Virus record (IMG/VR): IMGVR_UViG_3300020380_000001
Span: 242,501 to 306,500 of that record
Strand: one strand, 5' to 3'
DNA length: 64,000 bases
Source: a virus
A model generated the notes under the pieces. The model searched no databases. It worked only from the letters and a program-made list of their open reading frames with translations, and was not told where the DNA came from. Made by a program: the position numbers and the translations under genes. Shown piece after piece: positions 1-64,000 of the stretch. Position 1 is the first letter of the stretch. Every line of letters starts with the position of its first letter.

Positions 1-432
1 ATCACCGCCAGCCAAGCCGCACCCGATTTGCGGGTATGCGACTCGTATTGGTGGTAGACCGTTTGCTTCGCGTTCAGCGGCAGAGTCGCGTAAATCATTA
101 CCCAACTCTCTAAAGAAATCAACCAAAGCAGTGTAGTCGACAGGGCAGTCTTCAGGCGAAGTTCGCGGGGCGTACTGGGTGTAAGCATTAAGGACAACAA
201 ACTCGTGATCGTTTATCGTTAACACCGCAGACGAAAAGCTGCCTAGCTTAGAACGATCACCTTTTTTAGTCTGTTCTTTATCAGCTTGCGGCACTGCTTG
301 CCAGCCAGGTCGTCGTGCTATTTGCCCTGCTATACCGGAGCCCATCGCATGCAGACAATTACAGCCGTGAACCATAATGTCGAACTGCGCGTTCTCCATC
401 ATCTCGAGTAAATCACCTTTAACTTTTTTCAT
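1..432 (-). CDS. Macro-domain protein, C-terminus cut by window edge
   Basis: Reading minus from an ATG at 432, the frame stays open to the window edge (144 codons), so the 3' end is missing. Two hallmarks of the macro (ADP-ribose-binding) fold are visible: HGCNCLHAMGSGIA at residues 22-35 and PQIGCGLAGGD near residue 140. Macro proteins bind ADP-ribose, and some remove the phosphate of ADP-ribose-1''-phosphate or reverse ADP-ribosylation. AAGGTGAAGT just before the ATG supports this start, which overlaps the upstream gene by 14 bases, so the two are probably translationally coupled. The substrate is unknown. The cREC gene about 0.9 kb upstream in the same operon suggests a nucleotide or RNA-end processing theme (inference). 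Confidence 0.8.
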   Translation of the reverse strand, partial: MKKVKGDLLEMMENAQFDIMVHGCNCLHAMGSGIAGQIARRPGWQAVPQADKEQTKKGDRSKLGSFSSAVLTINDHEFVVLNAYTQYAPRTSPEDCPVDYTALVDFFRELGNDLRDSAAEREANGLPPIRVAYPQIGCGLAGGD

Positions 433-691
433 ACTTCACCTTTTCTAAGTACGCTTCGTACTCAATTTCATCTATATAGACAAATACACTGCCGTCTTGT
501 ACAGCAAGACCAAAGTCAGCCAAGTTGTCGGCTACACTATGTTGTAATTCGTCTCCGCCCCATATCAACGCAACTAAGTAGGCTTTAAACCACAAGAAGC
601 GTTCTTCGGAGTCGTTAATCCACAGCCATACAAAGGCTTCAGTAATACTGAGCTCGTCGTATTTCTTGACTGTCTGCGTCTTCTTACTCAT
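419..691 (-). CDS. Hypothetical acidic protein, 90 aa
   Basis: Small acidic protein of 90 residues rich in Trp, Glu and Tyr. I recognise no family. Its ATG overlaps the stop of the preceding gene (ATGA at 688-691), and its own end overlaps the macro gene by 14 bases. This tight packing is typical of a phage operon and supports it being real. No signal peptide or membrane segment is visible. Function unknown. Confidence 0.7.
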   Translation of the reverse strand: MSKKTQTVKKYDELSITEAFVWLWINDSEERFLWFKAYLVALIWGGDELQHSVADNLADFGLAVQDGSVFVYIDEIEYEAYLEKVKYEKS

Positions 692-1038
692 GGCACGTAC
701 ATTGTATCAACTGTAAACCCGCACTCGTTACTCAACGTGGCAAGAAACTCAACAAGCATAGGATCCAACAATTCATCAGCTGTGGCTGGCACAACCATTG
801 TTTCACCGCTAATTGTTTCTTCTTTGCCAAGGTAAACACCAACGATAAACGGCGGCTCACCGAAATGTCTCCCTTCAACTTTTAAGTCAGTAACGAACAA
901 ACGTTCGCCAGCGCACAAGTTGTGAGACAGGTATAAACTGATGGTGTTGCGGAGCTCAGACATGTTTGGTTTTATCTCAGTCACTTCACGCAAATACTCA
1001 GTTGAGTACTTATTCTTTTTAACAATTTTAGCTGACAT
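688..1038 (-). CDS. Hypothetical protein, 116 aa
   Basis: The frame is open from an ATG at 1083, but the internal ATG at 1038 is preceded by AAAGGGGAAAGC, a strong ribosome-binding site. I therefore place the start at 1038 (MSAKIVKKNKYSTEYLREV). No recognised domain. It overlaps the upstream gene by 11 bases and shares ATGA with the downstream one. Function unknown. Confidence 0.7.
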   Translation of the reverse strand: MSAKIVKKNKYSTEYLREVTEIKPNMSELRNTISLYLSHNLCAGERLFVTDLKVEGRHFGEPPFIVGVYLGKEETISGETMVVPATADELLDPMLVEFLATLSNECGFTVDTMYVP

Positions 1039-1342
1039 TGCTTTCCCCTTTGTAACGCCATACAACACGCGTATCGCGGTCATACACTGCGTCTTTTGTT
1101 TTTAAAACTACGTTATTACCATCACGCACAGCAACACCATCGGCAACTTCTCCAGAGCTAGAGATCACTTCAATCTCACTATCGTCTAAGGGAATTGCAA
1201 ATGGGAAGGTATCGTAGGCTGCGGTAAAAGAACTGATTGCTTGCATGGATCGCGCTCCGGTATAAAAATCACTGAATACGCGCCGACTTACGACGGCGTC
1301 GTAAACAAGTCGGTTAATTTGAGTTGATAAGTTGGTCTGCAT
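1028..1342 (-). CDS. Hypothetical protein, 104 aa
   Basis: No recognised family and no membrane segment. It overlaps the end of the cREC gene by 29 bases and the next gene by 11. The ATG at 1342 has no good ribosome-binding site, so the true start could be an internal TTG or translation may be coupled to the upstream gene. Probably part of the 1-1691 operon. Function unknown. Confidence 0.6.
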   Translation of the reverse strand: MQTNLSTQINRLVYDAVVSRRVFSDFYTGARSMQAISSFTAAYDTFPFAIPLDDSEIEVISSSGEVADGVAVRDGNNVVLKTKDAVYDRDTRVVWRYKGESNVS

Positions 1343-1691
1343 AGTTGCGGTAGTGCTCGTATGAAGCCTGCATGTTTTCAGCGCCGATGGGGTTCCTGGT
1401 ATGGATCATGATCGGCGGCAGTGTAAGATCAGCGGCAATATACTCTTCACACATGAATTTAAGACAGTCATGCCCAGTGCGCTCCACTGTACGGCCGTGC
1501 CCCTCTTTAAAATCCTGTATATCGTGGTCAAAGCTATAAACGCACTCTTCCTCTGACTGCACTACATCAAGAACAGCGTCTACGAATTCATCATACGTGC
1601 GCACTACTGTCCAATCAACGTCTTGCCATAATGAAACCCACACTACGTCAGCAACATTGCGTTCGTCGTCTAAGAATATGCCTTTACGCAT
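1314..1691 (-). CDS. Cyclic-phosphate-processing receiver-like (cREC) protein
   Basis: 125 residues with the pattern of the cREC family, a receiver-fold group tied to cyclic-phosphate or RNA-end processing rather than phosphorelay. Visible are LDDER at 7-11, SFDHDI at 53-58, TGHDCLKF at 72-79 and IHTRNPIGAENM at 96-107. The acidic pair after strand 1, the DHD motif and the terminal H-x-x-N-P-x-G-x-x-N motif fit that family. It opens the leftmost operon; an AAAAAGGATG ribosome-binding site and a host-like promoter lie upstream. The biochemical activity is family-based inference. Confidence 0.75.
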   Translation of the reverse strand: MRKGIFLDDERNVADVVWVSLWQDVDWTVVRTYDEFVDAVLDVVQSEEECVYSFDHDIQDFKEGHGRTVERTGHDCLKFMCEEYIAADLTLPPIMIHTRNPIGAENMQASYEHYRNYADQLINSN

Positions 1692-1720
1692 ATAATTTCA
1701 TCCTTTTTATACTTTTGTAT

Positions 1721-1748
1721 ATTGTAGCATCTAGGAAAAGTTTTACAA
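1721..1748 (-). promoter_or_regulatory. Host-type promoter for the cREC/macro operon
   Basis: On the minus strand TTGTAA (1743-1748) is followed after 16 bases by TACAAT (1721-1726), with an extended -10 TGC immediately before it. It lies about 30 bases upstream of the cREC start. Confidence 0.6.
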
Positions 1749-1797
1749 GTAGAAAACACAAATGAAAAACTTTTATTTTTACCTGAAGACGAAAGAT

Positions 1798-1822
1798 GAA
1801 AAAAGGGGCAGTGTGCCCCTTT
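1798..1822 (-). terminator. Intrinsic terminator after clpA
   Basis: The minus strand reads AAAGGGGCA, a 3-base loop, TGCCCCTTT, then a T run, directly after the clpA stop at 1826. Confidence 0.8.
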
Positions 1823-1825
1823 CAA

Positions 1826-4081
1826 TTATTCTGCGCTGGCTTCTTCTTGCTTGGCGCGCTGTGCTTTGCGATCTAGCGTTACGTTAACCACTAGTTCGTT
1901 ATTAGCAACTTCTAAACGTACAATGCCACCTTCAGTCAACTTACCATACAAGACTTCCTTAGCAATTGGCTTGCGGACCGCAGTCTTAAACAAGCGCTTA
2001 AGAGGACGGGCTCCGTACTTGTCGTCAATCCCGTTGTCACGCAACCAACGCGTAGCGTCAGGTGTTACGGATACTTGGATATTCTTAGTACTCAAGTCTT
2101 GATTTAACTCAGTAATGTACGTCTTGAGGATTCGGTTAATACTAACCTCGTCAAGCGGTGCAAACACATGAACATCATCAACACGGTTAATCAGTTCCGG
2201 CTTAAAGAAGCGTTTCACTTCCGCGTCAATTTCCGATGCCATGTTTGCGCTGCCAGCTGCAAAGCCTATACGACTGCCGCTCGCTTTTGCTGCGCCAGGG
2301 TTACCAGTATAAAAGATAACGGTATTGGAGAAGTCTGCGGCTACGCCTGACGACGACGTAAGTTTGCCGTGATCGTGTATCTGTAAGAATAAATCATATA
2401 CGCTTCGGTGCGCTTTTTCAGATTCATCCATCAGTATTACACAAACTGGGTTTTCAGATACTTCCGTAACCAACTTACCATTCTTATAACGACCTTCACC
2501 GTGACCCTTGTAGCCAGGAGGTGCGCCAATCAGTAACGCGTCTGAGTGCTCAGCTGAATACTCACTCATATCATAGCGCAGTAACGGCACGCCCCATTCT
2601 TCCGCAAGTACTTTCACCAAGTGTGTTTTACCAGTACCTGTGATACCAGCAATAATACCACCGTAAATAGGACCTTCGGAATTGTCAAGCCCAGCTTTGC
2701 GCGTTTCAATAGCTTCAACTACCGTGTCAATAACATCGTCGTGTCCAAACACACGATCCTTAATACGGGCAGCAAGCGTCGACATACTGTCGCTGTCGTT
2801 CGCTGTTAAGTCTTTTTCAGGAATGCCGGTAGTCAAACTTAGTGCGCGTGTGATGTTTTCATCGTTTACTTCGTCTTGTCCTTTAATCTTAGCGTTAATC
2901 ATCGCTAAATCAAGTAGGTCAAAACTTCTGTCCGGGTTGTGCTTTTGCTGCACATATTTGGTAGCCAAATCAACCAGTTTCGGTAAGTCTGCCATATTAA
3001 ACGACACGTTATGGAAGTCTTCGTACGAGAACAGGCTCTGTGCAAGTATACGCACAGTTTCATCACGCGATGGTTCAGGCACATCAACTAACGCAAAGCG
3101 GCGCACAAGTGCTCTATCACTTTCAATTTGTTCGTAATACTCAGCGTTAGTAGTAGCGCCGATTACTTTAATTTCACCGTTTGCTAGTTTAGGCTTAAGC
3201 ATGTTGCCCAAGTCAAGCGCTGAATCTTTAGTTTGTCCAGCTGACATTGCGGAGTGCATCTCGTCAATAAACAAGATAACTTTGTCCTTAGAACACAGCT
3301 CGTCAATAATTGACTTAATACGTTCTTCAGCATCACCGCGGAACTTAGTACCTGCCATCAGGGCAGCAACATCAAGTGAATAAATTTCGTAGTCTTTTAG
3401 TGAATCCGGGATTTCGCCGTCTACAATTCGTTTAGCTAGGCCTTCAACAATTGCTGTTTTACCAACACCGGCTTCACCTGTCAAAATTGCGTTTGACTTT
3501 TTGCGGCGTCCCAGTACATGTACTAGTTGATCAATAACATCGTCGCGCCCAACAAGCGGATCAATTTTCTCAGCTTGTTCGGTTAAGTTTACACAGTATG
3601 TGCCTAAAGGATCAGTTACGTTTGAACCAGTACCAGCGCCAGATTGAAGAGCAGGCTCTAGGATTTCTAAAATCTTTTCACGTGTAATGCCGTGCTTTTT
3701 AAGATATGCTGCCGAGTGCGAGCGCTCTTCGGTAACCATCATTAATACTAGCGACACAAGTGTCAAATCAGAATTGCCTGAAATTGCGTCTTGTGCTGAT
3801 GCACGACGGATAAGTTCAATTAAGCGCTTGGATTCTTTGGGTTCAATGTCAGTGCCAGTCCATGGTGAACGTAGCGACTCACTTGACAAATAAGTTTCAA
3901 CATCAGTGATAAGGCCGTTAAGCGTGCCTTTACAGCGCGTAACTAAATCAGTGAATGTTTTTTCTTGTGTAAGGGATAAGAGCAAATGCTCGGTAAGTAG
4001 GTATTCGTGATAGCGGCTAACCGCCTCGTTTGTAGCGCGTTCCATAACACGCTTGATGAACTGTAAGTCTTTATCAGCCAT
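1826..4081 (-). CDS. clpA: ClpA-type AAA+ unfoldase
   Basis: 751 residues, the size of ClpA and without the long middle domain of ClpB. An N-terminal Clp repeat domain (about 1-145) is followed by two AAA+ modules: Walker A GEAGVGKT at 202-209 with Walker B VILFIDE near 268-274, and Walker A GITGTGKT at 479-486 with Walker [12 protein letters not shown] near 548. RIGF at 604-607 occupies the ClpP-docking loop (IGF/IGL) position, so this is built to work with a ClpP peptidase. A sensor-2 GARPLKR is present. One oddity is the D2 pore loop, GYKG instead of the usual GYVG. Separate genes for ClpP (14271) and ClpS (16910) are in the same window. It probably unfolds tagged or N-degron substrates for degradation. 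Confidence 0.95.
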
Positions 4082-4103
4082 ATTTTGCTCCTTGTGTTTA
4101 AAC

Positions 4104-4110
4104 TATTTAT
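4104..4110 (-). promoter_or_regulatory. Possible late promoter box before clpA
   Basis: ATAAATA on the minus strand, 23-29 bases before the clpA ATG, overlapping the end of the upstream gene. It fits the TAAATA late-box pattern but is weaker than the others. Confidence 0.35.
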
Positions 4111-4496
4111 TCACCCGATTGCGAATTATTCTGTATTTGTTGCTCATATGCTTTTATCACAGCTTGCTGGTCCTTAATATAACGTAATAAGTCAGCGGTG
4201 TTATACGACAGATTTTCATAGTCCTTTGCGCTTAACACAAAGTACGCTTGATCGTCAGTCATATTGTCAGTTAAGTCAACCATAATAGCCCGGTTGGCAA
4301 CTCTGAATTCGACTGCGGCCATATTAACTGGCTCAGGTCTGCCGAACGTGCCATATATAGGGCATATAGCGTCACTGACGTCCACAGTCTGCGTCTGTTC
4401 CTCATCCGTTAAAGTACAAGCCGGCGTCGTAAGAATAATTCCTACGGTTATACCGAGCACGATAATAGACTTCACACCGTTATTCAGTTTCTTCAT
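4107..4496 (-). CDS. Putative outer-membrane spanin-like lipoprotein
   Basis: 129 residues with a basic N-terminus, a hydrophobic stretch (about 9-25) and TTPAC at the end of that stretch, an imperfect lipobox that could be cleaved before Cys. The start lies inside the 3' end of the coiled-coil membrane protein gene (17-base overlap), the arrangement seen for i-spanin/o-spanin pairs. The C-terminal third is helical and Gln-rich. I see no classical Rz1 proline-rich sequence, so the o-spanin call rests mainly on context. It could be another small lipoprotein. Confidence 0.5.
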   Translation of the reverse strand: MKKLNNGVKSIIVLGITVGIILTTPACTLTDEEQTQTVDVSDAICPIYGTFGRPEPVNMAAVEFRVANRAIMVDLTDNMTDDQAYFVLSAKDYENLSYNTADLLRYIKDQQAVIKAYEQQIQNNSQSGE

Positions 4497-4929
4497 CGAT
4501 TTTAGTCACTTCTTCAATGTCAGTACCCAGCTTAGCTATGGCTCGATTTACTCGAGTTTCTATTAAGCCCGGCTTTTTGCTGGCTAGATATTCAAGGTCA
4601 TGTTTGCGCAACACGTCTTTGATCTTATTCTGTTCAGCTACGTTTTCGTTATACATCTCACGTAGCTCAGAATGTTGTTTCAACAGTTGCTCAACTTTGG
4701 ATGCCTGAATCTCAAGCCGTTTGACTAAGTTTTCGTTCTTATTTGTAACATTAGTGACTTCGGTTGTCAAGGTATTAACTTCTTTTTGTAACTCAGTGTT
4801 ATCTTCAATTACAGAAGTTAAGTACGAATAGCCAAGGTACACGGCAAACAGAACACCCGCAAAGGCGGCAAGTACGGCTATTGTACCCCAAGTCTTTTTA
4901 GATCCTAATGCGGCGAGTCCTGCTAACAT
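4480..4929 (-). CDS. Inner-membrane spanin-like protein (Rz type)
   Basis: 149 residues with one N-terminal transmembrane segment (about 14-38), then a long coiled coil (about 40-110) and a C-terminal segment with KKPGLIETRVNRA. This layout (membrane anchor, periplasmic coiled coil, KPGLIE-type tail) is common in phage i-spanin-like proteins of T4-related marine phages. It is followed by an overlapping putative lipoprotein gene. The likely role is joining inner and outer membranes at lysis. No endolysin or holin is obvious next to it. Confidence 0.6.
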   Translation of the reverse strand: MLAGLAALGSKKTWGTIAVLAAFAGVLFAVYLGYSYLTSVIEDNTELQKEVNTLTTEVTNVTNKNENLVKRLEIQASKVEQLLKQHSELREMYNENVAEQNKIKDVLRKHDLEYLASKKPGLIETRVNRAIAKLGTDIEEVTKIDEETE

Positions 4930-4930
4930 G

Positions 4931-5665
4931 TTATCCGTTCCTTGTTACTTTAAGACAGTGGTTGTCATCATTAACCACTAATATATGTGAATCACTAGTA
5001 CCGAATACAGAGTAACTGGCACCTAGCGAGCGCTCTAAGAATACTATATCAGTGCCGCTTGAAAACGGCGATACTTGACTATGAAAGCCTTTAAAGTCGC
5101 CTTCGTCAACAACACGATAAGAACTACCTTCCAACGAGAATGTAGACTTCTGCGTATCTGTGCGACTTGCGGCTTTAGCAAGAAACTTGGCTATTGCATC
5201 TTGTCCTTTATTGGCCAAGTACTTTTTGTGAGTCATGTACTTCTTAGGATCAAGAGGCAAGTCAGCATGCGGGCAGCCTGCGCGGTAACGCTTAACTTCA
5301 CCTGTCATATAAAACCTAAGACTCCATTTCATCTTATCAGTCATATTTTCAATGTCAGCGATCATCTCGTCAAAGTTTTTCCAAAAGTCACGATCACGTC
5401 TATATTCAACGTGCACTTTCCACATGTTGTTGGTATCGCTAAGCTCAGTGAACTCTGTATCAATCGTATCATACGGTGACATTTCAATAAACATAGCAAA
5501 GTCACGAGCGGCAGCTTCGTCTATTACATTAAACGTCACTACTACCACTTCTTCAGGTGTCCCCGACTTAGGCTTAAAGAAATCAACTAGAATGATCGGA
5601 TCAACCATGTGCTCTAGTTGATGGCGTCTAAACCTTTCGTTTAACTGTCTTTTATTACGCTTCAT
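4931..5665 (-). CDS. Hypothetical protein, 244 aa
   Basis: The open frame extends far into the upstream gene, but the ATG at 5665 (MKRNKRQLNERF) has GAAGG five bases upstream and overlaps the previous gene by only 11 bases, so I use it; an ATG at 5677 is possible. The N-terminus is basic, followed by a mixed alpha/beta region with many aromatic residues. No recognised family. It lies between an acidic unknown and the spanin-like pair. Confidence 0.65.
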   Translation of the reverse strand: MKRNKRQLNERFRRHQLEHMVDPIILVDFFKPKSGTPEEVVVVTFNVIDEAAARDFAMFIEMSPYDTIDTEFTELSDTNNMWKVHVEYRRDRDFWKNFDEMIADIENMTDKMKWSLRFYMTGEVKRYRAGCPHADLPLDPKKYMTHKKYLANKGQDAIAKFLAKAASRTDTQKSTFSLEGSSYRVVDEGDFKGFHSQVSPFSSGTDIVFLERSLGASYSVFGTSDSHILVVNDDNHCLKVTRNG

Positions 5666-6200
5666 CGTCGCCTTCATCCTGGTTTGTTTCTGGGGCATCA
5701 TCTGTGTCGTCTCCACCAAATATGTCGTCACTATCGTCGATTTTCTCATCTCGATAATCAACCCCGCTTAGCGCGGTAGACAGATTCAAGTAATCAGTAA
5801 TGTTGCTTGCAATTAGACGTTTGGGGAATTTCAAATCAACTACTGAAACACGGTAAAGCTCGCTTTTAATTGGCGCGGTTGGATTATCGTCGAACTCTTC
5901 AGCAGTCGGTACGCCTGTCATATTGAAAGCTTCGTTACGCAGGGTATACTTAATACCGAACTTCTCTAAGCGCGGCAAGCCTTTTACATCAGGTGGTCTG
6001 GACTTGGGGTACATGATAGACACGTCAACCCAGTACTCTGTGATATCAGGCCCTGCTATAATTTCGCCTTCTTCCCAGTTCTCATATGCATAGACGCCGG
6101 TCTCGCCAAGGATACTCTCGCACTCTAGCAAGTAATCCATAGCAGTAATGTCGCCCATAATATACTGGTAGTTTTGTTGTAATGAATCAAATTCTATCAT
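5655..6200 (-). CDS. Hypothetical protein with acidic tail, 181 aa
   Basis: No recognised family. The last 35 residues are strongly acidic and probably disordered. The first 145 look globular (YWVDVSIMYPKSRPP, LYRVSVVDLKFPKR). It is the first gene after a late-type box (CTAAATA at 6221-6227), so it probably leads a late operon running through the spanin-like genes to clpA. Confidence 0.65.
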   Translation of the reverse strand: MIEFDSLQQNYQYIMGDITAMDYLLECESILGETGVYAYENWEEGEIIAGPDITEYWVDVSIMYPKSRPPDVKGLPRLEKFGIKYTLRNEAFNMTGVPTAEEFDDNPTAPIKSELYRVSVVDLKFPKRLIASNITDYLNLSTALSGVDYRDEKIDDSDDIFGGDDTDDAPETNQDEGDDEA

Positions 6201-6220
6201 TATATCGCCTGTTTAGTCTT

Positions 6221-6227
6221 TACCATA
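6221..6227 (-). promoter_or_regulatory. Late promoter box
   Basis: CTAAATA on the minus strand within GTACTAAATATGG, 21-27 bases upstream of the start at 6200, with no matching -35. It belongs to the recurring gp55-type box set described in the findings. Confidence 0.55.
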
Positions 6228-6280
6228 TTTAGTACTTGGGCAATTGTAATGAAAGATTAATCTACAAATTGAATTCTGGC

Positions 6281-6310
6281 CGTAAATACTTTTGAACACT
6301 ACGGTGTTCA
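6281..6310 (+). promoter_or_regulatory. Late-type box plus leader hairpin before phoH
   Basis: CGTAAATA at 6281-6288 is followed by a perfect 7-bp hairpin with a TACG loop, TGAACAC-TACG-GTGTTCA at 6293-6310. It lies about 115 bases before phoH, so the transcript would carry a stable UACG-capped stem near its 5' end. The rest of 6201-6425 shows nothing else clear. Confidence 0.4.
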
Positions 6311-6425
6311 CGGAACCCCGGATGATAGTAAATTCATATACTTACAATCCATGCAACACGCCAAAGACTCTTGTTACTAGAACGAAGGGTCACCACTTCT
6401 TTAACCCTAATAAAGGAACTATTTT

Positions 6426-7181
6426 ATGGCAAAACAGGCTAAGTACGACCAGAATTCAACCAAGCACGGTAAACATAACCAAAAAGCAACTGTTTACGAT
6501 ATAAACTCACTTACTAAGAAGAGCCCGCCGTCTACTAAAGACGTGCGCCCGATTCCTAGAAACGTTGCTCAGGAAGAATACGTACAATACCTCAATAACG
6601 AAAGCGTTCGTTTAGTTTTCGGCACAGGGCCTGCAGGTACCGGTAAAACACTACTGGCTACACTGAAGGCAATTCAACTATTTTTAGAAGGCCATGTTAG
6701 TAAAATTATCATTACTCGTCCCGCAGTAGCAGTAGACGGAGAATCGCACGGATTTCTACCCGGTGACATATTCGCTAAGCTAGAGCCATGGACAAAACCT
6801 ATCCTGGATGTATTTTTAAAGTTCTTTTCACATTCCCAGATAGCAGATATGATCGACACCGATATGTTAGAAATTTGCCCGCTTGGTTTCATGCGCGGCA
6901 GAACATTCGATAATGCGGTGCTTTTACTTGACGAAGCACAAAACTCAACTGACGTACAGATGAAAATGTTCTTAACCCGTATAGGCACCGGCACGCGTGC
7001 ATTTATTACTGGTGACTTAGAACAAAGTGACCGAGAAAAAGGCATCAACGGCTTAGAGGACTTTGCCCGTCGAGCTAATGACCGTGCGCCGGACAGTATC
7101 AAGTTCGTTAATTTCCAACGCAAAGATGTGGAGCGTGATGCGATTGTAGAGACTGTATTGGCACTTTACGAAGACGAATAA
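6426..7181 (+). CDS. phoH: PhoH-like ATPase
   Basis: 251 residues. Walker A GPAGTGKT at 68-75, ITRPAV near 96-101, Walker B LLLDEAQN near 167-173 and TGDLEQ near 195-200 match the PhoH family, a single-domain RNA/NTP-binding ATPase common in marine and T4-like phages. The first 45 residues are polar and probably flexible. A clear AAAGGAAC ribosome-binding site precedes the ATG. It is transcribed opposite to its neighbours and ends at a bidirectional terminator. The cellular role of phage PhoH is not settled. Confidence 0.92.
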   Translation: MAKQAKYDQNSTKHGKHNQKATVYDINSLTKKSPPSTKDVRPIPRNVAQEEYVQYLNNESVRLVFGTGPAGTGKTLLATLKAIQLFLEGHVSKIIITRPAVAVDGESHGFLPGDIFAKLEPWTKPILDVFLKFFSHSQIADMIDTDMLEICPLGFMRGRTFDNAVLLLDEAQNSTDVQMKMFLTRIGTGTRAFITGDLEQSDREKGINGLEDFARRANDRAPDSIKFVNFQRKDVERDAIVETVLALYEDE

Positions 7182-7190
7182 GGTGATATG

Positions 7191-7217
7191 AAAAAGCCGC
7201 TTAAACGCGGCTTTTTT
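7191..7217. terminator. Bidirectional terminator between convergent genes
   Basis: AAAAAGCCGC, 6-base loop, GCGGCTTTTT. It lies between the phoH stop (7181, plus) and the end of the HAD gene (7232, minus) and has a T run on either strand. Confidence 0.9.
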
Positions 7218-7231
7218 GTCTTTGGATTTTA

Positions 7232-7828
7232 TTATGCTGCGTCTACTGTCTCAATCACATCAGACCAGCTATTAACAACCGGAAACTTGTCTACTTCTAC
7301 GCCGCTGTTATACTCTTGGTAAAAGTTTAAAACTTTTAAACCATACTCGTGCGCTGCTAGTGCATGTTTTAGGTGATCTTCTACGTAAAACAACCCGGTG
7401 TCTTTATAATGATCAAACGCTTCTTCTTTGTGGTGGTGAATGTCCACAGCCCAAAGCTTGTCAAAATCAAAAGCGGCTGCACCAAATACCGCAGTAAGGT
7501 TATCGATACGATGTTGACGTGTTTCAGGCGATGTACCCATTAACGTAATAGGCACAAGCGTATAGCCGCGTTTTACTAACTCGCGGACACCTTCTACAGC
7601 GTCCAAATGCGGTTTTAGTTGTGCGAACTTATCACTGCCGTTAAACTCTTTAATGAGCGCTATGGCGTCCTGAATAGTATCTACACCTTCGAAACGTTCG
7701 TTCACGTTATAAAGGTGATCAGTATTTGGGATGGGCGTGTAGCCTTTTTCAACCATCCATTCTGTAAAGCCGCCAAACCAGTCAAGTAGGCATCCATCAA
7801 CATCTGTTAAAAATAGTTTTTTACTCAT
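7232..7828 (-). CDS. HAD-superfamily phosphatase (nucleotidase-like)
   Basis: 198 residues. HAD motif I is FLTDVDGCLLDWF near the N-terminus, motif II is likely VPITLMGTS around residue 92-100, and the late acidic motif is FYVEDHLKHALAA near 147. The size and pattern resemble phage 5'(3')-deoxyribonucleotidases or small HAD phosphatases. Neighbouring dCMP deaminase and MazG genes suggest a nucleotide-pool role, but the substrate cannot be read from sequence. It overlaps the upstream gene by 8 bases. Confidence 0.85.
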   Translation of the reverse strand: MSKKLFLTDVDGCLLDWFGGFTEWMVEKGYTPIPNTDHLYNVNERFEGVDTIQDAIALIKEFNGSDKFAQLKPHLDAVEGVRELVKRGYTLVPITLMGTSPETRQHRIDNLTAVFGAAAFDFDKLWAVDIHHHKEEAFDHYKDTGLFYVEDHLKHALAAHEYGLKVLNFYQEYNSGVEVDKFPVVNSWSDVIETVDAA

Positions 7829-8726
7829 CTGAGATTCTCTCTCTTATTATTGTTGTCATTAAGTAATCAACAGCTTCGTCGCTAAAGGCCGATTTAAGAC
7901 GCGAATGTTGGCGAACCTTAATTGGGTCTGAAGTTTTAAGTCTGTTGTTGAGGTGGCCTTCGTATAACACGCCGTCCATATCCAGGCCTAAGATATGCAA
8001 ACGTGATCCGGGGTTGTGTTCCAGTATTACTGACGCGAACGCTCGTTCAGCTGGGATTTCAGTAGTGCGCTTGATGCCGTGAGTCAAGTATTTCACAACA
8101 CGCTCAATACGCGATGTATCTGTCACATACATGTTACCTTTGTTGAGTATCTGACCAGGCATCATATTAGTGTTGATCCACGATACGGCGTCGACAGCCA
8201 AGCTTAAGGCAGCAATCGCAGGGTCATAACTCATTGACATCATGTCTTTTACCTTAAGCGACATTCTAGCCGTATAAGGCACGTTGCCGCAGTTATTGTA
8301 AAAGTTTGTCTCAAAGTCACCAACCACGCCCGGGTTCAACTCTCGGTATACTTCGTCGTTAAAAGCACGAACCTCATCCAAGTACCCAACAAGGTTATAC
8401 ATTTTGTGCGTATTATCCATTTTACTGGAAGCCACATTACTGGCTGGACCAAGTCGTCTTCCTGTCGACACAAATAGCGAATTTATAGGCATCATCGGGG
8501 TAGTTCGTAGCGCGAATATTTCGGGCTCGAGGCTGTTCCATTTGCCGACAGCGATTCTACTAGACACCATACCGTACAGATCCTTGTACGATGTATAAAA
8601 GGGACGTCTGGGCATTGCATAAATGACAGATCCATCTTTGCGCTCCAAGCCATACATTACCCGCGGGCAATTCTTAGTTGACATGAAATGCATGTGATCC
8701 GGTACACTCATAAAGATGCCCAACAT
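7821..8726 (-). CDS. Hypothetical protein downstream of clamp loader
   Basis: 301 residues. It follows the gp44-type clamp-loader gene with one base between them and has an AAGG ribosome-binding site. In T4 this position belongs to the small clamp-loader subunit gp62 (about 187 aa), but I see no similarity and the length differs. A striking ILGLDMDGVLYEG near residue 245 copies HAD motif I, yet too little follows to complete a HAD fold. Much of the protein is mixed alpha/beta with many Met and Arg residues. Function unknown. Confidence 0.65.
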   Translation of the reverse strand: MLGIFMSVPDHMHFMSTKNCPRVMYGLERKDGSVIYAMPRRPFYTSYKDLYGMVSSRIAVGKWNSLEPEIFALRTTPMMPINSLFVSTGRRLGPASNVASSKMDNTHKMYNLVGYLDEVRAFNDEVYRELNPGVVGDFETNFYNNCGNVPYTARMSLKVKDMMSMSYDPAIAALSLAVDAVSWINTNMMPGQILNKGNMYVTDTSRIERVVKYLTHGIKRTTEIPAERAFASVILEHNPGSRLHILGLDMDGVLYEGHLNNRLKTSDPIKVRQHSRLKSAFSDEAVDYLMTTIIRERISDE

Positions 8727-8727
8727 A

Positions 8728-9666
8728 TTACGCGCCTTCTACTGCGAGTTCTAACTCAACCAAAGTTGCTGCTAGATTAAGTTCAGGGTCAGCACATAGC
8801 GGCGCCTTAGCCATACCGTTGCGTAGTGCAACAACACAGTTTCTTTCAATATTAGGATCACCGTTAGACCAGAAGTTGATGTTGTTATACAAAAACGTCC
8901 AGATCTCATCGTACTCGTTAGGTTGTGCCTTAGCGCACATAAGTTTACGGCCTTCCACATATTGCTTTTCACGGAAGTACGCCACAGCGTGCACGCGCCA
9001 GTCTTCTGTATCGCCACCTTTAGATGACGGTGATTCAAGTTTGCCGTTAATTGTGTTCTGCTGCAATAAGTTCAAACACTTACGCAAGTCAGGATAGGTT
9101 GCGTCAATAACTTCCCCTAGTGCTTCAGGGTCAATATCAACTTGCTCTTCAAGCAGTACGCGCACCGCACGTTCTTCAAACTGCGGCTTATCTGGTTTTG
9201 AGATTTCGTACTCTTGCAAACGTGACTTAAGCGCGGGAATAATACGATTCGGGTAGTTACACGTCATTACAAAACGACACTGATGCGCATAAGTTTCCAT
9301 TAAGTTACGAAGCGTAGCTTGTGCCTCAGGACTTAAGTGATCAGCCTCGTCAAGAAGAATATAACTGAACGCACTCATAAAAGGCATGTTAGACGCAAAG
9401 CCTTCAACAGTTGTTCTGATATACTCAACACCATTTTTCAATGACGCGTTGATAATCTTGATGTTGGACTTGTCGACCTCAAGCATGTTAAACAACACCT
9501 TAGCCAGTGTCGTTTTACCAGTGCCCGGGCCGCCGTGGAATAACAAGTGCGGAATAGTTTTTTCTTGCACCCATTGATTGATTTTGTTTTTAAGACTTTC
9601 GTCTTTAAGAACATATCCGTCAAGAGTGGCAGGACGGTACTTTTCAACCCAAAGATCAGTTGCCAT
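8728..9666 (-). CDS. 44: Sliding-clamp loader large subunit (gp44-like)
   Basis: 312 residues with the RFC/gp44 pattern: an opening WVEKYRP box, Walker A GGPGTGKT at 45-52, Walker B YILLDEADHL near 102-111, a sensor-1 region CNYPNRI, and an SRLQ box in place of SRC. This AAA+ subunit loads the polymerase clamp at primer-template junctions. It is preceded by a GroES-like gene and a short hypothetical gene and followed by an unknown. Confidence 0.95.
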   Translation of the reverse strand: MATDLWVEKYRPATLDGYVLKDESLKNKINQWVQEKTIPHLLFHGGPGTGKTTLAKVLFNMLEVDKSNIKIINASLKNGVEYIRTTVEGFASNMPFMSAFSYILLDEADHLSPEAQATLRNLMETYAHQCRFVMTCNYPNRIIPALKSRLQEYEISKPDKPQFEERAVRVLLEEQVDIDPEALGEVIDATYPDLRKCLNLLQQNTINGKLESPSSKGGDTEDWRVHAVAYFREKQYVEGRKLMCAKAQPNEYDEIWTFLYNNINFWSNGDPNIERNCVVALRNGMAKAPLCADPELNLAATLVELELAVEGA

Positions 9667-9688
9667 GTGTTTGTGTTCCTCTAAGGAA

Positions 9689-9705
9689 AGGGGAGTTACT
9701 CCCCT
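9689..9705 (-). other. Intercistronic hairpin before clamp loader
   Basis: AGGGGA, 5-base loop, TCCCCT overlaps the end of the 9696-9956 gene and precedes the clamp-loader start. There is only a weak T run on the minus strand. It could attenuate or process the mRNA. Confidence 0.35.
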
Positions 9706-9956
9706 ACGTTTCTGTTATTGTACTCGTGAAGTTGTGATATTGCCCTTACCACAACGCGTGAAATTTCAATATCAACTCCGTATGACGCAATGCGCGGTAC
9801 GAGTTCGCCGGCTTCGCCGCTGTCGCTAGGAACTATGTCCACTAACTGAATAAACATCTCTGTTTCTTCTTCAGATAGTGACTCCCAGCTAGGCTCTGCG
9901 AACGCTATGCCGTATACGATACGGGCTATTTCGTTATTACTCAGGGGTGCTTTCAA
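9696..9956 (-). CDS. Hypothetical protein, 86 aa, TTG start
   Basis: The frame is open from an ATG at 10061, but that start would overlap the GroES-like gene by 125 bases. A TTG at 9956 (LKAPLSNNEIARIV) is preceded by GGGGAG at good spacing and gives only a 20-base overlap, so I use it. The product is small, acidic and helical. No recognised family. Confidence 0.55.
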   Translation of the reverse strand: MKAPLSNNEIARIVYGIAFAEPSWESLSEEETEMFIQLVDIVPSDSGEAGELVPRIASYGVDIEISRVVVRAISQLHEYNNRNVGE

Positions 9957-10308
9957 AGAACTCTCCCCATGATTCGTCGCCTGGATAAGTGTCTGAGACG
10001 GCGATGACTGACTTCGGATACTCGAGCATATAGACTCGTAAAGGTTCTTTAGTTTCTTCATCTATGATTTCCGGGATTTTACGTGAGCGCGTCCAGCGCC
10101 CGTGCTCTACTAGAACCCAATTGCCTGGTTCTATATCAACAACGTCGTCACCAACAGCGAAGACGTGCGCCCAACGATTACGTACACCGTGCGCTTTACC
10201 ATCATCGTTAGCGATAATGATACTACCCACCTTACGTTCGCCGTGGACTATTTTGTCTACTAGCACTCTACCGGGTAGAGGTTTTACTATGGGATTCAAA
10301 GTTTTCAT
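9937..10308 (-). CDS. GroES-like co-chaperonin (gp31-type)
   Basis: 123 residues. VKPLPGRVLVDKI at the N-terminus, then GSIIIA, VFAVGDDVVDIEPGNWVLVEHGRWTR, matches the GroES beta-barrel with its mobile loop between strands. T4-like phages carry a GroES replacement (gp31) to fold the capsid protein with host GroEL. The C-terminal 30 residues are acidic and beyond the GroES core. It is the first gene of its operon, behind a host-like promoter. Confidence 0.8.
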   Translation of the reverse strand: MKTLNPIVKPLPGRVLVDKIVHGERKVGSIIIANDDGKAHGVRNRWAHVFAVGDDVVDIEPGNWVLVEHGRWTRSRKIPEIIDEETKEPLRVYMLEYPKSVIAVSDTYPGDESWGEFFESTPE

Positions 10309-10339
10309 ATTTTTATTCTTATTATTACTTTGTCTGTCT

Positions 10340-10367
10340 ATTTTACACTAAATTCATTTTTTATCAA
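10340..10367 (-). promoter_or_regulatory. Host-type promoter for co-chaperonin operon
   Basis: The minus strand reads TTGATA (10362-10367), 16 bases, TAAAAT (10340-10345), about 35 bases upstream of the start at 10308. Confidence 0.6.
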
Positions 10368-10381
10368 GATGAATTTGCGTT

Positions 10382-11203
10382 TTACCAAACTTCAGTGTAT
10401 GCGTGCCCTTTGATATTGTGGGTTTTGATATGCGATCGACGCGTAGAAACAAGCGTACTCAACGGAACTTTGTCCCTTGCTACTATTTCATAGGTTAAGT
10501 GCCCAGCTAATAACAAGGAACCCAATTCCTCACGCGTCATGTAATCGTCAGTTTCTTTGGCTTTTGCAGCACACAACACAAAGTCAGACTCACAATCATA
10601 CACCAACTCATGGTAATCAAGGCTATGTTCAAATACAGATATTTTAAGAATATCGTCTGTGTTCTCCTTGAACTCAACAACGATATTTTTATCACTGGCG
10701 CCTATGTTCCCGACTGTGTCGAAATACATTGTGTGACTATGCAACACACACAAGATACACTGGTTGTCCGAGTAAAGTGCCGCGGTGGGTATATCAAAGG
10801 TCATAGGATTCTCGTAAACCAAAGTCTTGCCATGGCTTTTTAAGATAAAATGACCCTGGGAATATATATCACGCGGCCTTCCGCTTGCCGCTTCCTCAGT
10901 ATAAAGTATTTGACTTAATGTCTGCATCGAAGCTCGATCAGTTGCCTTGGCCATAGCCTTTGTCAGGTCCCAAATCTGTCCGAGTACTTTATCTACCATG
11001 TCGTTTTCGAAGACATGATTATCGTAACGCACATGCCCGTAAAATTCAGAAAGTCGAAATTCACATGATCTAAATCCAGGCAAGTCTTGATAGCCATTAT
11101 CATCTTGTTCAACTCTAATACGAACCGTCAAGTCAACAGGATTTTTTATAGCCCTAAGCCGTAATGTTCCTATTTCTAGTGTATTTGTGTTAGCGGTTGC
11201 CAT
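10382..11203 (-). CDS. Hypothetical protein, 273 aa
   Basis: No recognised family. It is beta-rich at the N-terminus (LEIGTLRLRAI, DLTVRIRVEQDD) and alpha/beta later. It contains HSHTMYFDTVGNIGASDKN near residue 155. No membrane segment is seen. It is followed closely by the intergenic promoter of the co-chaperonin gene and preceded by dCMP deaminase (9-base gap), so it probably ends that operon. Confidence 0.65.
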   Translation of the reverse strand: MATANTNTLEIGTLRLRAIKNPVDLTVRIRVEQDDNGYQDLPGFRSCEFRLSEFYGHVRYDNHVFENDMVDKVLGQIWDLTKAMAKATDRASMQTLSQILYTEEAASGRPRDIYSQGHFILKSHGKTLVYENPMTFDIPTAALYSDNQCILCVLHSHTMYFDTVGNIGASDKNIVVEFKENTDDILKISVFEHSLDYHELVYDCESDFVLCAAKAKETDDYMTREELGSLLLAGHLTYEIVARDKVPLSTLVSTRRSHIKTHNIKGHAYTEVW

Positions 11204-11212
11204 TTGTGTTCC

Positions 11213-11671
11213 TTATACTTCTCTGTATATTACACCGGTCTCGTAAAACATTTCAAGTGAAGCGTCATACCCGTCAGTGTGCCTCGCAGCGTACCAGTCA
11301 GATCCTACGCCACCGCTCTTGTCTACAATCACCTCGGCTATCTGTACTTGAATGATAGCACGGGCACAATCAGCGCACGGTGTGTGGGTGACGTAAATTC
11401 GACAACCAACCAGCGACTGGCCTTGGTTTTGGTAAATAGCGTTCCGCTCCGCGTGCTCAAAGTAAGATCGTTTAGCCGGGCGCTCGTGTCGAGATGGCAC
11501 ATCATCATTTACGCCCCTAGGAAAGCCATTGTAACCAGCAGAAACCATCGTATTCCTGCTGTCTACAATTACACTACCAACTTGGGTACTCTCGTCTTTG
11601 GACCATGTGGCTATTAGACGAGCAACGTCGAGGAAACGTTGGTCCCATTTCTCTTGTCTAGTAATGGTCAT
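11213..11671 (-). CDS. dCMP deaminase
   Basis: 152 residues. HAERNA at 73-78 supplies the zinc His and the catalytic Glu, and PCADC at 98-102 the two zinc Cys residues. The opening RFLDVARLIATWSKDESTQVGSVI is typical of T4-like dCMP deaminases, which feed dUMP to thymidylate synthase. It overlaps the upstream gene by 4 bases. MazG and a HAD phosphatase lie in the same neighbourhood. Confidence 0.95.
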   Translation of the reverse strand: MTITRQEKWDQRFLDVARLIATWSKDESTQVGSVIVDSRNTMVSAGYNGFPRGVNDDVPSRHERPAKRSYFEHAERNAIYQNQGQSLVGCRIYVTHTPCADCARAIIQVQIAEVIVDKSGGVGSDWYAARHTDGYDASLEMFYETGVIYREV

Positions 11672-12030
11672 TCCCCTGCGATCTCGTCAGGTGCTTCGTC
11701 GCCAGAATCAGCTTTTGGTTTTGATTTAGACCGTGCTCTCGGCGCTGGTTTCTCTTTCTCTTTCTCTTCGACTTTGGTCTCTTCAACCTCTGTCTTAATT
11801 TCAGCTTCGTCCGCATCTGGCTTAATGCTTACGTTTTTAACTGAGTTAGGCGATCGCGAGTAATACTCTTCCGACACTTGCTTGGCTGTTTTAATAATCT
11901 TGCCTTGGCTGTCGATAATATCGCCACGTGCGTTCATAGATGCATTGCCTACGGCAGGTACAGTGTCATTACTGCGCATTAGTTGACCGAAATCAATATC
12001 ACGGCCGCGTTTGGTTTTAACTTTCTTCAT
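11668..12030 (-). CDS. Hypothetical disordered protein, 120 aa
   Basis: Opening KKVKTKRGRDIDFGQL and NASMNARGDIIDSQGKI look ordered. The second half is a low-complexity run of Glu, Lys, Pro and Ala and is probably disordered. Overlaps both neighbours (14 and 4 bases). Similar small charged proteins occur beside nucleotide-metabolism genes in T4-like phages, but I can assign no function. Confidence 0.65.
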   Translation of the reverse strand: MKKVKTKRGRDIDFGQLMRSNDTVPAVGNASMNARGDIIDSQGKIIKTAKQVSEEYYSRSPNSVKNVSIKPDADEAEIKTEVEETKVEEKEKEKPAPRARSKSKPKADSGDEAPDEIAGE

Positions 12031-12571
12031 CGTTGTTCCCTAAGTCTTTTGCAAATTCTGCGAAATCTAGTTCGTAAAGCATCGAATCCACATCATGTAG
12101 GCCTAACTTATACAGCAAGTAAGAACTAACACTTGATCCACGCCCTACTCCCCACGTTACGTTTGAAACTTCACATACATAAAGTACGTAAAGCAAATAT
12201 TTAAGAAGCGGTATTGAGTCGCACTCAAGGAAATAGTCATATTCCATTTTTATGCGTGCTTTTTCTTCGTCAGTTGTGCACAACCCGTATAAGTAATCAA
12301 GTAAATCAAGGTCAGCAAATTCAGGCGGAGTAAGCCATTCGGACTTACATCTTTCAAGGAAGGGTAGTGTTTTTTCGTAGTCGTAATCAGGCGTGGTTAT
12401 TGCCATCTTGTCAAACAAGTCGGCAGCTTCATGATAGCGTTTGACTTCGTCTTCGTCGCTTACTACTACAACGTCAGTCGGTTTGACGCCTTCTAGAATC
12501 GCGTTCACTACGTCTGCTCGGTCGAATATTGGCCGAGCGAGAGCGTCTAGCTTTCTTACTTTTGCGTTCAT
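12017..12571 (-). CDS. C-family DNA polymerase (DnaE) fragment-like protein
   Basis: 184 residues from the ATG at 12571 (a GTG at 12577 is the alternative). The C-terminal half matches one segment of bacterial DNA polymerase III alpha: LDYLYGLC, EEKARIKMEYDYFLE, then TWGVGRGSSVSSYLLYKLG and LHDVDSMLYELDFAEFA. In DnaE this GxGRGS segment helps bind the incoming nucleotide. The PHP, palm-aspartate and tau-binding parts are absent, so it cannot be a polymerase alone. It may bind nucleotides or be a relic. It overlaps the upstream gene by 98 bases. Confidence 0.65.
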   Translation of the reverse strand: MNAKVRKLDALARPIFDRADVVNAILEGVKPTDVVVVSDEDEVKRYHEAADLFDKMAITTPDYDYEKTLPFLERCKSEWLTPPEFADLDLLDYLYGLCTTDEEKARIKMEYDYFLECDSIPLLKYLLYVLYVCEVSNVTWGVGRGSSVSSYLLYKLGLHDVDSMLYELDFAEFAKDLGNNDEES

Positions 12572-12767
12572 CTGCACCGTTCATCTTATCTTCGATTTCT
12601 TTCTGTTGTTTTTCTTCCAGATCAGAAATCAGTACGTCAAGCTGGGCTAACATTTGATGATAGCCCTTACCTATCGCGTTGGCACGGCGCTGTCTCAAAT
12701 GCATGAGTTTTTGCTGAGTATTCAGCTTATCCACATCTAGTTGATTTTCATCGCCGTTACCGTTCAT
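12474..12767 (-). CDS. Hypothetical coiled-coil protein, 97 aa
   Basis: Residues 1-62 are helical and charged (LDVDKLNTQQKLMHLRQRR, LDVLISDLEEKQQKEIEDK). The last 30 are Arg/Ser-rich and look like an out-of-frame read of the next gene. The 98-base overlap with the DnaE-like gene is far longer than others here, so either the natural end is earlier, the next gene starts later, or there is a frameshift. Confidence 0.5.
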   Translation of the reverse strand: MNGNGDENQLDVDKLNTQQKLMHLRQRRANAIGKGYHQMLAQLDVLISDLEEKQQKEIEDKMNGADERKSKKARRSRSANIRPSRRSERDSRRRQTD

Positions 12768-12770
12768 TGA

Positions 12771-13220
12771 TTAGATATCCGTCTTAGTACGCTTTTCAGA
12801 ACGTTCCACGTCAAACCCTGTCGGGAATCGTGCTTCTAGTTTTGCGCGGTTAAGTTCCATGAGTTCACTAGGTTTCATACCCAGTGCCATCACAGCTTGC
12901 ACCCAGTAGAAGATAACATCACCGAGTTCTTTCTTAAGGTGATCAGTGGTTTTCTCGTCAAGTTCTTTGCCTTGGAATAGCACTTTCTTCATGATGTCAA
13001 GTGTTTCACCTGATTCTGATGCAAGTCCGATGACACCTGTCATTAGACGAGAAAACGATTCGTGCTCTTGTAAAGAGATTAAACGATGGATAACTTTGAG
13101 AAGTTCATCGCTGTCTTTTGTAGGCAGTGATGACACCGAGTCTACAAATCTTGAGTACTCGTGTATATCAAAGTTATCCGGCGTGCTTAGGTCAGTTTGT
13201 TTAATAGGAGTTGATGACAT
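12771..13220 (-). CDS. MazG-like nucleotide pyrophosphohydrolase
   Basis: 149 residues. The all-alpha MazG pattern is visible: LASESGETLDIMKKVLFQG near 67-85 and KKELGDVIFYWVQ near 96-107, giving the E-x-x-E and E-x-x-D metal ligands. Phage MazG homologues hydrolyse NTPs or dNTPs and have been linked to changing (p)ppGpp or nucleotide pools. It has its own strong host-type promoter with a palindrome in it. Confidence 0.85.
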   Translation of the reverse strand: MSSTPIKQTDLSTPDNFDIHEYSRFVDSVSSLPTKDSDELLKVIHRLISLQEHESFSRLMTGVIGLASESGETLDIMKKVLFQGKELDEKTTDHLKKELGDVIFYWVQAVMALGMKPSELMELNRAKLEARFPTGFDVERSEKRTKTDI

Positions 13221-13278
13221 CTTTATTATTATCCTTAGTGTGTCTTTGTTGCGTATATTTAATATTATACTGACTTAT

Positions 13279-13307
13279 ATGATACAAAATTGTATCACTT
13301 TTGTCAA
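13279..13307 (-). promoter_or_regulatory. Strong host-type promoter of mazG with palindrome
   Basis: The minus strand reads TTGACA (13302-13307), 17 bases, TATCAT (13279-13284). The inverted repeat GATACAA-AA-TTGTATC (13281-13296) covers the -10 and half of the spacer, a typical operator position. The -35 overlaps the stop of the upstream gene. Confidence 0.65.
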
Positions 13308-13738
13308 TATTCGTTGTGTCTTTCGCTTCTTATAAACTGGAAAAGCATATCTAATGTCTTTTCTACTTTTTGCTCTACTCGAGCAATTTTCACATCGTTC
13401 GCATCATGTGAACGTTGAATTTCTTGACGCAATTGTGCCTGATAGTCATTGTTGTTTTCTCTAGTTTGATCAACACGGCCGTTAAGCGCGTCAAGTCTAG
13501 ATACTAACTCATTATAATTGTTAACAGATCCCGTTTCTAATTTAGATAGGCGCTCTTTTAACTCTGTTAATGTACTATCGACATCTTTCTTATACTGCTC
13601 ATTGAAATCGGATTTGCTCTGCAAGCTCTTTTCTTTGGACTGGTGTTTAACCAGCGTAATTATTCCAATTACTACAGCTATAACCGAGCCAACTATTGCG
13701 ATGCCTGCGCCGAGCGTTATAGTTGTTGGTTCTGCCAT
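13304..13738 (-). CDS. Membrane-anchored coiled-coil protein, 144 aa
   Basis: One transmembrane segment near the N-terminus (about 8-30, GAGIAIVGSVIAVVIGIITLV), then a long charged coiled coil to the end. The topology could fit a holin-like or spanin-like protein or a membrane tether. No lysis gene is adjacent, so I leave it unassigned. It is separated by 7 bases from the upstream gene, with which it probably shares the late-type box at 14209-14215. Confidence 0.6.
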   Translation of the reverse strand: MAEPTTITLGAGIAIVGSVIAVVIGIITLVKHQSKEKSLQSKSDFNEQYKKDVDSTLTELKERLSKLETGSVNNYNELVSRLDALNGRVDQTRENNNDYQAQLRQEIQRSHDANDVKIARVEQKVEKTLDMLFQFIRSERHNEY

Positions 13739-13745
13739 GACTACC

Positions 13746-14180
13746 TCACATAGACTTAATTTTTGTTAACTCGTCCAACATTAGGTCGAGTTGATTTTTG
13801 CGTGATGTTCTTGCTTTTTGGAGGTATGTATGTGTTTTGTCATATGCCCACTGTACCAATTCCTTGGCGTATTTGGTGCATAACAAGTCAACGGGTAATA
13901 AACAATTTTTACTACGAGTCACTTTCAGTTCATCATTACTGATATATGCCGCCGGCACTCCCTTACTGTTAATCAGTGTCGCGTAATTACTAGTTACCAT
14001 ATCTTGATCGATTAAGATAACCGCAGTAATAACGCCATCCGCATAACGGAGAGCACGGTCAATATCATTAAAAGATACCACCGCTATTTCAGTGACAAAC
14101 GATTCTAAATTTTGAACGACTTCTTCGTACTGAGTAACAATGATAACTTCTAATATAGGATGTTTTTCTGTAGATACCAT
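13746..14180 (-). CDS. Hypothetical alpha/beta protein, 144 aa
   Basis: The first 110 residues alternate strands and helices (ILEVIIVTQYEEVVQNL, ITAVILIDQDMVTSNY, GVPAAYISNDE), loosely like a receiver or Rossmann fold, but without the conserved receiver acid pocket and lysine. The end is helical and basic. It is first in a short operon after a late-type box. Function unknown. Confidence 0.6.
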   Translation of the reverse strand: MVSTEKHPILEVIIVTQYEEVVQNLESFVTEIAVVSFNDIDRALRYADGVITAVILIDQDMVTSNYATLINSKGVPAAYISNDELKVTRSKNCLLPVDLLCTKYAKELVQWAYDKTHTYLQKARTSRKNQLDLMLDELTKIKSM

Positions 14181-14208
14181 ACTTAGTTTACCACGTTTTG
14201 TTTAACTT

Positions 14209-14215
14209 TATTTAG
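14209..14215 (-). promoter_or_regulatory. Late promoter box
   Basis: CTAAATA on the minus strand, 29-35 bases before the start at 14180, immediately after the terminator of the clpP operon. Confidence 0.55.
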
Positions 14216-14224
14216 CTAAAGACG

Positions 14225-14255
14225 AAGAAGCCGCATACGGTGCGGCTTCTTTTTT
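14225..14255 (-). terminator. Terminator after clpP
   Basis: An 11-bp stem AAGAAGCCGCA / TGCGGCTTCTT with a 5-base loop, about 20 bases past the clpP stop. The T run is better on the plus strand, but no plus-strand gene precedes it. Confidence 0.65.
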
Positions 14256-14270
14256 AATGTTTGTGTTCAG

Positions 14271-14837
14271 CTATTTTAAGTCGTTAATAGACTTGACTAC
14301 TTCGTCTATTAAGCCATACTCTTTGGCTTCAGCTGCTGACATAAAGTTGTCACGATCAGTGTCAGCTTCAATCTTATCGAGCGGCTGTTTTGTAAAGTCC
14401 GCAAGCATTCTGTTTAGTTTATCTTTAATAGACAGAATCTCTTTAGCGTGTATCTCAAAGTCAGATGCCTGGCCTTGGAATCCGCCCAGTGGCTGGTGAA
14501 TCATTACACGGCAATTAGGCAGCGCGTAACGAACGTCGCCTGCCGCTAATAAGAACGAACCCATTGAACAGCACTGCCCGGTACCAACAGTAATAATACG
14601 AGAGTTCACAAACTTCATCGTATCATACATTGATAATCCCGCAGTTACAGCACCGCCGGGTGAATTAACGTATACGTAAATGTCGGCTTCCATCTTGGAT
14701 TCAAGATAAAGGATCTGCGCATTTACAGACTCAGCCATGTGATCATTTACAGGACCGTTAATCAGTATAATGCGGTCTTCCAAAAGTCGTGAAGCCAAAT
14801 CAACTACACGGTTATTCTCTATGATCATCGGAATCAT
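14271..14837 (-). CDS. clpP: ClpP serine peptidase
   Basis: 188 residues, about the length of mature ClpP and without a long propeptide. The triad is intact by alignment to the E. coli pattern: Ser91 in CCSMGSFLL, His114 in MIHQPLGG, and Asp163 in DTDRDNF. VNSPGG at 58-62 and the handle helix with [14 protein letters not shown] are conserved. It should form a heptameric-ring peptidase fed by a Clp unfoldase. A ClpA with the matching docking loop is encoded at 1826. It is transcribed just after the ExoX-like gene (9-base gap). Confidence 0.96.
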
Positions 14838-14846
14838 ATATTTTCC

Positions 14847-15623
14847 TTATTGTGGTAAAACTTTGTCAATAGTAGCTAGTAAATCCGGATCAAATGCTAG
14901 CTTGTTTTCTGGATTGAGTGAATCCATATTCTCAATACACCATAACCAGTAATCAGCCGGAACTTCTGAGAACGGTTTGCCTTTGTGTTTTCCAAAAGGC
15001 ACTGTTTGGTATATTGTCGGTTCTTGTGCGTACTGAACAACGTCAGCGAGCATATCAGGACCGGGCTCTATAATACCGCGTACGAGCATCGTTTCTACCA
15101 TGACCTCTAGTAATCTGGCAGTGAAATATGCATCGTGCGGGGCTCTGTGAAGCTGCAAATTATCTAATTCAGGGCGGTCTTCCGACAGGTCGAAGTGATA
15201 TCGCATGTCAGGCAAATTGTATGATTCCAACTCAGGGAACAACTTGCGGCCTAGACGCAGAGTACAAATAAATTGTTCTTCAGGGATATTTGCGCCATAT
15301 GCGTCTGATACAAGGAATTCATACTTTGCATTGTGCGCAACAATAAAACGATCTCTGATAGAGTCAAAAAACTCATTACGCTTGTAAATGAACTCTTCGC
15401 GCCCTGCGAGCATGCGCGGGGTAATCAAGCACACTGATTGGGTTTTAACAGGAAGGGCACCTGCTACGTTGAATAGCTCGCCTTCCATCGACCACGTATT
15501 GCCATCAAAACTAGAAGTACCAGTTTCAATAACTTCAACATCATACGGGTCTAGCCCGGTGGTCTCATAGTCTATCACGACTAATGATTTGTAGAAATTC
15601 TTAACAAATAAATTCATTGACAT
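14847..15623 (-). CDS. ExoX/DnaQ-like 3'-5' exonuclease with DUF3820 tail
   Basis: 258 residues. Exo I motif DYETTGLDP (Asp18, Glu20), exo II AHNAKYEFL near 96-104 and exo III LHRAPHDAYFTA (His159/His163, Asp164) fit the DEDDh superfamily and closely the E. coli ExoX layout, including ICTLRLGRKLFP. In exo II the usual Asp is Glu102. The C-terminus (209-232, PFGKHKG, then SEVPADYWLWC) is a DUF3820 module, often found fused to or beside such nucleases. An ATG at 15617 is an alternative start with better ribosome-site spacing. Confidence 0.85.
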   Translation of the reverse strand: MSMNLFVKNFYKSLVVIDYETTGLDPYDVEVIETGTSSFDGNTWSMEGELFNVAGALPVKTQSVCLITPRMLAGREEFIYKRNEFFDSIRDRFIVAHNAKYEFLVSDAYGANIPEEQFICTLRLGRKLFPELESYNLPDMRYHFDLSEDRPELDNLQLHRAPHDAYFTARLLEVMVETMLVRGIIEPGPDMLADVVQYAQEPTIYQTVPFGKHKGKPFSEVPADYWLWCIENMDSLNPENKLAFDPDLLATIDKVLPQ

Positions 15624-15850
15624 ATTCTCGTGTGTAGTCTGGATATATAGGACTCCGACTTGGCAGACAATGTCTCATAACTATAGCGCGGATTAAAAGG
15701 ATCTTCAACTGCGTAGTAATCAACAATTTCTTGCACTTGTTGATCAAAGCTGTCTAGTTGGGTTAAGACATGGTGGTTTACTGACCCGCGGCCGAGGTCG
15801 TCAAATACGGTTAAGTCTAAGCGATCGTCAAACTCGATATCGTCGTCCAT
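15614..15850 (-). CDS. Hypothetical acidic protein, 78 aa
   Basis: Very acidic N-terminus (DDDIEFDDRLDL) and no known motif. It overlaps the ExoX-like gene start by 10 bases and leads that operon behind a region with a long inverted repeat and a TATAAT box. Confidence 0.6.
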   Translation of the reverse strand: MDDDIEFDDRLDLTVFDDLGRGSVNHHVLTQLDSFDQQVQEIVDYYAVEDPFNPRYSYETLSAKSESYISRLHTRICQ

Positions 15851-15873
15851 AATATATACTCTTTGTGTTTGTT

Positions 15874-15926
15874 ATTATATCTAGCGCACATAATGATTAT
15901 GTGTGAATTTTTTTAATCATTATGTG
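15874..15926 (-). promoter_or_regulatory. Promoter region with long inverted repeat
   Basis: TATAAT on the minus strand at 15874-15879 lacks a good -35. Instead, perfect 14-base inverted repeats GCACATAATGATTA (15886-15899) and its complement (15913-15926) flank it upstream, and CACATAATGATTATGTG (15887-15903) is itself palindromic. It could bind a regulator at the usual -35 position. Confidence 0.5.
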
Positions 15927-15974
15927 CAACATACACAAAAAGTGGTCAACGGTCAAACTGTTTTTAAAAACTTT

Positions 15975-16322
15975 TTAAAGTTTTTTGCCTAGTGCTTCAT
16001 TCTCCAAGCGCACTGCGCCAATCTCTTTCAAGACACTAAACGGATTAATACTGGATTCGATCATATCCATAATGCATTCTACTTCGCTTGCCAAATCATT
16101 TACTGGAAAATCTCGATGACTTTCGTCCCAGTAAGCGTATATGTGTTCGGGTTTCATATCCCTGAGTATTTCACTAAACTGGTCGTCTTGCATGGCAATG
16201 TTAAAGTTATTATACACGCCCGCGTCTGCTATAAGGCGGTTAGGTTCGTTTTCTTCGTGGCGTAACGAAATCAAAAGTACAGGTATATCTAGCGCTGATT
16301 TCAAGGTTGTTATTGTTGTCAT
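15975..16322 (-). CDS. Hypothetical protein, 115 aa
   Basis: Alpha/beta, with DIPVLLISLRHEENEPNRL early and a helical second half. No family recognised. Eight bases downstream of the 16331 gene, so the two probably share a promoter. The A/T-rich run after its stop could act as a weak terminator. Confidence 0.6.
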   Translation of the reverse strand: MTTITTLKSALDIPVLLISLRHEENEPNRLIADAGVYNNFNIAMQDDQFSEILRDMKPEHIYAYWDESHRDFPVNDLASEVECIMDMIESSINPFSVLKEIGAVRLENEALGKKL

Positions 16323-16330
16323 TCTGTATC

Positions 16331-16669
16331 CTAGCTAATATTACTGACGTCAACACCAATGGTAACTACAGTGTTGGTCTTCTCCGCAATTGCGGTATTC
16401 ATCGCGTCTATGACTTTTTCCATGTCTGTCTCAGCCGTGCCATAATATGCGTTATAAACTGAAAAATTCCAACCGTTGAGGTCTTGACCTGCAAGGGCTA
16501 TTGCTTCATTGAAAAGCTTCGGTGTGATATCCTTATAAGACTTAATTCGGTCAACTTTAAGATATTTAATGAGCCTTTCCATAGGTAGTATTAGAAACGT
16601 GCCAATTTCTCTGCCGGCGTCATCGCGTCCGTGGACTAGGCGACCAATGCTTTGTATGCTTGAGCTCAT
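16331..16669 (-). CDS. Hypothetical protein, 112 aa
   Basis: The frame opens at 16684, but the ATG at 16669 follows GAGGAGAAG at proper spacing and is the better start (MSSSIQSIGRLVHGRDD). No family recognised. A TAAATA-type box lies 27-33 bases upstream. Mixed alpha/beta content. Confidence 0.6.
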   Translation of the reverse strand: MSSSIQSIGRLVHGRDDAGREIGTFLILPMERLIKYLKVDRIKSYKDITPKLFNEAIALAGQDLNGWNFSVYNAYYGTAETDMEKVIDAMNTAIAEKTNTVVTIGVDVSNIS

Positions 16670-16695
16670 ATAACTTCTCCTCATTATACAATAAG

Positions 16696-16703
16696 TATTT
16701 ACG
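16696..16703 (-). promoter_or_regulatory. Late-type promoter box
   Basis: CGTAAATA on the minus strand, 27-33 bases before the start at 16669. It has the same CGTAAATACTT core as the site at 6281. Confidence 0.5.
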
Positions 16704-16716
16704 CCACAGATGAAAA

Positions 16717-16742
16717 AGCCAGCTAGTAAACTAACCGGCTTC
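16717..16742 (-). terminator. Terminator after the clpS/microprotein operon
   Basis: The minus strand reads AAGCCGGTTAGT, short loop, ACTAGCTGGCTT with mismatches, then a T run. It lies about 45 bases beyond the microprotein stop. Confidence 0.7.
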
Positions 16743-16787
16743 GCCTTAGTATTTTACACATGTTGACCCCAGTTTAGGGAGCCTGTA

Positions 16788-16910
16788 TCAAACAGCCAGA
16801 ACGGCAAGTACAATAACAGTCGTCACGACTAGTAAAGTACCGTTCAATACAGCTTCTTCCCAACGTGTTACCTGTGAAAAATTAAACTTATTCACAAGAT
16901 TTTTAAGCAT
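16788..16910 (-). CDS. Single-pass membrane microprotein, 40 aa, coupled to clpS
   Basis: A 40-residue frame. The first 21 residues are polar and amphipathic (LKNLVNKFNFSQVTRWEEA), and the last 17 are a hydrophobic segment (TLLVVTTVIVLAVLAV) ending at the stop. The ATG overlaps the clpS stop as TAATG, and GAGGAAG lies just upstream, so translation is coupled to clpS. A terminator follows. It resembles no named family that I know. Being a two-gene unit with clpS, it may tether or modulate ClpS or the Clp machine at the membrane (inference). Confidence 0.65.
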   Translation of the reverse strand: MLKNLVNKFNFSQVTRWEEAVLNGTLLVVTTVIVLAVLAV

Positions 16911-17221
16911 TATTCTTCCTCAATAGATACCTTTAATTTTGCCCCATTGAGTTTGTTAGCACTGTCAACTTCATTTACTTTAGTCTCAGCGATCTCGTAG
17001 GGGTAAGAGCCCACAACGCCGCGTTCACCGTTGTGCACAGTAAACATAAAGTTTATAGCTTTTTCTTGGGAATAGCCGAAAACGTTAACTAAGATGAATA
17101 TGACATAGTCCATATGCGTTACTTCGTCATTATGCATGACAACTACCACATCTTTAGGAATCTCAAAATCTTCGTTAGTGTCGATATCGGTTTTTTGAAT
17201 AGTATCCGTTTGTTGAGCCAT
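16910..17221 (-). CDS. clpS: ClpS N-degron adaptor
   Basis: 103 residues. A flexible N-terminal extension (1-22) is followed by the ClpS core: VVVVMHNDEVTHMDYVIFIL, GYSQEKAINFMFTVHNGERG, EIAETKV. The N-degron pocket residues are N31-D32, Met37 and His63, with Glu33 in place of the second Asp. ClpS delivers proteins with bulky hydrophobic N-termini to ClpA and steers ClpA away from ssrA substrates. Finding it beside phage clpA and clpP in one genome is notable. It is translationally coupled to a 40-aa membrane microprotein. Confidence 0.93.
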   Translation of the reverse strand: MAQQTDTIQKTDIDTNEDFEIPKDVVVVMHNDEVTHMDYVIFILVNVFGYSQEKAINFMFTVHNGERGVVGSYPYEIAETKVNEVDSANKLNGAKLKVSIEEE

Positions 17222-17270
17222 TGTTACCTCTTTAATAAGATTTTTAACAAACTCTACTACAAAACTGAGT

Positions 17271-17328
17271 AGAGCGTGATATTTTCATATCACGCTCTAA
17301 CTATACTAAATTCACCAAGCATTGTCTA
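17271..17328 (-). promoter_or_regulatory. clpS promoter with palindrome at the start site
   Basis: The minus strand reads TAGACA (17323-17328), 17 bases, TATAGT (17300-17305). The perfect 12-bp inverted repeat AGAGCGTGATAT-4-ATATCACGCTCT (17271-17298) begins two bases after the -10 and covers the expected start site. No T run follows, so it looks like an operator or leader hairpin, not a terminator. The remainder of 17329-17442 is A/T-rich with nothing clear. Confidence 0.6.
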
Positions 17329-17442
17329 GACTTTACTTTCACGTCGTTGCTATCTTTATTTACGTAATTCAGTTACAGAATTGAGTATTTTTGTACAAAT
17401 TTAAAACTATATTTTCTAATATTATGTATTAGAATAACTTAT

Positions 17443-18240
17443 TCAACCGTAATTTAATCGTAACATGGCAAGCTCGGATTCACTAAGCTCAGTGTGTTGC
17501 GCAAATTCAAGGACATCTTTGCACCAGAGACCATTATAATGAAATTCAGCGATGTTATCGCCGCTAGCGGATTCAACTACTACTGCGGGGGCGTGCGTAT
17601 GATGCATTCTCCCAAAACGATGGTACACCAGGCTTTCTTTACAGTCTACTGTACCCAGTGAATTGACGTATATTGTGCCGCCGTATTGTACTAAAGAGGG
17701 GATGCCGTTGAAAGAATGCGGGCGCCAGCGAACAGACGAAGAACGATTCTTGTTATAAGGGTGCCTACTGTCCATCCCGTTTGTGTCGGCTATGAAAGTA
17801 GATAACCTTTCATAATAAACTTCAGGTTCACCCGGGGCAACATTAAAGACGCTATGTTCGATTTTTTTGAACTCGCTGCCCAGTTCGTCGGTGTATAATT
17901 CCACAGTAGCATTTTTGACAGGTCCTGCATATTCTTCAATTACGGCAGCTTTGCCGCCACCTCTTACAAATTTAGATCCGTCAAACCACGAGTGGGTGAC
18001 AATGCTGTATTCTTTTGACTGATTCGTGTACTTGGTAATAAACGCAGGTTCGTCGTTCTCTGACTTCACTTCGCCTGACTTGTCACGTATCCAGGTTTCT
18101 AGCACTATCTTTTCATTTATTTTCTGGGGCCTTTTTGCATCGTCGTCCATAAAAATGCTTGGTGCTATACCTAAAGTTTGAACAATGTGTTTGTTATCTG
18201 ATTTAGTATACTCACGTATACTGTAAGAGTAGTTATCCAT
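17443..18240 (-). CDS. Hypothetical protein, 265 aa
   Basis: The frame opens at 18246 (MSMDNY), but the ATG at 18240 has AGG seven bases upstream and is the likelier start. The protein is beta-rich with many charged and aromatic residues (HSWFDGSKFVRGGGKAA, FHYNGLWCKDVLEF). No recognised family, signal or membrane segment. It has its own host-type promoter and lies divergent from the glycosyltransferase-like gene. Confidence 0.65.
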   Translation of the reverse strand: MDNYSYSIREYTKSDNKHIVQTLGIAPSIFMDDDAKRPQKINEKIVLETWIRDKSGEVKSENDEPAFITKYTNQSKEYSIVTHSWFDGSKFVRGGGKAAVIEEYAGPVKNATVELYTDELGSEFKKIEHSVFNVAPGEPEVYYERLSTFIADTNGMDSRHPYNKNRSSSVRWRPHSFNGIPSLVQYGGTIYVNSLGTVDCKESLVYHRFGRMHHTHAPAVVVESASGDNIAEFHYNGLWCKDVLEFAQHTELSESELAMLRLNYG

Positions 18241-18271
18241 ACTCATACCTGATGTGTAGCTTTTTGAGTCT

Positions 18272-18300
18272 ATTATACTGACGAACTACGTTTTCAGCAA
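18272..18300 (-). promoter_or_regulatory. Host-type promoter for 18240 gene
   Basis: The minus strand reads TTGCTG (18295-18300), 17 bases, TATAAT (18272-18277). Confidence 0.65.
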
Positions 18301-18302
18301 GA

Positions 18303-18309
18303 CTAAATA
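18303..18309 (+). promoter_or_regulatory. Late promoter box before glycosyltransferase-like gene
   Basis: CTAAATA, 30-36 bases upstream of the ATG at 18339. It is divergent from, and nearly touching, the host-type promoter on the other strand. Confidence 0.5.
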
Positions 18310-18338
18310 TTATAAAATCCACAAACACGAGTCCGTCC

Positions 18339-19967
18339 ATGAAAGATATTGTATATTACTCAAAGTCGTTGTCTGCCTTAGAATCATTTAAAAAACAATG
18401 GCCCCATGCCATAATAGTAAACACGTCTGATATGGCGGAGGCAGTGCGAGTTTTAAAAAATACTTTTACTTCTGTAAGATACCTTATCGCGGAGGGTGAC
18501 GAAGACTTCCTACAGTACGTGCCTGCGGGCAGTGATGCTGACTTAATCCACACCTTTAATAACTCTCTTATCGTGCCTTGGCACACTGAAGTCACAAGCG
18601 ACTTTCATGGTTTCGGCATAGCTGTTTCAGCTAACATGAATCCAGAGTATGTCGAATTTGAAGGATTACAAAACATAACAGAGCCTGTTGATTACGTGCC
18701 GACCGATGCTATTACTGTGGTATACGGTACCGAGGAACGTTTTTATAGTGAGGATGTAATACACATACCATCGTTGGGCGAGGATGCATTGTGGCCATCA
18801 CTTGCCACTCAACCAAAGTCATGGATCCATTTTCAACATGTGTCGGTTGCTCAATCTGATACTACCTTGCGCAGTAAACTTGACCCCAACTCTATACACA
18901 GACGCGGGTCTAATTACTGCTTCACACTGCACAAGGACTTGATCGACACCAATCGTAAGTTTAAATTGGCACACTTAAAAGTTAAGGACCATCATGCGCC
19001 TAATACAGTAGTGAACCGAGCTTCGTGGCCTGTTTATCAAGATATCAATAAACTAGAAGCCAGCAATCACACCGAAGCACTCTTGGTGCCGCTCGGCTCT
19101 ACTGTCAACGACACTGCGTTAGAGTATGTACCGGAGATATACGAGCACGAAGCATCCGTCTTAATGAGGGAAACTGATTCACGTGGTTTTAGCATCGGCG
19201 GAGGCGGCGTCAAACTAGTCAACAAAGGCACTAATAAGTCAGTATACAGCAAAGCAATCGGCTCTTCCATTGCTGAGTTTGATATCATATTTTTATCAAA
19301 CAACGAGTCGTTCGCTGACGATCACTACGCTCAATTGAAAGAACGGTTCCCGCGTGCTAAACGAGTAAACGGCGTGAAGGGAATAGGCAAAGCACACCAG
19401 GTATGTGCTGAAGTCGCCAACACTGATATGTTCTGGGTAGTAGACGCCGACAGCGTGATTGTCCCTGATTTCAAGTTTGATTTCATTCCGCCCCGTAGCG
19501 CATGGCACAAGGTGTACGTTTTCAGGAGTAAGAACCCCGTTAACAATTTAATATACGGACACGGCGGTGTCAAGCTTTTTCCAAGGAACAGAGTACTGAG
19601 CGCGGATACTGATGTTGTAGACTTCACTACCAGTTTAGGCGACTTTAGCGCTGTCAGTGTACTAAGCAACATTAACGCATACGATAAAAGCGGCTGGCAT
19701 GTATGGCGTACCGCTGTACGAGAGGCGGCAAAGTTACAGGACCAAGTAAAGCACAATCCGGAAGACCTCGTATCGGCGCGTCGTCTAGAACAATGGTTAA
19801 CAGTAGGTGAAGGCAAGTACGGTAACATTTCATTAAAAGGCGCTCGTTTTGGCGCTGACCTATCACTAAATACGATTAGCATATCACCGATAAACAATGA
19901 CGAGTGGCTACGAGGATATTATGATGAGGTTCATGAATATGGAGATGACGTTTCCGAATTGGAGTGA
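18339..19967 (+). CDS. Glycosyltransferase-like (GT-A fold) protein
   Basis: 542 residues. The second half contains a GT-A-like core: FDIIFLSNNESFADDHYAQL near 314, KGIGKAHQVCAEVANTDMFWVVDADS around 347-372 with a DAD metal motif at 369-371, and GHGGVKLFPR near 430. The first 300 residues hold a separate alpha/beta region of unknown role. It probably transfers a sugar to phage DNA, virion or host surface, but donor and acceptor are unknown. It starts a three-gene plus-strand island and probably uses a late-type box. Confidence 0.6.
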   Translation: MKDIVYYSKSLSALESFKKQWPHAIIVNTSDMAEAVRVLKNTFTSVRYLIAEGDEDFLQYVPAGSDADLIHTFNNSLIVPWHTEVTSDFHGFGIAVSANMNPEYVEFEGLQNITEPVDYVPTDAITVVYGTEERFYSEDVIHIPSLGEDALWPSLATQPKSWIHFQHVSVAQSDTTLRSKLDPNSIHRRGSNYCFTLHKDLIDTNRKFKLAHLKVKDHHAPNTVVNRASWPVYQDINKLEASNHTEALLVPLGSTVNDTALEYVPEIYEHEASVLMRETDSRGFSIGGGGVKLVNKGTNKSVYSKAIGSSIAEFDIIFLSNNESFADDHYAQLKERFPRAKRVNGVKGIGKAHQVCAEVANTDMFWVVDADSVIVPDFKFDFIPPRSAWHKVYVFRSKNPVNNLIYGHGGVKLFPRNRVLSADTDVVDFTTSLGDFSAVSVLSNINAYDKSGWHVWRTAVREAAKLQDQVKHNPEDLVSARRLEQWLTVGEGKYGNISLKGARFGADLSLNTISISPINNDEWLRGYYDEVHEYGDDVSELE

Positions 19968-20538
19968 CGTCGACATATACAACGCACAACACACAATGTC
20001 CACTAAACTAACAAATTTCTTGTCAAGCAATTTTACAGACTACGACAATATTTTAAACAACAAAGCAGGGCTTGCCACCATGTTTTGGATTTCCACTACC
20101 ATACGTGATATGGATATACTAAACGGCAAAAACATGATTATATGCGGCGATAAAGGCGTATTGGGTTCCCACTTGGCGAGTACTACCGAGCTTCGTAGAA
20201 TAGACACCGTCGGTCACGGGTTGTGTAGTGACTTACAACACTTAAACCGAGCTAACGTAATTGAAACACCGATTAACCACATCCACGATTACGGGGCTAG
20301 TGATTTTATTTTACACTGTTCATTTGACTCAATTGAAAACGCAGGCGACTGGTTTTCTGACACTACAAGGAAGCCGTTATTCGGTCTTGTCGCAACGCAC
20401 GCAAGTGAAGGATCAACGCAACCTATAAAATGTGCTGCTGACCTTATACGCTTGTCTGGTTTAAATACCGTATATTACAATGGCACTATACACTTTCCCG
20501 GTCAATCTAAGACAATGATAATAGGTAAATTCGAATGA
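19921..20538 (+). CDS. Hypothetical protein, 205 aa
   Basis: The open frame begins at 19897, inside the upstream gene, but the ATG at 19921 follows GAGG at 5-base spacing and is preferred. It still overlaps that gene by 47 bases. The middle reads ILNGKNMIICGDKGVLGSHLAS, a possible nucleotide- or SAM-binding glycine loop, though no methyltransferase motif set is clear. It shares a 4-base overlap with the GNAT gene. Function unknown. Confidence 0.6.
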   Translation: MMRFMNMEMTFPNWSDVDIYNAQHTMSTKLTNFLSSNFTDYDNILNNKAGLATMFWISTTIRDMDILNGKNMIICGDKGVLGSHLASTTELRRIDTVGHGLCSDLQHLNRANVIETPINHIHDYGASDFILHCSFDSIENAGDWFSDTTRKPLFGLVATHASEGSTQPIKCAADLIRLSGLNTVYYNGTIHFPGQSKTMIIGKFE

Positions 20539-20996
20539 CAGTAAATGTGGTAAAGATCAGTTTTGATGAAATCAAAGAGATCTGGTCAAATGAACTATGG
20601 CCGGGACGAACAGATGTAAATCCTTTCAGTACTATGTTGCCCTACGGAGGCAACGATATTGACATGGATAAGATTGCTAGTCCTATTTTTATTGCAATCA
20701 TGCATGATGACTTCTTGGCCGGGGTGAATAGCGTACATTATACAGGACACGGGATGGCTCGCAGTCGCGGGCTATACGTGCGCCCTGATTATAGAGGAAA
20801 AGGTTACGGAGTGGCCTTACTCAACGAAAGTAAAAAGACAGCAAGGGATGAATATAATGCAGAATACTTGTGGTCGTTACCGAAGAAGTCGGGTTGGAAA
20901 ACATATTCAGCCGCTGACTTTGTGAAGTACAGCGACTGGCTTTCGGGTTTTGAGTACGGCCCTAACGCATACGCCATGGCCAAACTATCTGATTGA
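20535..20996 (+). CDS. GNAT-family N-acetyltransferase
   Basis: 153 residues. Motif A is clear: RSRGLYVRPDYRGKGYGVALL, with the R-x-x-G-x-G acetyl-CoA loop, followed by a helix and the C-terminal strand. The acceptor cannot be told. It ends the plus-strand island and overlaps the convergent next gene by 12 bases. With the glycosyltransferase-like gene it may modify the same target (inference). Confidence 0.85.
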   Translation: MTVNVVKISFDEIKEIWSNELWPGRTDVNPFSTMLPYGGNDIDMDKIASPIFIAIMHDDFLAGVNSVHYTGHGMARSRGLYVRPDYRGKGYGVALLNESKKTARDEYNAEYLWSLPKKSGWKTYSAADFVKYSDWLSGFEYGPNAYAMAKLSD

Positions 20997-21290
20997 GGCC
21001 CATACCTTTTCTTCTATTTCGCTCGCCAAACGGAGAACGTGGTCAACGTCTATGACCACTTTCACCATCATTATATCATTCTTGCTTAACTTTTCGTTAA
21101 TCATTTCTAATAACGAAACACGCGCATCAGGTTCATAATCGACTTCAGTTACTTCCCCATTAACGTGTATTAAATCAATCCTGACAATGAACTTGAACGA
21201 TAGCTGTTTAATAGACAGACTAGATATGAGCTCACTCGCCTCGTATGGATCCGCTGTACAAAAGTCAGCCGCGGCGAGTACTATGTTCAT
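20985..21290 (-). CDS. Hypothetical protein, 101 aa
   Basis: Alpha/beta (LSFKFIVRIDLIHVNGEVTEVDYEP, DIMMVKVVIDVDHVLRLASEIEE). No family recognised. Tail-to-tail with the GNAT gene (12-base overlap) and a 4-base overlap with its upstream neighbour. Confidence 0.6.
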   Translation of the reverse strand: MNIVLAAADFCTADPYEASELISSLSIKQLSFKFIVRIDLIHVNGEVTEVDYEPDARVSLLEMINEKLSKNDIMMVKVVIDVDHVLRLASEIEEKVWASIR

Positions 21291-21952
21291 CGAGTAGACG
21301 CTCGCTTGCCGCCTTTGCGCAAGTCAGGTTCAAGTTCATACGCACGCTTGCGAAGTTCTTTGCCTGCTTTTTCCAAGTCACGTGCCATTTCGATAATAAC
21401 ACGGGCATCGCTTTTGGCAGTGTATTGCTCAACCACAGTCGTTAGCTCAAACTCAGTACCGGTTGGTCCGGTTGTCGGCGCAGGAGTGTTTTCAGCTTGC
21501 GTCACGGATTCTTGAATGTTTTCTACTTTACCGGCTTGGGCTAGTTCGGCGACGGCTTCAGCTGCGCCAATATCGTCGCCGTGCATCTTTGCGTTGAGTT
21601 CACGCAAACCAATTGACTTGGTGTCGTTTAAGATCATCACAACGGTGTCTACAGGAACTTTTTTAATGTAGCCGTAGTCTTGTAGGGTTTTAAGCACATT
21701 ACCTTTGTTTGTACTGAAAACACAGTCACGAGAACCTAAATAAGTCGCAACGTCATTCGATTGTTGTCCGGCAGTACTGCGCACAAATGTCATCATTTCA
21801 GTGTCATACGGGGCAGTAAGAGACTCAAACGGACATACTAGCGCATGCTCGTTATCGTAGGTATTTGGTGTAAGCGGAACACGGTGCCACAGCACGACAT
21901 ACTTGGTGCCAGTATTCACGCATTTGGCTAAATGTTTTGTAATTGTTTGCAT
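21287..21952 (-). CDS. Hypothetical protein, 221 aa
   Basis: The ATG at 21952 follows CGGAGAATAAC and nearly abuts the upstream stop, so I prefer it over the frame opening at 22021. The N-terminal 130 residues look globular (KYVVLWHRVPLTP, VDTVVMILNDTKSIGLREL). Then comes an Ala/Thr/Pro-rich linker and a helical basic tail (RDLEKAGKELRKRAYELEP). No recognised family. Confidence 0.65.
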   Translation of the reverse strand: MQTITKHLAKCVNTGTKYVVLWHRVPLTPNTYDNEHALVCPFESLTAPYDTEMMTFVRSTAGQQSNDVATYLGSRDCVFSTNKGNVLKTLQDYGYIKKVPVDTVVMILNDTKSIGLRELNAKMHGDDIGAAEAVAELAQAGKVENIQESVTQAENTPAPTTGPTGTEFELTTVVEQYTAKSDARVIIEMARDLEKAGKELRKRAYELEPDLRKGGKRASTR

Positions 21953-21953
21953 G

Positions 21954-22388
21954 TTATTCTCCGGTTTCTTCTTGTTCTTCTGGTTCTTGTTCCTTCGACT
22001 TTTCAGCGTTGGAACGATCAACTGACATTAACAAGCCTTTAAGCTTAGAAGCAACGACACCTATTTGTGCAAATTCTTCTAGCTGGAACGCACCCCTGTT
22101 CGCAGCCAAAGACAGCGCTTCAAGTAATATTCTTAAGTCAGCTACTGTTAACGAAGCTTGATGTTGACTAGCGGCTGCGGCTTGTGCAGGCGCGTCGTCG
22201 GATGTTTGCGTTTCTAGCGCGGCGGTTAAGTCGGCAATCATCGCTTTTATATCTTTAAGGCGGAGTTTCTCTGATCCGTTTACTGTGTACTGTCCACCTT
22301 TAAAAATTTCAATGCTAGGTTCTTCCCCGTGGGCTTGTTTGTAAAGCTCACTGAAATCAGCAATAATTTTATCAGATTGTTTTGACAT
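21954..22388 (-). CDS. Hypothetical helical protein, 144 aa
   Basis: Helical and charged, with an Ala/Gln-rich middle and an acidic tail (EQEPEEQEETGE). No recognised family. A TATAAATA box lies 40-47 bases upstream, an exact match to the T4 late consensus. It leads the three-gene operon ending at 20985. Confidence 0.6.
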   Translation of the reverse strand: MSKQSDKIIADFSELYKQAHGEEPSIEIFKGGQYTVNGSEKLRLKDIKAMIADLTAALETQTSDDAPAQAAAASQHQASLTVADLRILLEALSLAANRGAFQLEEFAQIGVVASKLKGLLMSVDRSNAEKSKEQEPEEQEETGE

Positions 22389-22427
22389 TTTGTATTTCTC
22401 ACTGTGAATATGTTTTGTTATATGTGT

Positions 22428-22435
22428 TATTTATA
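22428..22435 (-). promoter_or_regulatory. T4-consensus late promoter box
   Basis: TATAAATA on the minus strand upstream of the 22388 start. This is the exact T4 late -10 sequence, with no host-type -35. Confidence 0.6.
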
Positions 22436-22455
22436 CGGGGCGGTATTCAGGGCAT

Positions 22456-22480
22456 GAAAAAGCCGCTCAAAAAGCGGCTT
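22456..22480 (-). terminator. Terminator after the VWA gene
   Basis: The minus strand reads AAGCCGCT, loop, AGCGGCTT, then a T run. It lies about 45 bases after the VWA stop. Confidence 0.8.
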
Positions 22481-22490
22481 GCAAAAATGT

Positions 22491-22528
22491 GTAACATTTT
22501 AAAATGTTACTAGATCTTGTAACATTAC
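22491..22528. repeat. Three half-site palindromic cluster (GTAACATT)
   Basis: A perfect palindrome, GTAACATTTT facing AAAATGTTAC (22491-22510), with a third copy GTAACATT at 22519-22526 that pairs again with the second. It lies between the VWA stop and the terminator. Purpose unclear. Confidence 0.5.
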
Positions 22529-23970
22529 TTCTTAGTACTGTCGTACCACACTGTTTTACCAAACGGTGCTTCAATGCGATGCTCTGGATCATCACAGATC
22601 AACCATATAGTCTCACAGTACTTGGGATCGCCCCAGCTGCCGTACGGATAACCGTCAGTAGCAACAAGTAGGATTTTAGGAACTTCACGCTCACGCTTCA
22701 AATAATCGAAGATTGATGTAAAGCTAGTACCACCACAGCCCACAAACTCAACCTTTTCTACATCAGCGATGTTGTTACGAGTAAAGTGGAAAATATTACG
22801 CGAGTCAACTTCATCATCAAACGCAAACACTTTCAAGCTAATTTGACTAAACTGGGAAAGCATGCCTTTAACTTCTGATAGGAACTCGTTCAGGTTGCGT
22901 TGACTAATTGAGCCTGAGTTGTCAATCGCAATTACTACTTCAACCTCATCGTCATACTCTTGTCCGGGTAGTACAAATGTACCGCGCCCAAATTGACGTC
23001 TATTAGGGCGTGCGTATGTGTGCAAGTTGCGGATATAACCTTTTGTACGCGCCATAAAGTATTGTTTCCAATTCACTTGAGGCTTTCTCAAGTCACGCAC
23101 AAAACGACGCACGTTGCCAGGAATATTGCCTGCACCCTTGCCCTGTGTCATATCAGCGTTGTCGTGCGCCTGCTGTACAGCGCCCACGATCTCGCGTTGC
23201 AATTCTTGAATCTCAGCGCGAGTCAGCTTGTTGCCCTTGCCGTCACCTTCTTGATCACCGTCTTTGGAGTCGCCTGACTGGCTCTCTGCGTGATCGTCAA
23301 GTGTTGAACCGTATACTTCTCTGAGCAACTGTTCTAATTCTTCGCGTGAAATTTGCTGTGACCCTTCACCGCTGCCGTCACCGTCACCGTCTTCGTCACC
23401 GGTGTCGCCTTGCCCACCACCAGCGCCGGGTACTTTCAGTCCGCCACCTTGGCCTGATCCGGATTCATCAACATCAATGCCGTGCTCGTTCTTCAGTTCA
23501 TCTTTTAACAAGTCATAAACTTGCTCTGAAGTCATACCGCTATACTTAGGGTCATACAAGCCGGTTGTTACGCCGTTAATAGTAGGCAGCGCTGTACCAA
23601 AAATTGTTGAGTTGAGCTCAATCATCTCACCATTAATAACATAGTCAGTTGCCCAACCCCATAACGTAACATTACGATTACCCACACGAGCAATACCACC
23701 GTGCTCGTATACGTTATGCATGATTTCATGGCCAATAACAAACGTTACGCCTTTTTGGTCGTCAATTGACTCGGTCCACTTTTCGTTAAACTTAACCCAG
23801 CGGCCGTTTGTTGCCATTGTATGAATGCGCGGATGATCAGCAGGCACTTGAGAAAATGCTAAGCGGCTAACTAAAACACCGAAGAACGGCTCGCTCAACA
23901 TGATGTTTACTACGGCCTGCTTGACTCGAAACTTCGCGTCATGCTTGTCTTTACTAAACGGGTTTCTCAT
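22525..23970 (-). CDS. VWA-domain protein with metallopeptidase-like N-terminus
   Basis: 481 residues. The N-terminal part (1-145) contains VIGHEIMHNVYEH with a zinc-type HExxH at 81-85. A Gly/Asp-rich flexible linker follows (about 168-250). The C-terminal part has a VWA domain whose MIDAS motif is AIDNSGSIS at 348-356 and a later GGTSF. This layout matches the DUF2201/VWA-like pair seen beside MoxR ATPases in bacteria. Here a MoxR-type ATPase is encoded 2 kb upstream in the same orientation. It could use ATPase-driven remodelling of a target complex. Own promoter upstream. Confidence 0.85.
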   Translation of the reverse strand: MRNPFSKDKHDAKFRVKQAVVNIMLSEPFFGVLVSRLAFSQVPADHPRIHTMATNGRWVKFNEKWTESIDDQKGVTFVIGHEIMHNVYEHGGIARVGNRNVTLWGWATDYVINGEMIELNSTIFGTALPTINGVTTGLYDPKYSGMTSEQVYDLLKDELKNEHGIDVDESGSGQGGGLKVPGAGGGQGDTGDEDGDGDGSGEGSQQISREELEQLLREVYGSTLDDHAESQSGDSKDGDQEGDGKGNKLTRAEIQELQREIVGAVQQAHDNADMTQGKGAGNIPGNVRRFVRDLRKPQVNWKQYFMARTKGYIRNLHTYARPNRRQFGRGTFVLPGQEYDDEVEVVIAIDNSGSISQRNLNEFLSEVKGMLSQFSQISLKVFAFDDEVDSRNIFHFTRNNIADVEKVEFVGCGGTSFTSIFDYLKREREVPKILLVATDGYPYGSWGDPKYCETIWLICDDPEHRIEAPFGKTVWYDSTKK

Positions 23971-24003
23971 AATCTTAAACCTTATTTGTTATTAAGTACG
24001 TCG

Positions 24004-24042
24004 AATATAGCAAAGGTAACCAAAGTAGTAAACACCTTTGGT
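24004..24042 (-). promoter_or_regulatory. VWA gene promoter with overlapping inverted repeat
   Basis: The minus strand reads TTTACT (24027-24032), 17 bases, extended -10 TGCTATATT (TATATT at 24004-24009). The inverted repeat ACCAAAG / CTTTGGT (24019-24025 and 24036-24042) straddles the -35, a possible operator. Confidence 0.45.
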
Positions 24043-24064
24043 CACTTTTCTATACTTTTTTATT

Positions 24065-24358
24065 TTACTCGTCGTTTCCGCAATGGACGCAAACATATGA
24101 ACGGTGTGTTGGTTTTTTACAAGCTTTGCAGCGCGTAGTGGGAACGAAAGCGTCAACTAGGGTGCGCAGAAGCTCGTTTTCTTCGCGTAGCGACTTTAAT
24201 TCGTTATCCAAGTCGCTATTAGCTTTGTCGGGTTCAACTGCCGCTTGCGGCTCTTGCGGCGCTTGAAGATTTTCTAGCTCAGCGAGCTTGGTTTTCATCT
24301 TTTCAAGACACACGGCGGTTTCTGCGTTGAGCTCACGTAACTTTTTTAAGTATTCCAT
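24065..24358 (-). CDS. Coiled-coil protein with C-terminal zinc ribbon, 97 aa
   Basis: Start taken at the ATG at 24358 (MEYLKKLRELNAE), one base beyond the upstream stop. Two coiled-coil segments (about 1-32 and 50-72) precede a C-terminal CKAC...CVHC pair that should bind one zinc. No named family. It sits between the AAA+ and VWA genes and may be an accessory to them. Confidence 0.65.
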   Translation of the reverse strand: MEYLKKLRELNAETAVCLEKMKTKLAELENLQAPQEPQAAVEPDKANSDLDNELKSLREENELLRTLVDAFVPTTRCKACKKPTHRSYVCVHCGNDE

Positions 24359-24359
24359 T

Positions 24360-24611
24360 TTATTTCTCGTCGGCAAATGTAATATAAAGCAACTTGTCAC
24401 CGCACCAAGAGTGGGCTGCGGCTTCTTCTAGCGCTGTGTTAGTTGTGCGGGTTACTAAGTCCGCAGGAATATCAAACGTAGCAAGCAGGGTTTCTGCGGC
24501 GCTGCGCCAGTTGCTTGTCGCTGCCATATCGAAAGTACACTTGAGTTTCGAAAAGCTATGCTCTAGAACTTCAACAGTAACAACGGGACGAGTAAATTTT
24601 TCAGTAACCAT
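24360..24611 (-). CDS. Hypothetical protein, 83 aa
   Basis: The frame opens at 24704 inside the AAA+ gene, but the ATG at 24611 (MVTEKFTRPVVTV) follows GGAGC at 8-base spacing and avoids that overlap. Beta-rich start and a helical middle. No recognised family. It lies between the AAA+ gene and the zinc-ribbon gene. Confidence 0.6.
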   Translation of the reverse strand: MVTEKFTRPVVTVEVLEHSFSKLKCTFDMAATSNWRSAAETLLATFDIPADLVTRTTNTALEEAAAHSWCGDKLLYITFADEK

Positions 24612-24642
24612 AATACTATGCTCCTTAGTCAGCAGGGAGGCC

Positions 24643-25854
24643 TTATGCCTCCGCTCCTTTGTTTGCTTTTTTCTCTTCGAGTAGGAATCTGAACTTAGCT
24701 TCACGACGCATCAAGCTGTACACTGCGCTCTTTTTCCAAGCGTTAGGGTTACGACGTGCTAGTCCGCCGATTTTAAGCGCTGTACGGATGCTAACTTCAT
24801 CCAAGTCATGCATATAAACATTCAGGAAGTCAACGATTTCTTGCTTCATGTCGTCACTCAGTTCCAAACGGTTTTTCTCAAACAGTCCAGTACTCACTAA
24901 GCTTTTGATTCTGCGAATTTTATCTTCGACTGTACCGATTTCCAAATCATAGTACAAGCTTCTTGACTTAAGTGCATCCAAGTGAGGTTTAATACGCACA
25001 CTACGAACACGATCAAAGTCAAGGTTAGAGATAAATATCACACTACCGCAGAAGTCAAACTGTCGTGGAACCCCTTCTTCTTCAAGGATACGCGACTCAG
25101 CCATCCAGCTAATTGTGCGTTTATGGTCAGTATCAAGTGCCGCTTTTAAAATGTTTAAGCTAACGTCGTCATAAAACAAAGTATCACAGTCATCAAACAC
25201 CAATACTTGACCTTTGTCTCTGTACTGAAATAGCTCTTGATAAAGCGCTATCGGGGTTATTGTACCTTTAATAACGCGATATGTACGTTCTTCAGAACCA
25301 AACGGGTTAGTAGCTGTGTGGTCGCCTGACAGGAACATGCCGTTCGTGCATAAAAAGCGGTAGTAGTCTTTGGCTACTGCGTTCACTAAGTGACTTTTAC
25401 CGATACCAGCAGGGCCACTAATAATCATGCTTGACACGTCACCTTCACACACCGACCAAGCGATATCACGTAGTATATCAAAGCTTTGCTCAATGCGCTC
25501 AAGTGCTTCTTCTTCAGTCTCAGAATTACGGTACGCTAGTTCGTAGCTTGTGTCGTCACAAGCTTCACCAACCGCCTCAGCGATTGCTGTTTTCTGCGCT
25601 TGGGCTTTTTTAGCGTCTTTCATTGCTTTGCTTTGCAAAGTAATTGTTTCACCGTCGTATTCTTCTAAAAACTCAAAGTTTTCAACGTCGTCGGAAAAAA
25701 CACGCTTGCCTTTCTTCTGCATTGGAACAGGAACAGTAACGTAATATGAATTTTTAACAGGAAGGAAAGTTGCAGAATTAGAGGTAGTTTCTAAAACACC
25801 GTTTAGTTCAGAATCGCCAGTAGTAGTCCAGCCATCAACAATACGTACAAACAT
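24643..25854 (-). CDS. AAA+ ATPase
   Basis: 403 residues. Walker A GPAGIGKS at 147-154, Walker B VLVFDDCD at 217-224, a sensor-1 VIFISNLDF near 290, and a C-terminal helical lid with RTALKIGGLARR (330-390). The N-terminal 130 residues are a separate domain of unknown type. The core resembles DnaC/IstB-like or phage packaging-type AAA+ proteins only at motif level, so I do not name it. Neighbouring MoxR and VWA genes suggest a functional module. Own promoter. Confidence 0.8.
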   Translation of the reverse strand: MFVRIVDGWTTTGDSELNGVLETTSNSATFLPVKNSYYVTVPVPMQKKGKRVFSDDVENFEFLEEYDGETITLQSKAMKDAKKAQAQKTAIAEAVGEACDDTSYELAYRNSETEEEALERIEQSFDILRDIAWSVCEGDVSSMIISGPAGIGKSHLVNAVAKDYYRFLCTNGMFLSGDHTATNPFGSEERTYRVIKGTITPIALYQELFQYRDKGQVLVFDDCDTLFYDDVSLNILKAALDTDHKRTISWMAESRILEEEGVPRQFDFCGSVIFISNLDFDRVRSVRIKPHLDALKSRSLYYDLEIGTVEDKIRRIKSLVSTGLFEKNRLELSDDMKQEIVDFLNVYMHDLDEVSIRTALKIGGLARRNPNAWKKSAVYSLMRREAKFRFLLEEKKANKGAEA

Positions 25855-25911
25855 AATTTCACCTTTAAATTCTGCGCTACTGCCTAATTGCTGTAACGCG
25901 TCAATGTCATA

Positions 25912-25940
25912 ATAATAGATTATTAGGTGGATGGTTGCAA
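25912..25940 (-). promoter_or_regulatory. Host-type promoter for AAA+ gene
   Basis: The minus strand reads TTGCAA (25935-25940), 17 bases, TATTAT (25912-25917), about 60 bases before the start. Confidence 0.65.
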
Positions 25941-25976
25941 GAAAAGATTAAAAGAAAATTGATTTTTTTCCAAACA

Positions 25977-26029
25977 TAAAAAAAGGCTGCAATTGATGCA
26001 GCCTTCAAAGGGTAGGGCGTTGCCGCCCT
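25977..26029 (-). terminator. Tandem hairpin terminator after moxR-like gene
   Basis: The minus strand has an AGGGCG-4-CGCCCT stem (26014-26029), then AAGGCTGCA-5-TGCAGCCTT (25983-26005) and a run of T. The second hairpin is the terminator proper. Confidence 0.8.
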
Positions 26030-26040
26030 TGTCAGAAATC

Positions 26041-27177
26041 TTAAGCCAAACCAAGCATCGGTCCGTACTCAACAATGAATTTCGCAAAGTTCTTGTTTTG
26101 AGGCGGTACAATTTGTTCGCGGTTTGCGGCAGTCATGTACTTCGCTCTCCAGCGTCTGATCAGCGAGCTAACAGTAAAGAACGTCATCTCTGAAGTACAG
26201 AACTTTTCACAGAATTCGTACAAGTTGTCGAACATTACGCTCGTGTTAGCGTTGCCGATGCCCGTTTCCTTTTTGTCCTTGTCGTACTGCTCAATCATTT
26301 CAAGCACAGCACCGTAAGTCAAGCTGTAAAACGCTGATTGCTTTTCAATTTTCAAGTTTTTGTCGTAGTTGCCTTCAAGGATTTGTCGCGGAGTTGGTAG
26401 CGAGCTAATGTACTCCATGTGAACAACAAACTCGTTCGCAATACCGTCACCAACAGCACCGGCAACCATTAAGTCAAGTGTTTCGTTGTCAGCTTCACCT
26501 TTTTGTAGGATGTCGCTAACCACTTCCCATGAACGCGGTGTTGCAAAGCTGTACGACTCGTTTTTAAGCGCTTCGTCAAATGTGTTTAAGTGGCTCTTGC
26601 GGTGCATTAAGTAAGCAATAACCTCACGCGCCAAGCCGTTTTCAATTGCCCATTCCTGCCATTCTTCGAAGTTAACTTCAAGATTTACAAAGATAAAGCG
26701 GTTACGTAGCGGCATAGCCATGTCGAAAGTCGCGCCGCGATCTTCTGTTCTGTTACCCGCAGCAACAATATCAACGCCCGGTGGAAGTTCGTAGTCACCT
26801 AGCTTGCGATCAAGTACTAGCTGATAAGCTGCCGACTGTACAAGAGGCGGTGCAGTGTTAAGCTCGTCAAGGAAAATAATAGCGTTAGCTAGTTTTTCGT
26901 TAGTAGGAAGCGTTGACGGCTCTGCCCATTCCATCTTTTTAGTCTCTGGGTCAAAGTAAGGTACACCACGAATATCGGTGCTGTCAAACTGTGCTAGACG
27001 CATGTCAATTACTGGACGGCCTGAGCGGCTTGCAATTTGTGCAATAATTTGGGATTTACCTACACCAGGCTGTCCCATAATCATAATAGAACGCTTGATA
27101 CGGAATGCTGTTTCAACGCACTTAACAAGTGATTTCGGCGTTGCTTTGCGTGTGGTGTCTATACTATTCTCTGACAT
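26041..27177 (-). CDS. MoxR-type AAA+ ATPase
   Basis: 378 residues. Walker A GQPGVGKS at 35-42, RLAQFDSTDIRGVPYFD around 60-76, Walker B IIFLDELNTAP at 100-110, then a sensor-1 VAAGNRTED and an arginine-finger region near MPLRNRFIFV. This is the MoxR pattern. MoxR ATPases work with VWA proteins as chaperone-like remodellers. The VWA partner candidate is at 22525. It has a strong host-type promoter, so is probably expressed early. Confidence 0.92.
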   Translation of the reverse strand: MSENSIDTTRKATPKSLVKCVETAFRIKRSIMIMGQPGVGKSQIIAQIASRSGRPVIDMRLAQFDSTDIRGVPYFDPETKKMEWAEPSTLPTNEKLANAIIFLDELNTAPPLVQSAAYQLVLDRKLGDYELPPGVDIVAAGNRTEDRGATFDMAMPLRNRFIFVNLEVNFEEWQEWAIENGLAREVIAYLMHRKSHLNTFDEALKNESYSFATPRSWEVVSDILQKGEADNETLDLMVAGAVGDGIANEFVVHMEYISSLPTPRQILEGNYDKNLKIEKQSAFYSLTYGAVLEMIEQYDKDKKETGIGNANTSVMFDNLYEFCEKFCTSEMTFFTVSSLIRRWRAKYMTAANREQIVPPQNKNFAKFIVEYGPMLGLA

Positions 27178-27219
27178 TTTCTAACCCTTTTTAATGTTGG
27201 TTTGTTTAAGACAGTACCT

Positions 27220-27247
27220 AGTATAGACATCCATATTTTTTTGTCAA
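27220..27247 (-). promoter_or_regulatory. Strong host-type promoter of moxR-like gene
   Basis: The minus strand reads TTGACA (27242-27247), 16 bases, TATACT (27220-27225), about 45 bases before the start. Confidence 0.75.
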
Positions 27248-27271
27248 CTAGTTTTTCTATTTTTTTAAAAA

Positions 27272-30200
27272 TTATTTTTTATCGACACTTCCGTCTATAT
27301 TGATTATGAACTGATCACCGTTAAACGGGTTGTCTATTTGTTTAAGTACGCCCAAGTCGCCAGGTATTGTTCTATCTGTTCTCAAGTCCCATGCTTCTGT
27401 ATCGAAGTTATAAACGTAAACCTGATCAGTTTGTACTACATATACAGTACCTTGATCAAAAGCACCTTCTAAATATATGTTAGACCAAGTACTGCTTCGC
27501 TGGCTGCGGTTCGCATATCCATAACTATGCGGCTCATTTCCTACCCATGCTAATTCTGGATATTGTTCAGTATCCACTTCTATTAGTGAGTTAGGATTAT
27601 CCTTAGGGTCACCGTTAGGATTGCCGCGCGTTGTTACCCACATACGTATAATAGGACCATCGCGTTCTATACGACAACGCCTTGCACTTGTGCGCCATTC
27701 GTTCACACCGTTATGTGTGGCAGTATAAGGCGCAGTAATAGTGAGTACCGCTTCTACCAAGTCATTTGGTCTAGCCGCATTCGAGCGAACATACACAAAA
27801 GCCCATCCTATATCATTAGTCATGCCATCATAGGTGTAGCCGTTTTGTGTATTATACGCAAGTAAAGAATGGTTAATTGAGCCTTCACGCTTAAAGGCAG
27901 CAATCATATCAATCTCATCGTCGTCGTTATCGTCAGAAGAAAGAGTAGCCTCAAAAGTCAAACTACTTGTTTTATCCGGGCTAACAAAGCCAGTCAAGTT
28001 AGGATGGTTCTCTGTGCCGATTATTTGCTCAAGTGCTGCGTCATAATAGTATGAATCAGCACCGTTATCCGCAGCGGTCCCGCCCGGATAGTAATAGCCG
28101 TTAGAGATACGGTCCCAATTGTTGAACACCTCAGCCGGCGTAGGCGCGTTATAGTCACGCATATATGTCTGAGCCTCAGACAGTGTTTCGAACATAAGCG
28201 CTTGTTGGATAGGTAGTACCGCTGCTGAAATTGTAACTATGCCTTCATGGTTAGTAGCCAACAACCTTTCTTCTAAGTTCGTTATAGCCACACGGAACTG
28301 TTCTTCTGTTTCAGTAACATTATCACGCAACACACGAACGGATATATTCTTAACGCTGTCACCTTCATTAAACGTTACTGACGCATTAGTCACATTGAAG
28401 TCCGGCTCAAGCACGGTGTTGTAGTTCTCAATCTCTGCTGTATTTGACAACCCAGCATGGCTGCCGGTTAACTGCTCTAGTCCGTCTATAATAGGATTGC
28501 CACCGTATGTTGCTCGATAGTTGTCAAAGTTAGTAGCAACAAGAGAGCGATGTACGCTACCCTTAAAGTTAGCATAAAACCTACGAGCAAGGTTATTGGC
28601 GTTGGCAACGTATCCGGACGATCCTGTGTCATTACCGTTAGACGTCACTATATACAGGCCTACTTTATCACGGCGCACTGCGCTTTCGATAGCATCACCT
28701 AGTAAACTAGATATATTTCCGGGGTAATCCTGCGATAAGCTACTAACGAAAATAATTGCGCCATAGTTAGATAGCGTTGTTGGATCCACTTCACTGATAT
28801 ATTTGGTGCTTATTATATACCCGGCTTCGTTTAACAAATTGCGCATGGCTTTGCCGTACGAGGTGCTCGTAGTGGTATCTTTCACACTCAGGGAGCTTTC
28901 GTTATCACCAAGTATAAGAACGTTAGATTTGCCAGTGCCGTATGTTAGGAAGTCCATTATATTCCTAAACATTTTATATTCAACCGTATTGTTTGACGGA
29001 CGGTCATCCCATGTACTGTTTCTGTACTTTTGAACAGACGGGTCAAACACAACTTTAATATCACTGAAGTCGCAGTACATTAAGCCCGTTCTTCCTGACG
29101 TATCGCTGAACGCTTCCTGTGGGCGCGACACTGTACTGTTAGCTCTAGCCGTTTCATCCACAGTAGAGTAATTAACAGTTATATTACGACCCTCGACAGG
29201 CTCGCTCGCAATTATCTGCAAGTCAACATCAATATACGCACTGTCTTCCGGCTCCGATACCGTAGCTGACGTGATACGGAACTTAGGATAGTTAACAAGG
29301 TTTCGTATTGTAAAGGTTGCATTGCCGTCAACCACTTCACCGGTGTCATTGTCTGTTACTTCTAAATTAATAGTTACTTCAGTATCATCCGGCACATCAA
29401 AAGTAGTAAGAAGCGCATTTAATAAATGCGGGGCTGAGATGCTGTAAAAACTATTGCCAGACACTTGGCTCCACTGGTAGCTAAAATTGCCGCTGCCGCC
29501 CGTAATAACTGGCACTAAGCCAAGTCCCGCGTCTTGTTGATTCTCGTCCACAGACATTGAGTTCATACGCAGAGCTAGGCGCTCACGTGTGTCAATTACG
29601 TTAATAGTTGATTCTGCCAGGTACTCTTCCCATGAATATAAATCAATGACGCGCACTTGCAACACAAGGGATTCGTTCTCGTAAAATACAGGGTTGGTAC
29701 CTGCGTTCAATACGGCTACAAGCTGGTCAGGATCTGTTATGGTAAGGTCCATGCCGGGTTCACTTGTGCTCAGTATGCGCCAAGCATAGTTAAACGCATT
29801 AGAGCCGCCTGTTACTGTAACCAAGTCTGCCAAGTTTAGCGACGAGCGGTGATCCATAGTAGCGCCATCCAACGTAACAGTGGCTTCTGAAACTTCGTAA
29901 CCGTCTTGCTCGTCTAAGTGAGTAACAACTGTATACTCTGGCTTAGAGTCAGTCATGTCAATATTGGCCACACTATACGAGTGGTCAACGTTTATTCTAA
30001 ACTCGCCGCCTATTGGCTGTGTTTCAGGGTCACTATGACATAATACCCTAAACGAAACAAAGTTAGCCTGAACTGCCGTCTGTAGCGCGTTCAGTTGTAT
30101 GCCTGGATCGCCCGGACCAAATTTGGCTTGGACTTCAATACGATTGGAAGTGCCCGCGTCATAATATCCGCTCGGCAGGCTATACTCATAAACAGTTTGG

Positions 30201-31057
30201 TACTCGTTAGTCAAGTCATAAAAGCCCAGAATATTTCCCGTACCCACACTGTTTTCAGAAGTCATGCCATACACTGTGAACTTAAGCGCACCGACATTGT
30301 CAACTAGTGTCTGCCACTTTGCATTTTCTGCGGGGTCGCCTGGCGGTGGTCCCTCAAGCGGATCAGTGTCATAATAACTAGGCGCGTCGTATGAATCAGG
30401 TTCAGTATAAGTAGGCGTTACAATAATACTTGAGCCGGCATTAAAGAAGTACCTAGCCAAGTTGTATTCATCCCAAACAGCTTCGAACTCAAATTCCAAG
30501 CTTTCTGACCATAGCTTTGTACGAGTACTTGAAGCGCCGAAGCCGTCAACCGTGGTTAGCAAATTACCGGGTTCCACAGTAAAGCGCTTCGCAGCAATGT
30601 TTTCCATAAGCGTAGTGAGCGGGGCGGCAGTGCGTTGATCATGGGCGTAAATCAGCTCGCCTTGTTGAATATCAGCAGGGAACGAATCTGTGATTGTTTG
30701 CCTTTCAGTTTCACCTAGATTAATGTGGTTAACTAGCTTGCGAATTATGCCCGCAAGGGTGCCCCACTCTTGCTGAAACTTGTACTTGTAATCAGCAGTA
30801 GAGCCTGTCGTTGTACCCGACACAAGGTCTGAAATATCACTTACTTTGCCCGAGCCGTCACTTGCATTTTCAGGGGCAATGACATCCGAACGACCGTAAC
30901 CAAAGCCGCCATCGTTTATGCCAGTTTCACCTAAGTGACGATCATTATATAGTTCATTAACAATAAACGCAAAGCCGTTATAGTCTTCAGCATCTATCGA
31001 TCCGCCTTCTACATAAGACGCCATTAATTCTAAAATGTTATTTTTTGTTGCTGCCAT
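27272..31057 (-). CDS. Tail/adhesin protein with Ig-like, Calx-beta and inserted domains
   Basis: 1261 residues. The N-terminal domain (about 1-340) is shared with three neighbouring genes (GGFGYGR, then a block around ARYFFNAGSSII). It is followed by two Ig-like modules with TGG-S-x-x-x-Y-x-W cores. A Calx-beta repeat follows whose two halves (about 593-645 and 885-940) are separated by a Rossmann-like alpha/beta insert. The C-terminus (about 950-1230) looks like a lectin or concanavalin-type beta sandwich. It probably forms part of the tail fibres or host-binding spikes. It is the last gene of the 32-kb virion block; no hairpin terminator is clear after it. Confidence 0.75.
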   Translation of the reverse strand: MAATKNNILELMASYVEGGSIDAEDYNGFAFIVNELYNDRHLGETGINDGGFGYGRSDVIAPENASDGSGKVSDISDLVSGTTTGSTADYKYKFQQEWGTLAGIIRKLVNHINLGETERQTITDSFPADIQQGELIYAHDQRTAAPLTTLMENIAAKRFTVEPGNLLTTVDGFGASSTRTKLWSESLEFEFEAVWDEYNLARYFFNAGSSIIVTPTYTEPDSYDAPSYYDTDPLEGPPPGDPAENAKWQTLVDNVGALKFTVYGMTSENSVGTGNILGFYDLTNEYQTVYEYSLPSGYYDAGTSNRIEVQAKFGPGDPGIQLNALQTAVQANFVSFRVLCHSDPETQPIGGEFRINVDHSYSVANIDMTDSKPEYTVVTHLDEQDGYEVSEATVTLDGATMDHRSSLNLADLVTVTGGSNAFNYAWRILSTSEPGMDLTITDPDQLVAVLNAGTNPVFYENESLVLQVRVIDLYSWEEYLAESTINVIDTRERLALRMNSMSVDENQQDAGLGLVPVITGGSGNFSYQWSQVSGNSFYSISAPHLLNALLTTFDVPDDTEVTINLEVTDNDTGEVVDGNATFTIRNLVNYPKFRITSATVSEPEDSAYIDVDLQIIASEPVEGRNITVNYSTVDETARANSTVSRPQEAFSDTSGRTGLMYCDFSDIKVVFDPSVQKYRNSTWDDRPSNNTVEYKMFRNIMDFLTYGTGKSNVLILGDNESSLSVKDTTTSTSYGKAMRNLLNEAGYIISTKYISEVDPTTLSNYGAIIFVSSLSQDYPGNISSLLGDAIESAVRRDKVGLYIVTSNGNDTGSSGYVANANNLARRFYANFKGSVHRSLVATNFDNYRATYGGNPIIDGLEQLTGSHAGLSNTAEIENYNTVLEPDFNVTNASVTFNEGDSVKNISVRVLRDNVTETEEQFRVAITNLEERLLATNHEGIVTISAAVLPIQQALMFETLSEAQTYMRDYNAPTPAEVFNNWDRISNGYYYPGGTAADNGADSYYYDAALEQIIGTENHPNLTGFVSPDKTSSLTFEATLSSDDNDDDEIDMIAAFKREGSINHSLLAYNTQNGYTYDGMTNDIGWAFVYVRSNAARPNDLVEAVLTITAPYTATHNGVNEWRTSARRCRIERDGPIIRMWVTTRGNPNGDPKDNPNSLIEVDTEQYPELAWVGNEPHSYGYANRSQRSSTWSNIYLEGAFDQGTVYVVQTDQVYVYNFDTEAWDLRTDRTIPGDLGVLKQIDNPFNGDQFIINIDGSVDKK

Positions 31058-34000
31058 TATGACCTTTCACTTATTGTTCTTGTAGACACTGCTCGTATTT
31101 CATAATACTCAGTACCGCTTACTACCACAGCCAGGGTGTCTGCAACTGAATCCCATTCAATAAATATACCTGCGCTCGGCGCAGTGTGCGGGTTACCCTT
31201 AGACGACATTGTGTAGCCGTCGGGTGCTACCATGTAATATTTATTACCAGTGGCGTTCGCATTAGTGAGTACGTTAGTAAACAAGTCGCGGTAATTACTT
31301 GGCAAATAAAAGTAGCCGAATGTTAAAAACTCTGCATTCTCTAGTGTTGTGCCACCGTGCGAGTTTGTTCCTCTACATTGTGCCCATACACATATTTCTA
31401 TGTCATTTGTTGCGCTTGCTACTGATGCAGGCAAGTCGTACTCAACATTTACCTTATTCCAAGTATCAACCGATGTTGCTTGTAACAGTAAGGAAGAGTA
31501 GTCAACCGGCGCATAAGACCTTTCCATAACGCTAACAATATTAGGCAGTGGGGTGCCAGTATTATCCAACAGCTCACATAACCTAACCGTGCCATCAAAC
31601 GTAAGTACCAAACGATACGTAGGTGAGCACTCAATAACAGCGACATAATTGTCAGTGCTACGCACGTCATAAGTAGACATGCCGCTTGAACTGAATATAC
31701 TGTCGTCTAAAACAAAGTGATACTGAGTAGATAAAATATCAGTATTGCCCAGCGCACTTGTGTCAACTGTTACCATATATTCTTTGCCTGAGTCCCAATT
31801 AAATGAACTCACATTAGGCGCGACAACCTCTGTCCAAATTTGGTTGGTTGCTGTACCTGCAGGGGCTGTATTACCTGCATTATTGTAATAAACAGGCCTT
31901 TCGTTTAGTTCAAGTATTTGTGAGCCAGTACTAATGTCAGGAATAGTTTTAAATTTAGACCTGTTTGTCTTCCAATCAGTGTCAGTATCTCTATCAGTCG
32001 GACCCCTAAATATAGCCGATATACCAACTGACTGGCTACGTGACGATCCGCCTATTACTATCTCACTAGCAGGTGTTGCCGACGAATTAAACGGCTGTAA
32101 TACTTCATAAGCAGGGACTATTCTGTTCGAAACTAAACTTACCAAATCAGTATTTGATGCGCCTCTATCAGTTACACTTAATAAGGCATACTCGTGGATG
32201 CCGCCTCTAAACGTATTGTGGTTCACTGCGAAACCATCTTGCTCTTGATAAGGCTGTGCACGTTCAGTTTTTGGCTCAATCCAAATAGTAGCAGGATAGT
32301 CGCCATTGTCGATTGTGCTTAGGCCAGATCCACTGTAATAATTTACCCAACTAAAGTTAGCGTTTTCAATCGTTACCGTAGCACTGAAATTAGCTGTACG
32401 ATTGGCAGTGGTGTCAGAAACAGTCACATCAACAGTAATTGTCTGTGATACGCCAAGATCAGGAATCGTTAACGTTGGGTTAGCTGCGGCTGGATCATCA
32501 ATTGTAATGCCCTGGTTACTCGGATTAAACGACCAAGCGTAGGTGTAATCACCGGAGCCACCAGCTAAGTTATCAATTGACATCACGGTAGTGTCATCAT
32601 CATTGACAGTTTTGTCGTTTAGTGTACCGGTAATCTGTGGCCAATTGTAATTGACATCGAATATAATCTCATTACTTGCCTGCACAGTGCCTTCGTCGTC
32701 AGTTACTACTAATGTTAGTGTTTTAGTTTGCGGTGTGCTGTCACCATCGATAGCGCCAGTAAACGTTAAATCAGTCCCGGTAACATTTACGTCAGCCGGG
32801 GTAGTCCATGCGTACGAGTAAGGTGCGTAACCGCCGCTAATTGATATTAACGAACTCAAATTATACGTTGAATCATGTAACATTGTGAACGACGGTGATG
32901 CGTTACTGCCGTTACCTAACGTAACAGATAAAGGTGTTGTTTGATCACTAACGGTAATCTCGGATACAACTTGCTCTACTTCGCCGGTATTATCATCTGT
33001 TACGGTTACGCGTACAGGAAGCACAAAAGTATAGTCAACATAGTCAACATCAATTACCGGTGTGCTGCCAGAATCAGTCACGTTGTACACGTCAATAAAA
33101 CGGGCAGTGTTGCCTGCTGAATCAAGTACTGGCGTATTTTTATCATATGCCCAGCTTACACTGTAAGATCCGGAACCGCCAGTCACACCTAAATAATCAC
33201 CAAGTGTTATTGCTGATTTTTCAGTCATGCTGTTAGCAGTAAACACAACTTCAAGAGGCGGTACATTGTTGTTTATTGTTATTGTGCTTGACGCAGTAAC
33301 CACTTCACCAGATTCGCCTAAGTCAGTAACAGTGATTTGATAATCAACTGCCTGAGGCTCAGTGCCGCCGATATAATCACTGGTATAAACTGACCCAACA
33401 AGGTTACCGTATCCCGGCGTTAGAATTTCATACACCACGTCAAGCGGTCCGTTACCGCCTGAATATGATATAACAGTACTCAAGTCAACGCTCTGTGTCT
33501 CGTCAACTGAAACAGTACCCGCGCTCGCAGTAACAGGTGGCGTCAAATCATATACGTTCACAGTAGCAGTGTCAGTCACAGTTGTACCGTCACCCGTGTC
33601 AGTTACTTCAACAATAAGAGTAAACGCCTTATCGCCCACGGCTTCTGTAACTTGGATTTGCGGCGCTTCTATATCAGTGGCAGTTATGAAAGAGTACAGG
33701 GAGTCATTAACCGGGAAAACAGACCACTCATATGTGAAGGGTCCTATACCGCCGGTGCGGTTTAGTTTGCCGGCCAAGTCAAGTACCGCATTTTCATCAA
33801 CATCGTATGAGTCTTGATTTAAGCTCGCACTGAATGGCGCAGTCGTGTCTTTTACAAGTATGACGCCGTATGCTGTTACTTGTTCATTTAACACTGTATC
33901 AGTAACAGTAAGGGTCATTTGAACTGCGCGGTCACTGTTTACGTTGGCTGCTGTAATTTGCGCGTTAAGACTAGCACTGTCATCTATTGTCAGGAAACTA

Positions 34001-35370
34001 GCAGAGTAAGACCAGCTATACGCATATGAACCAGATCCGCCAGTTAAGGTAACAAGACTCCCCAAGTTATAACTTGTTTCTTCATCCAACGTTACATCAT
34101 CAACGGATAGTTCCATTTCCGGCGTAGTATCAGTCACCGATAGCGTAACAGTAAAATCATAAGTTTGGCGCGTTACAATATCATACACGTTGAGATTAAA
34201 GTCAACATCATATGCAAAATAATAACTGCCATTGTAAGTGGGCGTAAACAGAGCGCGTAACTTGTCGTCGTCTGTTAACGTATGACCGGCAGGGAGTTCA
34301 CTAGGCGGTGCTGGGATTGACCAAAGGAACTCAAAGTCGCCTGATCCACCAAGCACAGAAACCACAGTTGACATATCAACGTCAACATCATCTTCAGTTA
34401 TTGATAGTACTTGTTGTGACACTTGCACTGGTTGATATACTACCGCGTCTACTGAGTCTAGTCCAGTAACAATAACAGACGATGGCAGTAATGGCCTAAA
34501 TTCATCACTAGCATATACCAAGTCAATATTCACATACAACTCAGTGCCAACCGGGTTACCCGAAATGTCCAGGTACCTTACACGGATATAGATGTCTTTG
34601 TCAACTCTACGTAACTGAACACTAACAGAGTTACCATCCACATCTTCTAAACGATAGATTGTACTGAATGTACTGCTAAGTGAATAAAACCCAATGTTAT
34701 CGGCAGGCTGTTCACTATTAGACAATGTTGTGTTATTAAAGTCAACTACTATTTCAGGGAAATTAGGCAATAATGATTCCCAAGCTGCGTTGCTTGATGG
34801 GTTACCAGTACTGCCAGGCGCAAAGTCTGCGTTAATCTTTATCTTGCCACCAGTGTTAAAGAAGTAACGCATATCCTTATAACTATTAAACACTAATCGT
34901 GACTCGTGCTGGATCGCACTTTCCCAAAGTTCTGTTCTCGAAGATGCGCCATAAACGCCTCCAGAGCTGCTAGAAACTCTATTAACGGCAACGTTAAATC
35001 TATTGTCGCTAATTTGATCTAGGGCGTCTGTGATCTTCTTCGGGTCACTTACGAATGCACTAATAATGTCGTTAACTGCTGGATTACTGTCATCAGTCAA
35101 TACGTCATCAACTGAAATATCATCTTCCAACACTGTGCCTTGGTGTGCTGCGATACGGTTAATATTGTTGATTAACTCAACCCATTCACTAGCGGTTATA
35201 AGTTGCTCATCAAACTTAGTTGTAAAAGACTCAACTTTACCGTAACCGAAACCCGCAACGTTTACGCCGCTAGCAGTTCTACTCGCGACATCACCTATTA
35301 GCTTTTCTACAGTTTCCTGAAAGCCATTGAAGTGTTCGTTTTCAATTAAATTGTTTATATTATAACTCAT
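31057..35370 (-). CDS. Tail/adhesin protein with seven Ig-like modules
   Basis: 1437 residues. The N-terminal domain is shared with the neighbours (AGFGYGK, MRYFFNTGGKI). Then seven Ig/PKD-like modules, each marked by a GG-x-x-x-x-Y-x-W type core (LGGSGDFEFLWS, TGGSGSYAYSWS, TGGIGPFTYEWS, SGGNGPLDVVYE, TGGSGSYSVSWA, SGGYAPYSYAWT, AGGSGDYTYAWS). The C-terminal 400 residues are beta-rich and unlike the repeats, perhaps receptor-binding. Its stop shares TAATG with the next gene. Modular repeats of this sort often vary in number between strains. Confidence 0.75.
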   Translation of the reverse strand: MSYNINNLIENEHFNGFQETVEKLIGDVASRTASGVNVAGFGYGKVESFTTKFDEQLITASEWVELINNINRIAAHQGTVLEDDISVDDVLTDDSNPAVNDIISAFVSDPKKITDALDQISDNRFNVAVNRVSSSSGGVYGASSRTELWESAIQHESRLVFNSYKDMRYFFNTGGKIKINADFAPGSTGNPSSNAAWESLLPNFPEIVVDFNNTTLSNSEQPADNIGFYSLSSTFSTIYRLEDVDGNSVSVQLRRVDKDIYIRVRYLDISGNPVGTELYVNIDLVYASDEFRPLLPSSVIVTGLDSVDAVVYQPVQVSQQVLSITEDDVDVDMSTVVSVLGGSGDFEFLWSIPAPPSELPAGHTLTDDDKLRALFTPTYNGSYYFAYDVDFNLNVYDIVTRQTYDFTVTLSVTDTTPEMELSVDDVTLDEETSYNLGSLVTLTGGSGSYAYSWSYSASFLTIDDSASLNAQITAANVNSDRAVQMTLTVTDTVLNEQVTAYGVILVKDTTAPFSASLNQDSYDVDENAVLDLAGKLNRTGGIGPFTYEWSVFPVNDSLYSFITATDIEAPQIQVTEAVGDKAFTLIVEVTDTGDGTTVTDTATVNVYDLTPPVTASAGTVSVDETQSVDLSTVISYSGGNGPLDVVYEILTPGYGNLVGSVYTSDYIGGTEPQAVDYQITVTDLGESGEVVTASSTITINNNVPPLEVVFTANSMTEKSAITLGDYLGVTGGSGSYSVSWAYDKNTPVLDSAGNTARFIDVYNVTDSGSTPVIDVDYVDYTFVLPVRVTVTDDNTGEVEQVVSEITVSDQTTPLSVTLGNGSNASPSFTMLHDSTYNLSSLISISGGYAPYSYAWTTPADVNVTGTDLTFTGAIDGDSTPQTKTLTLVVTDDEGTVQASNEIIFDVNYNWPQITGTLNDKTVNDDDTTVMSIDNLAGGSGDYTYAWSFNPSNQGITIDDPAAANPTLTIPDLGVSQTITVDVTVSDTTANRTANFSATVTIENANFSWVNYYSGSGLSTIDNGDYPATIWIEPKTERAQPYQEQDGFAVNHNTFRGGIHEYALLSVTDRGASNTDLVSLVSNRIVPAYEVLQPFNSSATPASEIVIGGSSRSQSVGISAIFRGPTDRDTDTDWKTNRSKFKTIPDISTGSQILELNERPVYYNNAGNTAPAGTATNQIWTEVVAPNVSSFNWDSGKEYMVTVDTSALGNTDILSTQYHFVLDDSIFSSSGMSTYDVRSTDNYVAVIECSPTYRLVLTFDGTVRLCELLDNTGTPLPNIVSVMERSYAPVDYSSLLLQATSVDTWNKVNVEYDLPASVASATNDIEICVWAQCRGTNSHGGTTLENAEFLTFGYFYLPSNYRDLFTNVLTNANATGNKYYMVAPDGYTMSSKGNPHTAPSAGIFIEWDSVADTLAVVVSGTEYYEIRAVSTRTISERS

Positions 35371-35380
35371 ATTCTACCTT

Positions 35381-36472
35381 TTAAGGTGGCGTAATAACGT
35401 CGGGTTCTGCCTCATCCAAAGCAGTCATAAGGTTTACAGTAGGGGTCGGCGACGGCGCGTTAGTGTCAACACTGGTTGTATGATCAACATACACTGTAAG
35501 CAAGCCGTCCGAGTACGTTTCTCCAGGCTCACTAATAAACTCAACCTTAAACTGAATCGTATACGCCGATGCAGGAATAGTGTTTAGGCGCGCATACACA
35601 CGCACAACATCCTGACCATTATCGTAGTCGCCTACTACCCTGTATATTTCACGCCAAGCTGTCACACCGCCTGCCATTATTCCGTAAAAGCCGGAACCCA
35701 GCGTTATTGTTCCAAAACTGTCGCCTAGTTCACGATAAACGCGGTCTGCACTTATTACAATACGCCCGATATCTTCTAAGCGTTCTTGCCAAATAGCATT
35801 GTACTCGTGGGTGTAAAAATAGTTCTGTTCGTACGGAGTGTCGTAATACACAGTGCCGTCTGGTGTTCCGCCAGACTTTTCAAACTCAAGTAGTATTTTA
35901 CTACCCGTGTTGAAGTAGTGACGCATTTCGTCAAAGTCGTTGAATGCGAACTCAAATTCCAGATTTATTTGATCAGTCCAAGGACGGGTTCTAGACTCAG
36001 TAAGCATGGTGCCACCAACCGTAGTAAACGACTTTGCAGGCGAAAGCTCAAAACGATTAGCCCTTACGTATTCCATCACAGCAATCATGCCTTGCTGGGC
36101 ATCATCATACGAGATGACATAATCACCTACGTTTACTACGTCAGGCATCTCGCTCACTGTGCCTTGGTGTTGCACGACTCTATCAATAGCAACTAGTAAT
36201 GAAGTCCACTCAGCTGCGCGAATAATTTCGTCAGTTTGCTTAATAGGAATAGTCACAGGAGATCCGTAGCCGAATCCGCCTTGTAGTATGCTAGAGTTGC
36301 CTTGGTTACTGTCGCCTATGACCTCGTTAATCTCAGACGCCAATAAGTTGAAGTCTTCTGCGCGAATGACCCCCTCTGGGTGATACGTTGTATCATAAGC
36401 AAAATTTTGATTAGGCGGTACATTTCTTTCGTCGCCTGGCACGTACGGTGTGCGCAATGAATCATCGGCCAT
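35381..36472 (-). CDS. Tail protein, paralogue of the two adhesins
   Basis: 363 residues containing only the shared N-terminal domain and a short Pro/Thr tail: GGFGYGS, AAEWTSLLVAIDRVVQHQGT, then FNDFDEMRHYFNTGSKIL. It probably represents the base version of the family, the part that docks to the baseplate or fibre. Preceded by a late box inside a 12-bp inverted repeat. Confidence 0.7.
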   Translation of the reverse strand: MADDSLRTPYVPGDERNVPPNQNFAYDTTYHPEGVIRAEDFNLLASEINEVIGDSNQGNSSILQGGFGYGSPVTIPIKQTDEIIRAAEWTSLLVAIDRVVQHQGTVSEMPDVVNVGDYVISYDDAQQGMIAVMEYVRANRFELSPAKSFTTVGGTMLTESRTRPWTDQINLEFEFAFNDFDEMRHYFNTGSKILLEFEKSGGTPDGTVYYDTPYEQNYFYTHEYNAIWQERLEDIGRIVISADRVYRELGDSFGTITLGSGFYGIMAGGVTAWREIYRVVGDYDNGQDVVRVYARLNTIPASAYTIQFKVEFISEPGETYSDGLLTVYVDHTTSVDTNAPSPTPTVNLMTALDEAEPDVITPP

Positions 36473-36516
36473 ATAGTCACTAAACCCTTTAATCTTTTCG
36501 TGTATTTAGTGACTAT
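36473..36516 (-). promoter_or_regulatory. Late box embedded in a 12-bp inverted repeat
   Basis: CTAAATA at 36503-36509 (minus) lies mostly in one arm of a perfect repeat, ATAGTCACTAAA (36473-36484) and TTTAGTGACTAT (36505-36516), with a 20-base loop that holds the AAAGGG ribosome-binding site. The second arm ends at the start codon. Confidence 0.5.
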
Positions 36517-36526
36517 CAGACCGATA

Positions 36527-37330
36527 TTATTTACATGAAGGTTTCTTTACGGGGAACAGAGCAGGGCAATAAGCAACATCATATCCAGTTGTCACAGTGC
36601 CTTGGACCGTTTTGTTGTTGAGAATCTCAATATCAGTGTAGACAAATACATTGTCCCACTCGACTCTAGCATCAATTTTGATACGCACGTATTTGCCATC
36701 ATAACGATAGACGGTTGTGCGCTTAGTGCCAATATCCATTATACCGATATTATGGCCAGTACCCGCATACGATGTGGCAGTGTCACCGAAACGTAAACGA
36801 ACAGTACCCACTTCCCTATCAAACTTAGCTAGTTCAGTAGAGTAAAGCGACGATGCTAGACGACTACCATCAATAGTCACAGCAAGGAACCCGCCCAATT
36901 TAAAAAAGTTCTTCATATGTTTGAAATCATCAAACACGTAAGTCGCTTGTGATCCAAATGTGGATTTGGGATTCTTGTGCTTTATAAGCTTTAGTTCACC
37001 AGGTCCAGTAGCTGCGATATAAGACGCGCTAACTTTTAGGCCTTTACCGGCTTCTTGTTGCTGTTTAAAGTGTTGTGAGATTGTTTCTATGTTTCCGAGC
37101 ATGGTGCTTTTTTCAGGCAAGCCAAGTAGAGTTAACAGCTTTGCAACTTCTCGCTCAAAATGAGCGCATGCATCCGCGTCAGCCTCTTTTAAAGGCGACA
37201 CTAGAGGTATGGGCTGTGCGCCGATACCCCTAAACTTGTCTGCTTTAGTGATTGGTTTTTCAGAATCAACCACTAATTTGTTGAACAAGATGGCACATGT
37301 ATTATATTCAGTACCATGCACGTTATACAT
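36527..37330 (-). CDS. Tail protein, divergent paralogue
   Basis: 267 residues. It retains the family block FDDFKHMKNFFKLGGFLAVTIDG and the following VGTVRLRFGD and NIGIMDIGTKRTTVYRYDG, but lacks the GFGYG motif. It is the fourth member of the paralogous set. Its start and the stop of the preceding gene share TAATG. Confidence 0.65.
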   Translation of the reverse strand: MYNVHGTEYNTCAILFNKLVVDSEKPITKADKFRGIGAQPIPLVSPLKEADADACAHFEREVAKLLTLLGLPEKSTMLGNIETISQHFKQQQEAGKGLKVSASYIAATGPGELKLIKHKNPKSTFGSQATYVFDDFKHMKNFFKLGGFLAVTIDGSRLASSLYSTELAKFDREVGTVRLRFGDTATSYAGTGHNIGIMDIGTKRTTVYRYDGKYVRIKIDARVEWDNVFVYTDIEILNNKTVQGTVTTGYDVAYCPALFPVKKPSCK

Positions 37331-38124
37331 TATAGCACGAACCTCGTAACAGCTTCAACAAGTTTTTCACCTTGTTCACTTGAACGACCAAGTGCGCGGC
37401 CAATTACTTCAGGAGAACTACGGTGGCCAACTTCTGCACAACCAGGGAATTTACGTGAAGCAACCAAGTAGTCACCTACAAGAACTTCGCCAACTACACG
37501 AACAGGAACTCGTCCAGCAAGTGCTACCGGCAACCATTCATCTGCGCCTGTCTCTTCAGTTGCATTCATTAAGAAAGCAGGTGCTGTTGACACTACACCA
37601 AACGGAATGTCGCCACTTTGTGTAAACTCAGTGATTTCTTTTTCGCCACCAAGCATAACAATTGTGCCAGGCTCATACACCTTATCTGCATGGTATTTTT
37701 CTGCAATATCCGCGTAACGTGCACGGGCTGCTGTACCAGAGAACTCTTGGGCGTATACAGTACAGAATTCTAATGTACTTGACCCGATATTGTGCTCACC
37801 ACCTGAACAGTTCTGTGAAGGTAAAATGTTACCGTCAAAGATATAGTTCTGACCTTCTTTAAACGGGAAACTGATCCAGTCACTGCCTTTACGTAGCTTG
37901 AATTCAGATTCAGCAATATCCCACCAAGTTTGCCCTTCTGTTGGGTTAAGAGGTTCGGATCCGCTTGCTGAGTTTTCTAGGATCTGTAGCATGGCTTTCA
38001 TAACATGCTCGCCATATCCGGTTGTGTTACGGCCCACTAACGGGATTGAAAATTGTTCTGTATCAACTGTGCTGTCGTTGATAGTGACAGCGCGTCCATC
38101 ACTTAAATTAATTAGATATGCCAT
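37330..38124 (-). CDS. Virion tail/fibre-type structural protein
   Basis: 264 residues. The middle reads ARARYADIAEKYHADKVYEPGTIVMLGG, then IPFGVVSTAPAFLMN, and the C-terminus ADEWLPVALAGRVPVRVVGEVLVGDYLV. This YHADxxYEPGT block is a common domain of marine myophage tail or fibre proteins whose structural role is not established. It sits between the adhesin family and the small structural genes. Confidence 0.65.
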   Translation of the reverse strand: MAYLINLSDGRAVTINDSTVDTEQFSIPLVGRNTTGYGEHVMKAMLQILENSASGSEPLNPTEGQTWWDIAESEFKLRKGSDWISFPFKEGQNYIFDGNILPSQNCSGGEHNIGSSTLEFCTVYAQEFSGTAARARYADIAEKYHADKVYEPGTIVMLGGEKEITEFTQSGDIPFGVVSTAPAFLMNATEETGADEWLPVALAGRVPVRVVGEVLVGDYLVASRKFPGCAEVGHRSSPEVIGRALGRSSEQGEKLVEAVTRFVL

Positions 38125-38132
38125 GATTATCC

Positions 38133-38723
38133 TTAGCTCATTTGCACTCGTATGGTGTATTCAATTTCTAGTATCCTGTTAGCTGATTTCAACACTGGGT
38201 GAAATCTAACGTGACTTAGCATTATGCCGCTTGAGTCTTTAAGTGCTAGTTCATTGAAAACATATTCGTTATTAAAATCTGTTAAGTCGTCCAAATCCAG
38301 TTGGTTTCCGTATGCGTTGCCGTCTTCGTCTACTTGTTCAGAATTAGGTTCACCAGATGCCAAGGTTACCACTACACGTAAGTCGGCATTGGCGCCGTTT
38401 ACTGTTTCGACGTAGCTGTCCGGACCACTGTTCTGCACGTCTTTTTGGTATGTTTCATTATAAAGCGCGGCTTGCTCGTCATACACTTCACTGACATTGG
38501 GTTCTGCGTATAAAACAGTACCGTCAGTTTGTATGCTTGCGCCACCGTTACCGAAAGCCATATACCTAATATGACCACTGTCATCACCGGATAAGGCACG
38601 AACGATAGCTGCGCTCATATTACCGTAGTGAATAGCGTTTGATTTACTAACTAATACCTCGCCAGTAATTTTATCACGCACTGTCAAATGCCCGTTTATT
38701 GGCAGTTCAGCTATATTAAACAT
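38133..38723 (-). CDS. Virion structural protein, 196 aa
   Basis: The opening HLTVRDKITGEVLVSKSNAIHYGNMSAAI and RYMAFGNGG are typical of small T4-like marine phage tail or baseplate structural proteins. Beta-rich and acidic. It is transcribed between the small 49-aa gene and the YHAD-domain gene. Confidence 0.65.
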   Translation of the reverse strand: MFNIAELPINGHLTVRDKITGEVLVSKSNAIHYGNMSAAIVRALSGDDSGHIRYMAFGNGGASIQTDGTVLYAEPNVSEVYDEQAALYNETYQKDVQNSGPDSYVETVNGANADLRVVVTLASGEPNSEQVDEDGNAYGNQLDLDDLTDFNNEYVFNELALKDSSGIMLSHVRFHPVLKSANRILEIEYTIRVQMS

Positions 38724-38725
38724 TG

Positions 38726-38875
38726 TTATCCTCTACTCTTAACGATTGCGGTTCCAGACTCTTTGTCTCTAATTAAAATAAAATCTTTGACGTCGCCCTG
38801 GAATTTATCGTTCGGCTTTGTTTCTTTATTGCTATTTAGCCCGGAAAAACCCGGGCTATTGTTGTCTTTATGCAC
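38726..38875 (-). CDS. Small structural-type protein, 49 aa, GTG start
   Basis: A frame of 49 residues from GTG at 38875, with AAGGG seven bases upstream and a stop three bases before the next gene. The C-terminal part reads DFILIRDKESGTAIVKSRG, a pattern seen in small proteins next to structural genes of T4-like marine phages. The spacing to both neighbours is tight, supporting a real gene. A CTAAATA sequence inside it (38832-38838) might also act as a late box for downstream genes. Confidence 0.6.
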   Translation of the reverse strand: MHKDNNSPGFSGLNSNKETKPNDKFQGDVKDFILIRDKESGTAIVKSRG

Positions 38876-38887
38876 TATAAATCCCTT

Positions 38888-41800
38888 TTAAAGATATTTA
38901 TAAGTGATAGGATTAGCTGCGCCTGAACTCTTAACAAACGACTCTACACCGCTGTCAAATTCAAAGCTATCGCCTGTATAGAACACGTCAGGATCAACAT
39001 ATTGTGTATCAGACACAAACTGTATTCTGGACCCGGGTGCATGGTTTGCTATACTTGTGCTTAGCTGGCCTCGCTTCAATCCGTAGAATGTTGTGTGAGT
39101 GCCATCGTAAGCAATATTTGAGTAAACAACCATCTCGCCGTTTATCCAAAAACGCCCTGTATTACCTTGATTCGTGTAATCTCCTTCAACTTTTACGCTG
39201 TATTTATTACTTGGTAATTCACTGGAAGACACAGTCGCAGACGCGTTGCCCATTACAAATACTTGGTGATCACTTGTCTCATCAAGCAAATAACGGTACG
39301 CGTAGTTTGCGTCACTAAACGATGATTCACTCACAATTACTAACCAGCTATTGATAGGAATTGTAGTGTTATCAAACGTTATACTCGCATCTGTGTCCCA
39401 CGGCGTGCTATCCCATCCATGCACGTACTCGCCGTCAACAAACTCGTCCCAAGGCTCCGAGCGCACGTTGTTGAAGAAGTCAGTTAACTCTTCTACTATC
39501 CACTCAGTTGTAACGCCAGGCGACACGTTGTAACGAGGTACTTTTCTAGCAACATAAACCCGTGATGTAGAGCTATCAACATCAGCAAGAGTTAGGTTGT
39601 CACTTGTCACTTTTACATACTCAATTGTATGAGAAGGGTTAGTTTCAACCGTAACAACTAGCGCGTCGTGTACCTCAATTGGCGCTATGCCAGACATAAG
39701 ATCTTCACGCGTCATAGGGTTAGCAAATGAACGAGATTCACTTGGACGAACGTCATAAATTTCAACAATGTCGCCTTCATGTAAAGGCACAATTACCCGC
39801 AGAACTTTTTCAGTCGCATCATAATTGAACATATTAATTTCACGTCCATTTACGAACACAAACGGCCCCATTACGTCTACAACTTGGGTGGTTACGTCAA
39901 ATTCAACCACAAACGTTTGGTTCATCTCCGGCTTATATTCAATGTACATATATCCGGCATCGCTTGCGCTCATTAAGCCTGGATCGTTCTCGTCAAAAGT
40001 ACCAAACTCGCCAGAATCAATTGCGTAAACGCGACCTGAGTTAACATCATTAACACGATCAAAAGACGCCTCGTCATACGTCAAGCTAGTCACACTACCG
40101 TCGTTAGGCGGTATATCACTTACGCTTTCTGACCAAACTCGGTTAATGTTTATCGTAGTCGTAGTAACAATGTCTTCAAGCCCAGTTATTTCAACCAAGC
40201 TATCATCATCACGGTTAACCGTATAAGCAGACGAGAAGTTTCTTATCTTAGTTCTATACGGTTTCACATCTTCAATATACGAGCCCAGTAACTCAATGTT
40301 ATTTGGTGTTGTAATAGCCGGTGTGTCGAACGTGTTGCCTGTTTGGCGCACGCTTACATACGAAGTCTTAAACAACCAATCAACATGATCCTGTTCGCTC
40401 ATTACATAAACGAATGCAGTGAATACGGCACTGTTCATGTATTTTTCAGTGTCGCCAACAAATATGTACTCACGCAATAGATCCATAAGGAGTCTAAGTT
40501 CAAGTCGTAGTTGGTGGCTATATTTGCCAGTCCATGCTCTTGGCAAAATTTCCACTGTTTCGTTTTGTACAGCAACAATCTCAAAACTACCAGTTGAGTT
40601 AACTTCGTAGATAGTGTAATTTGCATTGACTACTGGTTGAACTCTTACCTGGTCCCCAGTTACGAGCCTAGATTTCAGGGCACTTAGTTCACTCGGCGAC
40701 TTTACTAAACGAGTAGGGTTAACATTCTCAGCGCTATACCCGTCAGCATACCATACACCCCATTGCCATAAAGTACCCTCTTGCTCTGCTAAGAATAAGT
40801 TCCATTCAGGATAATCAGACCTAATACGTAGGTTCTTAATGTTTTCATTAATATCCTGGAATATAACCTTACGGGCAGCAAATACGTCTTTAAACCAGCT
40901 TTGGCGAGGCGTATTAGAGTTACCGTATTTTTCGTAATCGCCAAGGGAAGGATCAGGAACCATCAAGTATGAATCCGTGCTCTTGGCACCAGTTACTGCT
41001 TCTATTTGAGTTGGTAAATCAGGCAACGCACTGGACGTATATGATCCAACAAACTGCGACGGTACGTCTGGACTTGTTTCATAAACAAGGCGCACATACG
41101 AGTCAACCGGATGCTCTACTACGTCAGTGTCTTGATAACCCCTGTCTAACCCAATTAGTTTTATTTTCCCGTATTTAGATTCGTTGCCATCGGCGTCAAC
41201 AATTACGCGGGTATTGTAGTAAATGCGCTCTCCGTTTAGCTCTATAACACCACGAGATTCAGGGAATCGGGTGTCGTATCTGTCAAGTAAAAGACTAGTG
41301 ACGTTTCCGGTTGTTAGCTTGGATTCAGTGTAAGCGAAACCGTCTTCACGTAAATTGTAAAGACCTTGTTTAACCTCGTCCCATCCAGTCGGCTTAGTTA
41401 TACCAGTAAACGAGTCAATGAACTTCTCCCAGTGCGCTTCTGGCAACTTAGTATCCGACCCGTCTTCGTTTATAATCACCCACTCGGTGTGATCTTGGTT
41501 ATGTGTTTCTTTATACTTGTAGTTTATTTGGAACGCGGTGTTTCTATTGCGTGCTACACTAGACACGTTAGCGAAAACAAAACTATTCCCGTCAACTGCG
41601 TAACTAGATGTTTGGTATGAAATCGCAAATGTTTCGTTTGGCTCAAGCACACTATCAAACTCAAGACCTCCCTTAACTACACGCCAGTTATGTCCATCAC
41701 CATAGAACTTACCGTCGCGCAATCTAAACACGCGCACGTCACTGATCCAGTCTGCACCCAAATCAATAAAGTTGCCAGTCTCATAATCAGTTGTAACCTC

Positions 41801-44800
41801 TACATAACGGTGACGTCTATCAACGTCATTTTTATGATCGTTAATAGGCGAGAACCAAATATAGTTCTGCTTCGTAGGCGTTAATATCATACTCGCAACT
41901 TGGAACACGCTCGCTGTTCTGTTAGGTAACGAACCCGCAATTGTTGTTTTGCCTGCTACCCAGAAATAATACTTGATTACAGACGCTTTAGTTGCAGAAT
42001 TGTACACTTCACGCTGAGTGTATTCGTTTACGTTGCGCGGTGTTCCTGATCCGCTGTACTGACTAGGCGGAACGTCACTTTCAATCCACTCATAAACAGC
42101 CGCTTCAGAACCAGGGAATACTGCGCCCCAGTAATCACGGCGTTCATAAATACTGCCTTGCTCGTAATACAAGTAAGCCATTTTAGACGTGTCCCACCAA
42201 ACTTGACCAATGTTGTCTTGGTCAAATAAGTTGTTTAAGTCAACATTCTCAAATACATCTGAGTTAGTGTATTTGGCTGGGTCAGACGTCATACGCCACG
42301 TTACATTCTGTTCGACTACCGTTGGTAGCAAACCTTTAAAAGGATCGTATACAGGTAACAAGAAGAGCGTTTCTGCGGTCTTTTCGTCATATAAAAACGC
42401 TTGATCAAATAAATGTGTGTTTACTAACGTTTCTCGTTGTCTTACTGTGGTTTGTACCTCGTCATTTACCACGGCTTGTACTTCGTACGGCACAAACACG
42501 TTGCCTTGGAACTGATAAACAGCCCAATCGTTCTCGCCTGCTGCGTGATCCACCCATGCTAATTCGCCCTCTAAGAAAGGACTGTTAGCTGAATACACTT
42601 CCATGTCATTGCGTGTGTCAAATCTACAAGATTCGAAACAAATAACACGCATAGTAAGGACTGGCGCGAACTCGTCTAGCGCATCAATATCAGCGTTTTC
42701 CAACAACACAGTGTCAGCAGTTGTTAAGTCAGTGCCTTCTAAGTCACGATACAGTGCATATCTACGAGCATAGCTGGTCTCTTTCTCGCTCGTTTCATCT
42801 AGTACCGGCTTAATAAGTACTTGTTTTTCTGCAATATTGCGACGTGGTGACTCTGTGTCTAAGCTAGGGTCAACTGTCACTAAACGGCTATAAAGCACGA
42901 ACGCTTCGCTCGTTACTTCACGCGCAAAAACGTCATACAAGTCAACATCAGTTTCAAGATACCATGTGTTGCCGGACTTGAATACTGCTGAGTTTTGTTG
43001 AGATAATAACTCAGTGGCGCGCAGAACGTCCCAGTCGTCTTTTGCATTACGTGCTAGCCATAGGGTATCACGAGATTCAACACTCTCGTTACCTTCACTA
43101 TCGTACGTGTAATTTACGCTAGGAATAGCAGGTTCACTATTATAATCAAAGACTTGTTCAACATTAAATGCAGTGTAGTTTACATCGCGGATATGCACAT
43201 AACCAGCAGTCGGCATGTCGTAATCAATTACGTCAGTTTTAGGGAACAAATCTACCGGGCTAGTGTTCACCGGGCGTCGGTGCCAGCTATCAACACTATC
43301 TTGGTCAACTACAATAATATTATCCTTGTCGCTGTCATTATCAGACAAACCTTCAAGGGTAGCAATCATGTCATCTTCCCAAGCAATGTCAGTATCATCC
43401 CAAGCATCAGTGTCAAACCCACCGATGTCGAATGAATCTGAACGAGCAACAATAACAGTAGGTGTCTTGGTATACCCTTCACCCGAGCTAACCAAGGTAA
43501 CATCGCTTATTCTACCATCTTCGCTTAGTTCGCACTTAGCAGTTGCCCACACTATATGTCCCGTATCATCAGGCGCAGGGATTATTCTAATATGCGGCGG
43601 CGTTGCGTAGAACTCTTCTAAGTCAACGATCTCAATAGAATGTACCTTTTTATGGTCAGTTACCGGCGTATCTATCAATACAGCTTGCGGGTCGCTTACT
43701 ACCTTTTCAGACGATAGTAAAATATCAAAACGCTGGGTATTATTGGTTGCGCCAAAGTCGCCTACCTTAACAGCCCATTCTTCGTTTATAGTGATATTTT
43801 CTGACGCGTCTGTATCCAGGGCACGCAGGATCTTGTCACTACTTGTAACTGTTCCTTTTTCTTGGATCATGCCACGATAAAACTCGTACTGTGCGTTGTC
43901 TCCTAGACCAAGCGTAGTCAAGTAATCCTTGCTATCGTAACCTATCATGTGTCGTGCTGCGTTAGTGATGCCAGATCTATCTAACACGCTTTCACTGTTA
44001 TGGTAATCACGGATACTTGACGTATTGTTTTCCAAGTTAGTTATAAGAGACCCTGATTCAGTTATAATATAACCAGGCGCTTCTTTCTTACCGCTCCAGC
44101 CGAATGATCTAAATCCGTCAAATATGATGCGTTTCTTTCTTTGCTGCAATAAGCCATCAAACATAACGTCATCAAATACGGTTTTGTTATCAAACACAAC
44201 CACATGCTCGGAATCTTTAACACCAAATCGAGCAAAGAAAATACCCGCGTCCTCGCTTGCTGTTTCAAGTGAAATATGCTTTTCAGTACGGCCGAACACA
44301 ATAGCGCTGCGACTAAGTGGCAGGCCAGCTTTGTTTAGTACAACAAATTCACTTGACTTGTCGCTTACTACCGGAACCGGGTAGCCTTGGTCAAATGTTA
44401 CTGACACTTTTGAGCTTATCGGACTCAGTGCCAATAGCGAGTTATTTTCCCAGTTAGATGCTATCCAGTTTAGTAACTGTTTAGAGCTCTGAACAAAGTC
44501 TCTACGCGCTGAAGTTACCGGGTCACGTTCTTCAAAGTCAAAGCCAATATCATTTAAGTAAGCACCATAGCCTATCATGAAGTCTACCAAATCCTGTACA
44601 GACGTAAACTCGTGACCATAGTTTATGCTTAGTTCGCTTGTTGAATCACGATCCGGATATACTTGCGCAGACACAGCGTTAATCTTAGGCAACTCACTCA
44701 ATGCAGTCCAAAGAGTAGGATCAAATACTTGGCTATAGTGTGTGGATTTAGCACGGTAATAAGTGCCGTTCCTTTCTATAATTGAACCAATGTTGTATTG

Positions 44801-47800
44801 CTTGTCTTCAGTATAAGTGCTGAAAGGCGCGTCTTCACCTCCGCCCTGTATTGTGTAAGATCTAGCGTCAGACAACTTACCGTAATATTTGAACCACGGA
44901 GACTGAACGTCATAACCATAAACACGGAATGTATTAGCCCTAACTTTACGAACAATAATGCCCGAGTATGCTTTGACGTCGTATACTTCACTATCTAAGA
45001 TTACCGTGTCAATGTTTTCCGACGGTACATTCAAGTTTGCACCATCGCCTGATACGTTTATTGAGCTTGTCTTATACGTTGTGTTTTCAGGCACAGTAAA
45101 CCCGCCCATTTTATGAACAAGTTGAACACGCGCATTACGCACTTTCTGGCCTAGTAATTCTGACACGTCTTTGTTATTGCGGTCTAAGTAATCAGATAGC
45201 CATTGCTGGTATCCGTAACGAGATACTACTTCACCGTCACGTACTTCACCATGCACTACTAAATCAGCACGCTGTACACGTTTGCCAGTTTCGTTAAACA
45301 CGATTTGTTCAGGGCTACGGCTTGACGCAGTAATGTTCACAGTGTCCCACATCAAGTCGCTGAACTTAGCAGGCTTAGTCAACAACATAAGACGCATAAC
45401 TTCAAACGGATATATAGAACTCATTCTCCAGCTTTCTTCAGCAGGAGATCCGTCTCCGAAATTCCAGTCACGGGTAAATGTTGATGCCTTTACTAGCGCA
45501 GGGTCATTCACTAATCCCAACTCGTACGGCGTTTTTAAGTTGCCGTCATCGTCAACTGGAATTTCAGTAAAGCCCATCTTCTCGGACTTAGGTAGTCTTA
45601 CGTTCGTAACACCTGTAATTTCGTCCCACATGGCTGTGTTTCGTGCGCTGTAATCTGTACCGTAAAGTGAAGTCCAATCACTTGGCCTGTCAGCGAATCC
45701 TAAACATTCCCAAGGAGTAAGGTGCGGAGTAGTTGTCCCGTATCTATAACGATACATGCCACGCCACGAATTAGGCATATTAGTCTTCACTTTAGCCGCA
45801 TCGTAATTATACGTCCACTCATTACCTTCTTGATACTGGGCATTCTCACGCCACTGTATACCGTTATCAGTAGTCCATGTGTTAAAAGGTCTAACTAATA
45901 TTTCATTAATCTCTTTGCGTGAGAACTCAGTTTTTCTTAACTGATTTGGCACAATATCGTTAACCAGTAGCGGCGGCGTATACCTGCCGTCAACTAAAGA
46001 GTTTTCTTTGTACTCATCCCTAATATTGTTGTAGATTCGTTTCTCTAATTCCAACAATAACTGATCACGCACATCGCCATATACAGGGGTTTTACTTCCG
46101 TCATGGCCTAAGATGTAGCCGTTTTCTGGCTTGTTAAACTCGCTAGGCGGAGTAACCGGCGCTTGGCCAGGGTAAGGAATACTTTCGTCATACACATAAC
46201 GTGGTTTGAATACAGGGTAAAGTCCAAGTGTACTCGGCGTTGCCGGTATACGAGATGATTCCAAGTTACGATAAACACGGATTGTTAACTCACGGTACAG
46301 CGTACTCACGTCACGGTAGTATGGGTCAGACGGGTACGTGTCTGGATCATAGCGCTCGCGCATATAAACGTCAGTACCAAACAACACATAGTCGTCACCC
46401 TCAGTTAACACACGCTCAGCGAAACCGTAATCGCGCTGGGCATTTGAATCCAACAATTTCTCAATAATTATAAGAGTAGAGCGCGTATCATCATAACCAG
46501 ATATGTCAGTCAGCGTTGGATTAATTGCGTCATATTTGACAAAGCCTTCGCTCATCTGCGCTGAACGTCTAAACACAGTTGGGTCACTAAGCTTGAACTC
46601 TTCGTATACTGACCCAAACGGAAACATATACGTATTATTGTAAGTATTGTATGACACTGATCCGTCAAGAACAGTAGTGACAGCCTCGTTAAATACGCGG
46701 TCAATCACGCTGGTATTTTCTAGGTCCAAACTCTGCGAGATTCTAGTTAAATCGCCAGAGTCACTTAAATCCTTAACAGCTTTTGTGAACTTGTTTTTAA
46801 ACCTAACGTAGTCGCCGCCTGCTTGTTTCATAGCAGGAATAATCGGCATGTCTTTGCTGTTGGCAGTAAGCATAACAGACAGTAAGTTACTTGAACTCTG
46901 TCTAATATATTTGCCGCCCGATACGTCTTTTGACGAGTTAAAATACTGGTTCTTCTGGCCGTAGCGGATCGCCCCAGTTTCGGTATGGGTAGCCAGTATG
47001 CTTAAGAAGTGCGGCATCAAGTCATTAACAGACGCTTCAACTACATCTTCATTGTTGTAGTTGGTCTCCAGCGTTGATGGCACCTCATAAAATGCACTTG
47101 TATTATCCTTTAATACTTCATCACTTTCGTACTGGATGAAAATAGTATCGTTGTCTTGCGCAGTATCAGGGAAGTTGCCGAAACGCAATGTGCGCTTATT
47201 CACAATACGGTATCGGCTGGAATTAAGCTTAGTACCGTTATGGAATACACTAACCTCATCGCTGTAATTTACAGGATGAATAAGCTGGTAATCTGTCTGC
47301 GACAACAAGATTTTCTTAAGTTCAAGTTTGGTTTTAACCGATCTTGATTTAATAGTTATATTGTCGTTTGCAGATGTAGGCGCGTCAATGAACACTTGAT
47401 CGTTTACAACTGAGTAAACGTCCGGAGAAAGCCTCTCGCCGTTTATTTCTATATCGACAGTAGTTGGTTCAGGCACTAAAGACAAAGTTAATACACGAGT
47501 GTCTAGGTCGTCAGTCGCTACAAATTGATCTACGATAGGCTGTTTTTGTTTATCACCAAGCGACCAGAAGTTTTCATACGTACCTGCTGAGGTAAATCCA
47601 TTACGAGCAGTTGGGTATCGTTTGAAATAGTAGTAGCCAGGAATCTCAACACTTTCTGTATCGGACTGAACGTAAATTCTATCCTTATCTAAATTAGCAG
47701 AGAATACAATGTCAGTAATCTGACCGATACCAGTATAAGTAAGGTACTTGCCTACTTCAGTATTAAGTACTGAGCTGAACTCATTTACTTTGTAGCTGAA

Positions 47801-49402
47801 TAGTTTACTACCCGAGAATATTACATTCGGGATATCTTCTATACGACGGTTTTCTAAGCTGTCTGAATTATAAAGACTGAATAGCGGATCTTGGTTAACG
47901 TCATATTTTTGTTGGCCAGAGTGAAGCAAGCCAGCACGGAGCTCGCTTTCAGTTTCAAACAAACTGATGCGGTCTTCAGTCGCCTCATATACATACCAAA
48001 ATAGATCTTTGCCGCGGTCAGCTACCAGCTCGCCGTCACGTACTGTTACAATGTCATTGTTAAGGAATCTATAACGGTTATTACCTGACAATTCAGGGTG
48101 TATAACAACCGGCTCAAAGTCAAGTTGAACCATGCCTTGGCTGTCAACCGAACGGCTAATAACACGGAATACGTTGTCGCGTCCACGGTATCTACTGTTA
48201 GCTGCTGCCTTAAGTCTATCAAGGTTGTCGTCATGCCATATACGTGAGCCTTCGTTTGACTCAGATAAAGTGGTGTAGTCAGTACCGGCAATGGCGTCAA
48301 TAGGTGAACGCAATACAAACACGTTGTCAACTTTAGGATTGAACGTGCCGATGCTGTCAACAGACAAAACGTTGTCGACATAACGTAGCCAATTCGAACC
48401 AGTATGGTAAAGTTCAATATCCTTAGTGAACTCTATAATAGGCATACTAGCGCGTTCTGCAAATGTAAACAGCGATAGCTCAGTTGCTTCTTGTTCGTTT
48501 AGCGCTTTTTGCTGTGCTGTGATTGTATCAATATGCAGCCAGCCATTAGTGCGAGACCAAGGGTTTTTATCCTTTGCGCCACGCTCAATAGTAATATAGT
48601 CCTTGCCTATTACGGACTCTATGGCATCCCATGCATTAGTGTCCCAGCCATCCGGGCCATCATAAATGTTGATGTCATAAGTGTTCGGCGGAGTGCCTCG
48701 AGTTTCAACGCCGATTTTAGTAGCGTTTTCATCCCACGGCAAGTACTCCCATGGATCAACAGGCAATACTTGTTTCTCTACTTCTATAAACTCAACATAG
48801 CTACCGATGCCTTCCACGATAAATTTCTTACCAGCGTAATCACCAGCGGCAATGTTAGTAAACTCAACTACCATGCCGTTTAACATCTCAAAACCAGCAA
48901 GGGTTAAAGACGTGCTACCAATTAGACCTGCAATATCAACATCAGTTAAGTCTGATACTTTAATTGCAGGCATGTTGTTATACAAGTCAGAGAACCAGTA
49001 ATACCAAGTGTGGTTTACAAATTTGTCAACATCAATTGGCGGAGACCATACGTACTCGTCTGACTCGAACAAGCGTTCATGATTCTCGATATTGCCACCG
49101 TTACGCTGCAAATACGCAAGGAAGTCCATGTACGACTTAATATCAGTCGGCGTAGTACTTGTATCAGTGCCCGAAATTACGCCGGGCTCTAGCTGATATG
49201 CGTGTCTAAATTTGCTTAGCTCTGGTTTATAATAATCCGAAGTATTGTCATAAACACTGCCTGGACGCTGGCCAATATATGCCTGGAAATACTGTCTTTC
49301 TTGTTCACTAGATAATTGGTCTATAGTTGAACTAAACAGTTTTTCCATTACCGGGGTTCTGTTAACCGCCGGTAATTTATTGATGTTGTTATTTTTAGCC
49401 AT
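38888..49402 (-). CDS. Giant virion protein, 3504 aa (gp7/baseplate position)
   Basis: A single uninterrupted frame of 3504 residues. N-terminal signatures: NKLPAVNRTPVMEKLFSSTIDQL, YFQAYIGQRPGSVYDN, then SPPIDVDKFVNHTWYYWF. It directly follows gp6 (3-base gap), where T4 has gp7, so it is probably a much enlarged baseplate wedge or peripheral wedge/fibre protein. The whole protein is beta-rich and acidic with many Tyr, Asp and Val residues. I see no enzymatic motif. Homologues of similar layout occur in marine myoviruses, but I cannot verify this here. Confidence 0.7.
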   Translation of the reverse strand: MAKNNNINKLPAVNRTPVMEKLFSSTIDQLSSEQERQYFQAYIGQRPGSVYDNTSDYYKPELSKFRHAYQLEPGVISGTDTSTTPTDIKSYMDFLAYLQRNGGNIENHERLFESDEYVWSPPIDVDKFVNHTWYYWFSDLYNNMPAIKVSDLTDVDIAGLIGSTSLTLAGFEMLNGMVVEFTNIAAGDYAGKKFIVEGIGSYVEFIEVEKQVLPVDPWEYLPWDENATKIGVETRGTPPNTYDINIYDGPDGWDTNAWDAIESVIGKDYITIERGAKDKNPWSRTNGWLHIDTITAQQKALNEQEATELSLFTFAERASMPIIEFTKDIELYHTGSNWLRYVDNVLSVDSIGTFNPKVDNVFVLRSPIDAIAGTDYTTLSESNEGSRIWHDDNLDRLKAAANSRYRGRDNVFRVISRSVDSQGMVQLDFEPVVIHPELSGNNRYRFLNNDIVTVRDGELVADRGKDLFWYVYEATEDRISLFETESELRAGLLHSGQQKYDVNQDPLFSLYNSDSLENRRIEDIPNVIFSGSKLFSYKVNEFSSVLNTEVGKYLTYTGIGQITDIVFSANLDKDRIYVQSDTESVEIPGYYYFKRYPTARNGFTSAGTYENFWSLGDKQKQPIVDQFVATDDLDTRVLTLSLVPEPTTVDIEINGERLSPDVYSVVNDQVFIDAPTSANDNITIKSRSVKTKLELKKILLSQTDYQLIHPVNYSDEVSVFHNGTKLNSSRYRIVNKRTLRFGNFPDTAQDNDTIFIQYESDEVLKDNTSAFYEVPSTLETNYNNEDVVEASVNDLMPHFLSILATHTETGAIRYGQKNQYFNSSKDVSGGKYIRQSSSNLLSVMLTANSKDMPIIPAMKQAGGDYVRFKNKFTKAVKDLSDSGDLTRISQSLDLENTSVIDRVFNEAVTTVLDGSVSYNTYNNTYMFPFGSVYEEFKLSDPTVFRRSAQMSEGFVKYDAINPTLTDISGYDDTRSTLIIIEKLLDSNAQRDYGFAERVLTEGDDYVLFGTDVYMRERYDPDTYPSDPYYRDVSTLYRELTIRVYRNLESSRIPATPSTLGLYPVFKPRYVYDESIPYPGQAPVTPPSEFNKPENGYILGHDGSKTPVYGDVRDQLLLELEKRIYNNIRDEYKENSLVDGRYTPPLLVNDIVPNQLRKTEFSRKEINEILVRPFNTWTTDNGIQWRENAQYQEGNEWTYNYDAAKVKTNMPNSWRGMYRYRYGTTTPHLTPWECLGFADRPSDWTSLYGTDYSARNTAMWDEITGVTNVRLPKSEKMGFTEIPVDDDGNLKTPYELGLVNDPALVKASTFTRDWNFGDGSPAEESWRMSSIYPFEVMRLMLLTKPAKFSDLMWDTVNITASSRSPEQIVFNETGKRVQRADLVVHGEVRDGEVVSRYGYQQWLSDYLDRNNKDVSELLGQKVRNARVQLVHKMGGFTVPENTTYKTSSINVSGDGANLNVPSENIDTVILDSEVYDVKAYSGIIVRKVRANTFRVYGYDVQSPWFKYYGKLSDARSYTIQGGGEDAPFSTYTEDKQYNIGSIIERNGTYYRAKSTHYSQVFDPTLWTALSELPKINAVSAQVYPDRDSTSELSINYGHEFTSVQDLVDFMIGYGAYLNDIGFDFEERDPVTSARRDFVQSSKQLLNWIASNWENNSLLALSPISSKVSVTFDQGYPVPVVSDKSSEFVVLNKAGLPLSRSAIVFGRTEKHISLETASEDAGIFFARFGVKDSEHVVVFDNKTVFDDVMFDGLLQQRKKRIIFDGFRSFGWSGKKEAPGYIITESGSLITNLENNTSSIRDYHNSESVLDRSGITNAARHMIGYDSKDYLTTLGLGDNAQYEFYRGMIQEKGTVTSSDKILRALDTDASENITINEEWAVKVGDFGATNNTQRFDILLSSEKVVSDPQAVLIDTPVTDHKKVHSIEIVDLEEFYATPPHIRIIPAPDDTGHIVWATAKCELSEDGRISDVTLVSSGEGYTKTPTVIVARSDSFDIGGFDTDAWDDTDIAWEDDMIATLEGLSDNDSDKDNIIVVDQDSVDSWHRRPVNTSPVDLFPKTDVIDYDMPTAGYVHIRDVNYTAFNVEQVFDYNSEPAIPSVNYTYDSEGNESVESRDTLWLARNAKDDWDVLRATELLSQQNSAVFKSGNTWYLETDVDLYDVFAREVTSEAFVLYSRLVTVDPSLDTESPRRNIAEKQVLIKPVLDETSEKETSYARRYALYRDLEGTDLTTADTVLLENADIDALDEFAPVLTMRVICFESCRFDTRNDMEVYSANSPFLEGELAWVDHAAGENDWAVYQFQGNVFVPYEVQAVVNDEVQTTVRQRETLVNTHLFDQAFLYDEKTAETLFLLPVYDPFKGLLPTVVEQNVTWRMTSDPAKYTNSDVFENVDLNNLFDQDNIGQVWWDTSKMAYLYYEQGSIYERRDYWGAVFPGSEAAVYEWIESDVPPSQYSGSGTPRNVNEYTQREVYNSATKASVIKYYFWVAGKTTIAGSLPNRTASVFQVASMILTPTKQNYIWFSPINDHKNDVDRRHRYVEVTTDYETGNFIDLGADWISDVRVFRLRDGKFYGDGHNWRVVKGGLEFDSVLEPNETFAISYQTSSYAVDGNSFVFANVSSVARNRNTAFQINYKYKETHNQDHTEWVIINEDGSDTKLPEAHWEKFIDSFTGITKPTGWDEVKQGLYNLREDGFAYTESKLTTGNVTSLLLDRYDTRFPESRGVIELNGERIYYNTRVIVDADGNESKYGKIKLIGLDRGYQDTDVVEHPVDSYVRLVYETSPDVPSQFVGSYTSSALPDLPTQIEAVTGAKSTDSYLMVPDPSLGDYEKYGNSNTPRQSWFKDVFAARKVIFQDINENIKNLRIRSDYPEWNLFLAEQEGTLWQWGVWYADGYSAENVNPTRLVKSPSELSALKSRLVTGDQVRVQPVVNANYTIYEVNSTGSFEIVAVQNETVEILPRAWTGKYSHQLRLELRLLMDLLREYIFVGDTEKYMNSAVFTAFVYVMSEQDHVDWLFKTSYVSVRQTGNTFDTPAITTPNNIELLGSYIEDVKPYRTKIRNFSSAYTVNRDDDSLVEITGLEDIVTTTTININRVWSESVSDIPPNDGSVTSLTYDEASFDRVNDVNSGRVYAIDSGEFGTFDENDPGLMSASDAGYMYIEYKPEMNQTFVVEFDVTTQVVDVMGPFVFVNGREINMFNYDATEKVLRVIVPLHEGDIVEIYDVRPSESRSFANPMTREDLMSGIAPIEVHDALVVTVETNPSHTIEYVKVTSDNLTLADVDSSTSRVYVARKVPRYNVSPGVTTEWIVEELTDFFNNVRSEPWDEFVDGEYVHGWDSTPWDTDASITFDNTTIPINSWLVIVSESSFSDANYAYRYLLDETSDHQVFVMGNASATVSSSELPSNKYSVKVEGDYTNQGNTGRFWINGEMVVYSNIAYDGTHTTFYGLKRGQLSTSIANHAPGSRIQFVSDTQYVDPDVFYTGDSFEFDSGVESFVKSSGAANPITYKYL

Positions 49403-49405
49403 AAA

Positions 49406-52400
49406 TTATGATCTTTTTCTCATATTACCTGGTGTGAGATCGTTTACAATCTCAACGTTATCAACTGTGGCAGTTGATATAAATAATTCGTTTGTTTCAG
49501 CCTGTACTTTAAACAAGTCACCAAATGTGCCAGTTGCTTTTTCAGGGACAATAACAACAGAACTAATCTTTGTAGACAAACGTTGATGTATGAATGCCGA
49601 CAATTCTGTGTAATAAAAGCTATCACCGAAATTCCAGTTAGAAATTTCAAAGTATTCATCTATAGCCTTTATAACTTCTGTTTTAATTTCGTTATCGCTT
49701 ACCACCACGCCCGGTATTTTAACTACTAGGAATTTCGCTTGGTGTTCTTTATTAGCTTGTGTTCCGAATAGAGTTTTAAACTTAGCAGGACGGAATACAA
49801 TCTCGTCACTCATCATTTTGTACTCTTTTAAATCACCAAACTGTATACCCAATTCACGCATTGTCGGGTAATCAGGAAACTCACTAGCGCTACCGTTTGA
49901 TCGCTTCCAGCTCTGCACTTGTGCGTAATATCCACTCGTCAAAACATACATATCAACTATGTTGCTTGGACTAGGATCTATACGGTGATCAGTTGGCGCA
50001 TAATGGATCCATCTAAAGTAAACAGGAAGCGTTTCATCGCTAAAGGTATTTACCGCAAATGATCTGCCCCTTTTTGCCGAATACGAAGTAGATTCAACAA
50101 TATTTGACGTAACTGTTTCACCGTCTGGAATATCATCAACATGTTTAATTAACGGCAAAATATAAAACGTATCTTCTGACTCAACATAAACAACCTTGTT
50201 CTCGAAATTACGAGCAACCGTAAATTGGGTACGTCTATCAACTGCGCCACTAGACACTATAGACGCAAACAAAGTCATATAAGAATAATCAGGCATTGTG
50301 ATCATTTTAATATTACGAATACGCTGGCCGTTAAATTCAATATTAGTCCAGTCAATTAAGTTAAGTTGGCTAGTTGCGGTAATATTAACAATGCCGCCTA
50401 CTAATACATTTTCGGACTCGTTTCCTTGATAATCAATTACAGATTCAAACGCAACTTTAGAAGCAAGTGGCACAAAGTTATCAAACGCAAGTGGGTTTTC
50501 ACTTACACCGTCGGCGTTTAAATCCGCAGGTGTTATTTCCACTCGTCGGTTATTAACTGAACCATCGTCGTTTAAGTACTGTTTTACTACGTTAAAAATA
50601 ATATCATTACCTAAACGAGCACCGTCACTATAAGTAATTGTAACGGTTGATTGCCCATCAGTTACAGGCGGTAGCGAATCCAAATCACTGTCCGATACTT
50701 TTACAAAACCGTTACTTACTTCCATAGAAATATTAGTAAACGCGCCGGTTTTAGTAAGCGTCACATTACTACTATTTCCAGGGCGAGTCATCACGATAAT
50801 ATTATCCGTAGTAACTGTGCCATTGCGCCATACTACTTTTGTTTCAGTACTCTGCAATACACCAAAAGAATCATATCTCGGTATTTTCTCTACTGTACCA
50901 GTCCAAGTTTCACTAGGGTAAGGACTCGTGTTATCGGCAGTCAGTACAATTTGGTCACGGCGTGCGCGGCCAGTATATAAATCAATTGCCGGGTTGTCAC
51001 CATCATAAAAGAATGCTGCTTGTTGGTAGCTTTCAAATACGTAACGATCACCGCGCGTAATTACTCTATATTTTGTTAGGTTATTTTCCCTAAGTGACTC
51101 AAAGTAAATTAACCAAGAGTTTTCACCTGTAATTTCAAAATCAGCATTAGGGTCAGCTATATTTTCAATAATGTACCACTGTTCTTCAGTAATATCATAG
51201 CCTAAACCAAATGACTTGGTATTAATGATATTCTCTATAATGTTAATTCCGACACTATCGGTGATATTCGAGTTGTCACCAACTGTGCTTGAAATTGTTT
51301 CATAAAGACTTGCAGTTGTTCCGTCCACTCGTTGTTTAATTCCGGTGAAATATGACGAGAAATCAATATTCATTCTAGGAATAATACGAGTTAAAATATA
51401 ACCAGCGGGTACTTCTTTACTCAGCGTAATTGGTCCACGAGTTTCATTGTCCGACGGAATACCAAAACGAGTTAGGCCGGTTACGTTCACATGTATTTTA
51501 TCAAACGAATCGTTCGGGTTTACAAATGTTAATGCCGCGCCTTGTTTGATATTAGGCAAAATACCACCATAGCTACTTGTGTCCTGCGAGGACAGGGTCA
51601 CATCACTATTACCTCGTCTAAAATATAAGTAGCCGTAGTTATATTTGCTCAAGCCAGGTTTCGTTTTCCAAAGTACCGGAACTTCGGTATCAACCACAAA
51701 TGCGTCTAAGCCTGCTTCGGGCAAATAACTCGCAAAGAAAAAGTTTCGTAAACGATAATTATCCACAAACGGTGACACACGGTTAATTAATAAATCCCGA
51801 ACTGGTATTTTATTACACTGGGATGCGGCGACAGGGATATCAAATATCTCTTGTTCTGGCTGATCACGTTCAATAAACAATACCCCGTCGTCGCCTGCTA
51901 CACTTAAATTTTTGACATGGCCTGTCGGATCCGCTGTGTTAACGTATCTACTATGGCCGGCATATGTACGGTTTACAGCGTGAAGCTTTTCAATCTCGTT
52001 GCCCTTTTGTAGAGGTAGTGAGTTGTAATCTTCACCGTTTACCATACGGTTTTGAGTGTAATACACAGCCGGTGCGCGTTGCTTAATATTCTCAGTTGTT
52101 TCGGACGGTGCGCCATTATCAACTGTATATTCCAAACTAGCAGTTACCGTAAGTGTGTAAGTTTGTTGATCCTTACCTATATAACGAAGCGCTATTTGTA
52201 TATTACTCGCGTCACTAGGGCGGATAATAACATTTTCGTTCTGTGACTGGCGGTACCATACTCGGTAGTTACCCTTCGGCATCTCGCCGTTTACACCGTC
52301 GCTGAATTTCAAACTTACCGTATCATTTAAGTTAGTAATTTCAGAATATATCTTGCGCTCGGATGCGCTTATGCCATTGTAACTAATATTCGTGCCAATA

Positions 52401-53338
52401 TCAGTCGGCACTTTAGTCCATTTCTCAATAACTTCTTGAGTTGAACGATCTATTCGCTGGAAATAAACGTCTTGGTTATTGATGTTCTGCTCATTAATAT
52501 CCAGGATGCGGTTAGGCACAGGTGATGTAAATTCAAAGCTAGACGATGTTAGGCTGCCTTGTTTGAAATATAAGAAAAACCCGTTGTTAATTGAGCTAGT
52601 ACCTTGCCCGTCATTCACATACAACATGTGGAACGGGTCAGCTGGGTCCGGGTGTCTCTCGTAAACATAACCACCATCGTCGAAGTTGGCGTTGGTGATG
52701 TTAAGTGGCAATGATCTACCGTTTACGTTAATGTCAACTGAGTAGTTATCTAGCGCGGTTTCGCTTGTGTTTACTGCGTATAATTCGGTAGTTTCTCCAC
52801 CTACTTGGCCTGACTTTAGTGGTCTACCAAATTGGTTAGTAGTTAGAAAAGCTGCGTTTAAAATACTAGTAAACTGCTCAATTGAATCACTGTTATTCGC
52901 ATCGTCCCAGTATACGTTTGTGCCTTTAAGGTTTCGTCCAGCTGAGTCATATACGTCTTGGCTGGTTGATACTGATCTAACGCGCAACAGGCCGCGAGCA
53001 GGTATGTTACGGCTAGCTTCATAACTAAGCATACGAGCAAGGCGCACAACAGAGTCACGACGCTCAGCAGTATCGAGAAAGTTTTCACGAGTGTTCATGT
53101 CAGTACGAAGCGCCATCGACGTTGTAACGAAAGCTAACAAGTCAACAATAGCAATTAGTTCTGAGCTTTCTACGAAATCGTTAAAGTCTTCCGGATAGTG
53201 CTCGTTTATATACGACAGCAAATCACGTTTGATGCCGTCGAAATCATAGTTTGTGAAGTTAACGTCTTTAAAACTGCGAAAGACTTTTAGGTAGTCCTCT
53301 GCCGCAAAAAGTGTTGATTGACGTAAGGGTTGTGACAT
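49406..53338 (-). CDS. 6: Baseplate wedge protein gp6-like
   Basis: 1310 residues, about double T4 gp6 (660). The N-terminus (LRQSTLFAAEDYLKVFRSF, YDFDGIKRDLLSYI, ELIAIVDLLAFV, NTRENFLDTAERRDSVVRLARMLSY) matches gp6/J-like wedge proteins. The C-terminus (WNFGDSFYYTELSAFIH) also fits. gp6 forms the ring joining the wedges. It follows gp25 (4-base gap), as in T4-like order. Confidence 0.85.
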   Translation of the reverse strand: MSQPLRQSTLFAAEDYLKVFRSFKDVNFTNYDFDGIKRDLLSYINEHYPEDFNDFVESSELIAIVDLLAFVTTSMALRTDMNTRENFLDTAERRDSVVRLARMLSYEASRNIPARGLLRVRSVSTSQDVYDSAGRNLKGTNVYWDDANNSDSIEQFTSILNAAFLTTNQFGRPLKSGQVGGETTELYAVNTSETALDNYSVDINVNGRSLPLNITNANFDDGGYVYERHPDPADPFHMLYVNDGQGTSSINNGFFLYFKQGSLTSSSFEFTSPVPNRILDINEQNINNQDVYFQRIDRSTQEVIEKWTKVPTDIGTNISYNGISASERKIYSEITNLNDTVSLKFSDGVNGEMPKGNYRVWYRQSQNENVIIRPSDASNIQIALRYIGKDQQTYTLTVTASLEYTVDNGAPSETTENIKQRAPAVYYTQNRMVNGEDYNSLPLQKGNEIEKLHAVNRTYAGHSRYVNTADPTGHVKNLSVAGDDGVLFIERDQPEQEIFDIPVAASQCNKIPVRDLLINRVSPFVDNYRLRNFFFASYLPEAGLDAFVVDTEVPVLWKTKPGLSKYNYGYLYFRRGNSDVTLSSQDTSSYGGILPNIKQGAALTFVNPNDSFDKIHVNVTGLTRFGIPSDNETRGPITLSKEVPAGYILTRIIPRMNIDFSSYFTGIKQRVDGTTASLYETISSTVGDNSNITDSVGINIIENIINTKSFGLGYDITEEQWYIIENIADPNADFEITGENSWLIYFESLRENNLTKYRVITRGDRYVFESYQQAAFFYDGDNPAIDLYTGRARRDQIVLTADNTSPYPSETWTGTVEKIPRYDSFGVLQSTETKVVWRNGTVTTDNIIVMTRPGNSSNVTLTKTGAFTNISMEVSNGFVKVSDSDLDSLPPVTDGQSTVTITYSDGARLGNDIIFNVVKQYLNDDGSVNNRRVEITPADLNADGVSENPLAFDNFVPLASKVAFESVIDYQGNESENVLVGGIVNITATSQLNLIDWTNIEFNGQRIRNIKMITMPDYSYMTLFASIVSSGAVDRRTQFTVARNFENKVVYVESEDTFYILPLIKHVDDIPDGETVTSNIVESTSYSAKRGRSFAVNTFSDETLPVYFRWIHYAPTDHRIDPSPSNIVDMYVLTSGYYAQVQSWKRSNGSASEFPDYPTMRELGIQFGDLKEYKMMSDEIVFRPAKFKTLFGTQANKEHQAKFLVVKIPGVVVSDNEIKTEVIKAIDEYFEISNWNFGDSFYYTELSAFIHQRLSTKISSVVIVPEKATGTFGDLFKVQAETNELFISTATVDNVEIVNDLTPGNMRKRS

Positions 53339-53342
53339 GCTG

Positions 53343-53708
53343 TTAAATTCCTGTATTTTCCGTATATTCTAGGTATAATTGGTCGGTTGTTCCCAACGGA
53401 TCGTAATTGATTGTTGCCGATATCAAGATAGAATGATCGCCTACTTGTATTGACACTGACACCACAGTTACACGCGGGTCTCTGCGCAGTATTAATCTGA
53501 CTTCATCTTCTATGGCGTCTACTACTGCCTGTTCGTTTGGTTCCCCCAAATACAGGTGCAGGTTAGACCCGTAACTAACGTTACCGATCCTTGATCCACG
53601 TCGGGTTGTCAATTCATTTAGAATATCGCGCTTCACTAATTCGGCATCCGTTAAAGTATACGGTCCCGAAGTTTTGTTAATTGTACTGAGTCCTTTGAAT
53701 CTAGCCAT
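53343..53708 (-). CDS. 25: Baseplate wedge protein gp25-like
   Basis: 121 residues. LVKRDILNELTTRRGSRIGNVSYGS, LHLYLGEPNEQAVVDAIEDEV and LRRDPRVTVVSVSI are the gp25/W-like pattern with its conserved R-G-x-R and P-N/E-x core. It caps the sheath-baseplate junction together with gp6. A late-type box lies 27-33 bases upstream. Confidence 0.9.
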   Translation of the reverse strand: MARFKGLSTINKTSGPYTLTDAELVKRDILNELTTRRGSRIGNVSYGSNLHLYLGEPNEQAVVDAIEDEVRLILRRDPRVTVVSVSIQVGDHSILISATINYDPLGTTDQLYLEYTENTGI

Positions 53709-53734
53709 AGTCCTGATATCTTGCTCTTTAAGGA

Positions 53735-53741
53735 TATTTAG
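53735..53741 (-). promoter_or_regulatory. Late promoter box before gp25
   Basis: CTAAATA on the minus strand (AACTAAATATCC), 27-33 bases before the gp25 start. Confidence 0.6.
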
Positions 53742-53764
53742 TTGAAAAAAAATTCAAAAATATC

Positions 53765-53793
53765 TTGACAGGATATTACTTTGGCACTATTAT
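53765..53793 (+). promoter_or_regulatory. Consensus host-type promoter inside virion block
   Basis: TTGACA (53765-53770), 17 bases, TATTAT (53788-53793), near-perfect sigma70 consensus. It faces away from the gp25 late box and drives the 53841 gene. Confidence 0.8.
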
Positions 53794-53840
53794 AGTTTTT
53801 ACTTTTTTACTTTTCCACAATAATAAGAGGTTTAAAACCC

Positions 53841-54104
53841 ATGTCAGTTAAAAAGTTAGCACAAGAGATCACTGATCTTCACTCTCGCTTTGCAGACTAC
53901 AACAAGAAACACCCTGGCCGTCGGTTCCATATCATCAGAACCGGTAACAGCAACCGCCCACAGTTGCACTGGATTATTAATGAATTCGGTGTTTACGATT
54001 CAAAGTCAAAGAAGTACATTCTGGCGTACATTAATCACTTTGATGCTCCTAGCGCAGTTGAAGAAATGCGCGAATTGATCACTTCGGCTGAAAAGGAAAA
54101 GTAA
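53841..54104 (+). CDS. Small hypothetical protein, 87 aa, strand-reversed in virion block
   Basis: 87 residues, basic and aromatic: DLHSRFADYNKKHPGRRFHIIRTG, LHWIINEFGVYDSKSKKYILA. No family recognised. It has its own strong host-type promoter and ends at a terminator that also stops the opposite hub operon, so it is expressed independently and probably early. A small regulatory or host-targeting protein is a reasonable guess only. Confidence 0.75.
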   Translation: MSVKKLAQEITDLHSRFADYNKKHPGRRFHIIRTGNSNRPQLHWIINEFGVYDSKSKKYILAYINHFDAPSAVEEMRELITSAEKEK

Positions 54105-54118
54105 GTCGAAGTTTACGT

Positions 54119-54147
54119 AAAAAAGGCGCTTTTAAGCGCCTTTTTTT
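54119..54147. terminator. Bidirectional terminator
   Basis: AAAAAAGGCGCTT, 2-base loop (longer when frayed), AAGCGCCTTTTTT. It lies between the 53841 gene (plus) and the hub gene end (54146, minus), serving both. Confidence 0.9.
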
Positions 54148-56107
54148 ATCCCCGTTTGTCCGTCTTATAGTCAGGATACCATTTTTCTACATCACCTGTA
54201 TTTTCATGCTCCCTGCACGGTTCACGTGTCATAAATCGTTTAACGATTGTTTTGATTTCTTCCGACATGTAACTCAACGAAAATACCTTATTACCGTCGG
54301 GTTTTAGTTCGCCCAATACGTTGTATTTTTCATTTAATTCAGCAAGTTGTATTTCATCGGGTTCGACAGGATCAACAACCATTTCTTCGTTTACGTCTGA
54401 TCCAGTGCCGGCAGCGCCTACGCCAGATGCGCCCGGCGACACAACGGCAGCAAGGAAGTTAGGTGCACCGTTACCATCTAAAGTGTCTTTAACGTTCTGT
54501 GCCAGTACCGAGCCAGCCAAGTGCGTTGTGCCTTGCAAGCCTATTTTGCCAGCGTTAAGACCTACTTCTGAAGCATCTATGGTAGATTTTCCGCTTGATG
54601 TAACCCCAACGGTACCGTCAGTGGTAATACCTATTGACCCTGCCATGTTTATAGTTGAACCAGAGCTCTTAATAGTTGTAGTATCACCAGTCACGCGCAA
54701 TGACGGTGTCTTAGTTGTTATGTGCTGGTCTACTTCTGTAACTGAGTTGCCTTCTATTTTTACGGTTACGTTTGCTTCTGAGTATGTATATGAATCCATT
54801 CTGTAAATTGTATGGGTGTTTTTACGGTACTCGGTTTTTACTTCATCTTGGTAAACAAAGTTCGATTTCTTCTTGATGTCACTACGCAGATCGTTTTCAA
54901 CATAAATGTCATAATCATTATTAGCCTGTATCTTAATGTTGCCGCCAGCGCCTTCTAGTTCCTCAGCAACTTCGCCTTTATCAGACCCTTTGTAGTCTTT
55001 AGCGGCTTTCAATTGCATATCGCGTCCAGCTTCAATATTAATATCCCTGTCAGCACGCAGGTTAAGGTCTTCATGGCTTCGAACACTTACTGATTTTGCA
55101 CTGAAGATATCCACATTACCTGTTTCACTTAATTGTATCCAGGCATTACCATCACGGTTATTAATGTAAACAATGCCGTCAGTTTCACCTATATAAATTT
55201 GTGCGCCTGAACGGGTGCGTAACCTCACAAACTCCGAGCCTTCTTCATCACTCAAAACAAATTGTGATCCACCCTTTCTACGGATAGGTATTTCTTGGGT
55301 GTCTTCTAGCTCAGGATCTAGTTGATGCTTGGTGGTTGACTTATATATTGCCTCGCTCTTAGACTGTGAGAAACTAGGCTTATTACCCTTTACAGCATAA
55401 TATTCTGCATCAGCTGCGGGGTCAGTTATGCGTGGGCCAGGCGTATTCATGCCATATATTTCGGCAGCGTTTGAAGTCATAGAACCAACACTCGTAGGCC
55501 CTCTAACTTGGTCATGTATCAAACCACTTTTACGCAACCCTGCAGACAAATACGGTTGAATAGGACGATTCTCATCTCTAAAACTCTCTGTAACAGCCGA
55601 ATAAAGTTTATTGTACTCCGCAACGGGCAACGGTGTACTTTCTGAATTGGTGCTGTCATAGAACCCGTCACGTCTTTTATTGGGTTCTTTGGCTGTAACA
55701 GCGGGTACCATATTATGTGAGTGGGCTTCCGGTATACAAGCGAACCAATATGCTCTGGTAGTTTTACCCACAGCCAACGCAATTAATACTTGGTTATTAA
55801 TATCAGGCGGCACAGCCCAAAAGCCGTAGCTGGACTGAGTATCAACATACGACTGGTGATCGTTACCAATCCAGTCTAGCGGGGTGGATCCGGCGAAAGG
55901 ACTTGCGTAATGGCACTTTATCCAACCGTTTCTGTCGCTGGGTGCTGATCCCGAAAGCTCAGGCACGTACACCATTAAGCTGCCGTTTCTACGAATATCA
56001 CGGTTGTCCTTAACTTGCCCTACATAAATGCTTTGGTTGTTTTTACCGGGATAATGATCACTAGCATCAGTAATCATATCCGGCTTGTTATTCTTTACAC
56101 TTCTCAT
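54146..56107 (-). CDS. 5: Baseplate central spike/hub protein gp5-like, no lysozyme
   Basis: 653 residues. The N-terminal OB-fold type region (YVGQVKDNRDIRRNGSLMVYVP, NNQVLIALAVG) fits gp5/VgrG. After about 270 residues comes a long repetitive beta region (TNSE to GKIGLQGT) with repeats such as INIEAGRDMQLKAAKDY and IKIQANNDYDI that look like the triple-stranded beta-helix needle. The T4 gp5 lysozyme module between OB and needle is missing; residues between them are low-complexity. It probably forms the membrane-piercing tip. First hub gene after the terminator. Confidence 0.75.
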   Translation of the reverse strand: MRSVKNNKPDMITDASDHYPGKNNQSIYVGQVKDNRDIRRNGSLMVYVPELSGSAPSDRNGWIKCHYASPFAGSTPLDWIGNDHQSYVDTQSSYGFWAVPPDINNQVLIALAVGKTTRAYWFACIPEAHSHNMVPAVTAKEPNKRRDGFYDSTNSESTPLPVAEYNKLYSAVTESFRDENRPIQPYLSAGLRKSGLIHDQVRGPTSVGSMTSNAAEIYGMNTPGPRITDPAADAEYYAVKGNKPSFSQSKSEAIYKSTTKHQLDPELEDTQEIPIRRKGGSQFVLSDEEGSEFVRLRTRSGAQIYIGETDGIVYINNRDGNAWIQLSETGNVDIFSAKSVSVRSHEDLNLRADRDINIEAGRDMQLKAAKDYKGSDKGEVAEELEGAGGNIKIQANNDYDIYVENDLRSDIKKKSNFVYQDEVKTEYRKNTHTIYRMDSYTYSEANVTVKIEGNSVTEVDQHITTKTPSLRVTGDTTTIKSSGSTINMAGSIGITTDGTVGVTSSGKSTIDASEVGLNAGKIGLQGTTHLAGSVLAQNVKDTLDGNGAPNFLAAVVSPGASGVGAAGTGSDVNEEMVVDPVEPDEIQLAELNEKYNVLGELKPDGNKVFSLSYMSEEIKTIVKRFMTREPCREHENTGDVEKWYPDYKTDKRG

Positions 56108-56108
56108 A

Positions 56109-58142
56109 TTATTCGTCTACACTCACGTACCAACTAGCAGGCCTTACAAGATTTAATGTTTGTGTGAAATTACCTTCATCAAATACATGTGTTACTTCTA
56201 AAACTCGATATACATTTGTCATAGCCGGGTCGGGTTTTGTTCCTGGCTTATTCTCGTATGCCAAGTCCTTTTTCATATTGTTAACTTGTAGATAAATGTA
56301 CTGATCGTACGGCAAATTAAAACTAAGCCAATCAGGATCGCCTTGTATTTTAATCTCACCTGTTGCTGCAACATCAAAGTCTTCAAACAACTCACGAACA
56401 ATACTTTCGCTTTCAATTATTACACCGTCACGAGTGTCGCCTATTACTCCGTGCGACTTTTCTTTCTGGTCAGCTATGTCATATACATACGACGGCACTG
56501 TGTTGAAAAACTCAGCGTCACTGCTATGCGACGGCGTAGATTTGGTTGTTACCAGATTAGCAGAAGGCGCGGTGTCTGATTCAGCTGTGGTCCTTACGTC
56601 ATTTGTCTGTGCCTTTTTGCCCGGTGCGTTAACCGAGTTCATAAATTTACTAAGGTTATCCGGGCGCAGAGCTCTATGCCAGGTGAAGTCAATCTCAACG
56701 TCAAAGTCAATTACAGATTGGTTTTTACCAGTAAAAATATAGTTGTATTGTTTATAAAGATATACACCGTATTGGGTGTATTCATTACTAAGCAGAGACT
56801 CTTTCCTAAAACGCGCAGGCCCAGTAACATCAACTCGTGCTTTTCTACGCTTGCGCACAATATAATAATAGTCGTAAATGTTCCTGTTAGCGTCTTCTGA
56901 ATATGACACTGGACGTACATCAGTCTCAATAGTGTAGTAATCAACACTAGATAAATTCCCTGACTTCTCCTTTTTGGGGCGATCCACTACCGCATAATGC
57001 AAGCGAGTATGTTTCATTAAGCTGCGAATAACAGTAACAATGTCAGTCTTGGAATTAACTTTAAGGTCTTCTATATTGAATGCTTTATTTTCAGTAGACT
57101 TGGAGTTAATTGCGAATTCCAATTCTTGGTCGTTAAACCCTTCAAATATTACGACTGATTTCTCGCGCAATGAACTCATGATAATATTGTATTTTAGCTC
57201 GCCGTCTGATTCATTAAGCACGCGTTGAGCTCGGTGCTTGGCAGTTTGACCTATCTTTTTAAACAGTTCGCCTTCTTCGTAGTTTCCGTTACTGCCGGTG
57301 GCACCTAAAACATCCTTGATAGATTTCATCTTCTTTAGTTCTTGGGACGTTATAGTGACTTCATAATCTAGATCTACTGCGGTTTTTTGCAGTGCAAGCG
57401 AGTTAAGGCCAACGAGTTCTATTTCGTATTGTGAACCGTTGGAATCCATCTTAGTGCGTATTCTAACTACTTTAAATCGTATTGTTTGTTTGGATATTTG
57501 CTCAGTACCAAACTTCACAACTTCAGGCGCGTTGGTTGTAGATCGTCCTGTAAACCAAATATTAAGATACGTAGGTACCGAGATAGGACTGGATCCCAGA
57601 TCCAATGTCTTAATACCTTCTATGATTTTTTCAGGAAGCGTGCACCCGTTAGGCTCAGTAATAGTCATGCGTGCCTTTATAGAGGGCATACTACTTTCAG
57701 AACCAGTGGATGTATGGATTGTTACTAACTCAAACTTAGAGATGATCAGTTCACTGGCGCCTGTTTTGGCTAGCACATATTTGGATCCACCGTCGTCGGG
57801 TAAGTTACCCACAGATGTAAGGTCGTCAATAACTGAGTACCTATCCATACGTAAATCACCCGCAGCGTCCAAGTCCAATTTAGCCATGAACCATTCAAGG
57901 TTATACATGTTTGTGTGATACTTGTAAAGCGGGTTACCATCGTCTAGTACTTCGCTACTTTGTTCCCTGTCTGTTTGAGTAATATCATCATCAAGAGGCA
58001 CGTTTTGTCGGCCGCCCGAGTTCTCGAAAGCAGTAACTTCTTGACGTCTATTACTTTCATCAACAAGTGGTGAAAAGTCATTCCCCGTTTCTGTCACAGT
58101 GAACGGGTTAAACGGATTCGGTTCTACTTTATTATTACTCAT
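56109..58142 (-). CDS. 27: Baseplate hub protein gp27-like
   Basis: 677 residues, longer than T4 gp27 (391). It lies directly upstream of the gp5-like gene and overlaps the gp53-like gene by 4 bases. Middle motifs (FKVVRIRTKMDSNGSQYEIELVGL, VVDRPKKEKSG) and the C-terminal VLEVTHVFDEGNFTQTLNLVRP are typical of hub proteins of the gp27/gpD family. It should make the tail-tube-to-spike connection. The N-terminal 110 residues are polar and probably flexible. Confidence 0.75.
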   Translation of the reverse strand: MSNNKVEPNPFNPFTVTETGNDFSPLVDESNRRQEVTAFENSGGRQNVPLDDDITQTDREQSSEVLDDGNPLYKYHTNMYNLEWFMAKLDLDAAGDLRMDRYSVIDDLTSVGNLPDDGGSKYVLAKTGASELIISKFELVTIHTSTGSESSMPSIKARMTITEPNGCTLPEKIIEGIKTLDLGSSPISVPTYLNIWFTGRSTTNAPEVVKFGTEQISKQTIRFKVVRIRTKMDSNGSQYEIELVGLNSLALQKTAVDLDYEVTITSQELKKMKSIKDVLGATGSNGNYEEGELFKKIGQTAKHRAQRVLNESDGELKYNIIMSSLREKSVVIFEGFNDQELEFAINSKSTENKAFNIEDLKVNSKTDIVTVIRSLMKHTRLHYAVVDRPKKEKSGNLSSVDYYTIETDVRPVSYSEDANRNIYDYYYIVRKRRKARVDVTGPARFRKESLLSNEYTQYGVYLYKQYNYIFTGKNQSVIDFDVEIDFTWHRALRPDNLSKFMNSVNAPGKKAQTNDVRTTAESDTAPSANLVTTKSTPSHSSDAEFFNTVPSYVYDIADQKEKSHGVIGDTRDGVIIESESIVRELFEDFDVAATGEIKIQGDPDWLSFNLPYDQYIYLQVNNMKKDLAYENKPGTKPDPAMTNVYRVLEVTHVFDEGNFTQTLNLVRPASWYVSVDE

Positions 58143-58411
58143 ATTTGAATGTTGTCTCTGTTTGGTACTTTTATGCTTAGGCCAGCCACAAAGTCATGTA
58201 TAGGATCTTCGATTAAGTCCTTGTTGTGTTGCCAAAAAACCCAGAATAATCGCTCGTCACCGTATAGTTCACTAGCCAATAAATCAGGGCGTTGATGATG
58301 TGCATTAGAAATGACTATTGTCCTATCATCACGGGATTTAGCTATACTAACCGGCTGCCACAGATCGCGATAAAAATCGCGCAGGGGCGTGTTTTTATAA
58401 GGGTTACTCAT
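58139..58411 (-). CDS. 53: Baseplate wedge protein gp53-like
   Basis: 90 residues. RPDLLASELYGDERLFWVFWQHN and DPIHDFVAGLSIKVP match the gp53/LysM-like wedge family (bacteria-like R-P-D-x-L-A, G-D-x-x-x-W pattern). Shorter than T4 gp53 (196), so only the core is present. It overlaps both neighbours. Confidence 0.8.
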   Translation of the reverse strand: MSNPYKNTPLRDFYRDLWQPVSIAKSRDDRTIVISNAHHQRPDLLASELYGDERLFWVFWQHNKDLIEDPIHDFVAGLSIKVPNRDNIQI

Positions 58412-59022
58412 TAGTAGAATCCTTTAATTGCGTTTTGTCCAGTCGCGTATTGTTCTATATCAAAATCAGTGAGTGACTCGTTCGCAGGGTATACCGGCGA
58501 TAGGGTAATGTTTATGGTGGCTTTTACTTGTACTCGCCCGTACTCAGTATCCACATAATCAGAATCCTGGTTGTTAATCGGCACGACAAAGTTCTTCATA
58601 ACTACTGGTACTTTGTTGTAGATGAAGTCGCCGTTAGAGCTAAACTCTAATATTGGCGGCGGGGCGCCTGCGCCTTGGCTCTTACCTATAAAACCTTTAG
58701 TCACGGTTCTACAAAACTGAATCGCGCCTATAAAATAATGCGCTTTGTGCTTAGTGTTGTTTACGAACGGTAGCACCACTGAAATGTCGTTTACTGCACT
58801 ACGTTTCCAAGAATAAATGTTATGATTGGTATGAACCAAATCGTTGCTGGTGTAGTCAGCCTGAGCACTGATGTTTATCTCGGGCGGTAGCAAAAACGCG
58901 ATGCCGTTCCTTGATTGATCAGGGTTGGCTTCGTTTCTAGACGACAGGAAGCTCATAGGTTCTTTCCCAAACCACTCCCCATATGCGTCATTTTTTATAA
59001 ATAGTCCACCTTTGCCGATCAC
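58411..59022 (-). CDS. Baseplate/tail-tube junction-type structural protein
   Basis: 203 residues from a GTG at 59022 with GGAG seven bases upstream. FLLPPEINISAQADYTSNDLVHTNHNIYSWKRS and VVMKNFVVPINNQDSDYV resemble structural proteins at the tail-tube/baseplate junction (T4 gp48/gp54 position) in marine myophages. It leads the hub operon behind a late box. The exact T4 equivalent is uncertain. Confidence 0.6.
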   Translation of the reverse strand: MIGKGGLFIKNDAYGEWFGKEPMSFLSSRNEANPDQSRNGIAFLLPPEINISAQADYTSNDLVHTNHNIYSWKRSAVNDISVVLPFVNNTKHKAHYFIGAIQFCRTVTKGFIGKSQGAGAPPPILEFSSNGDFIYNKVPVVMKNFVVPINNQDSDYVDTEYGRVQVKATINITLSPVYPANESLTDFDIEQYATGQNAIKGFY

Positions 59023-59042
59023 GTTAATACTCCATTTTCTAA

Positions 59043-59049
59043 TATTTAG
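59043..59049 (-). promoter_or_regulatory. Late promoter box for hub operon
   Basis: CTAAATA on the minus strand, 21-27 bases before the GTG at 59022. It lies beside the divergent host-type promoter of gp55. Confidence 0.6.
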
Positions 59050-59060
59050 CTATCAAAAAG

Positions 59061-59090
59061 TTGCATTCTGTTTGGGATCTATGCTATAAT
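59061..59090 (+). promoter_or_regulatory. Host-type promoter for gp55
   Basis: TTGCAT (59061-59066), 18 bases, TATAAT (59085-59090), with an extended -10 TGC. It drives the gp55-gp47-gp46 operon. Confidence 0.75.
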
Positions 59091-59155
59091 GTAGAAGATA
59101 TCTTCCCGCGCACAGATGCGGAATAAAAACAATAATAATAAAAATCGAGGATATA

Positions 59156-59956
59156 ATGTCAAACACCGATAATTCGCACTACCTGAAAAACCGCGAAATG
59201 ACAGCGGAAATCAACAAGTGCAAATACACTTATTGTCATTTCATTTCACCAGAATACCAGAGATACGAAGGAATTCTCGAGGGTTCGTATAAGGACATTT
59301 TCTCTAAAGCCGTAGACGAGGATGGGGTCGAGTTTCAACCGCATATCGTAAAAGCTGTTAAACGGTACGCTAAAAACAAGCGCAACGAAACAGGCCAAGT
59401 AGTGGCTGTTGAAGATGTTGACTTGAGCGATGTTGTTTTCAGAGTAATGACTGACGAACACATACCTACCGACGAGACAGGCGAGCCCATAAAACTTAAC
59501 TTCCCTGCTTTCAAGCATTACATTGTAACCGACTTAGAAAAGGAAGAGGTTAAAGAAGTGGGTAAGAGCCACCACTCAGACGAAAATACGTTTTCGATGA
59601 CACACGGCAAAACTTCCAATAAACTGGGAGAGATTTACCTACTTATGGTTAATCGCTATGGCGGCCGCTATAATTGGCGCGGGTACTCTTATCTTGATGA
59701 TATGAAAGGCCAAGCACTTACACAATTAGCAAAAGTTGGCTTGATGTTCAACGAAGCTAAGGGCACAGATCATCCAAACCCGTTTGCTTATTACACTACT
59801 ATTATTAAACGTTGTTTTAGTAAAGTAATAAAAGACGAGAAACGAGTGAGCGAGATTCGCGACAGCTTGTTAATGGACGCAGATCGTGACCCAAGTAACG
59901 CTAAGCAACTTGAACTAGAATCAGCTTACCGTAACCGCTATAGTGAGGACGACTAA
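59156..59956 (+). CDS. 55: Late-transcription sigma factor gp55-like
   Basis: 266 residues, larger than T4 gp55 (185), with a 100-residue N-terminal extension. The C-terminal core YLLMVNRYGGRYNWRGYSYLDDMKGQALTQLAKVG and FAYYTTIIKRCFSKVIKDEKR is the gp55 sigma region-2 type sequence (promoter -10 and RNAP contact). A clear GAGGATAT ribosome-binding site precedes the ATG. It is transcribed from a host-type promoter, and TAAATA boxes across the window are its likely targets. Confidence 0.9.
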   Translation: MSNTDNSHYLKNREMTAEINKCKYTYCHFISPEYQRYEGILEGSYKDIFSKAVDEDGVEFQPHIVKAVKRYAKNKRNETGQVVAVEDVDLSDVVFRVMTDEHIPTDETGEPIKLNFPAFKHYIVTDLEKEEVKEVGKSHHSDENTFSMTHGKTSNKLGEIYLLMVNRYGGRYNWRGYSYLDDMKGQALTQLAKVGLMFNEAKGTDHPNPFAYYTTIIKRCFSKVIKDEKRVSEIRDSLLMDADRDPSNAKQLELESAYRNRYSEDD

Positions 59957-60978
59957 TGGATTTTCAGCAGTTCGAAAGATCTATTATTTTTACCGATATT
60001 CACTTCGGGTTACGCAACAACTCGGCTACACACAACCAAGATTGCCTTGATTTCTTAGACGCGATGATCGCACACGCGCACGCCAACAATTGCGAAACTG
60101 CCATTTTTATGGGTGACTGGCATCACAGCCGTAACCAAATAAATGTGAGCACGCTCAATTACACACACCGTGCACTGGGCAAATTAAGTCAGAATTTCAA
60201 GCAAGTATTTTTCATAGTTGGTAACCACGATCTATTTTACCGTGACAAACGTGATATTCACTCAATTCCTATGAGCGAGCTGTACCCTAATATCATGCCA
60301 ATTACTGAAATTACTACAGTAGGTAACGCTACATTTGTTCCTTGGTTGGTCGGCGACGAATGGAAGAAAGTGAAGAAGATCAAGTCAAAATACATCTTCG
60401 GCCACTTCGAAATCCCAGGTTTTAGAATGAACAATATTGTTGAAGTTCCAGACCATGGTGAAATTAGCTCGTCCCACTTTAAGTACTCTGACTGGGTGTT
60501 TTCAGGACACTTGCACAAGCGCCAAATTAACGGTAACATTATCTATACCGGTAATTGTTTCCCGCATGATTACGGTGATTCAGGCGACACTGATAGAGGA
60601 TGGTGTACGCTCACTGATGGCGAAAAGCCAGAGTTACACAACTGGGAGGGTTGCCCAAGATTCATCCGCTGTAACCTTAGTGAAATCGCAGCGGATCCTG
60701 ACAAGTTCCTTATTCCGAAAGCGTATATTAAGGCAGTAACTGATGTTGATTTAAGTTACGAAGAAGTCGCGCATATGAAAGAAACGTTCCAGAACAGCTT
60801 TAATATACGCGAGTTCAGGCTAGTGGCTCCCAGTGAATCAGTTGACGGTGATTCTGAACTTACGCAAGAAGAAGAATCCCAAAGTGTTGACGAGATTGTA
60901 ACAAAACAAATCGAAGACCTTGAGTCTGATTCTTTTGATAAGAAACTACTTTTAGACATTTACAACGAGCTGGGTTAA
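59956..60978 (+). CDS. 47: Recombination endonuclease gp47-like (Mre11 type)
   Basis: 340 residues. Mre11 phosphodiesterase motifs in order: FTDIHFG (Asp14, His16), FMGDWHHSRN at 51-60, FIVGNHDLF at 87-94, FGHFEIPG near 149 and FSGHLHKRQ near 180. It pairs with gp46 to process DNA ends for recombination and replication, and overlaps the gp55 gene stop by one base. Confidence 0.95.
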   Translation: MDFQQFERSIIFTDIHFGLRNNSATHNQDCLDFLDAMIAHAHANNCETAIFMGDWHHSRNQINVSTLNYTHRALGKLSQNFKQVFFIVGNHDLFYRDKRDIHSIPMSELYPNIMPITEITTVGNATFVPWLVGDEWKKVKKIKSKYIFGHFEIPGFRMNNIVEVPDHGEISSSHFKYSDWVFSGHLHKRQINGNIIYTGNCFPHDYGDSGDTDRGWCTLTDGEKPELHNWEGCPRFIRCNLSEIAADPDKFLIPKAYIKAVTDVDLSYEEVAHMKETFQNSFNIREFRLVAPSESVDGDSELTQEEESQSVDEIVTKQIEDLESDSFDKKLLLDIYNELG

Positions 60979-60996
60979 CCAGCTCTAGGAGTTACT

Positions 60997-61203
60997 ATGA
61001 GTTGCACACATGAAAGACAAGTTGATCCTGAGTGGGTGACGGAAACATGTAGCTGGACAGGCGAAGAAATTAGTCGCTGGGAGTACCACGAACCAGTTTC
61101 AACCTTTGTTGACGTATCTACTCATTCATATAAATGCACCCAGTGTGGCGAAGTGTTTTATTACTCACAACGCGGGAAACAAATAGAAGAAGGCAAGCTT
61201 TAA
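60997..61203 (+). CDS. Small zinc-finger-like hypothetical protein, 68 aa
   Basis: 68 residues with CTHERQVDPEW...CSW and a C-terminal YKCTQCGEVFYYSQRG pair; the four Cys/His residues could form a zinc ribbon. Its stop shares TAATG with gp46, so it is coupled to the recombination genes. Function unknown. Confidence 0.65.
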   Translation: MSCTHERQVDPEWVTETCSWTGEEISRWEYHEPVSTFVDVSTHSYKCTQCGEVFYYSQRGKQIEEGKL

Positions 61204-62993
61204 TGTCATTGAACATTGAATATTTAACTATCAAAAACTTTATGTCAATCGGTAATGTAACCCAGTCTGTACAATTTAAAAATGGTGAATTGTATCTTGT
61301 ACTAGGTGAAAACCTTGACTTAGGCGGTAATGATAACCGAAACGGCGTGGGTAAGACAACTATTGTTAACGCCCTTTGTTATGTGCTTTACGGCAAGCCA
61401 CTAAGCGGGAATATCAAGCTCAATAACTTGATAAACAAAACAAACGGCAAGGGCATGATGTGCGGTGTGTCGTTTACTAAAGATGGCAAGCGCTATAAAA
61501 TAGAGCGCGGTCGTGGTCCTGCTGTGTTTAAGCTTTATATTGACGACAAAGAAGTAGAAGACACTGACGAAGACGACAACCAAGCGCGTGGCGAGAGTAA
61601 AAATACCCAGGTCCAAATTACCAAAATCCTTGGTATGCAATACGAGATGTTTCGTAATATTGTTACAATGACAACCCACACAGATCCTTTTTTAAAGATG
61701 CGTCCAATTGAACAGCGTGAAATTATTGAAGAGCTGTTGGGTGTGACAGTGTTGTCTGAAAAAGCCTCGTTACTTGCTGACATGAAGCGTAAGACTAAAG
61801 AACTAATTCGCGATGAAGAGGTTCAAATTAATGCTGTCAAGAAGTCAAACGAAACTTTCCAAAGCAACATTAAGTCGCTACAAACTCGCAGCGTGGCATG
61901 GGAGCGATCCAAACAAAACAATATCAACAACTACGCAAGTGAACTAGAAAAGCTTGACAACCTTGATATTGATATTGAGCTTGAGGGTCACAAAACGCAT
62001 GCAGAAGCTCGCGAACACGCGTCAAAAGTATCTACTGTTACAAACGAGTTAAGACACACCGAAAGTCAAATTAAGCGCCACGATACTGCTATTAAGAAAG
62101 CGGAAAAGCAGTTAGCGGGGCTAGATCATTCCGAAGAGTGTCCTACGTGTAATCAAACAATAGGCGCTGACATCAGGGATCGTTTGCGTGATGAAGCTAA
62201 TCAAACAATTGAAAAGCATGCAGCTGAAATCACTACTTTAAGTGAAACTTACGAAAAACAAGCTGCTGAGCTCAGTAAGTTGAATGAAAAGCAATTCATC
62301 AAGTACGAACTAGAGTACAGATCGTACGAGGAGGCACTAGAGCACAAGAGTAAAATAACAGCGCTTGCTGACAAGCTCGAAGATGTAATTAGCTCAGAAA
62401 ACCCGTACACTGATCAAATACAGCAACTACAGGACGAGGGTATCCAAGAAATAAACTACGATACGCTCAACGAGTTAACTAAGCGTTTAGATCACGAAGA
62501 GTACTTGTTTAAGTTAATGAATAACAAAGACTCGTTTATTCGTAAGAAAGTCATTAATCAGAACCTAGCGTTCCTTAACTCGCGTCTTAAATCATATTTG
62601 GATCAACTATCTTTACCACACCAAGTTGTATTCCAAGCAGATCTAAGCGTCGATATACAAGAACACGGGCGTGACTTAGACTTCGATAACCTTAGTAGGG
62701 GTGAGCGAACACGTTTAAGTCTAGGGCTTTCTTGGGCGTTCCGTGATGTTTTTGAACATATGAACACGTCTGTAAACGTGATGATGATCGACGAACTATT
62801 GGACAACGGGCTAGACGTCAACGGTGTTGAGTGTGCGCTCCGTACTCTTAAAAACCATGTTCGTAACTCTAATAAGTGTGTACACCTTGTATCGCATAGA
62901 GATGAGCTTGTAGGCCGCGTTAATAATACTATTAAAGTAATTAAAGAAAACGGTTTCACCACAATAGAAGACGAAAGCACCACTGACGCTTAA
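61203..62993 (+). CDS. 46: Recombination endonuclease gp46-like (Rad50 type)
   Basis: 596 residues. Start at 61203 (MSLNIEYLTIKNFMS) chosen because it overlaps the previous stop as TAATG. Motifs: Walker A around NGVGKTT (48-53), a coiled coil (about 190-310), a zinc hook CPTC at 313-316, a second coiled coil, signature NLSRGERTRLSLGLSWAF near 498 and Walker B MMIDELLDNGLD near 525. Forms the SbcC/Rad50-type complex with gp47 for DNA-end resection. Ends at a terminator. Confidence 0.95.
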   Translation: MSLNIEYLTIKNFMSIGNVTQSVQFKNGELYLVLGENLDLGGNDNRNGVGKTTIVNALCYVLYGKPLSGNIKLNNLINKTNGKGMMCGVSFTKDGKRYKIERGRGPAVFKLYIDDKEVEDTDEDDNQARGESKNTQVQITKILGMQYEMFRNIVTMTTHTDPFLKMRPIEQREIIEELLGVTVLSEKASLLADMKRKTKELIRDEEVQINAVKKSNETFQSNIKSLQTRSVAWERSKQNNINNYASELEKLDNLDIDIELEGHKTHAEAREHASKVSTVTNELRHTESQIKRHDTAIKKAEKQLAGLDHSEECPTCNQTIGADIRDRLRDEANQTIEKHAAEITTLSETYEKQAAELSKLNEKQFIKYELEYRSYEEALEHKSKITALADKLEDVISSENPYTDQIQQLQDEGIQEINYDTLNELTKRLDHEEYLFKLMNNKDSFIRKKVINQNLAFLNSRLKSYLDQLSLPHQVVFQADLSVDIQEHGRDLDFDNLSRGERTRLSLGLSWAFRDVFEHMNTSVNVMMIDELLDNGLDVNGVECALRTLKNHVRNSNKCVHLVSHRDELVGRVNNTIKVIKENGFTTIEDESTTDA

Positions 62994-63008
62994 ATCTTAT
63001 TTCTTGTT

Positions 63009-63034
63009 AAAAAGGCAGCTACGGCTGCCTTTTT
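63009..63034 (+). terminator. Terminator after gp46
   Basis: AAAAAGGCAGC-4-GCTGCCTTTTT, just beyond the gp46 stop at 62993. Confidence 0.9.
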
Positions 63035-63042
63035 CATGTATA

Positions 63043-63049
63043 CTAAATA
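63043..63049 (+). promoter_or_regulatory. Late promoter box
   Basis: CTAAATA (TATACTAAATACC), 32-38 bases before the ATG at 63081. TATACT directly before it could also serve as a host -10. Confidence 0.5.
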
Positions 63050-63080
63050 CCACACAAAGCATGCTTTTTAGGTGACATAA

Positions 63081-63908
63081 ATGAAAATAAACGAAATCAC
63101 TGAAGGTTATAGTTACCTTCCGAAAATTGACAGAGAGCGCTACCAAGAGCGCGATGGTCTTGAAGGGCCAATAATGACCCGCAGCGGTAAAGTTGTATAC
63201 TATGACCCAAAAGCCGGGCAGCACTATGATCCAGATACTGACATTTACTTGTCGTATGACGAGTTTAATGCACTAGATAATGCTACCGGGCCTAAAGCAG
63301 AAAGCATTGGCGCGCCGCAGCGTGAGCCGGAACCGATTGAGGACTGGGAAGAGGATCTAATTGATCCAGCCACCGGCGAATATTACGACGACTTGGACGA
63401 AAGCGACAATGCTGAAGATTTGTTAAGAGGCAAGAAGTGGGCTGACGAGCGTTATATAAAGCGTAGCAACGAATGGTTGGCGCACGCTAAAGAAAACTAC
63501 AGTCCAGTTTCAATAGCGTATATTAAATGGGTAATAGCTAACGGGCACTTAGTTCCTAACTCCGAGTCAGTGTTTTTGGGCTGGACACGCGCAATGAAGG
63601 TTCCTAAGTCTAGCGCAAGCCAAGTATGGGGTGAAGTTTTTAAAACTAAAATGAGTCCTGTATTACTGTCCAAGTTAAGCGAGTCTATTAACGAAACTAT
63701 CGACAACGAGGGCGAAATTGTAGATCTTTACGCTAAGTTAAAAGACTGGCGTGCATCTGCGCTTTCTGGGTATGCCCGAAAAGTTGGGGTACCGGATGAT
63801 GTAGTCAACCCAATTAAACGCGATGAAGAAGAACTGCTAGACGAAATTATGGGGCACTTATTCGGTGATGACTGGATGATAGTCCTTATGAATAAAGAGT
63901 TAGTGTAG
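63081..63908 (+). CDS. Hypothetical protein, 275 aa
   Basis: Very acidic in the middle (DWEEDLIDPATGEYYDDLDESD) with repeats of Tyr/Asp: VVYYDPKAGQHYDPDTDIYL. The C-terminal 150 residues are helical (YIKWVIANGHL, LYAKLKDWRASALSGYARKVG). The MKINEI start is common in phage structural or accessory proteins. No domain recognised. A late-type box precedes it. Confidence 0.65.
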   Translation: MKINEITEGYSYLPKIDRERYQERDGLEGPIMTRSGKVVYYDPKAGQHYDPDTDIYLSYDEFNALDNATGPKAESIGAPQREPEPIEDWEEDLIDPATGEYYDDLDESDNAEDLLRGKKWADERYIKRSNEWLAHAKENYSPVSIAYIKWVIANGHLVPNSESVFLGWTRAMKVPKSSASQVWGEVFKTKMSPVLLSKLSESINETIDNEGEIVDLYAKLKDWRASALSGYARKVGVPDDVVNPIKRDEEELLDEIMGHLFGDDWMIVLMNKELV

Positions 63909-63946
63909 TTTTTTAAACTTTTTTTGAAATTATTTTCAAATAAGTC

Positions 63947-63974
63947 TTGTGTTTGAATGTCATTTTGCTATTAT
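63947..63974 (+). promoter_or_regulatory. Host-type promoter at window end
   Basis: TTGTGT (63947-63952), 16 bases, extended -10 TGCTATTAT (TATTAT at 63969-63974). Its gene would begin beyond the window. Confidence 0.5.
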
Positions 63975-64000
63975 AACGATGTAGGCAATAATGCAGACAA

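Follow-up and report, generated by a model that had tools for sequence, protein, structure and literature searches.

A MoxR-VWA gene pair and its neighbours

The 64,000-nucleotide stretch of DNA analysed here (the window) belongs to a 306.5-kb virus contig that also encodes a T4-type late sigma factor, a clamp loader and baseplate genes, and the genes described below are those of a giant marine phage. All five open reading frames between positions 22525 and 27177 lie on the minus strand, with tail-fibre-like genes flanking MoxR on its upstream side (Table 1). Two further genes, X1 and X2, are retained downstream of the VWA gene; the listed frame of X2 extends to 22021, but a shorter start is likely. 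Inspection of the DNA likewise shortened both small ORFs relative to the program-made list. In a sibling contig these two frames are intact, with 23 nt/8 aa and 49 nt/18 aa differences, respectively, and since neither contains an indel, we regard both as real genes. The larger one carries a C-terminal CxxC...CxxC behind a coiled-coil-like stretch, in agreement with the zinc-ribbon coiled-coil protein that had been predicted. Neither small protein had a credible match among 50,697 phage records.

Table 1. Genes and putative regulatory features of the MoxR-VWA locus (window positions)
Feature	Position	Strand	Remarks
Promoter-like site, MoxR	27220..27247	minus	TTGACA-16-TATACT, 11/12 consensus match
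MoxR/midasin-type AAA+ ATPase, phrog_1297	26041..27177	minus	378 aa; E 3.5e-94 to phrog_1297
Intrinsic-terminator-like hairpin behind MoxR	25982..26006	minus	–
Promoter-like site, second AAA+ transcription unit	25912..25940	minus	9/12 consensus match
Second AAA+ ATPase, T4 NrdC.10 family (phrog_1250)	24643..25854	minus	403 aa; lineage-specific insertion between MoxR and VWA
Small protein, lineage-specific	24360..24611	minus	83 aa from ATG 24611
Coiled-coil plus zinc-ribbon small protein, lineage-specific	24065..24358	minus	97 aa from ATG 24358
Promoter-like site, VWA gene	24004..24032	minus	TTTACT-17-TATATT with TG, 9/12
DUF2201 protein, phrog_1314	22525..23970	minus	481 aa; zincin-like HExxH N-terminus, acidic linker, C-terminal VWA with complete MIDAS
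X1, phrog_13789 family	21954..22388	minus	144 aa; directly downstream of VWA, conserved there
X2, phrog_15894 family	21287..21952	minus	221 aa, likely ATG; downstream of X1, conserved there

The original prediction assigned each large gene its own promoter. At the level of consensus matches this holds for all three, in a region that holds 17 promoter-like sites against 9.5 expected. The MoxR site is identical in the sibling contig and the VWA hexamers are retained there, but the site of the second AAA+ gene is altered in both hexamers. An ACCAAAG-N10-CTTTGGT inverted repeat over the VWA promoter was rejected as an operator, as it is absent from the sibling.

The MoxR and HExxH/VWA proteins

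MoxR carries the Walker A motif GQPGVGKS and the Walker B motif FLDE. An alignment of 15 divergent phages showed G38, K41, S42, D104, E105, N142, R160 and R215 to be invariant, and all residues of the MoxR clade are present (Walker A and B, the sensor 1 Asn, the arginine finger and the sensor 2 Arg, the arginine roles being assigned by position). The best PDB match of the MoxR profile was Midasin (2e-26), and the AAA_5/AAA_3 and Midasin matches together fit the MoxR clade. MoxR is also weakly similar to the phage CobS-like family phrog_249.

The VWA protein exceeded the curated cut-offs of PF13203 (95.3 bits vs 23.2) and PF09967 (61.8 vs 26.4), and 16 of 16 divergent family members matched both. 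It contains HEIMH at residues 81-85 and the MIDAS sequence DNSGS at 350-354, completed by T415 and D439; H81, H85, D109, D350, S352, S354, T415 and D439 were invariant in 16 phages. Degeneration of these sites in homologues would have spoken against the prediction; automatic scoring of 85 VWA proteins found HExxH intact in 85 and the MIDAS in 84. Inspection by eye identified DESCS in place of the MIDAS motif in VCO139 and, outside the 85-protein set, HQILH in place of HExxH in Atu_ph07, because of which peptidase activity may be dispensable. In the AlphaFold model, HExxH falls within one helix (72-90) and D109 in the next (101-119), making the invariant D109 a candidate third zinc ligand. Foldseek matched the model to VWA domains, the MIDAS domain of MDN1/Rea1 among them. 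The label HNH endonuclease, which phrog_1314 and RefSeq records give to this protein, was rejected, as the Pfam matches of the 16 divergent members at E 0.01 included no HNH family.

Viral cobST clusters have been proposed to boost cobalamin synthesis together with host CobN in archaeal tailed viruses (PMC8651126), and the likeness of MoxR to phrog_249 would fit a similar role for the present pair. This reading is scarcely credible, however: the CobS equivalog model scored 16 bits against a cut-off of 558.55, the VWA partner has a zincin-like domain and matches DUF2201, the genome encodes a class I RNR with its small subunit, which needs no B12, and CobN was not found in the genome. The CobS score, the class I RNR and the missing CobN led us to reject a CobST identity.

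Co-occurrence of the genes in relatives had been chosen beforehand as a test of the predicted pair, and neighbourhood analysis bore it out. VWA is the next gene after MoxR, on the same strand and typically about 70 nt away, in 58 of the 60 IMG/VR loci in which the DNA downstream of MoxR extends for 1.3 kb or more, co-occurrence being counted from MoxR only. MoxR-VWA pairing is thus far above chance, and with the intact motifs it confirms a phage MoxR and metallopeptidase-VWA pair. MoxR and VWA each match 745-844 annotated phage genomes, and the two-protein machine occurs in hundreds of tailed phages; single-sequence scans of IMG/VR gave only siblings and two distant relatives. The core of the locus is MoxR plus VWA, with X1 and X2 as regularly linked downstream genes.

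The pair itself is not new. Iyer et al. (PMC7824862) described it in 2021 in jumbo phages of group 2.2, which share with the window the two-gene architecture, the domain fusion and a T4-like jumbo setting; in the window, by contrast, a lineage-specific transcription unit splits the pair. Homologous genes in the same order, with HExxH and MIDAS intact, are gp24/gp25 of Escherichia phage N4, core genes of the Schitoviridae. N4 differs in being a 70-kb podovirus, and in its genome X1 and X2 were not found near the pair and an NrdC.10-type ATPase was not found anywhere. The closest annotated relative is gp149/gp144 of Pseudomonas phage PA5oct (MoxR 42%, VWA 36% identity), where X1, X2 and an NrdC.10 relative lie nearby, but the pair is interrupted by four genes, one of which encodes a homing endonuclease. 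Among cellular chaperones, NorQ/NorD, CbbQ/CbbO and RavA/ViaA likewise combine a MoxR ATPase with a MIDAS-bearing VWA partner, and their targets are respiratory or metabolic enzymes. To our knowledge, VWA partners of this type lack the DUF2201 zincin-like N-terminal domain.

The second AAA+ ATPase

The second AAA+ protein, with the Walker A motif GPAGIGKS, matches phrog_1250 (the T4 NrdC.10 family, 1261 records) over its ATPase domain with E 8.3e-76. Its T4-like relatives show about 31-35% identity, and its ~110 N-terminal residues fall outside the tblastn match to T4 NrdC.10. The original prediction proposed this ATPase and the zinc-ribbon protein as novel partners of the pair, a proposal that the counts and the lack of matches to the small proteins contradict. 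Among 27 MoxR lineages, this AAA+ gene splits MoxR from VWA only in that of the window, in the phage itself and its near-identical siblings, and an NrdC.10-type AAA+ occurs anywhere in the locus in only two, the other being PA5oct, where the same strand carries it 9.5 kb downstream. The remaining pair-bearing genomes either lack this gene or have it at a distance of 9.5 to >170 kb; Hallingskeid is among the genomes in which the two are unlinked or one occurs without the other, and T4, 44RR, ValKK3 and DAC23 have the ATPase without the pair.

Sibling contigs keep the adjacency, which, with the arrangement in PA5oct, would be expected if the locus were, at least for this lineage, a genuine three-ATPase module, with the NrdC.10-type AAA+ and the zinc-ribbon protein as partners of the pair. 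We consider such a module very improbable, given the counts above and an AAA+ gene that has its own promoter-like site and sits behind a terminator-like hairpin. On the neighbourhood counts we reject the second AAA+ as a partner of the pair: it is a chance neighbour, and there is no three-part module. The ATPase and its two small companions would be a transcription unit of their own, inserted between MoxR and VWA in this lineage.

Gene order and candidate functions

Many T4-like jumbo phages share a recurrent order, rnh-type exonuclease-U170-U133-MoxR-VWA-X1-X2-(DHFR)-ThyA or ThyX, which is apparently unreported in the literature on the pair. The conserved segment occupies the same flanks as T4 rnh-dsbA-33-59-32-frd-td, but the idea that X1, X2, U133 and U170 are divergent forms of T4 dsbA/33/59/32 was rejected, as neither hmmsearch nor hhalign gave sequence support. 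The X2 model had no PDB fold match, and its matches in BFVD were only unnamed or uncharacterised viral proteins. Of 22 lineages, 8 have a thymidylate synthase (TS) gene within 9 kb downstream of the pair (a simple independence model gives a binomial p of about 2.5e-5, a value that shared ancestry makes optimistic), and both ThyA and ThyX occur in this slot. N4 gp24/25 adjoin dCTP deaminase and TS, as do their counterparts in RHEph16; the pair neighbours TS in S-TIM5, exonuclease V and DNA polymerase in Presley, and helicase and polymerase in VCO139, while an RNase H gene lies between MoxR and VWA in phiFa. In the window genome, the pair lies far from ThyA, from the class I RNR and from the 5'-3' exonuclease. 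RNR is absent from the pair-bearing phages N4, VCO139 and RHEph16, and therefore a phage RNR is not a universal target, which weakens its candidacy.

A virion-assembly role, in which the maturation of heads or tails would include remodelling and trimming of a structural protein by the pair, was put forward by analogy with p618 of Acidianus two-tailed virus (Iyer et al. 2021, PMC7824862). It stays alive because mass spectrometry of two virion preparations, those of PA5oct (gp149) and Staphylococcus phage DC4, identified MoxR. Structural genes also lie close upstream of the pair in RaK2, fEgEco12 and XbC2, as the tail-fibre-like genes do in the window, and virion genes of a second structural module lie near the gp24/gp25 homologues of N4-like roseophages (PMC4193335). 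However, the DC4 evidence is one peptide, which its authors treat with caution and which suggests carry-over because it was found beside GroEL and UvsX. N4 gp24 and gp25 are core genes with middle rather than late transcripts (PMC4193335), the pair is repeatedly linked in several lineages to exonuclease, DHFR, ThyA/ThyX, dCTP deaminase and DNA polymerase, and it occurs both in podovirus-type N4-like phages and in T4-like jumbo phages, two groups with very different virions. Overall, we judge assembly of the virion to be a rather unlikely function.

Less likely still is a host-takeover or counter-defence machine that disassembles or cleaves a host complex in early or mid infection. In its favour, biological conflicts are the setting in which some MoxR-VWA systems operate (PMC7159879). 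Conservation of the machine, with its possible protease domain, across phages that infect many hosts would fit a conserved host target, and such a target is conceivable where pair-bearing phages lack RNR. Yet PMC4193335, a comparison of 25 N4-like phages, places the pair among their core genes, and the operon position of the pair is stable, whereas counter-defence genes are typically patchy.

A replication-phase target is favoured over virion assembly because of the conserved gene order and the middle-gene timing in N4; here our reading of the genomic context departs from the 2021 proposal. We give roughly even chances to the view that the pair is a replication-phase remodelling machine with X1/X2 linked and the second AAA+ unit separate. 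By analogy with NorQ/NorD, CbbQ/CbbO and Midasin, a MoxR hexamer, as expected for the family, would dock its partner by the VWA domain, whose MIDAS metal would grip an acidic residue of the target complex, and ATP hydrolysis would then pull or remodel that complex. The zincin-like N-terminal domain might either cut the remodelled target or hold it. The target would most likely belong to the replication phase (DNA replication or dNTP supply) and not to the finished virion. A more specific version, which we advance only tentatively, joins X1 and X2 to MoxR and the VWA-metallopeptidase in one replication-phase system for remodelling and proteolysis in T4-like giant phages, in which X1/X2 would serve as substrate, adaptor or third component. 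The system would control a replisome or a dTMP/dNTP-synthesis complex, and would persist even where a non-homologous enzyme has replaced the thymidylate synthase next to it.

The pair is core in N4-like phages and common in giant T4-like phages, and its VWA protein is called an HNH endonuclease in many database records. Given the gene order, the choice between virion assembly and replication becomes a matter for a simple genetic experiment on phage N4, and X1 and X2, rather than the second ATPase, become the partner candidates.

The MoxR-VWA pair and its locus

The MoxR AAA+ ATPase and the VWA protein, which has an N-terminal HExxH zincin-like domain and a C-terminal VWA domain with a MIDAS, form a pair of an already described kind. 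Among 50,697 phage records, tblastn matched MoxR in 844 and the VWA protein in 745, and a MoxR profile scan of IMG/VR yielded 79 new loci. Among the 60 loci with at least 1.3 kb of downstream sequence, 58 carried VWA downstream on the same strand, usually after a gap of ~70 nt. The Walker, sensor and arginine residues of MoxR were invariant in 15 divergent phages, as were H81, H85 and D109 of the VWA protein and its complete MIDAS (D350, S352, S354, T415, D439) in 16 divergent members. Automatic scoring found HExxH in 85/85 and DxSGS in 84/85 VWA proteins; deviating members are VCO139 (DESCS) and, outside the scored set, Atu_ph07 (HQILH). The genes noted at this locus in the original prediction were confirmed, and the pairing of MoxR with VWA, motifs intact, was upheld.

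All 16 divergent VWA members matched DUF2201_N and DUF2201 and none matched an HNH domain, so the 'HNH endonuclease' label of phrog_1314 and many RefSeq records is unsupported. Mislabelled examples at L011:11977-13161 (PA5oct) and L017:7221-8363 are DUF2201 metallopeptidase-VWA proteins. In PA5oct, a putative homing endonuclease gene, gp145 (L011:10425-11921), separates MoxR from VWA, marking this gap as an insertion-prone place.

The window is the final 64 kb of a 306.5-kb record, and its neighbourhood is of the T4-like jumbo phage type (late sigma factor, clamp loader, baseplate wedge). Each of the three large genes has a promoter-like site in front of it, and MoxR is followed by a terminator-like hairpin, so the locus reads as three transcription units: MoxR, the second AAA+ ATPase with two small genes, and VWA. 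The MoxR promoter site is identical in the sibling contig, a near-identical relative, in which both small-gene frames are intact without indels (~93% identical DNA over the stretch).

Features of the window at and around the pair
Feature	Position	Strand	Remarks
MoxR ATPase	26041-27177	minus	
Second AAA+ ATPase	24643-25854	minus	
Small gene 1	start better read at ATG 24611	minus	83 aa
Small gene 2	start better read at ATG 24358	minus	97 aa
Inverted repeat	24019-24042		perfect, ACCAAAG-N10-CTTTGGT, across -35 region of VWA promoter; not conserved in sibling contig
HExxH + VWA protein	22525-23970	minus	
X1	21954-22388		phrog_13789
X2	21287-21952		phrog_15894
Glycosyltransferase-like gene	18339-19967	opposite	
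Two very large proteins	27272-31057, 31057-35370		immediately upstream of MoxR; Calx-beta, PKD-like, SprB-like repeats; tail-fibre or Hoc-like matches
ORF	38888-49402		single, 3504 aa, amid tail/baseplate genes
Further phage-encoded ATPase machine	1826-4081		751 aa, two AAA+ regions; phrog_4871 'ATP-dependent protease' (Clp-like)

The second ATPase

The original prediction joined the second ATPase to the pair as one module. This was not supported: among 27 MoxR lineages (60% identity groups), the ATPase was in the locus in only two, the window's own and PA5oct, and between MoxR and VWA only in the former. It belongs to phrog_1250, the T4 NrdC.10 family (1261 records, chiefly T4-like). Full matches occurred in 6 of 17 annotated pair-bearing genomes, 9.5 kb from the pair in PA5oct, ~25 kb in Atu_ph07 and otherwise >170 kb on the linear record; T4, 44RR, ValKK3 and DAC23 have the ATPase without the pair. 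No credible phage relative was found for the two small proteins. We read the ATPase as a lineage-specific insertion within the pair. Its relatives are widely labelled 'thioredoxin', apparently after the nrdC name.

Probable mechanism, by analogy

The nearest PDB relative of MoxR is Midasin, and the C-terminal domain of the VWA AlphaFold model (mean pLDDT 70) matches MDN1/Rea1 MIDAS domains, among other VWAs. In the N-terminal model, the helix carrying HExxH is followed by one with the invariant D109, a predicted arrangement of the kind that a zincin-like site would show. The arrangement proposed for NorQ/NorD has the VWA partner plugging the MoxR ring and the MIDAS binding the target (PMC9976466). 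Carried over to the phage, this would have the MoxR ring pull, via its VWA partner, on a MIDAS-gripped target. The Atu_ph07 protein (L015:4938-6227) has HQILH instead of HExxH, a naturally occurring E-to-Q substitution at the catalytic site, which hints that proteolysis may be dispensable.

Gene order and the target of the pair

Clustering of ORFs flanking the pair gave, in T4-like jumbo phages, the order 5'-3' exonuclease - U170 - U133 - MoxR - VWA - X1 - X2, then in many cases DHFR, then ThyA or ThyX, and lastly the opposite-strand glycosyltransferase-like gene. The exonuclease is homologous to T4 rnh (E 7e-22), and the equivalent T4 region is rnh-dsbA-33-59-32-frd-td, which places the pair between the same flanking functions. 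In 8 of the 22 lineages whose sequence reaches far enough, thymidylate synthase (TS) lay ≤9 kb downstream (p ~2.5e-5 assuming independence of lineages, which is only partly true), and its slot holds ThyA or the non-homologous ThyX. In related phages, one and the same slot of the conserved operon, ~4 kb downstream of MoxR, has ThyA in loci L036, L046 and L071 versus ThyX in L029, L081 and L087. This genome has its ThyA, class I RNR and exonuclease away from the pair, which leaves the pair with X1 and X2 as the portion kept together. For X2, neither sequence nor fold comparison gave a relative of known function.

Neighbours in distant lineages point the same way. In N4, gp24-gp25 lie upstream of dCTP deaminase and TS-like gp30, and RHEph16 is arranged similarly (dCTP deaminase, TS-like). 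TS is near the pair in S-TIM5, exonuclease V and DNA polymerase in Presley, and helicase and polymerase in VCO139; in phiFa, RNase H lies between MoxR and VWA. Both N4 genes, gp24 and gp25, belong to the 14-gene core shared by 25 N4-like phages, and both are transcribed as middle genes (PMC4193335). This timing and the replication-side order count against a role in building virions, suggested by Iyer et al. when describing the pair (PMC7824862), which we consider less likely than a replication role; in its favour are MoxR peptides in a PA5oct virion preparation (record note), one MoxR peptide in a DC4 virion preparation, structural genes near the pair in several jumbo phages and in roseophages, and tail-fibre-like genes upstream of MoxR in the window. 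A host target appears more doubtful still. A CobST reading, put forward for viral clusters (PMC8651126), is disfavoured by a CobS model match of 16 of 558 bits, the class I RNR, and the failure to find CobN in this genome.

The conserved replication-side order with interchangeable TS, the steady presence of X1 and X2 beside the pair, and the unsupported HNH label are apparently unreported. There is perhaps an even chance that the target of the pair lies in replication or DNA-precursor supply.
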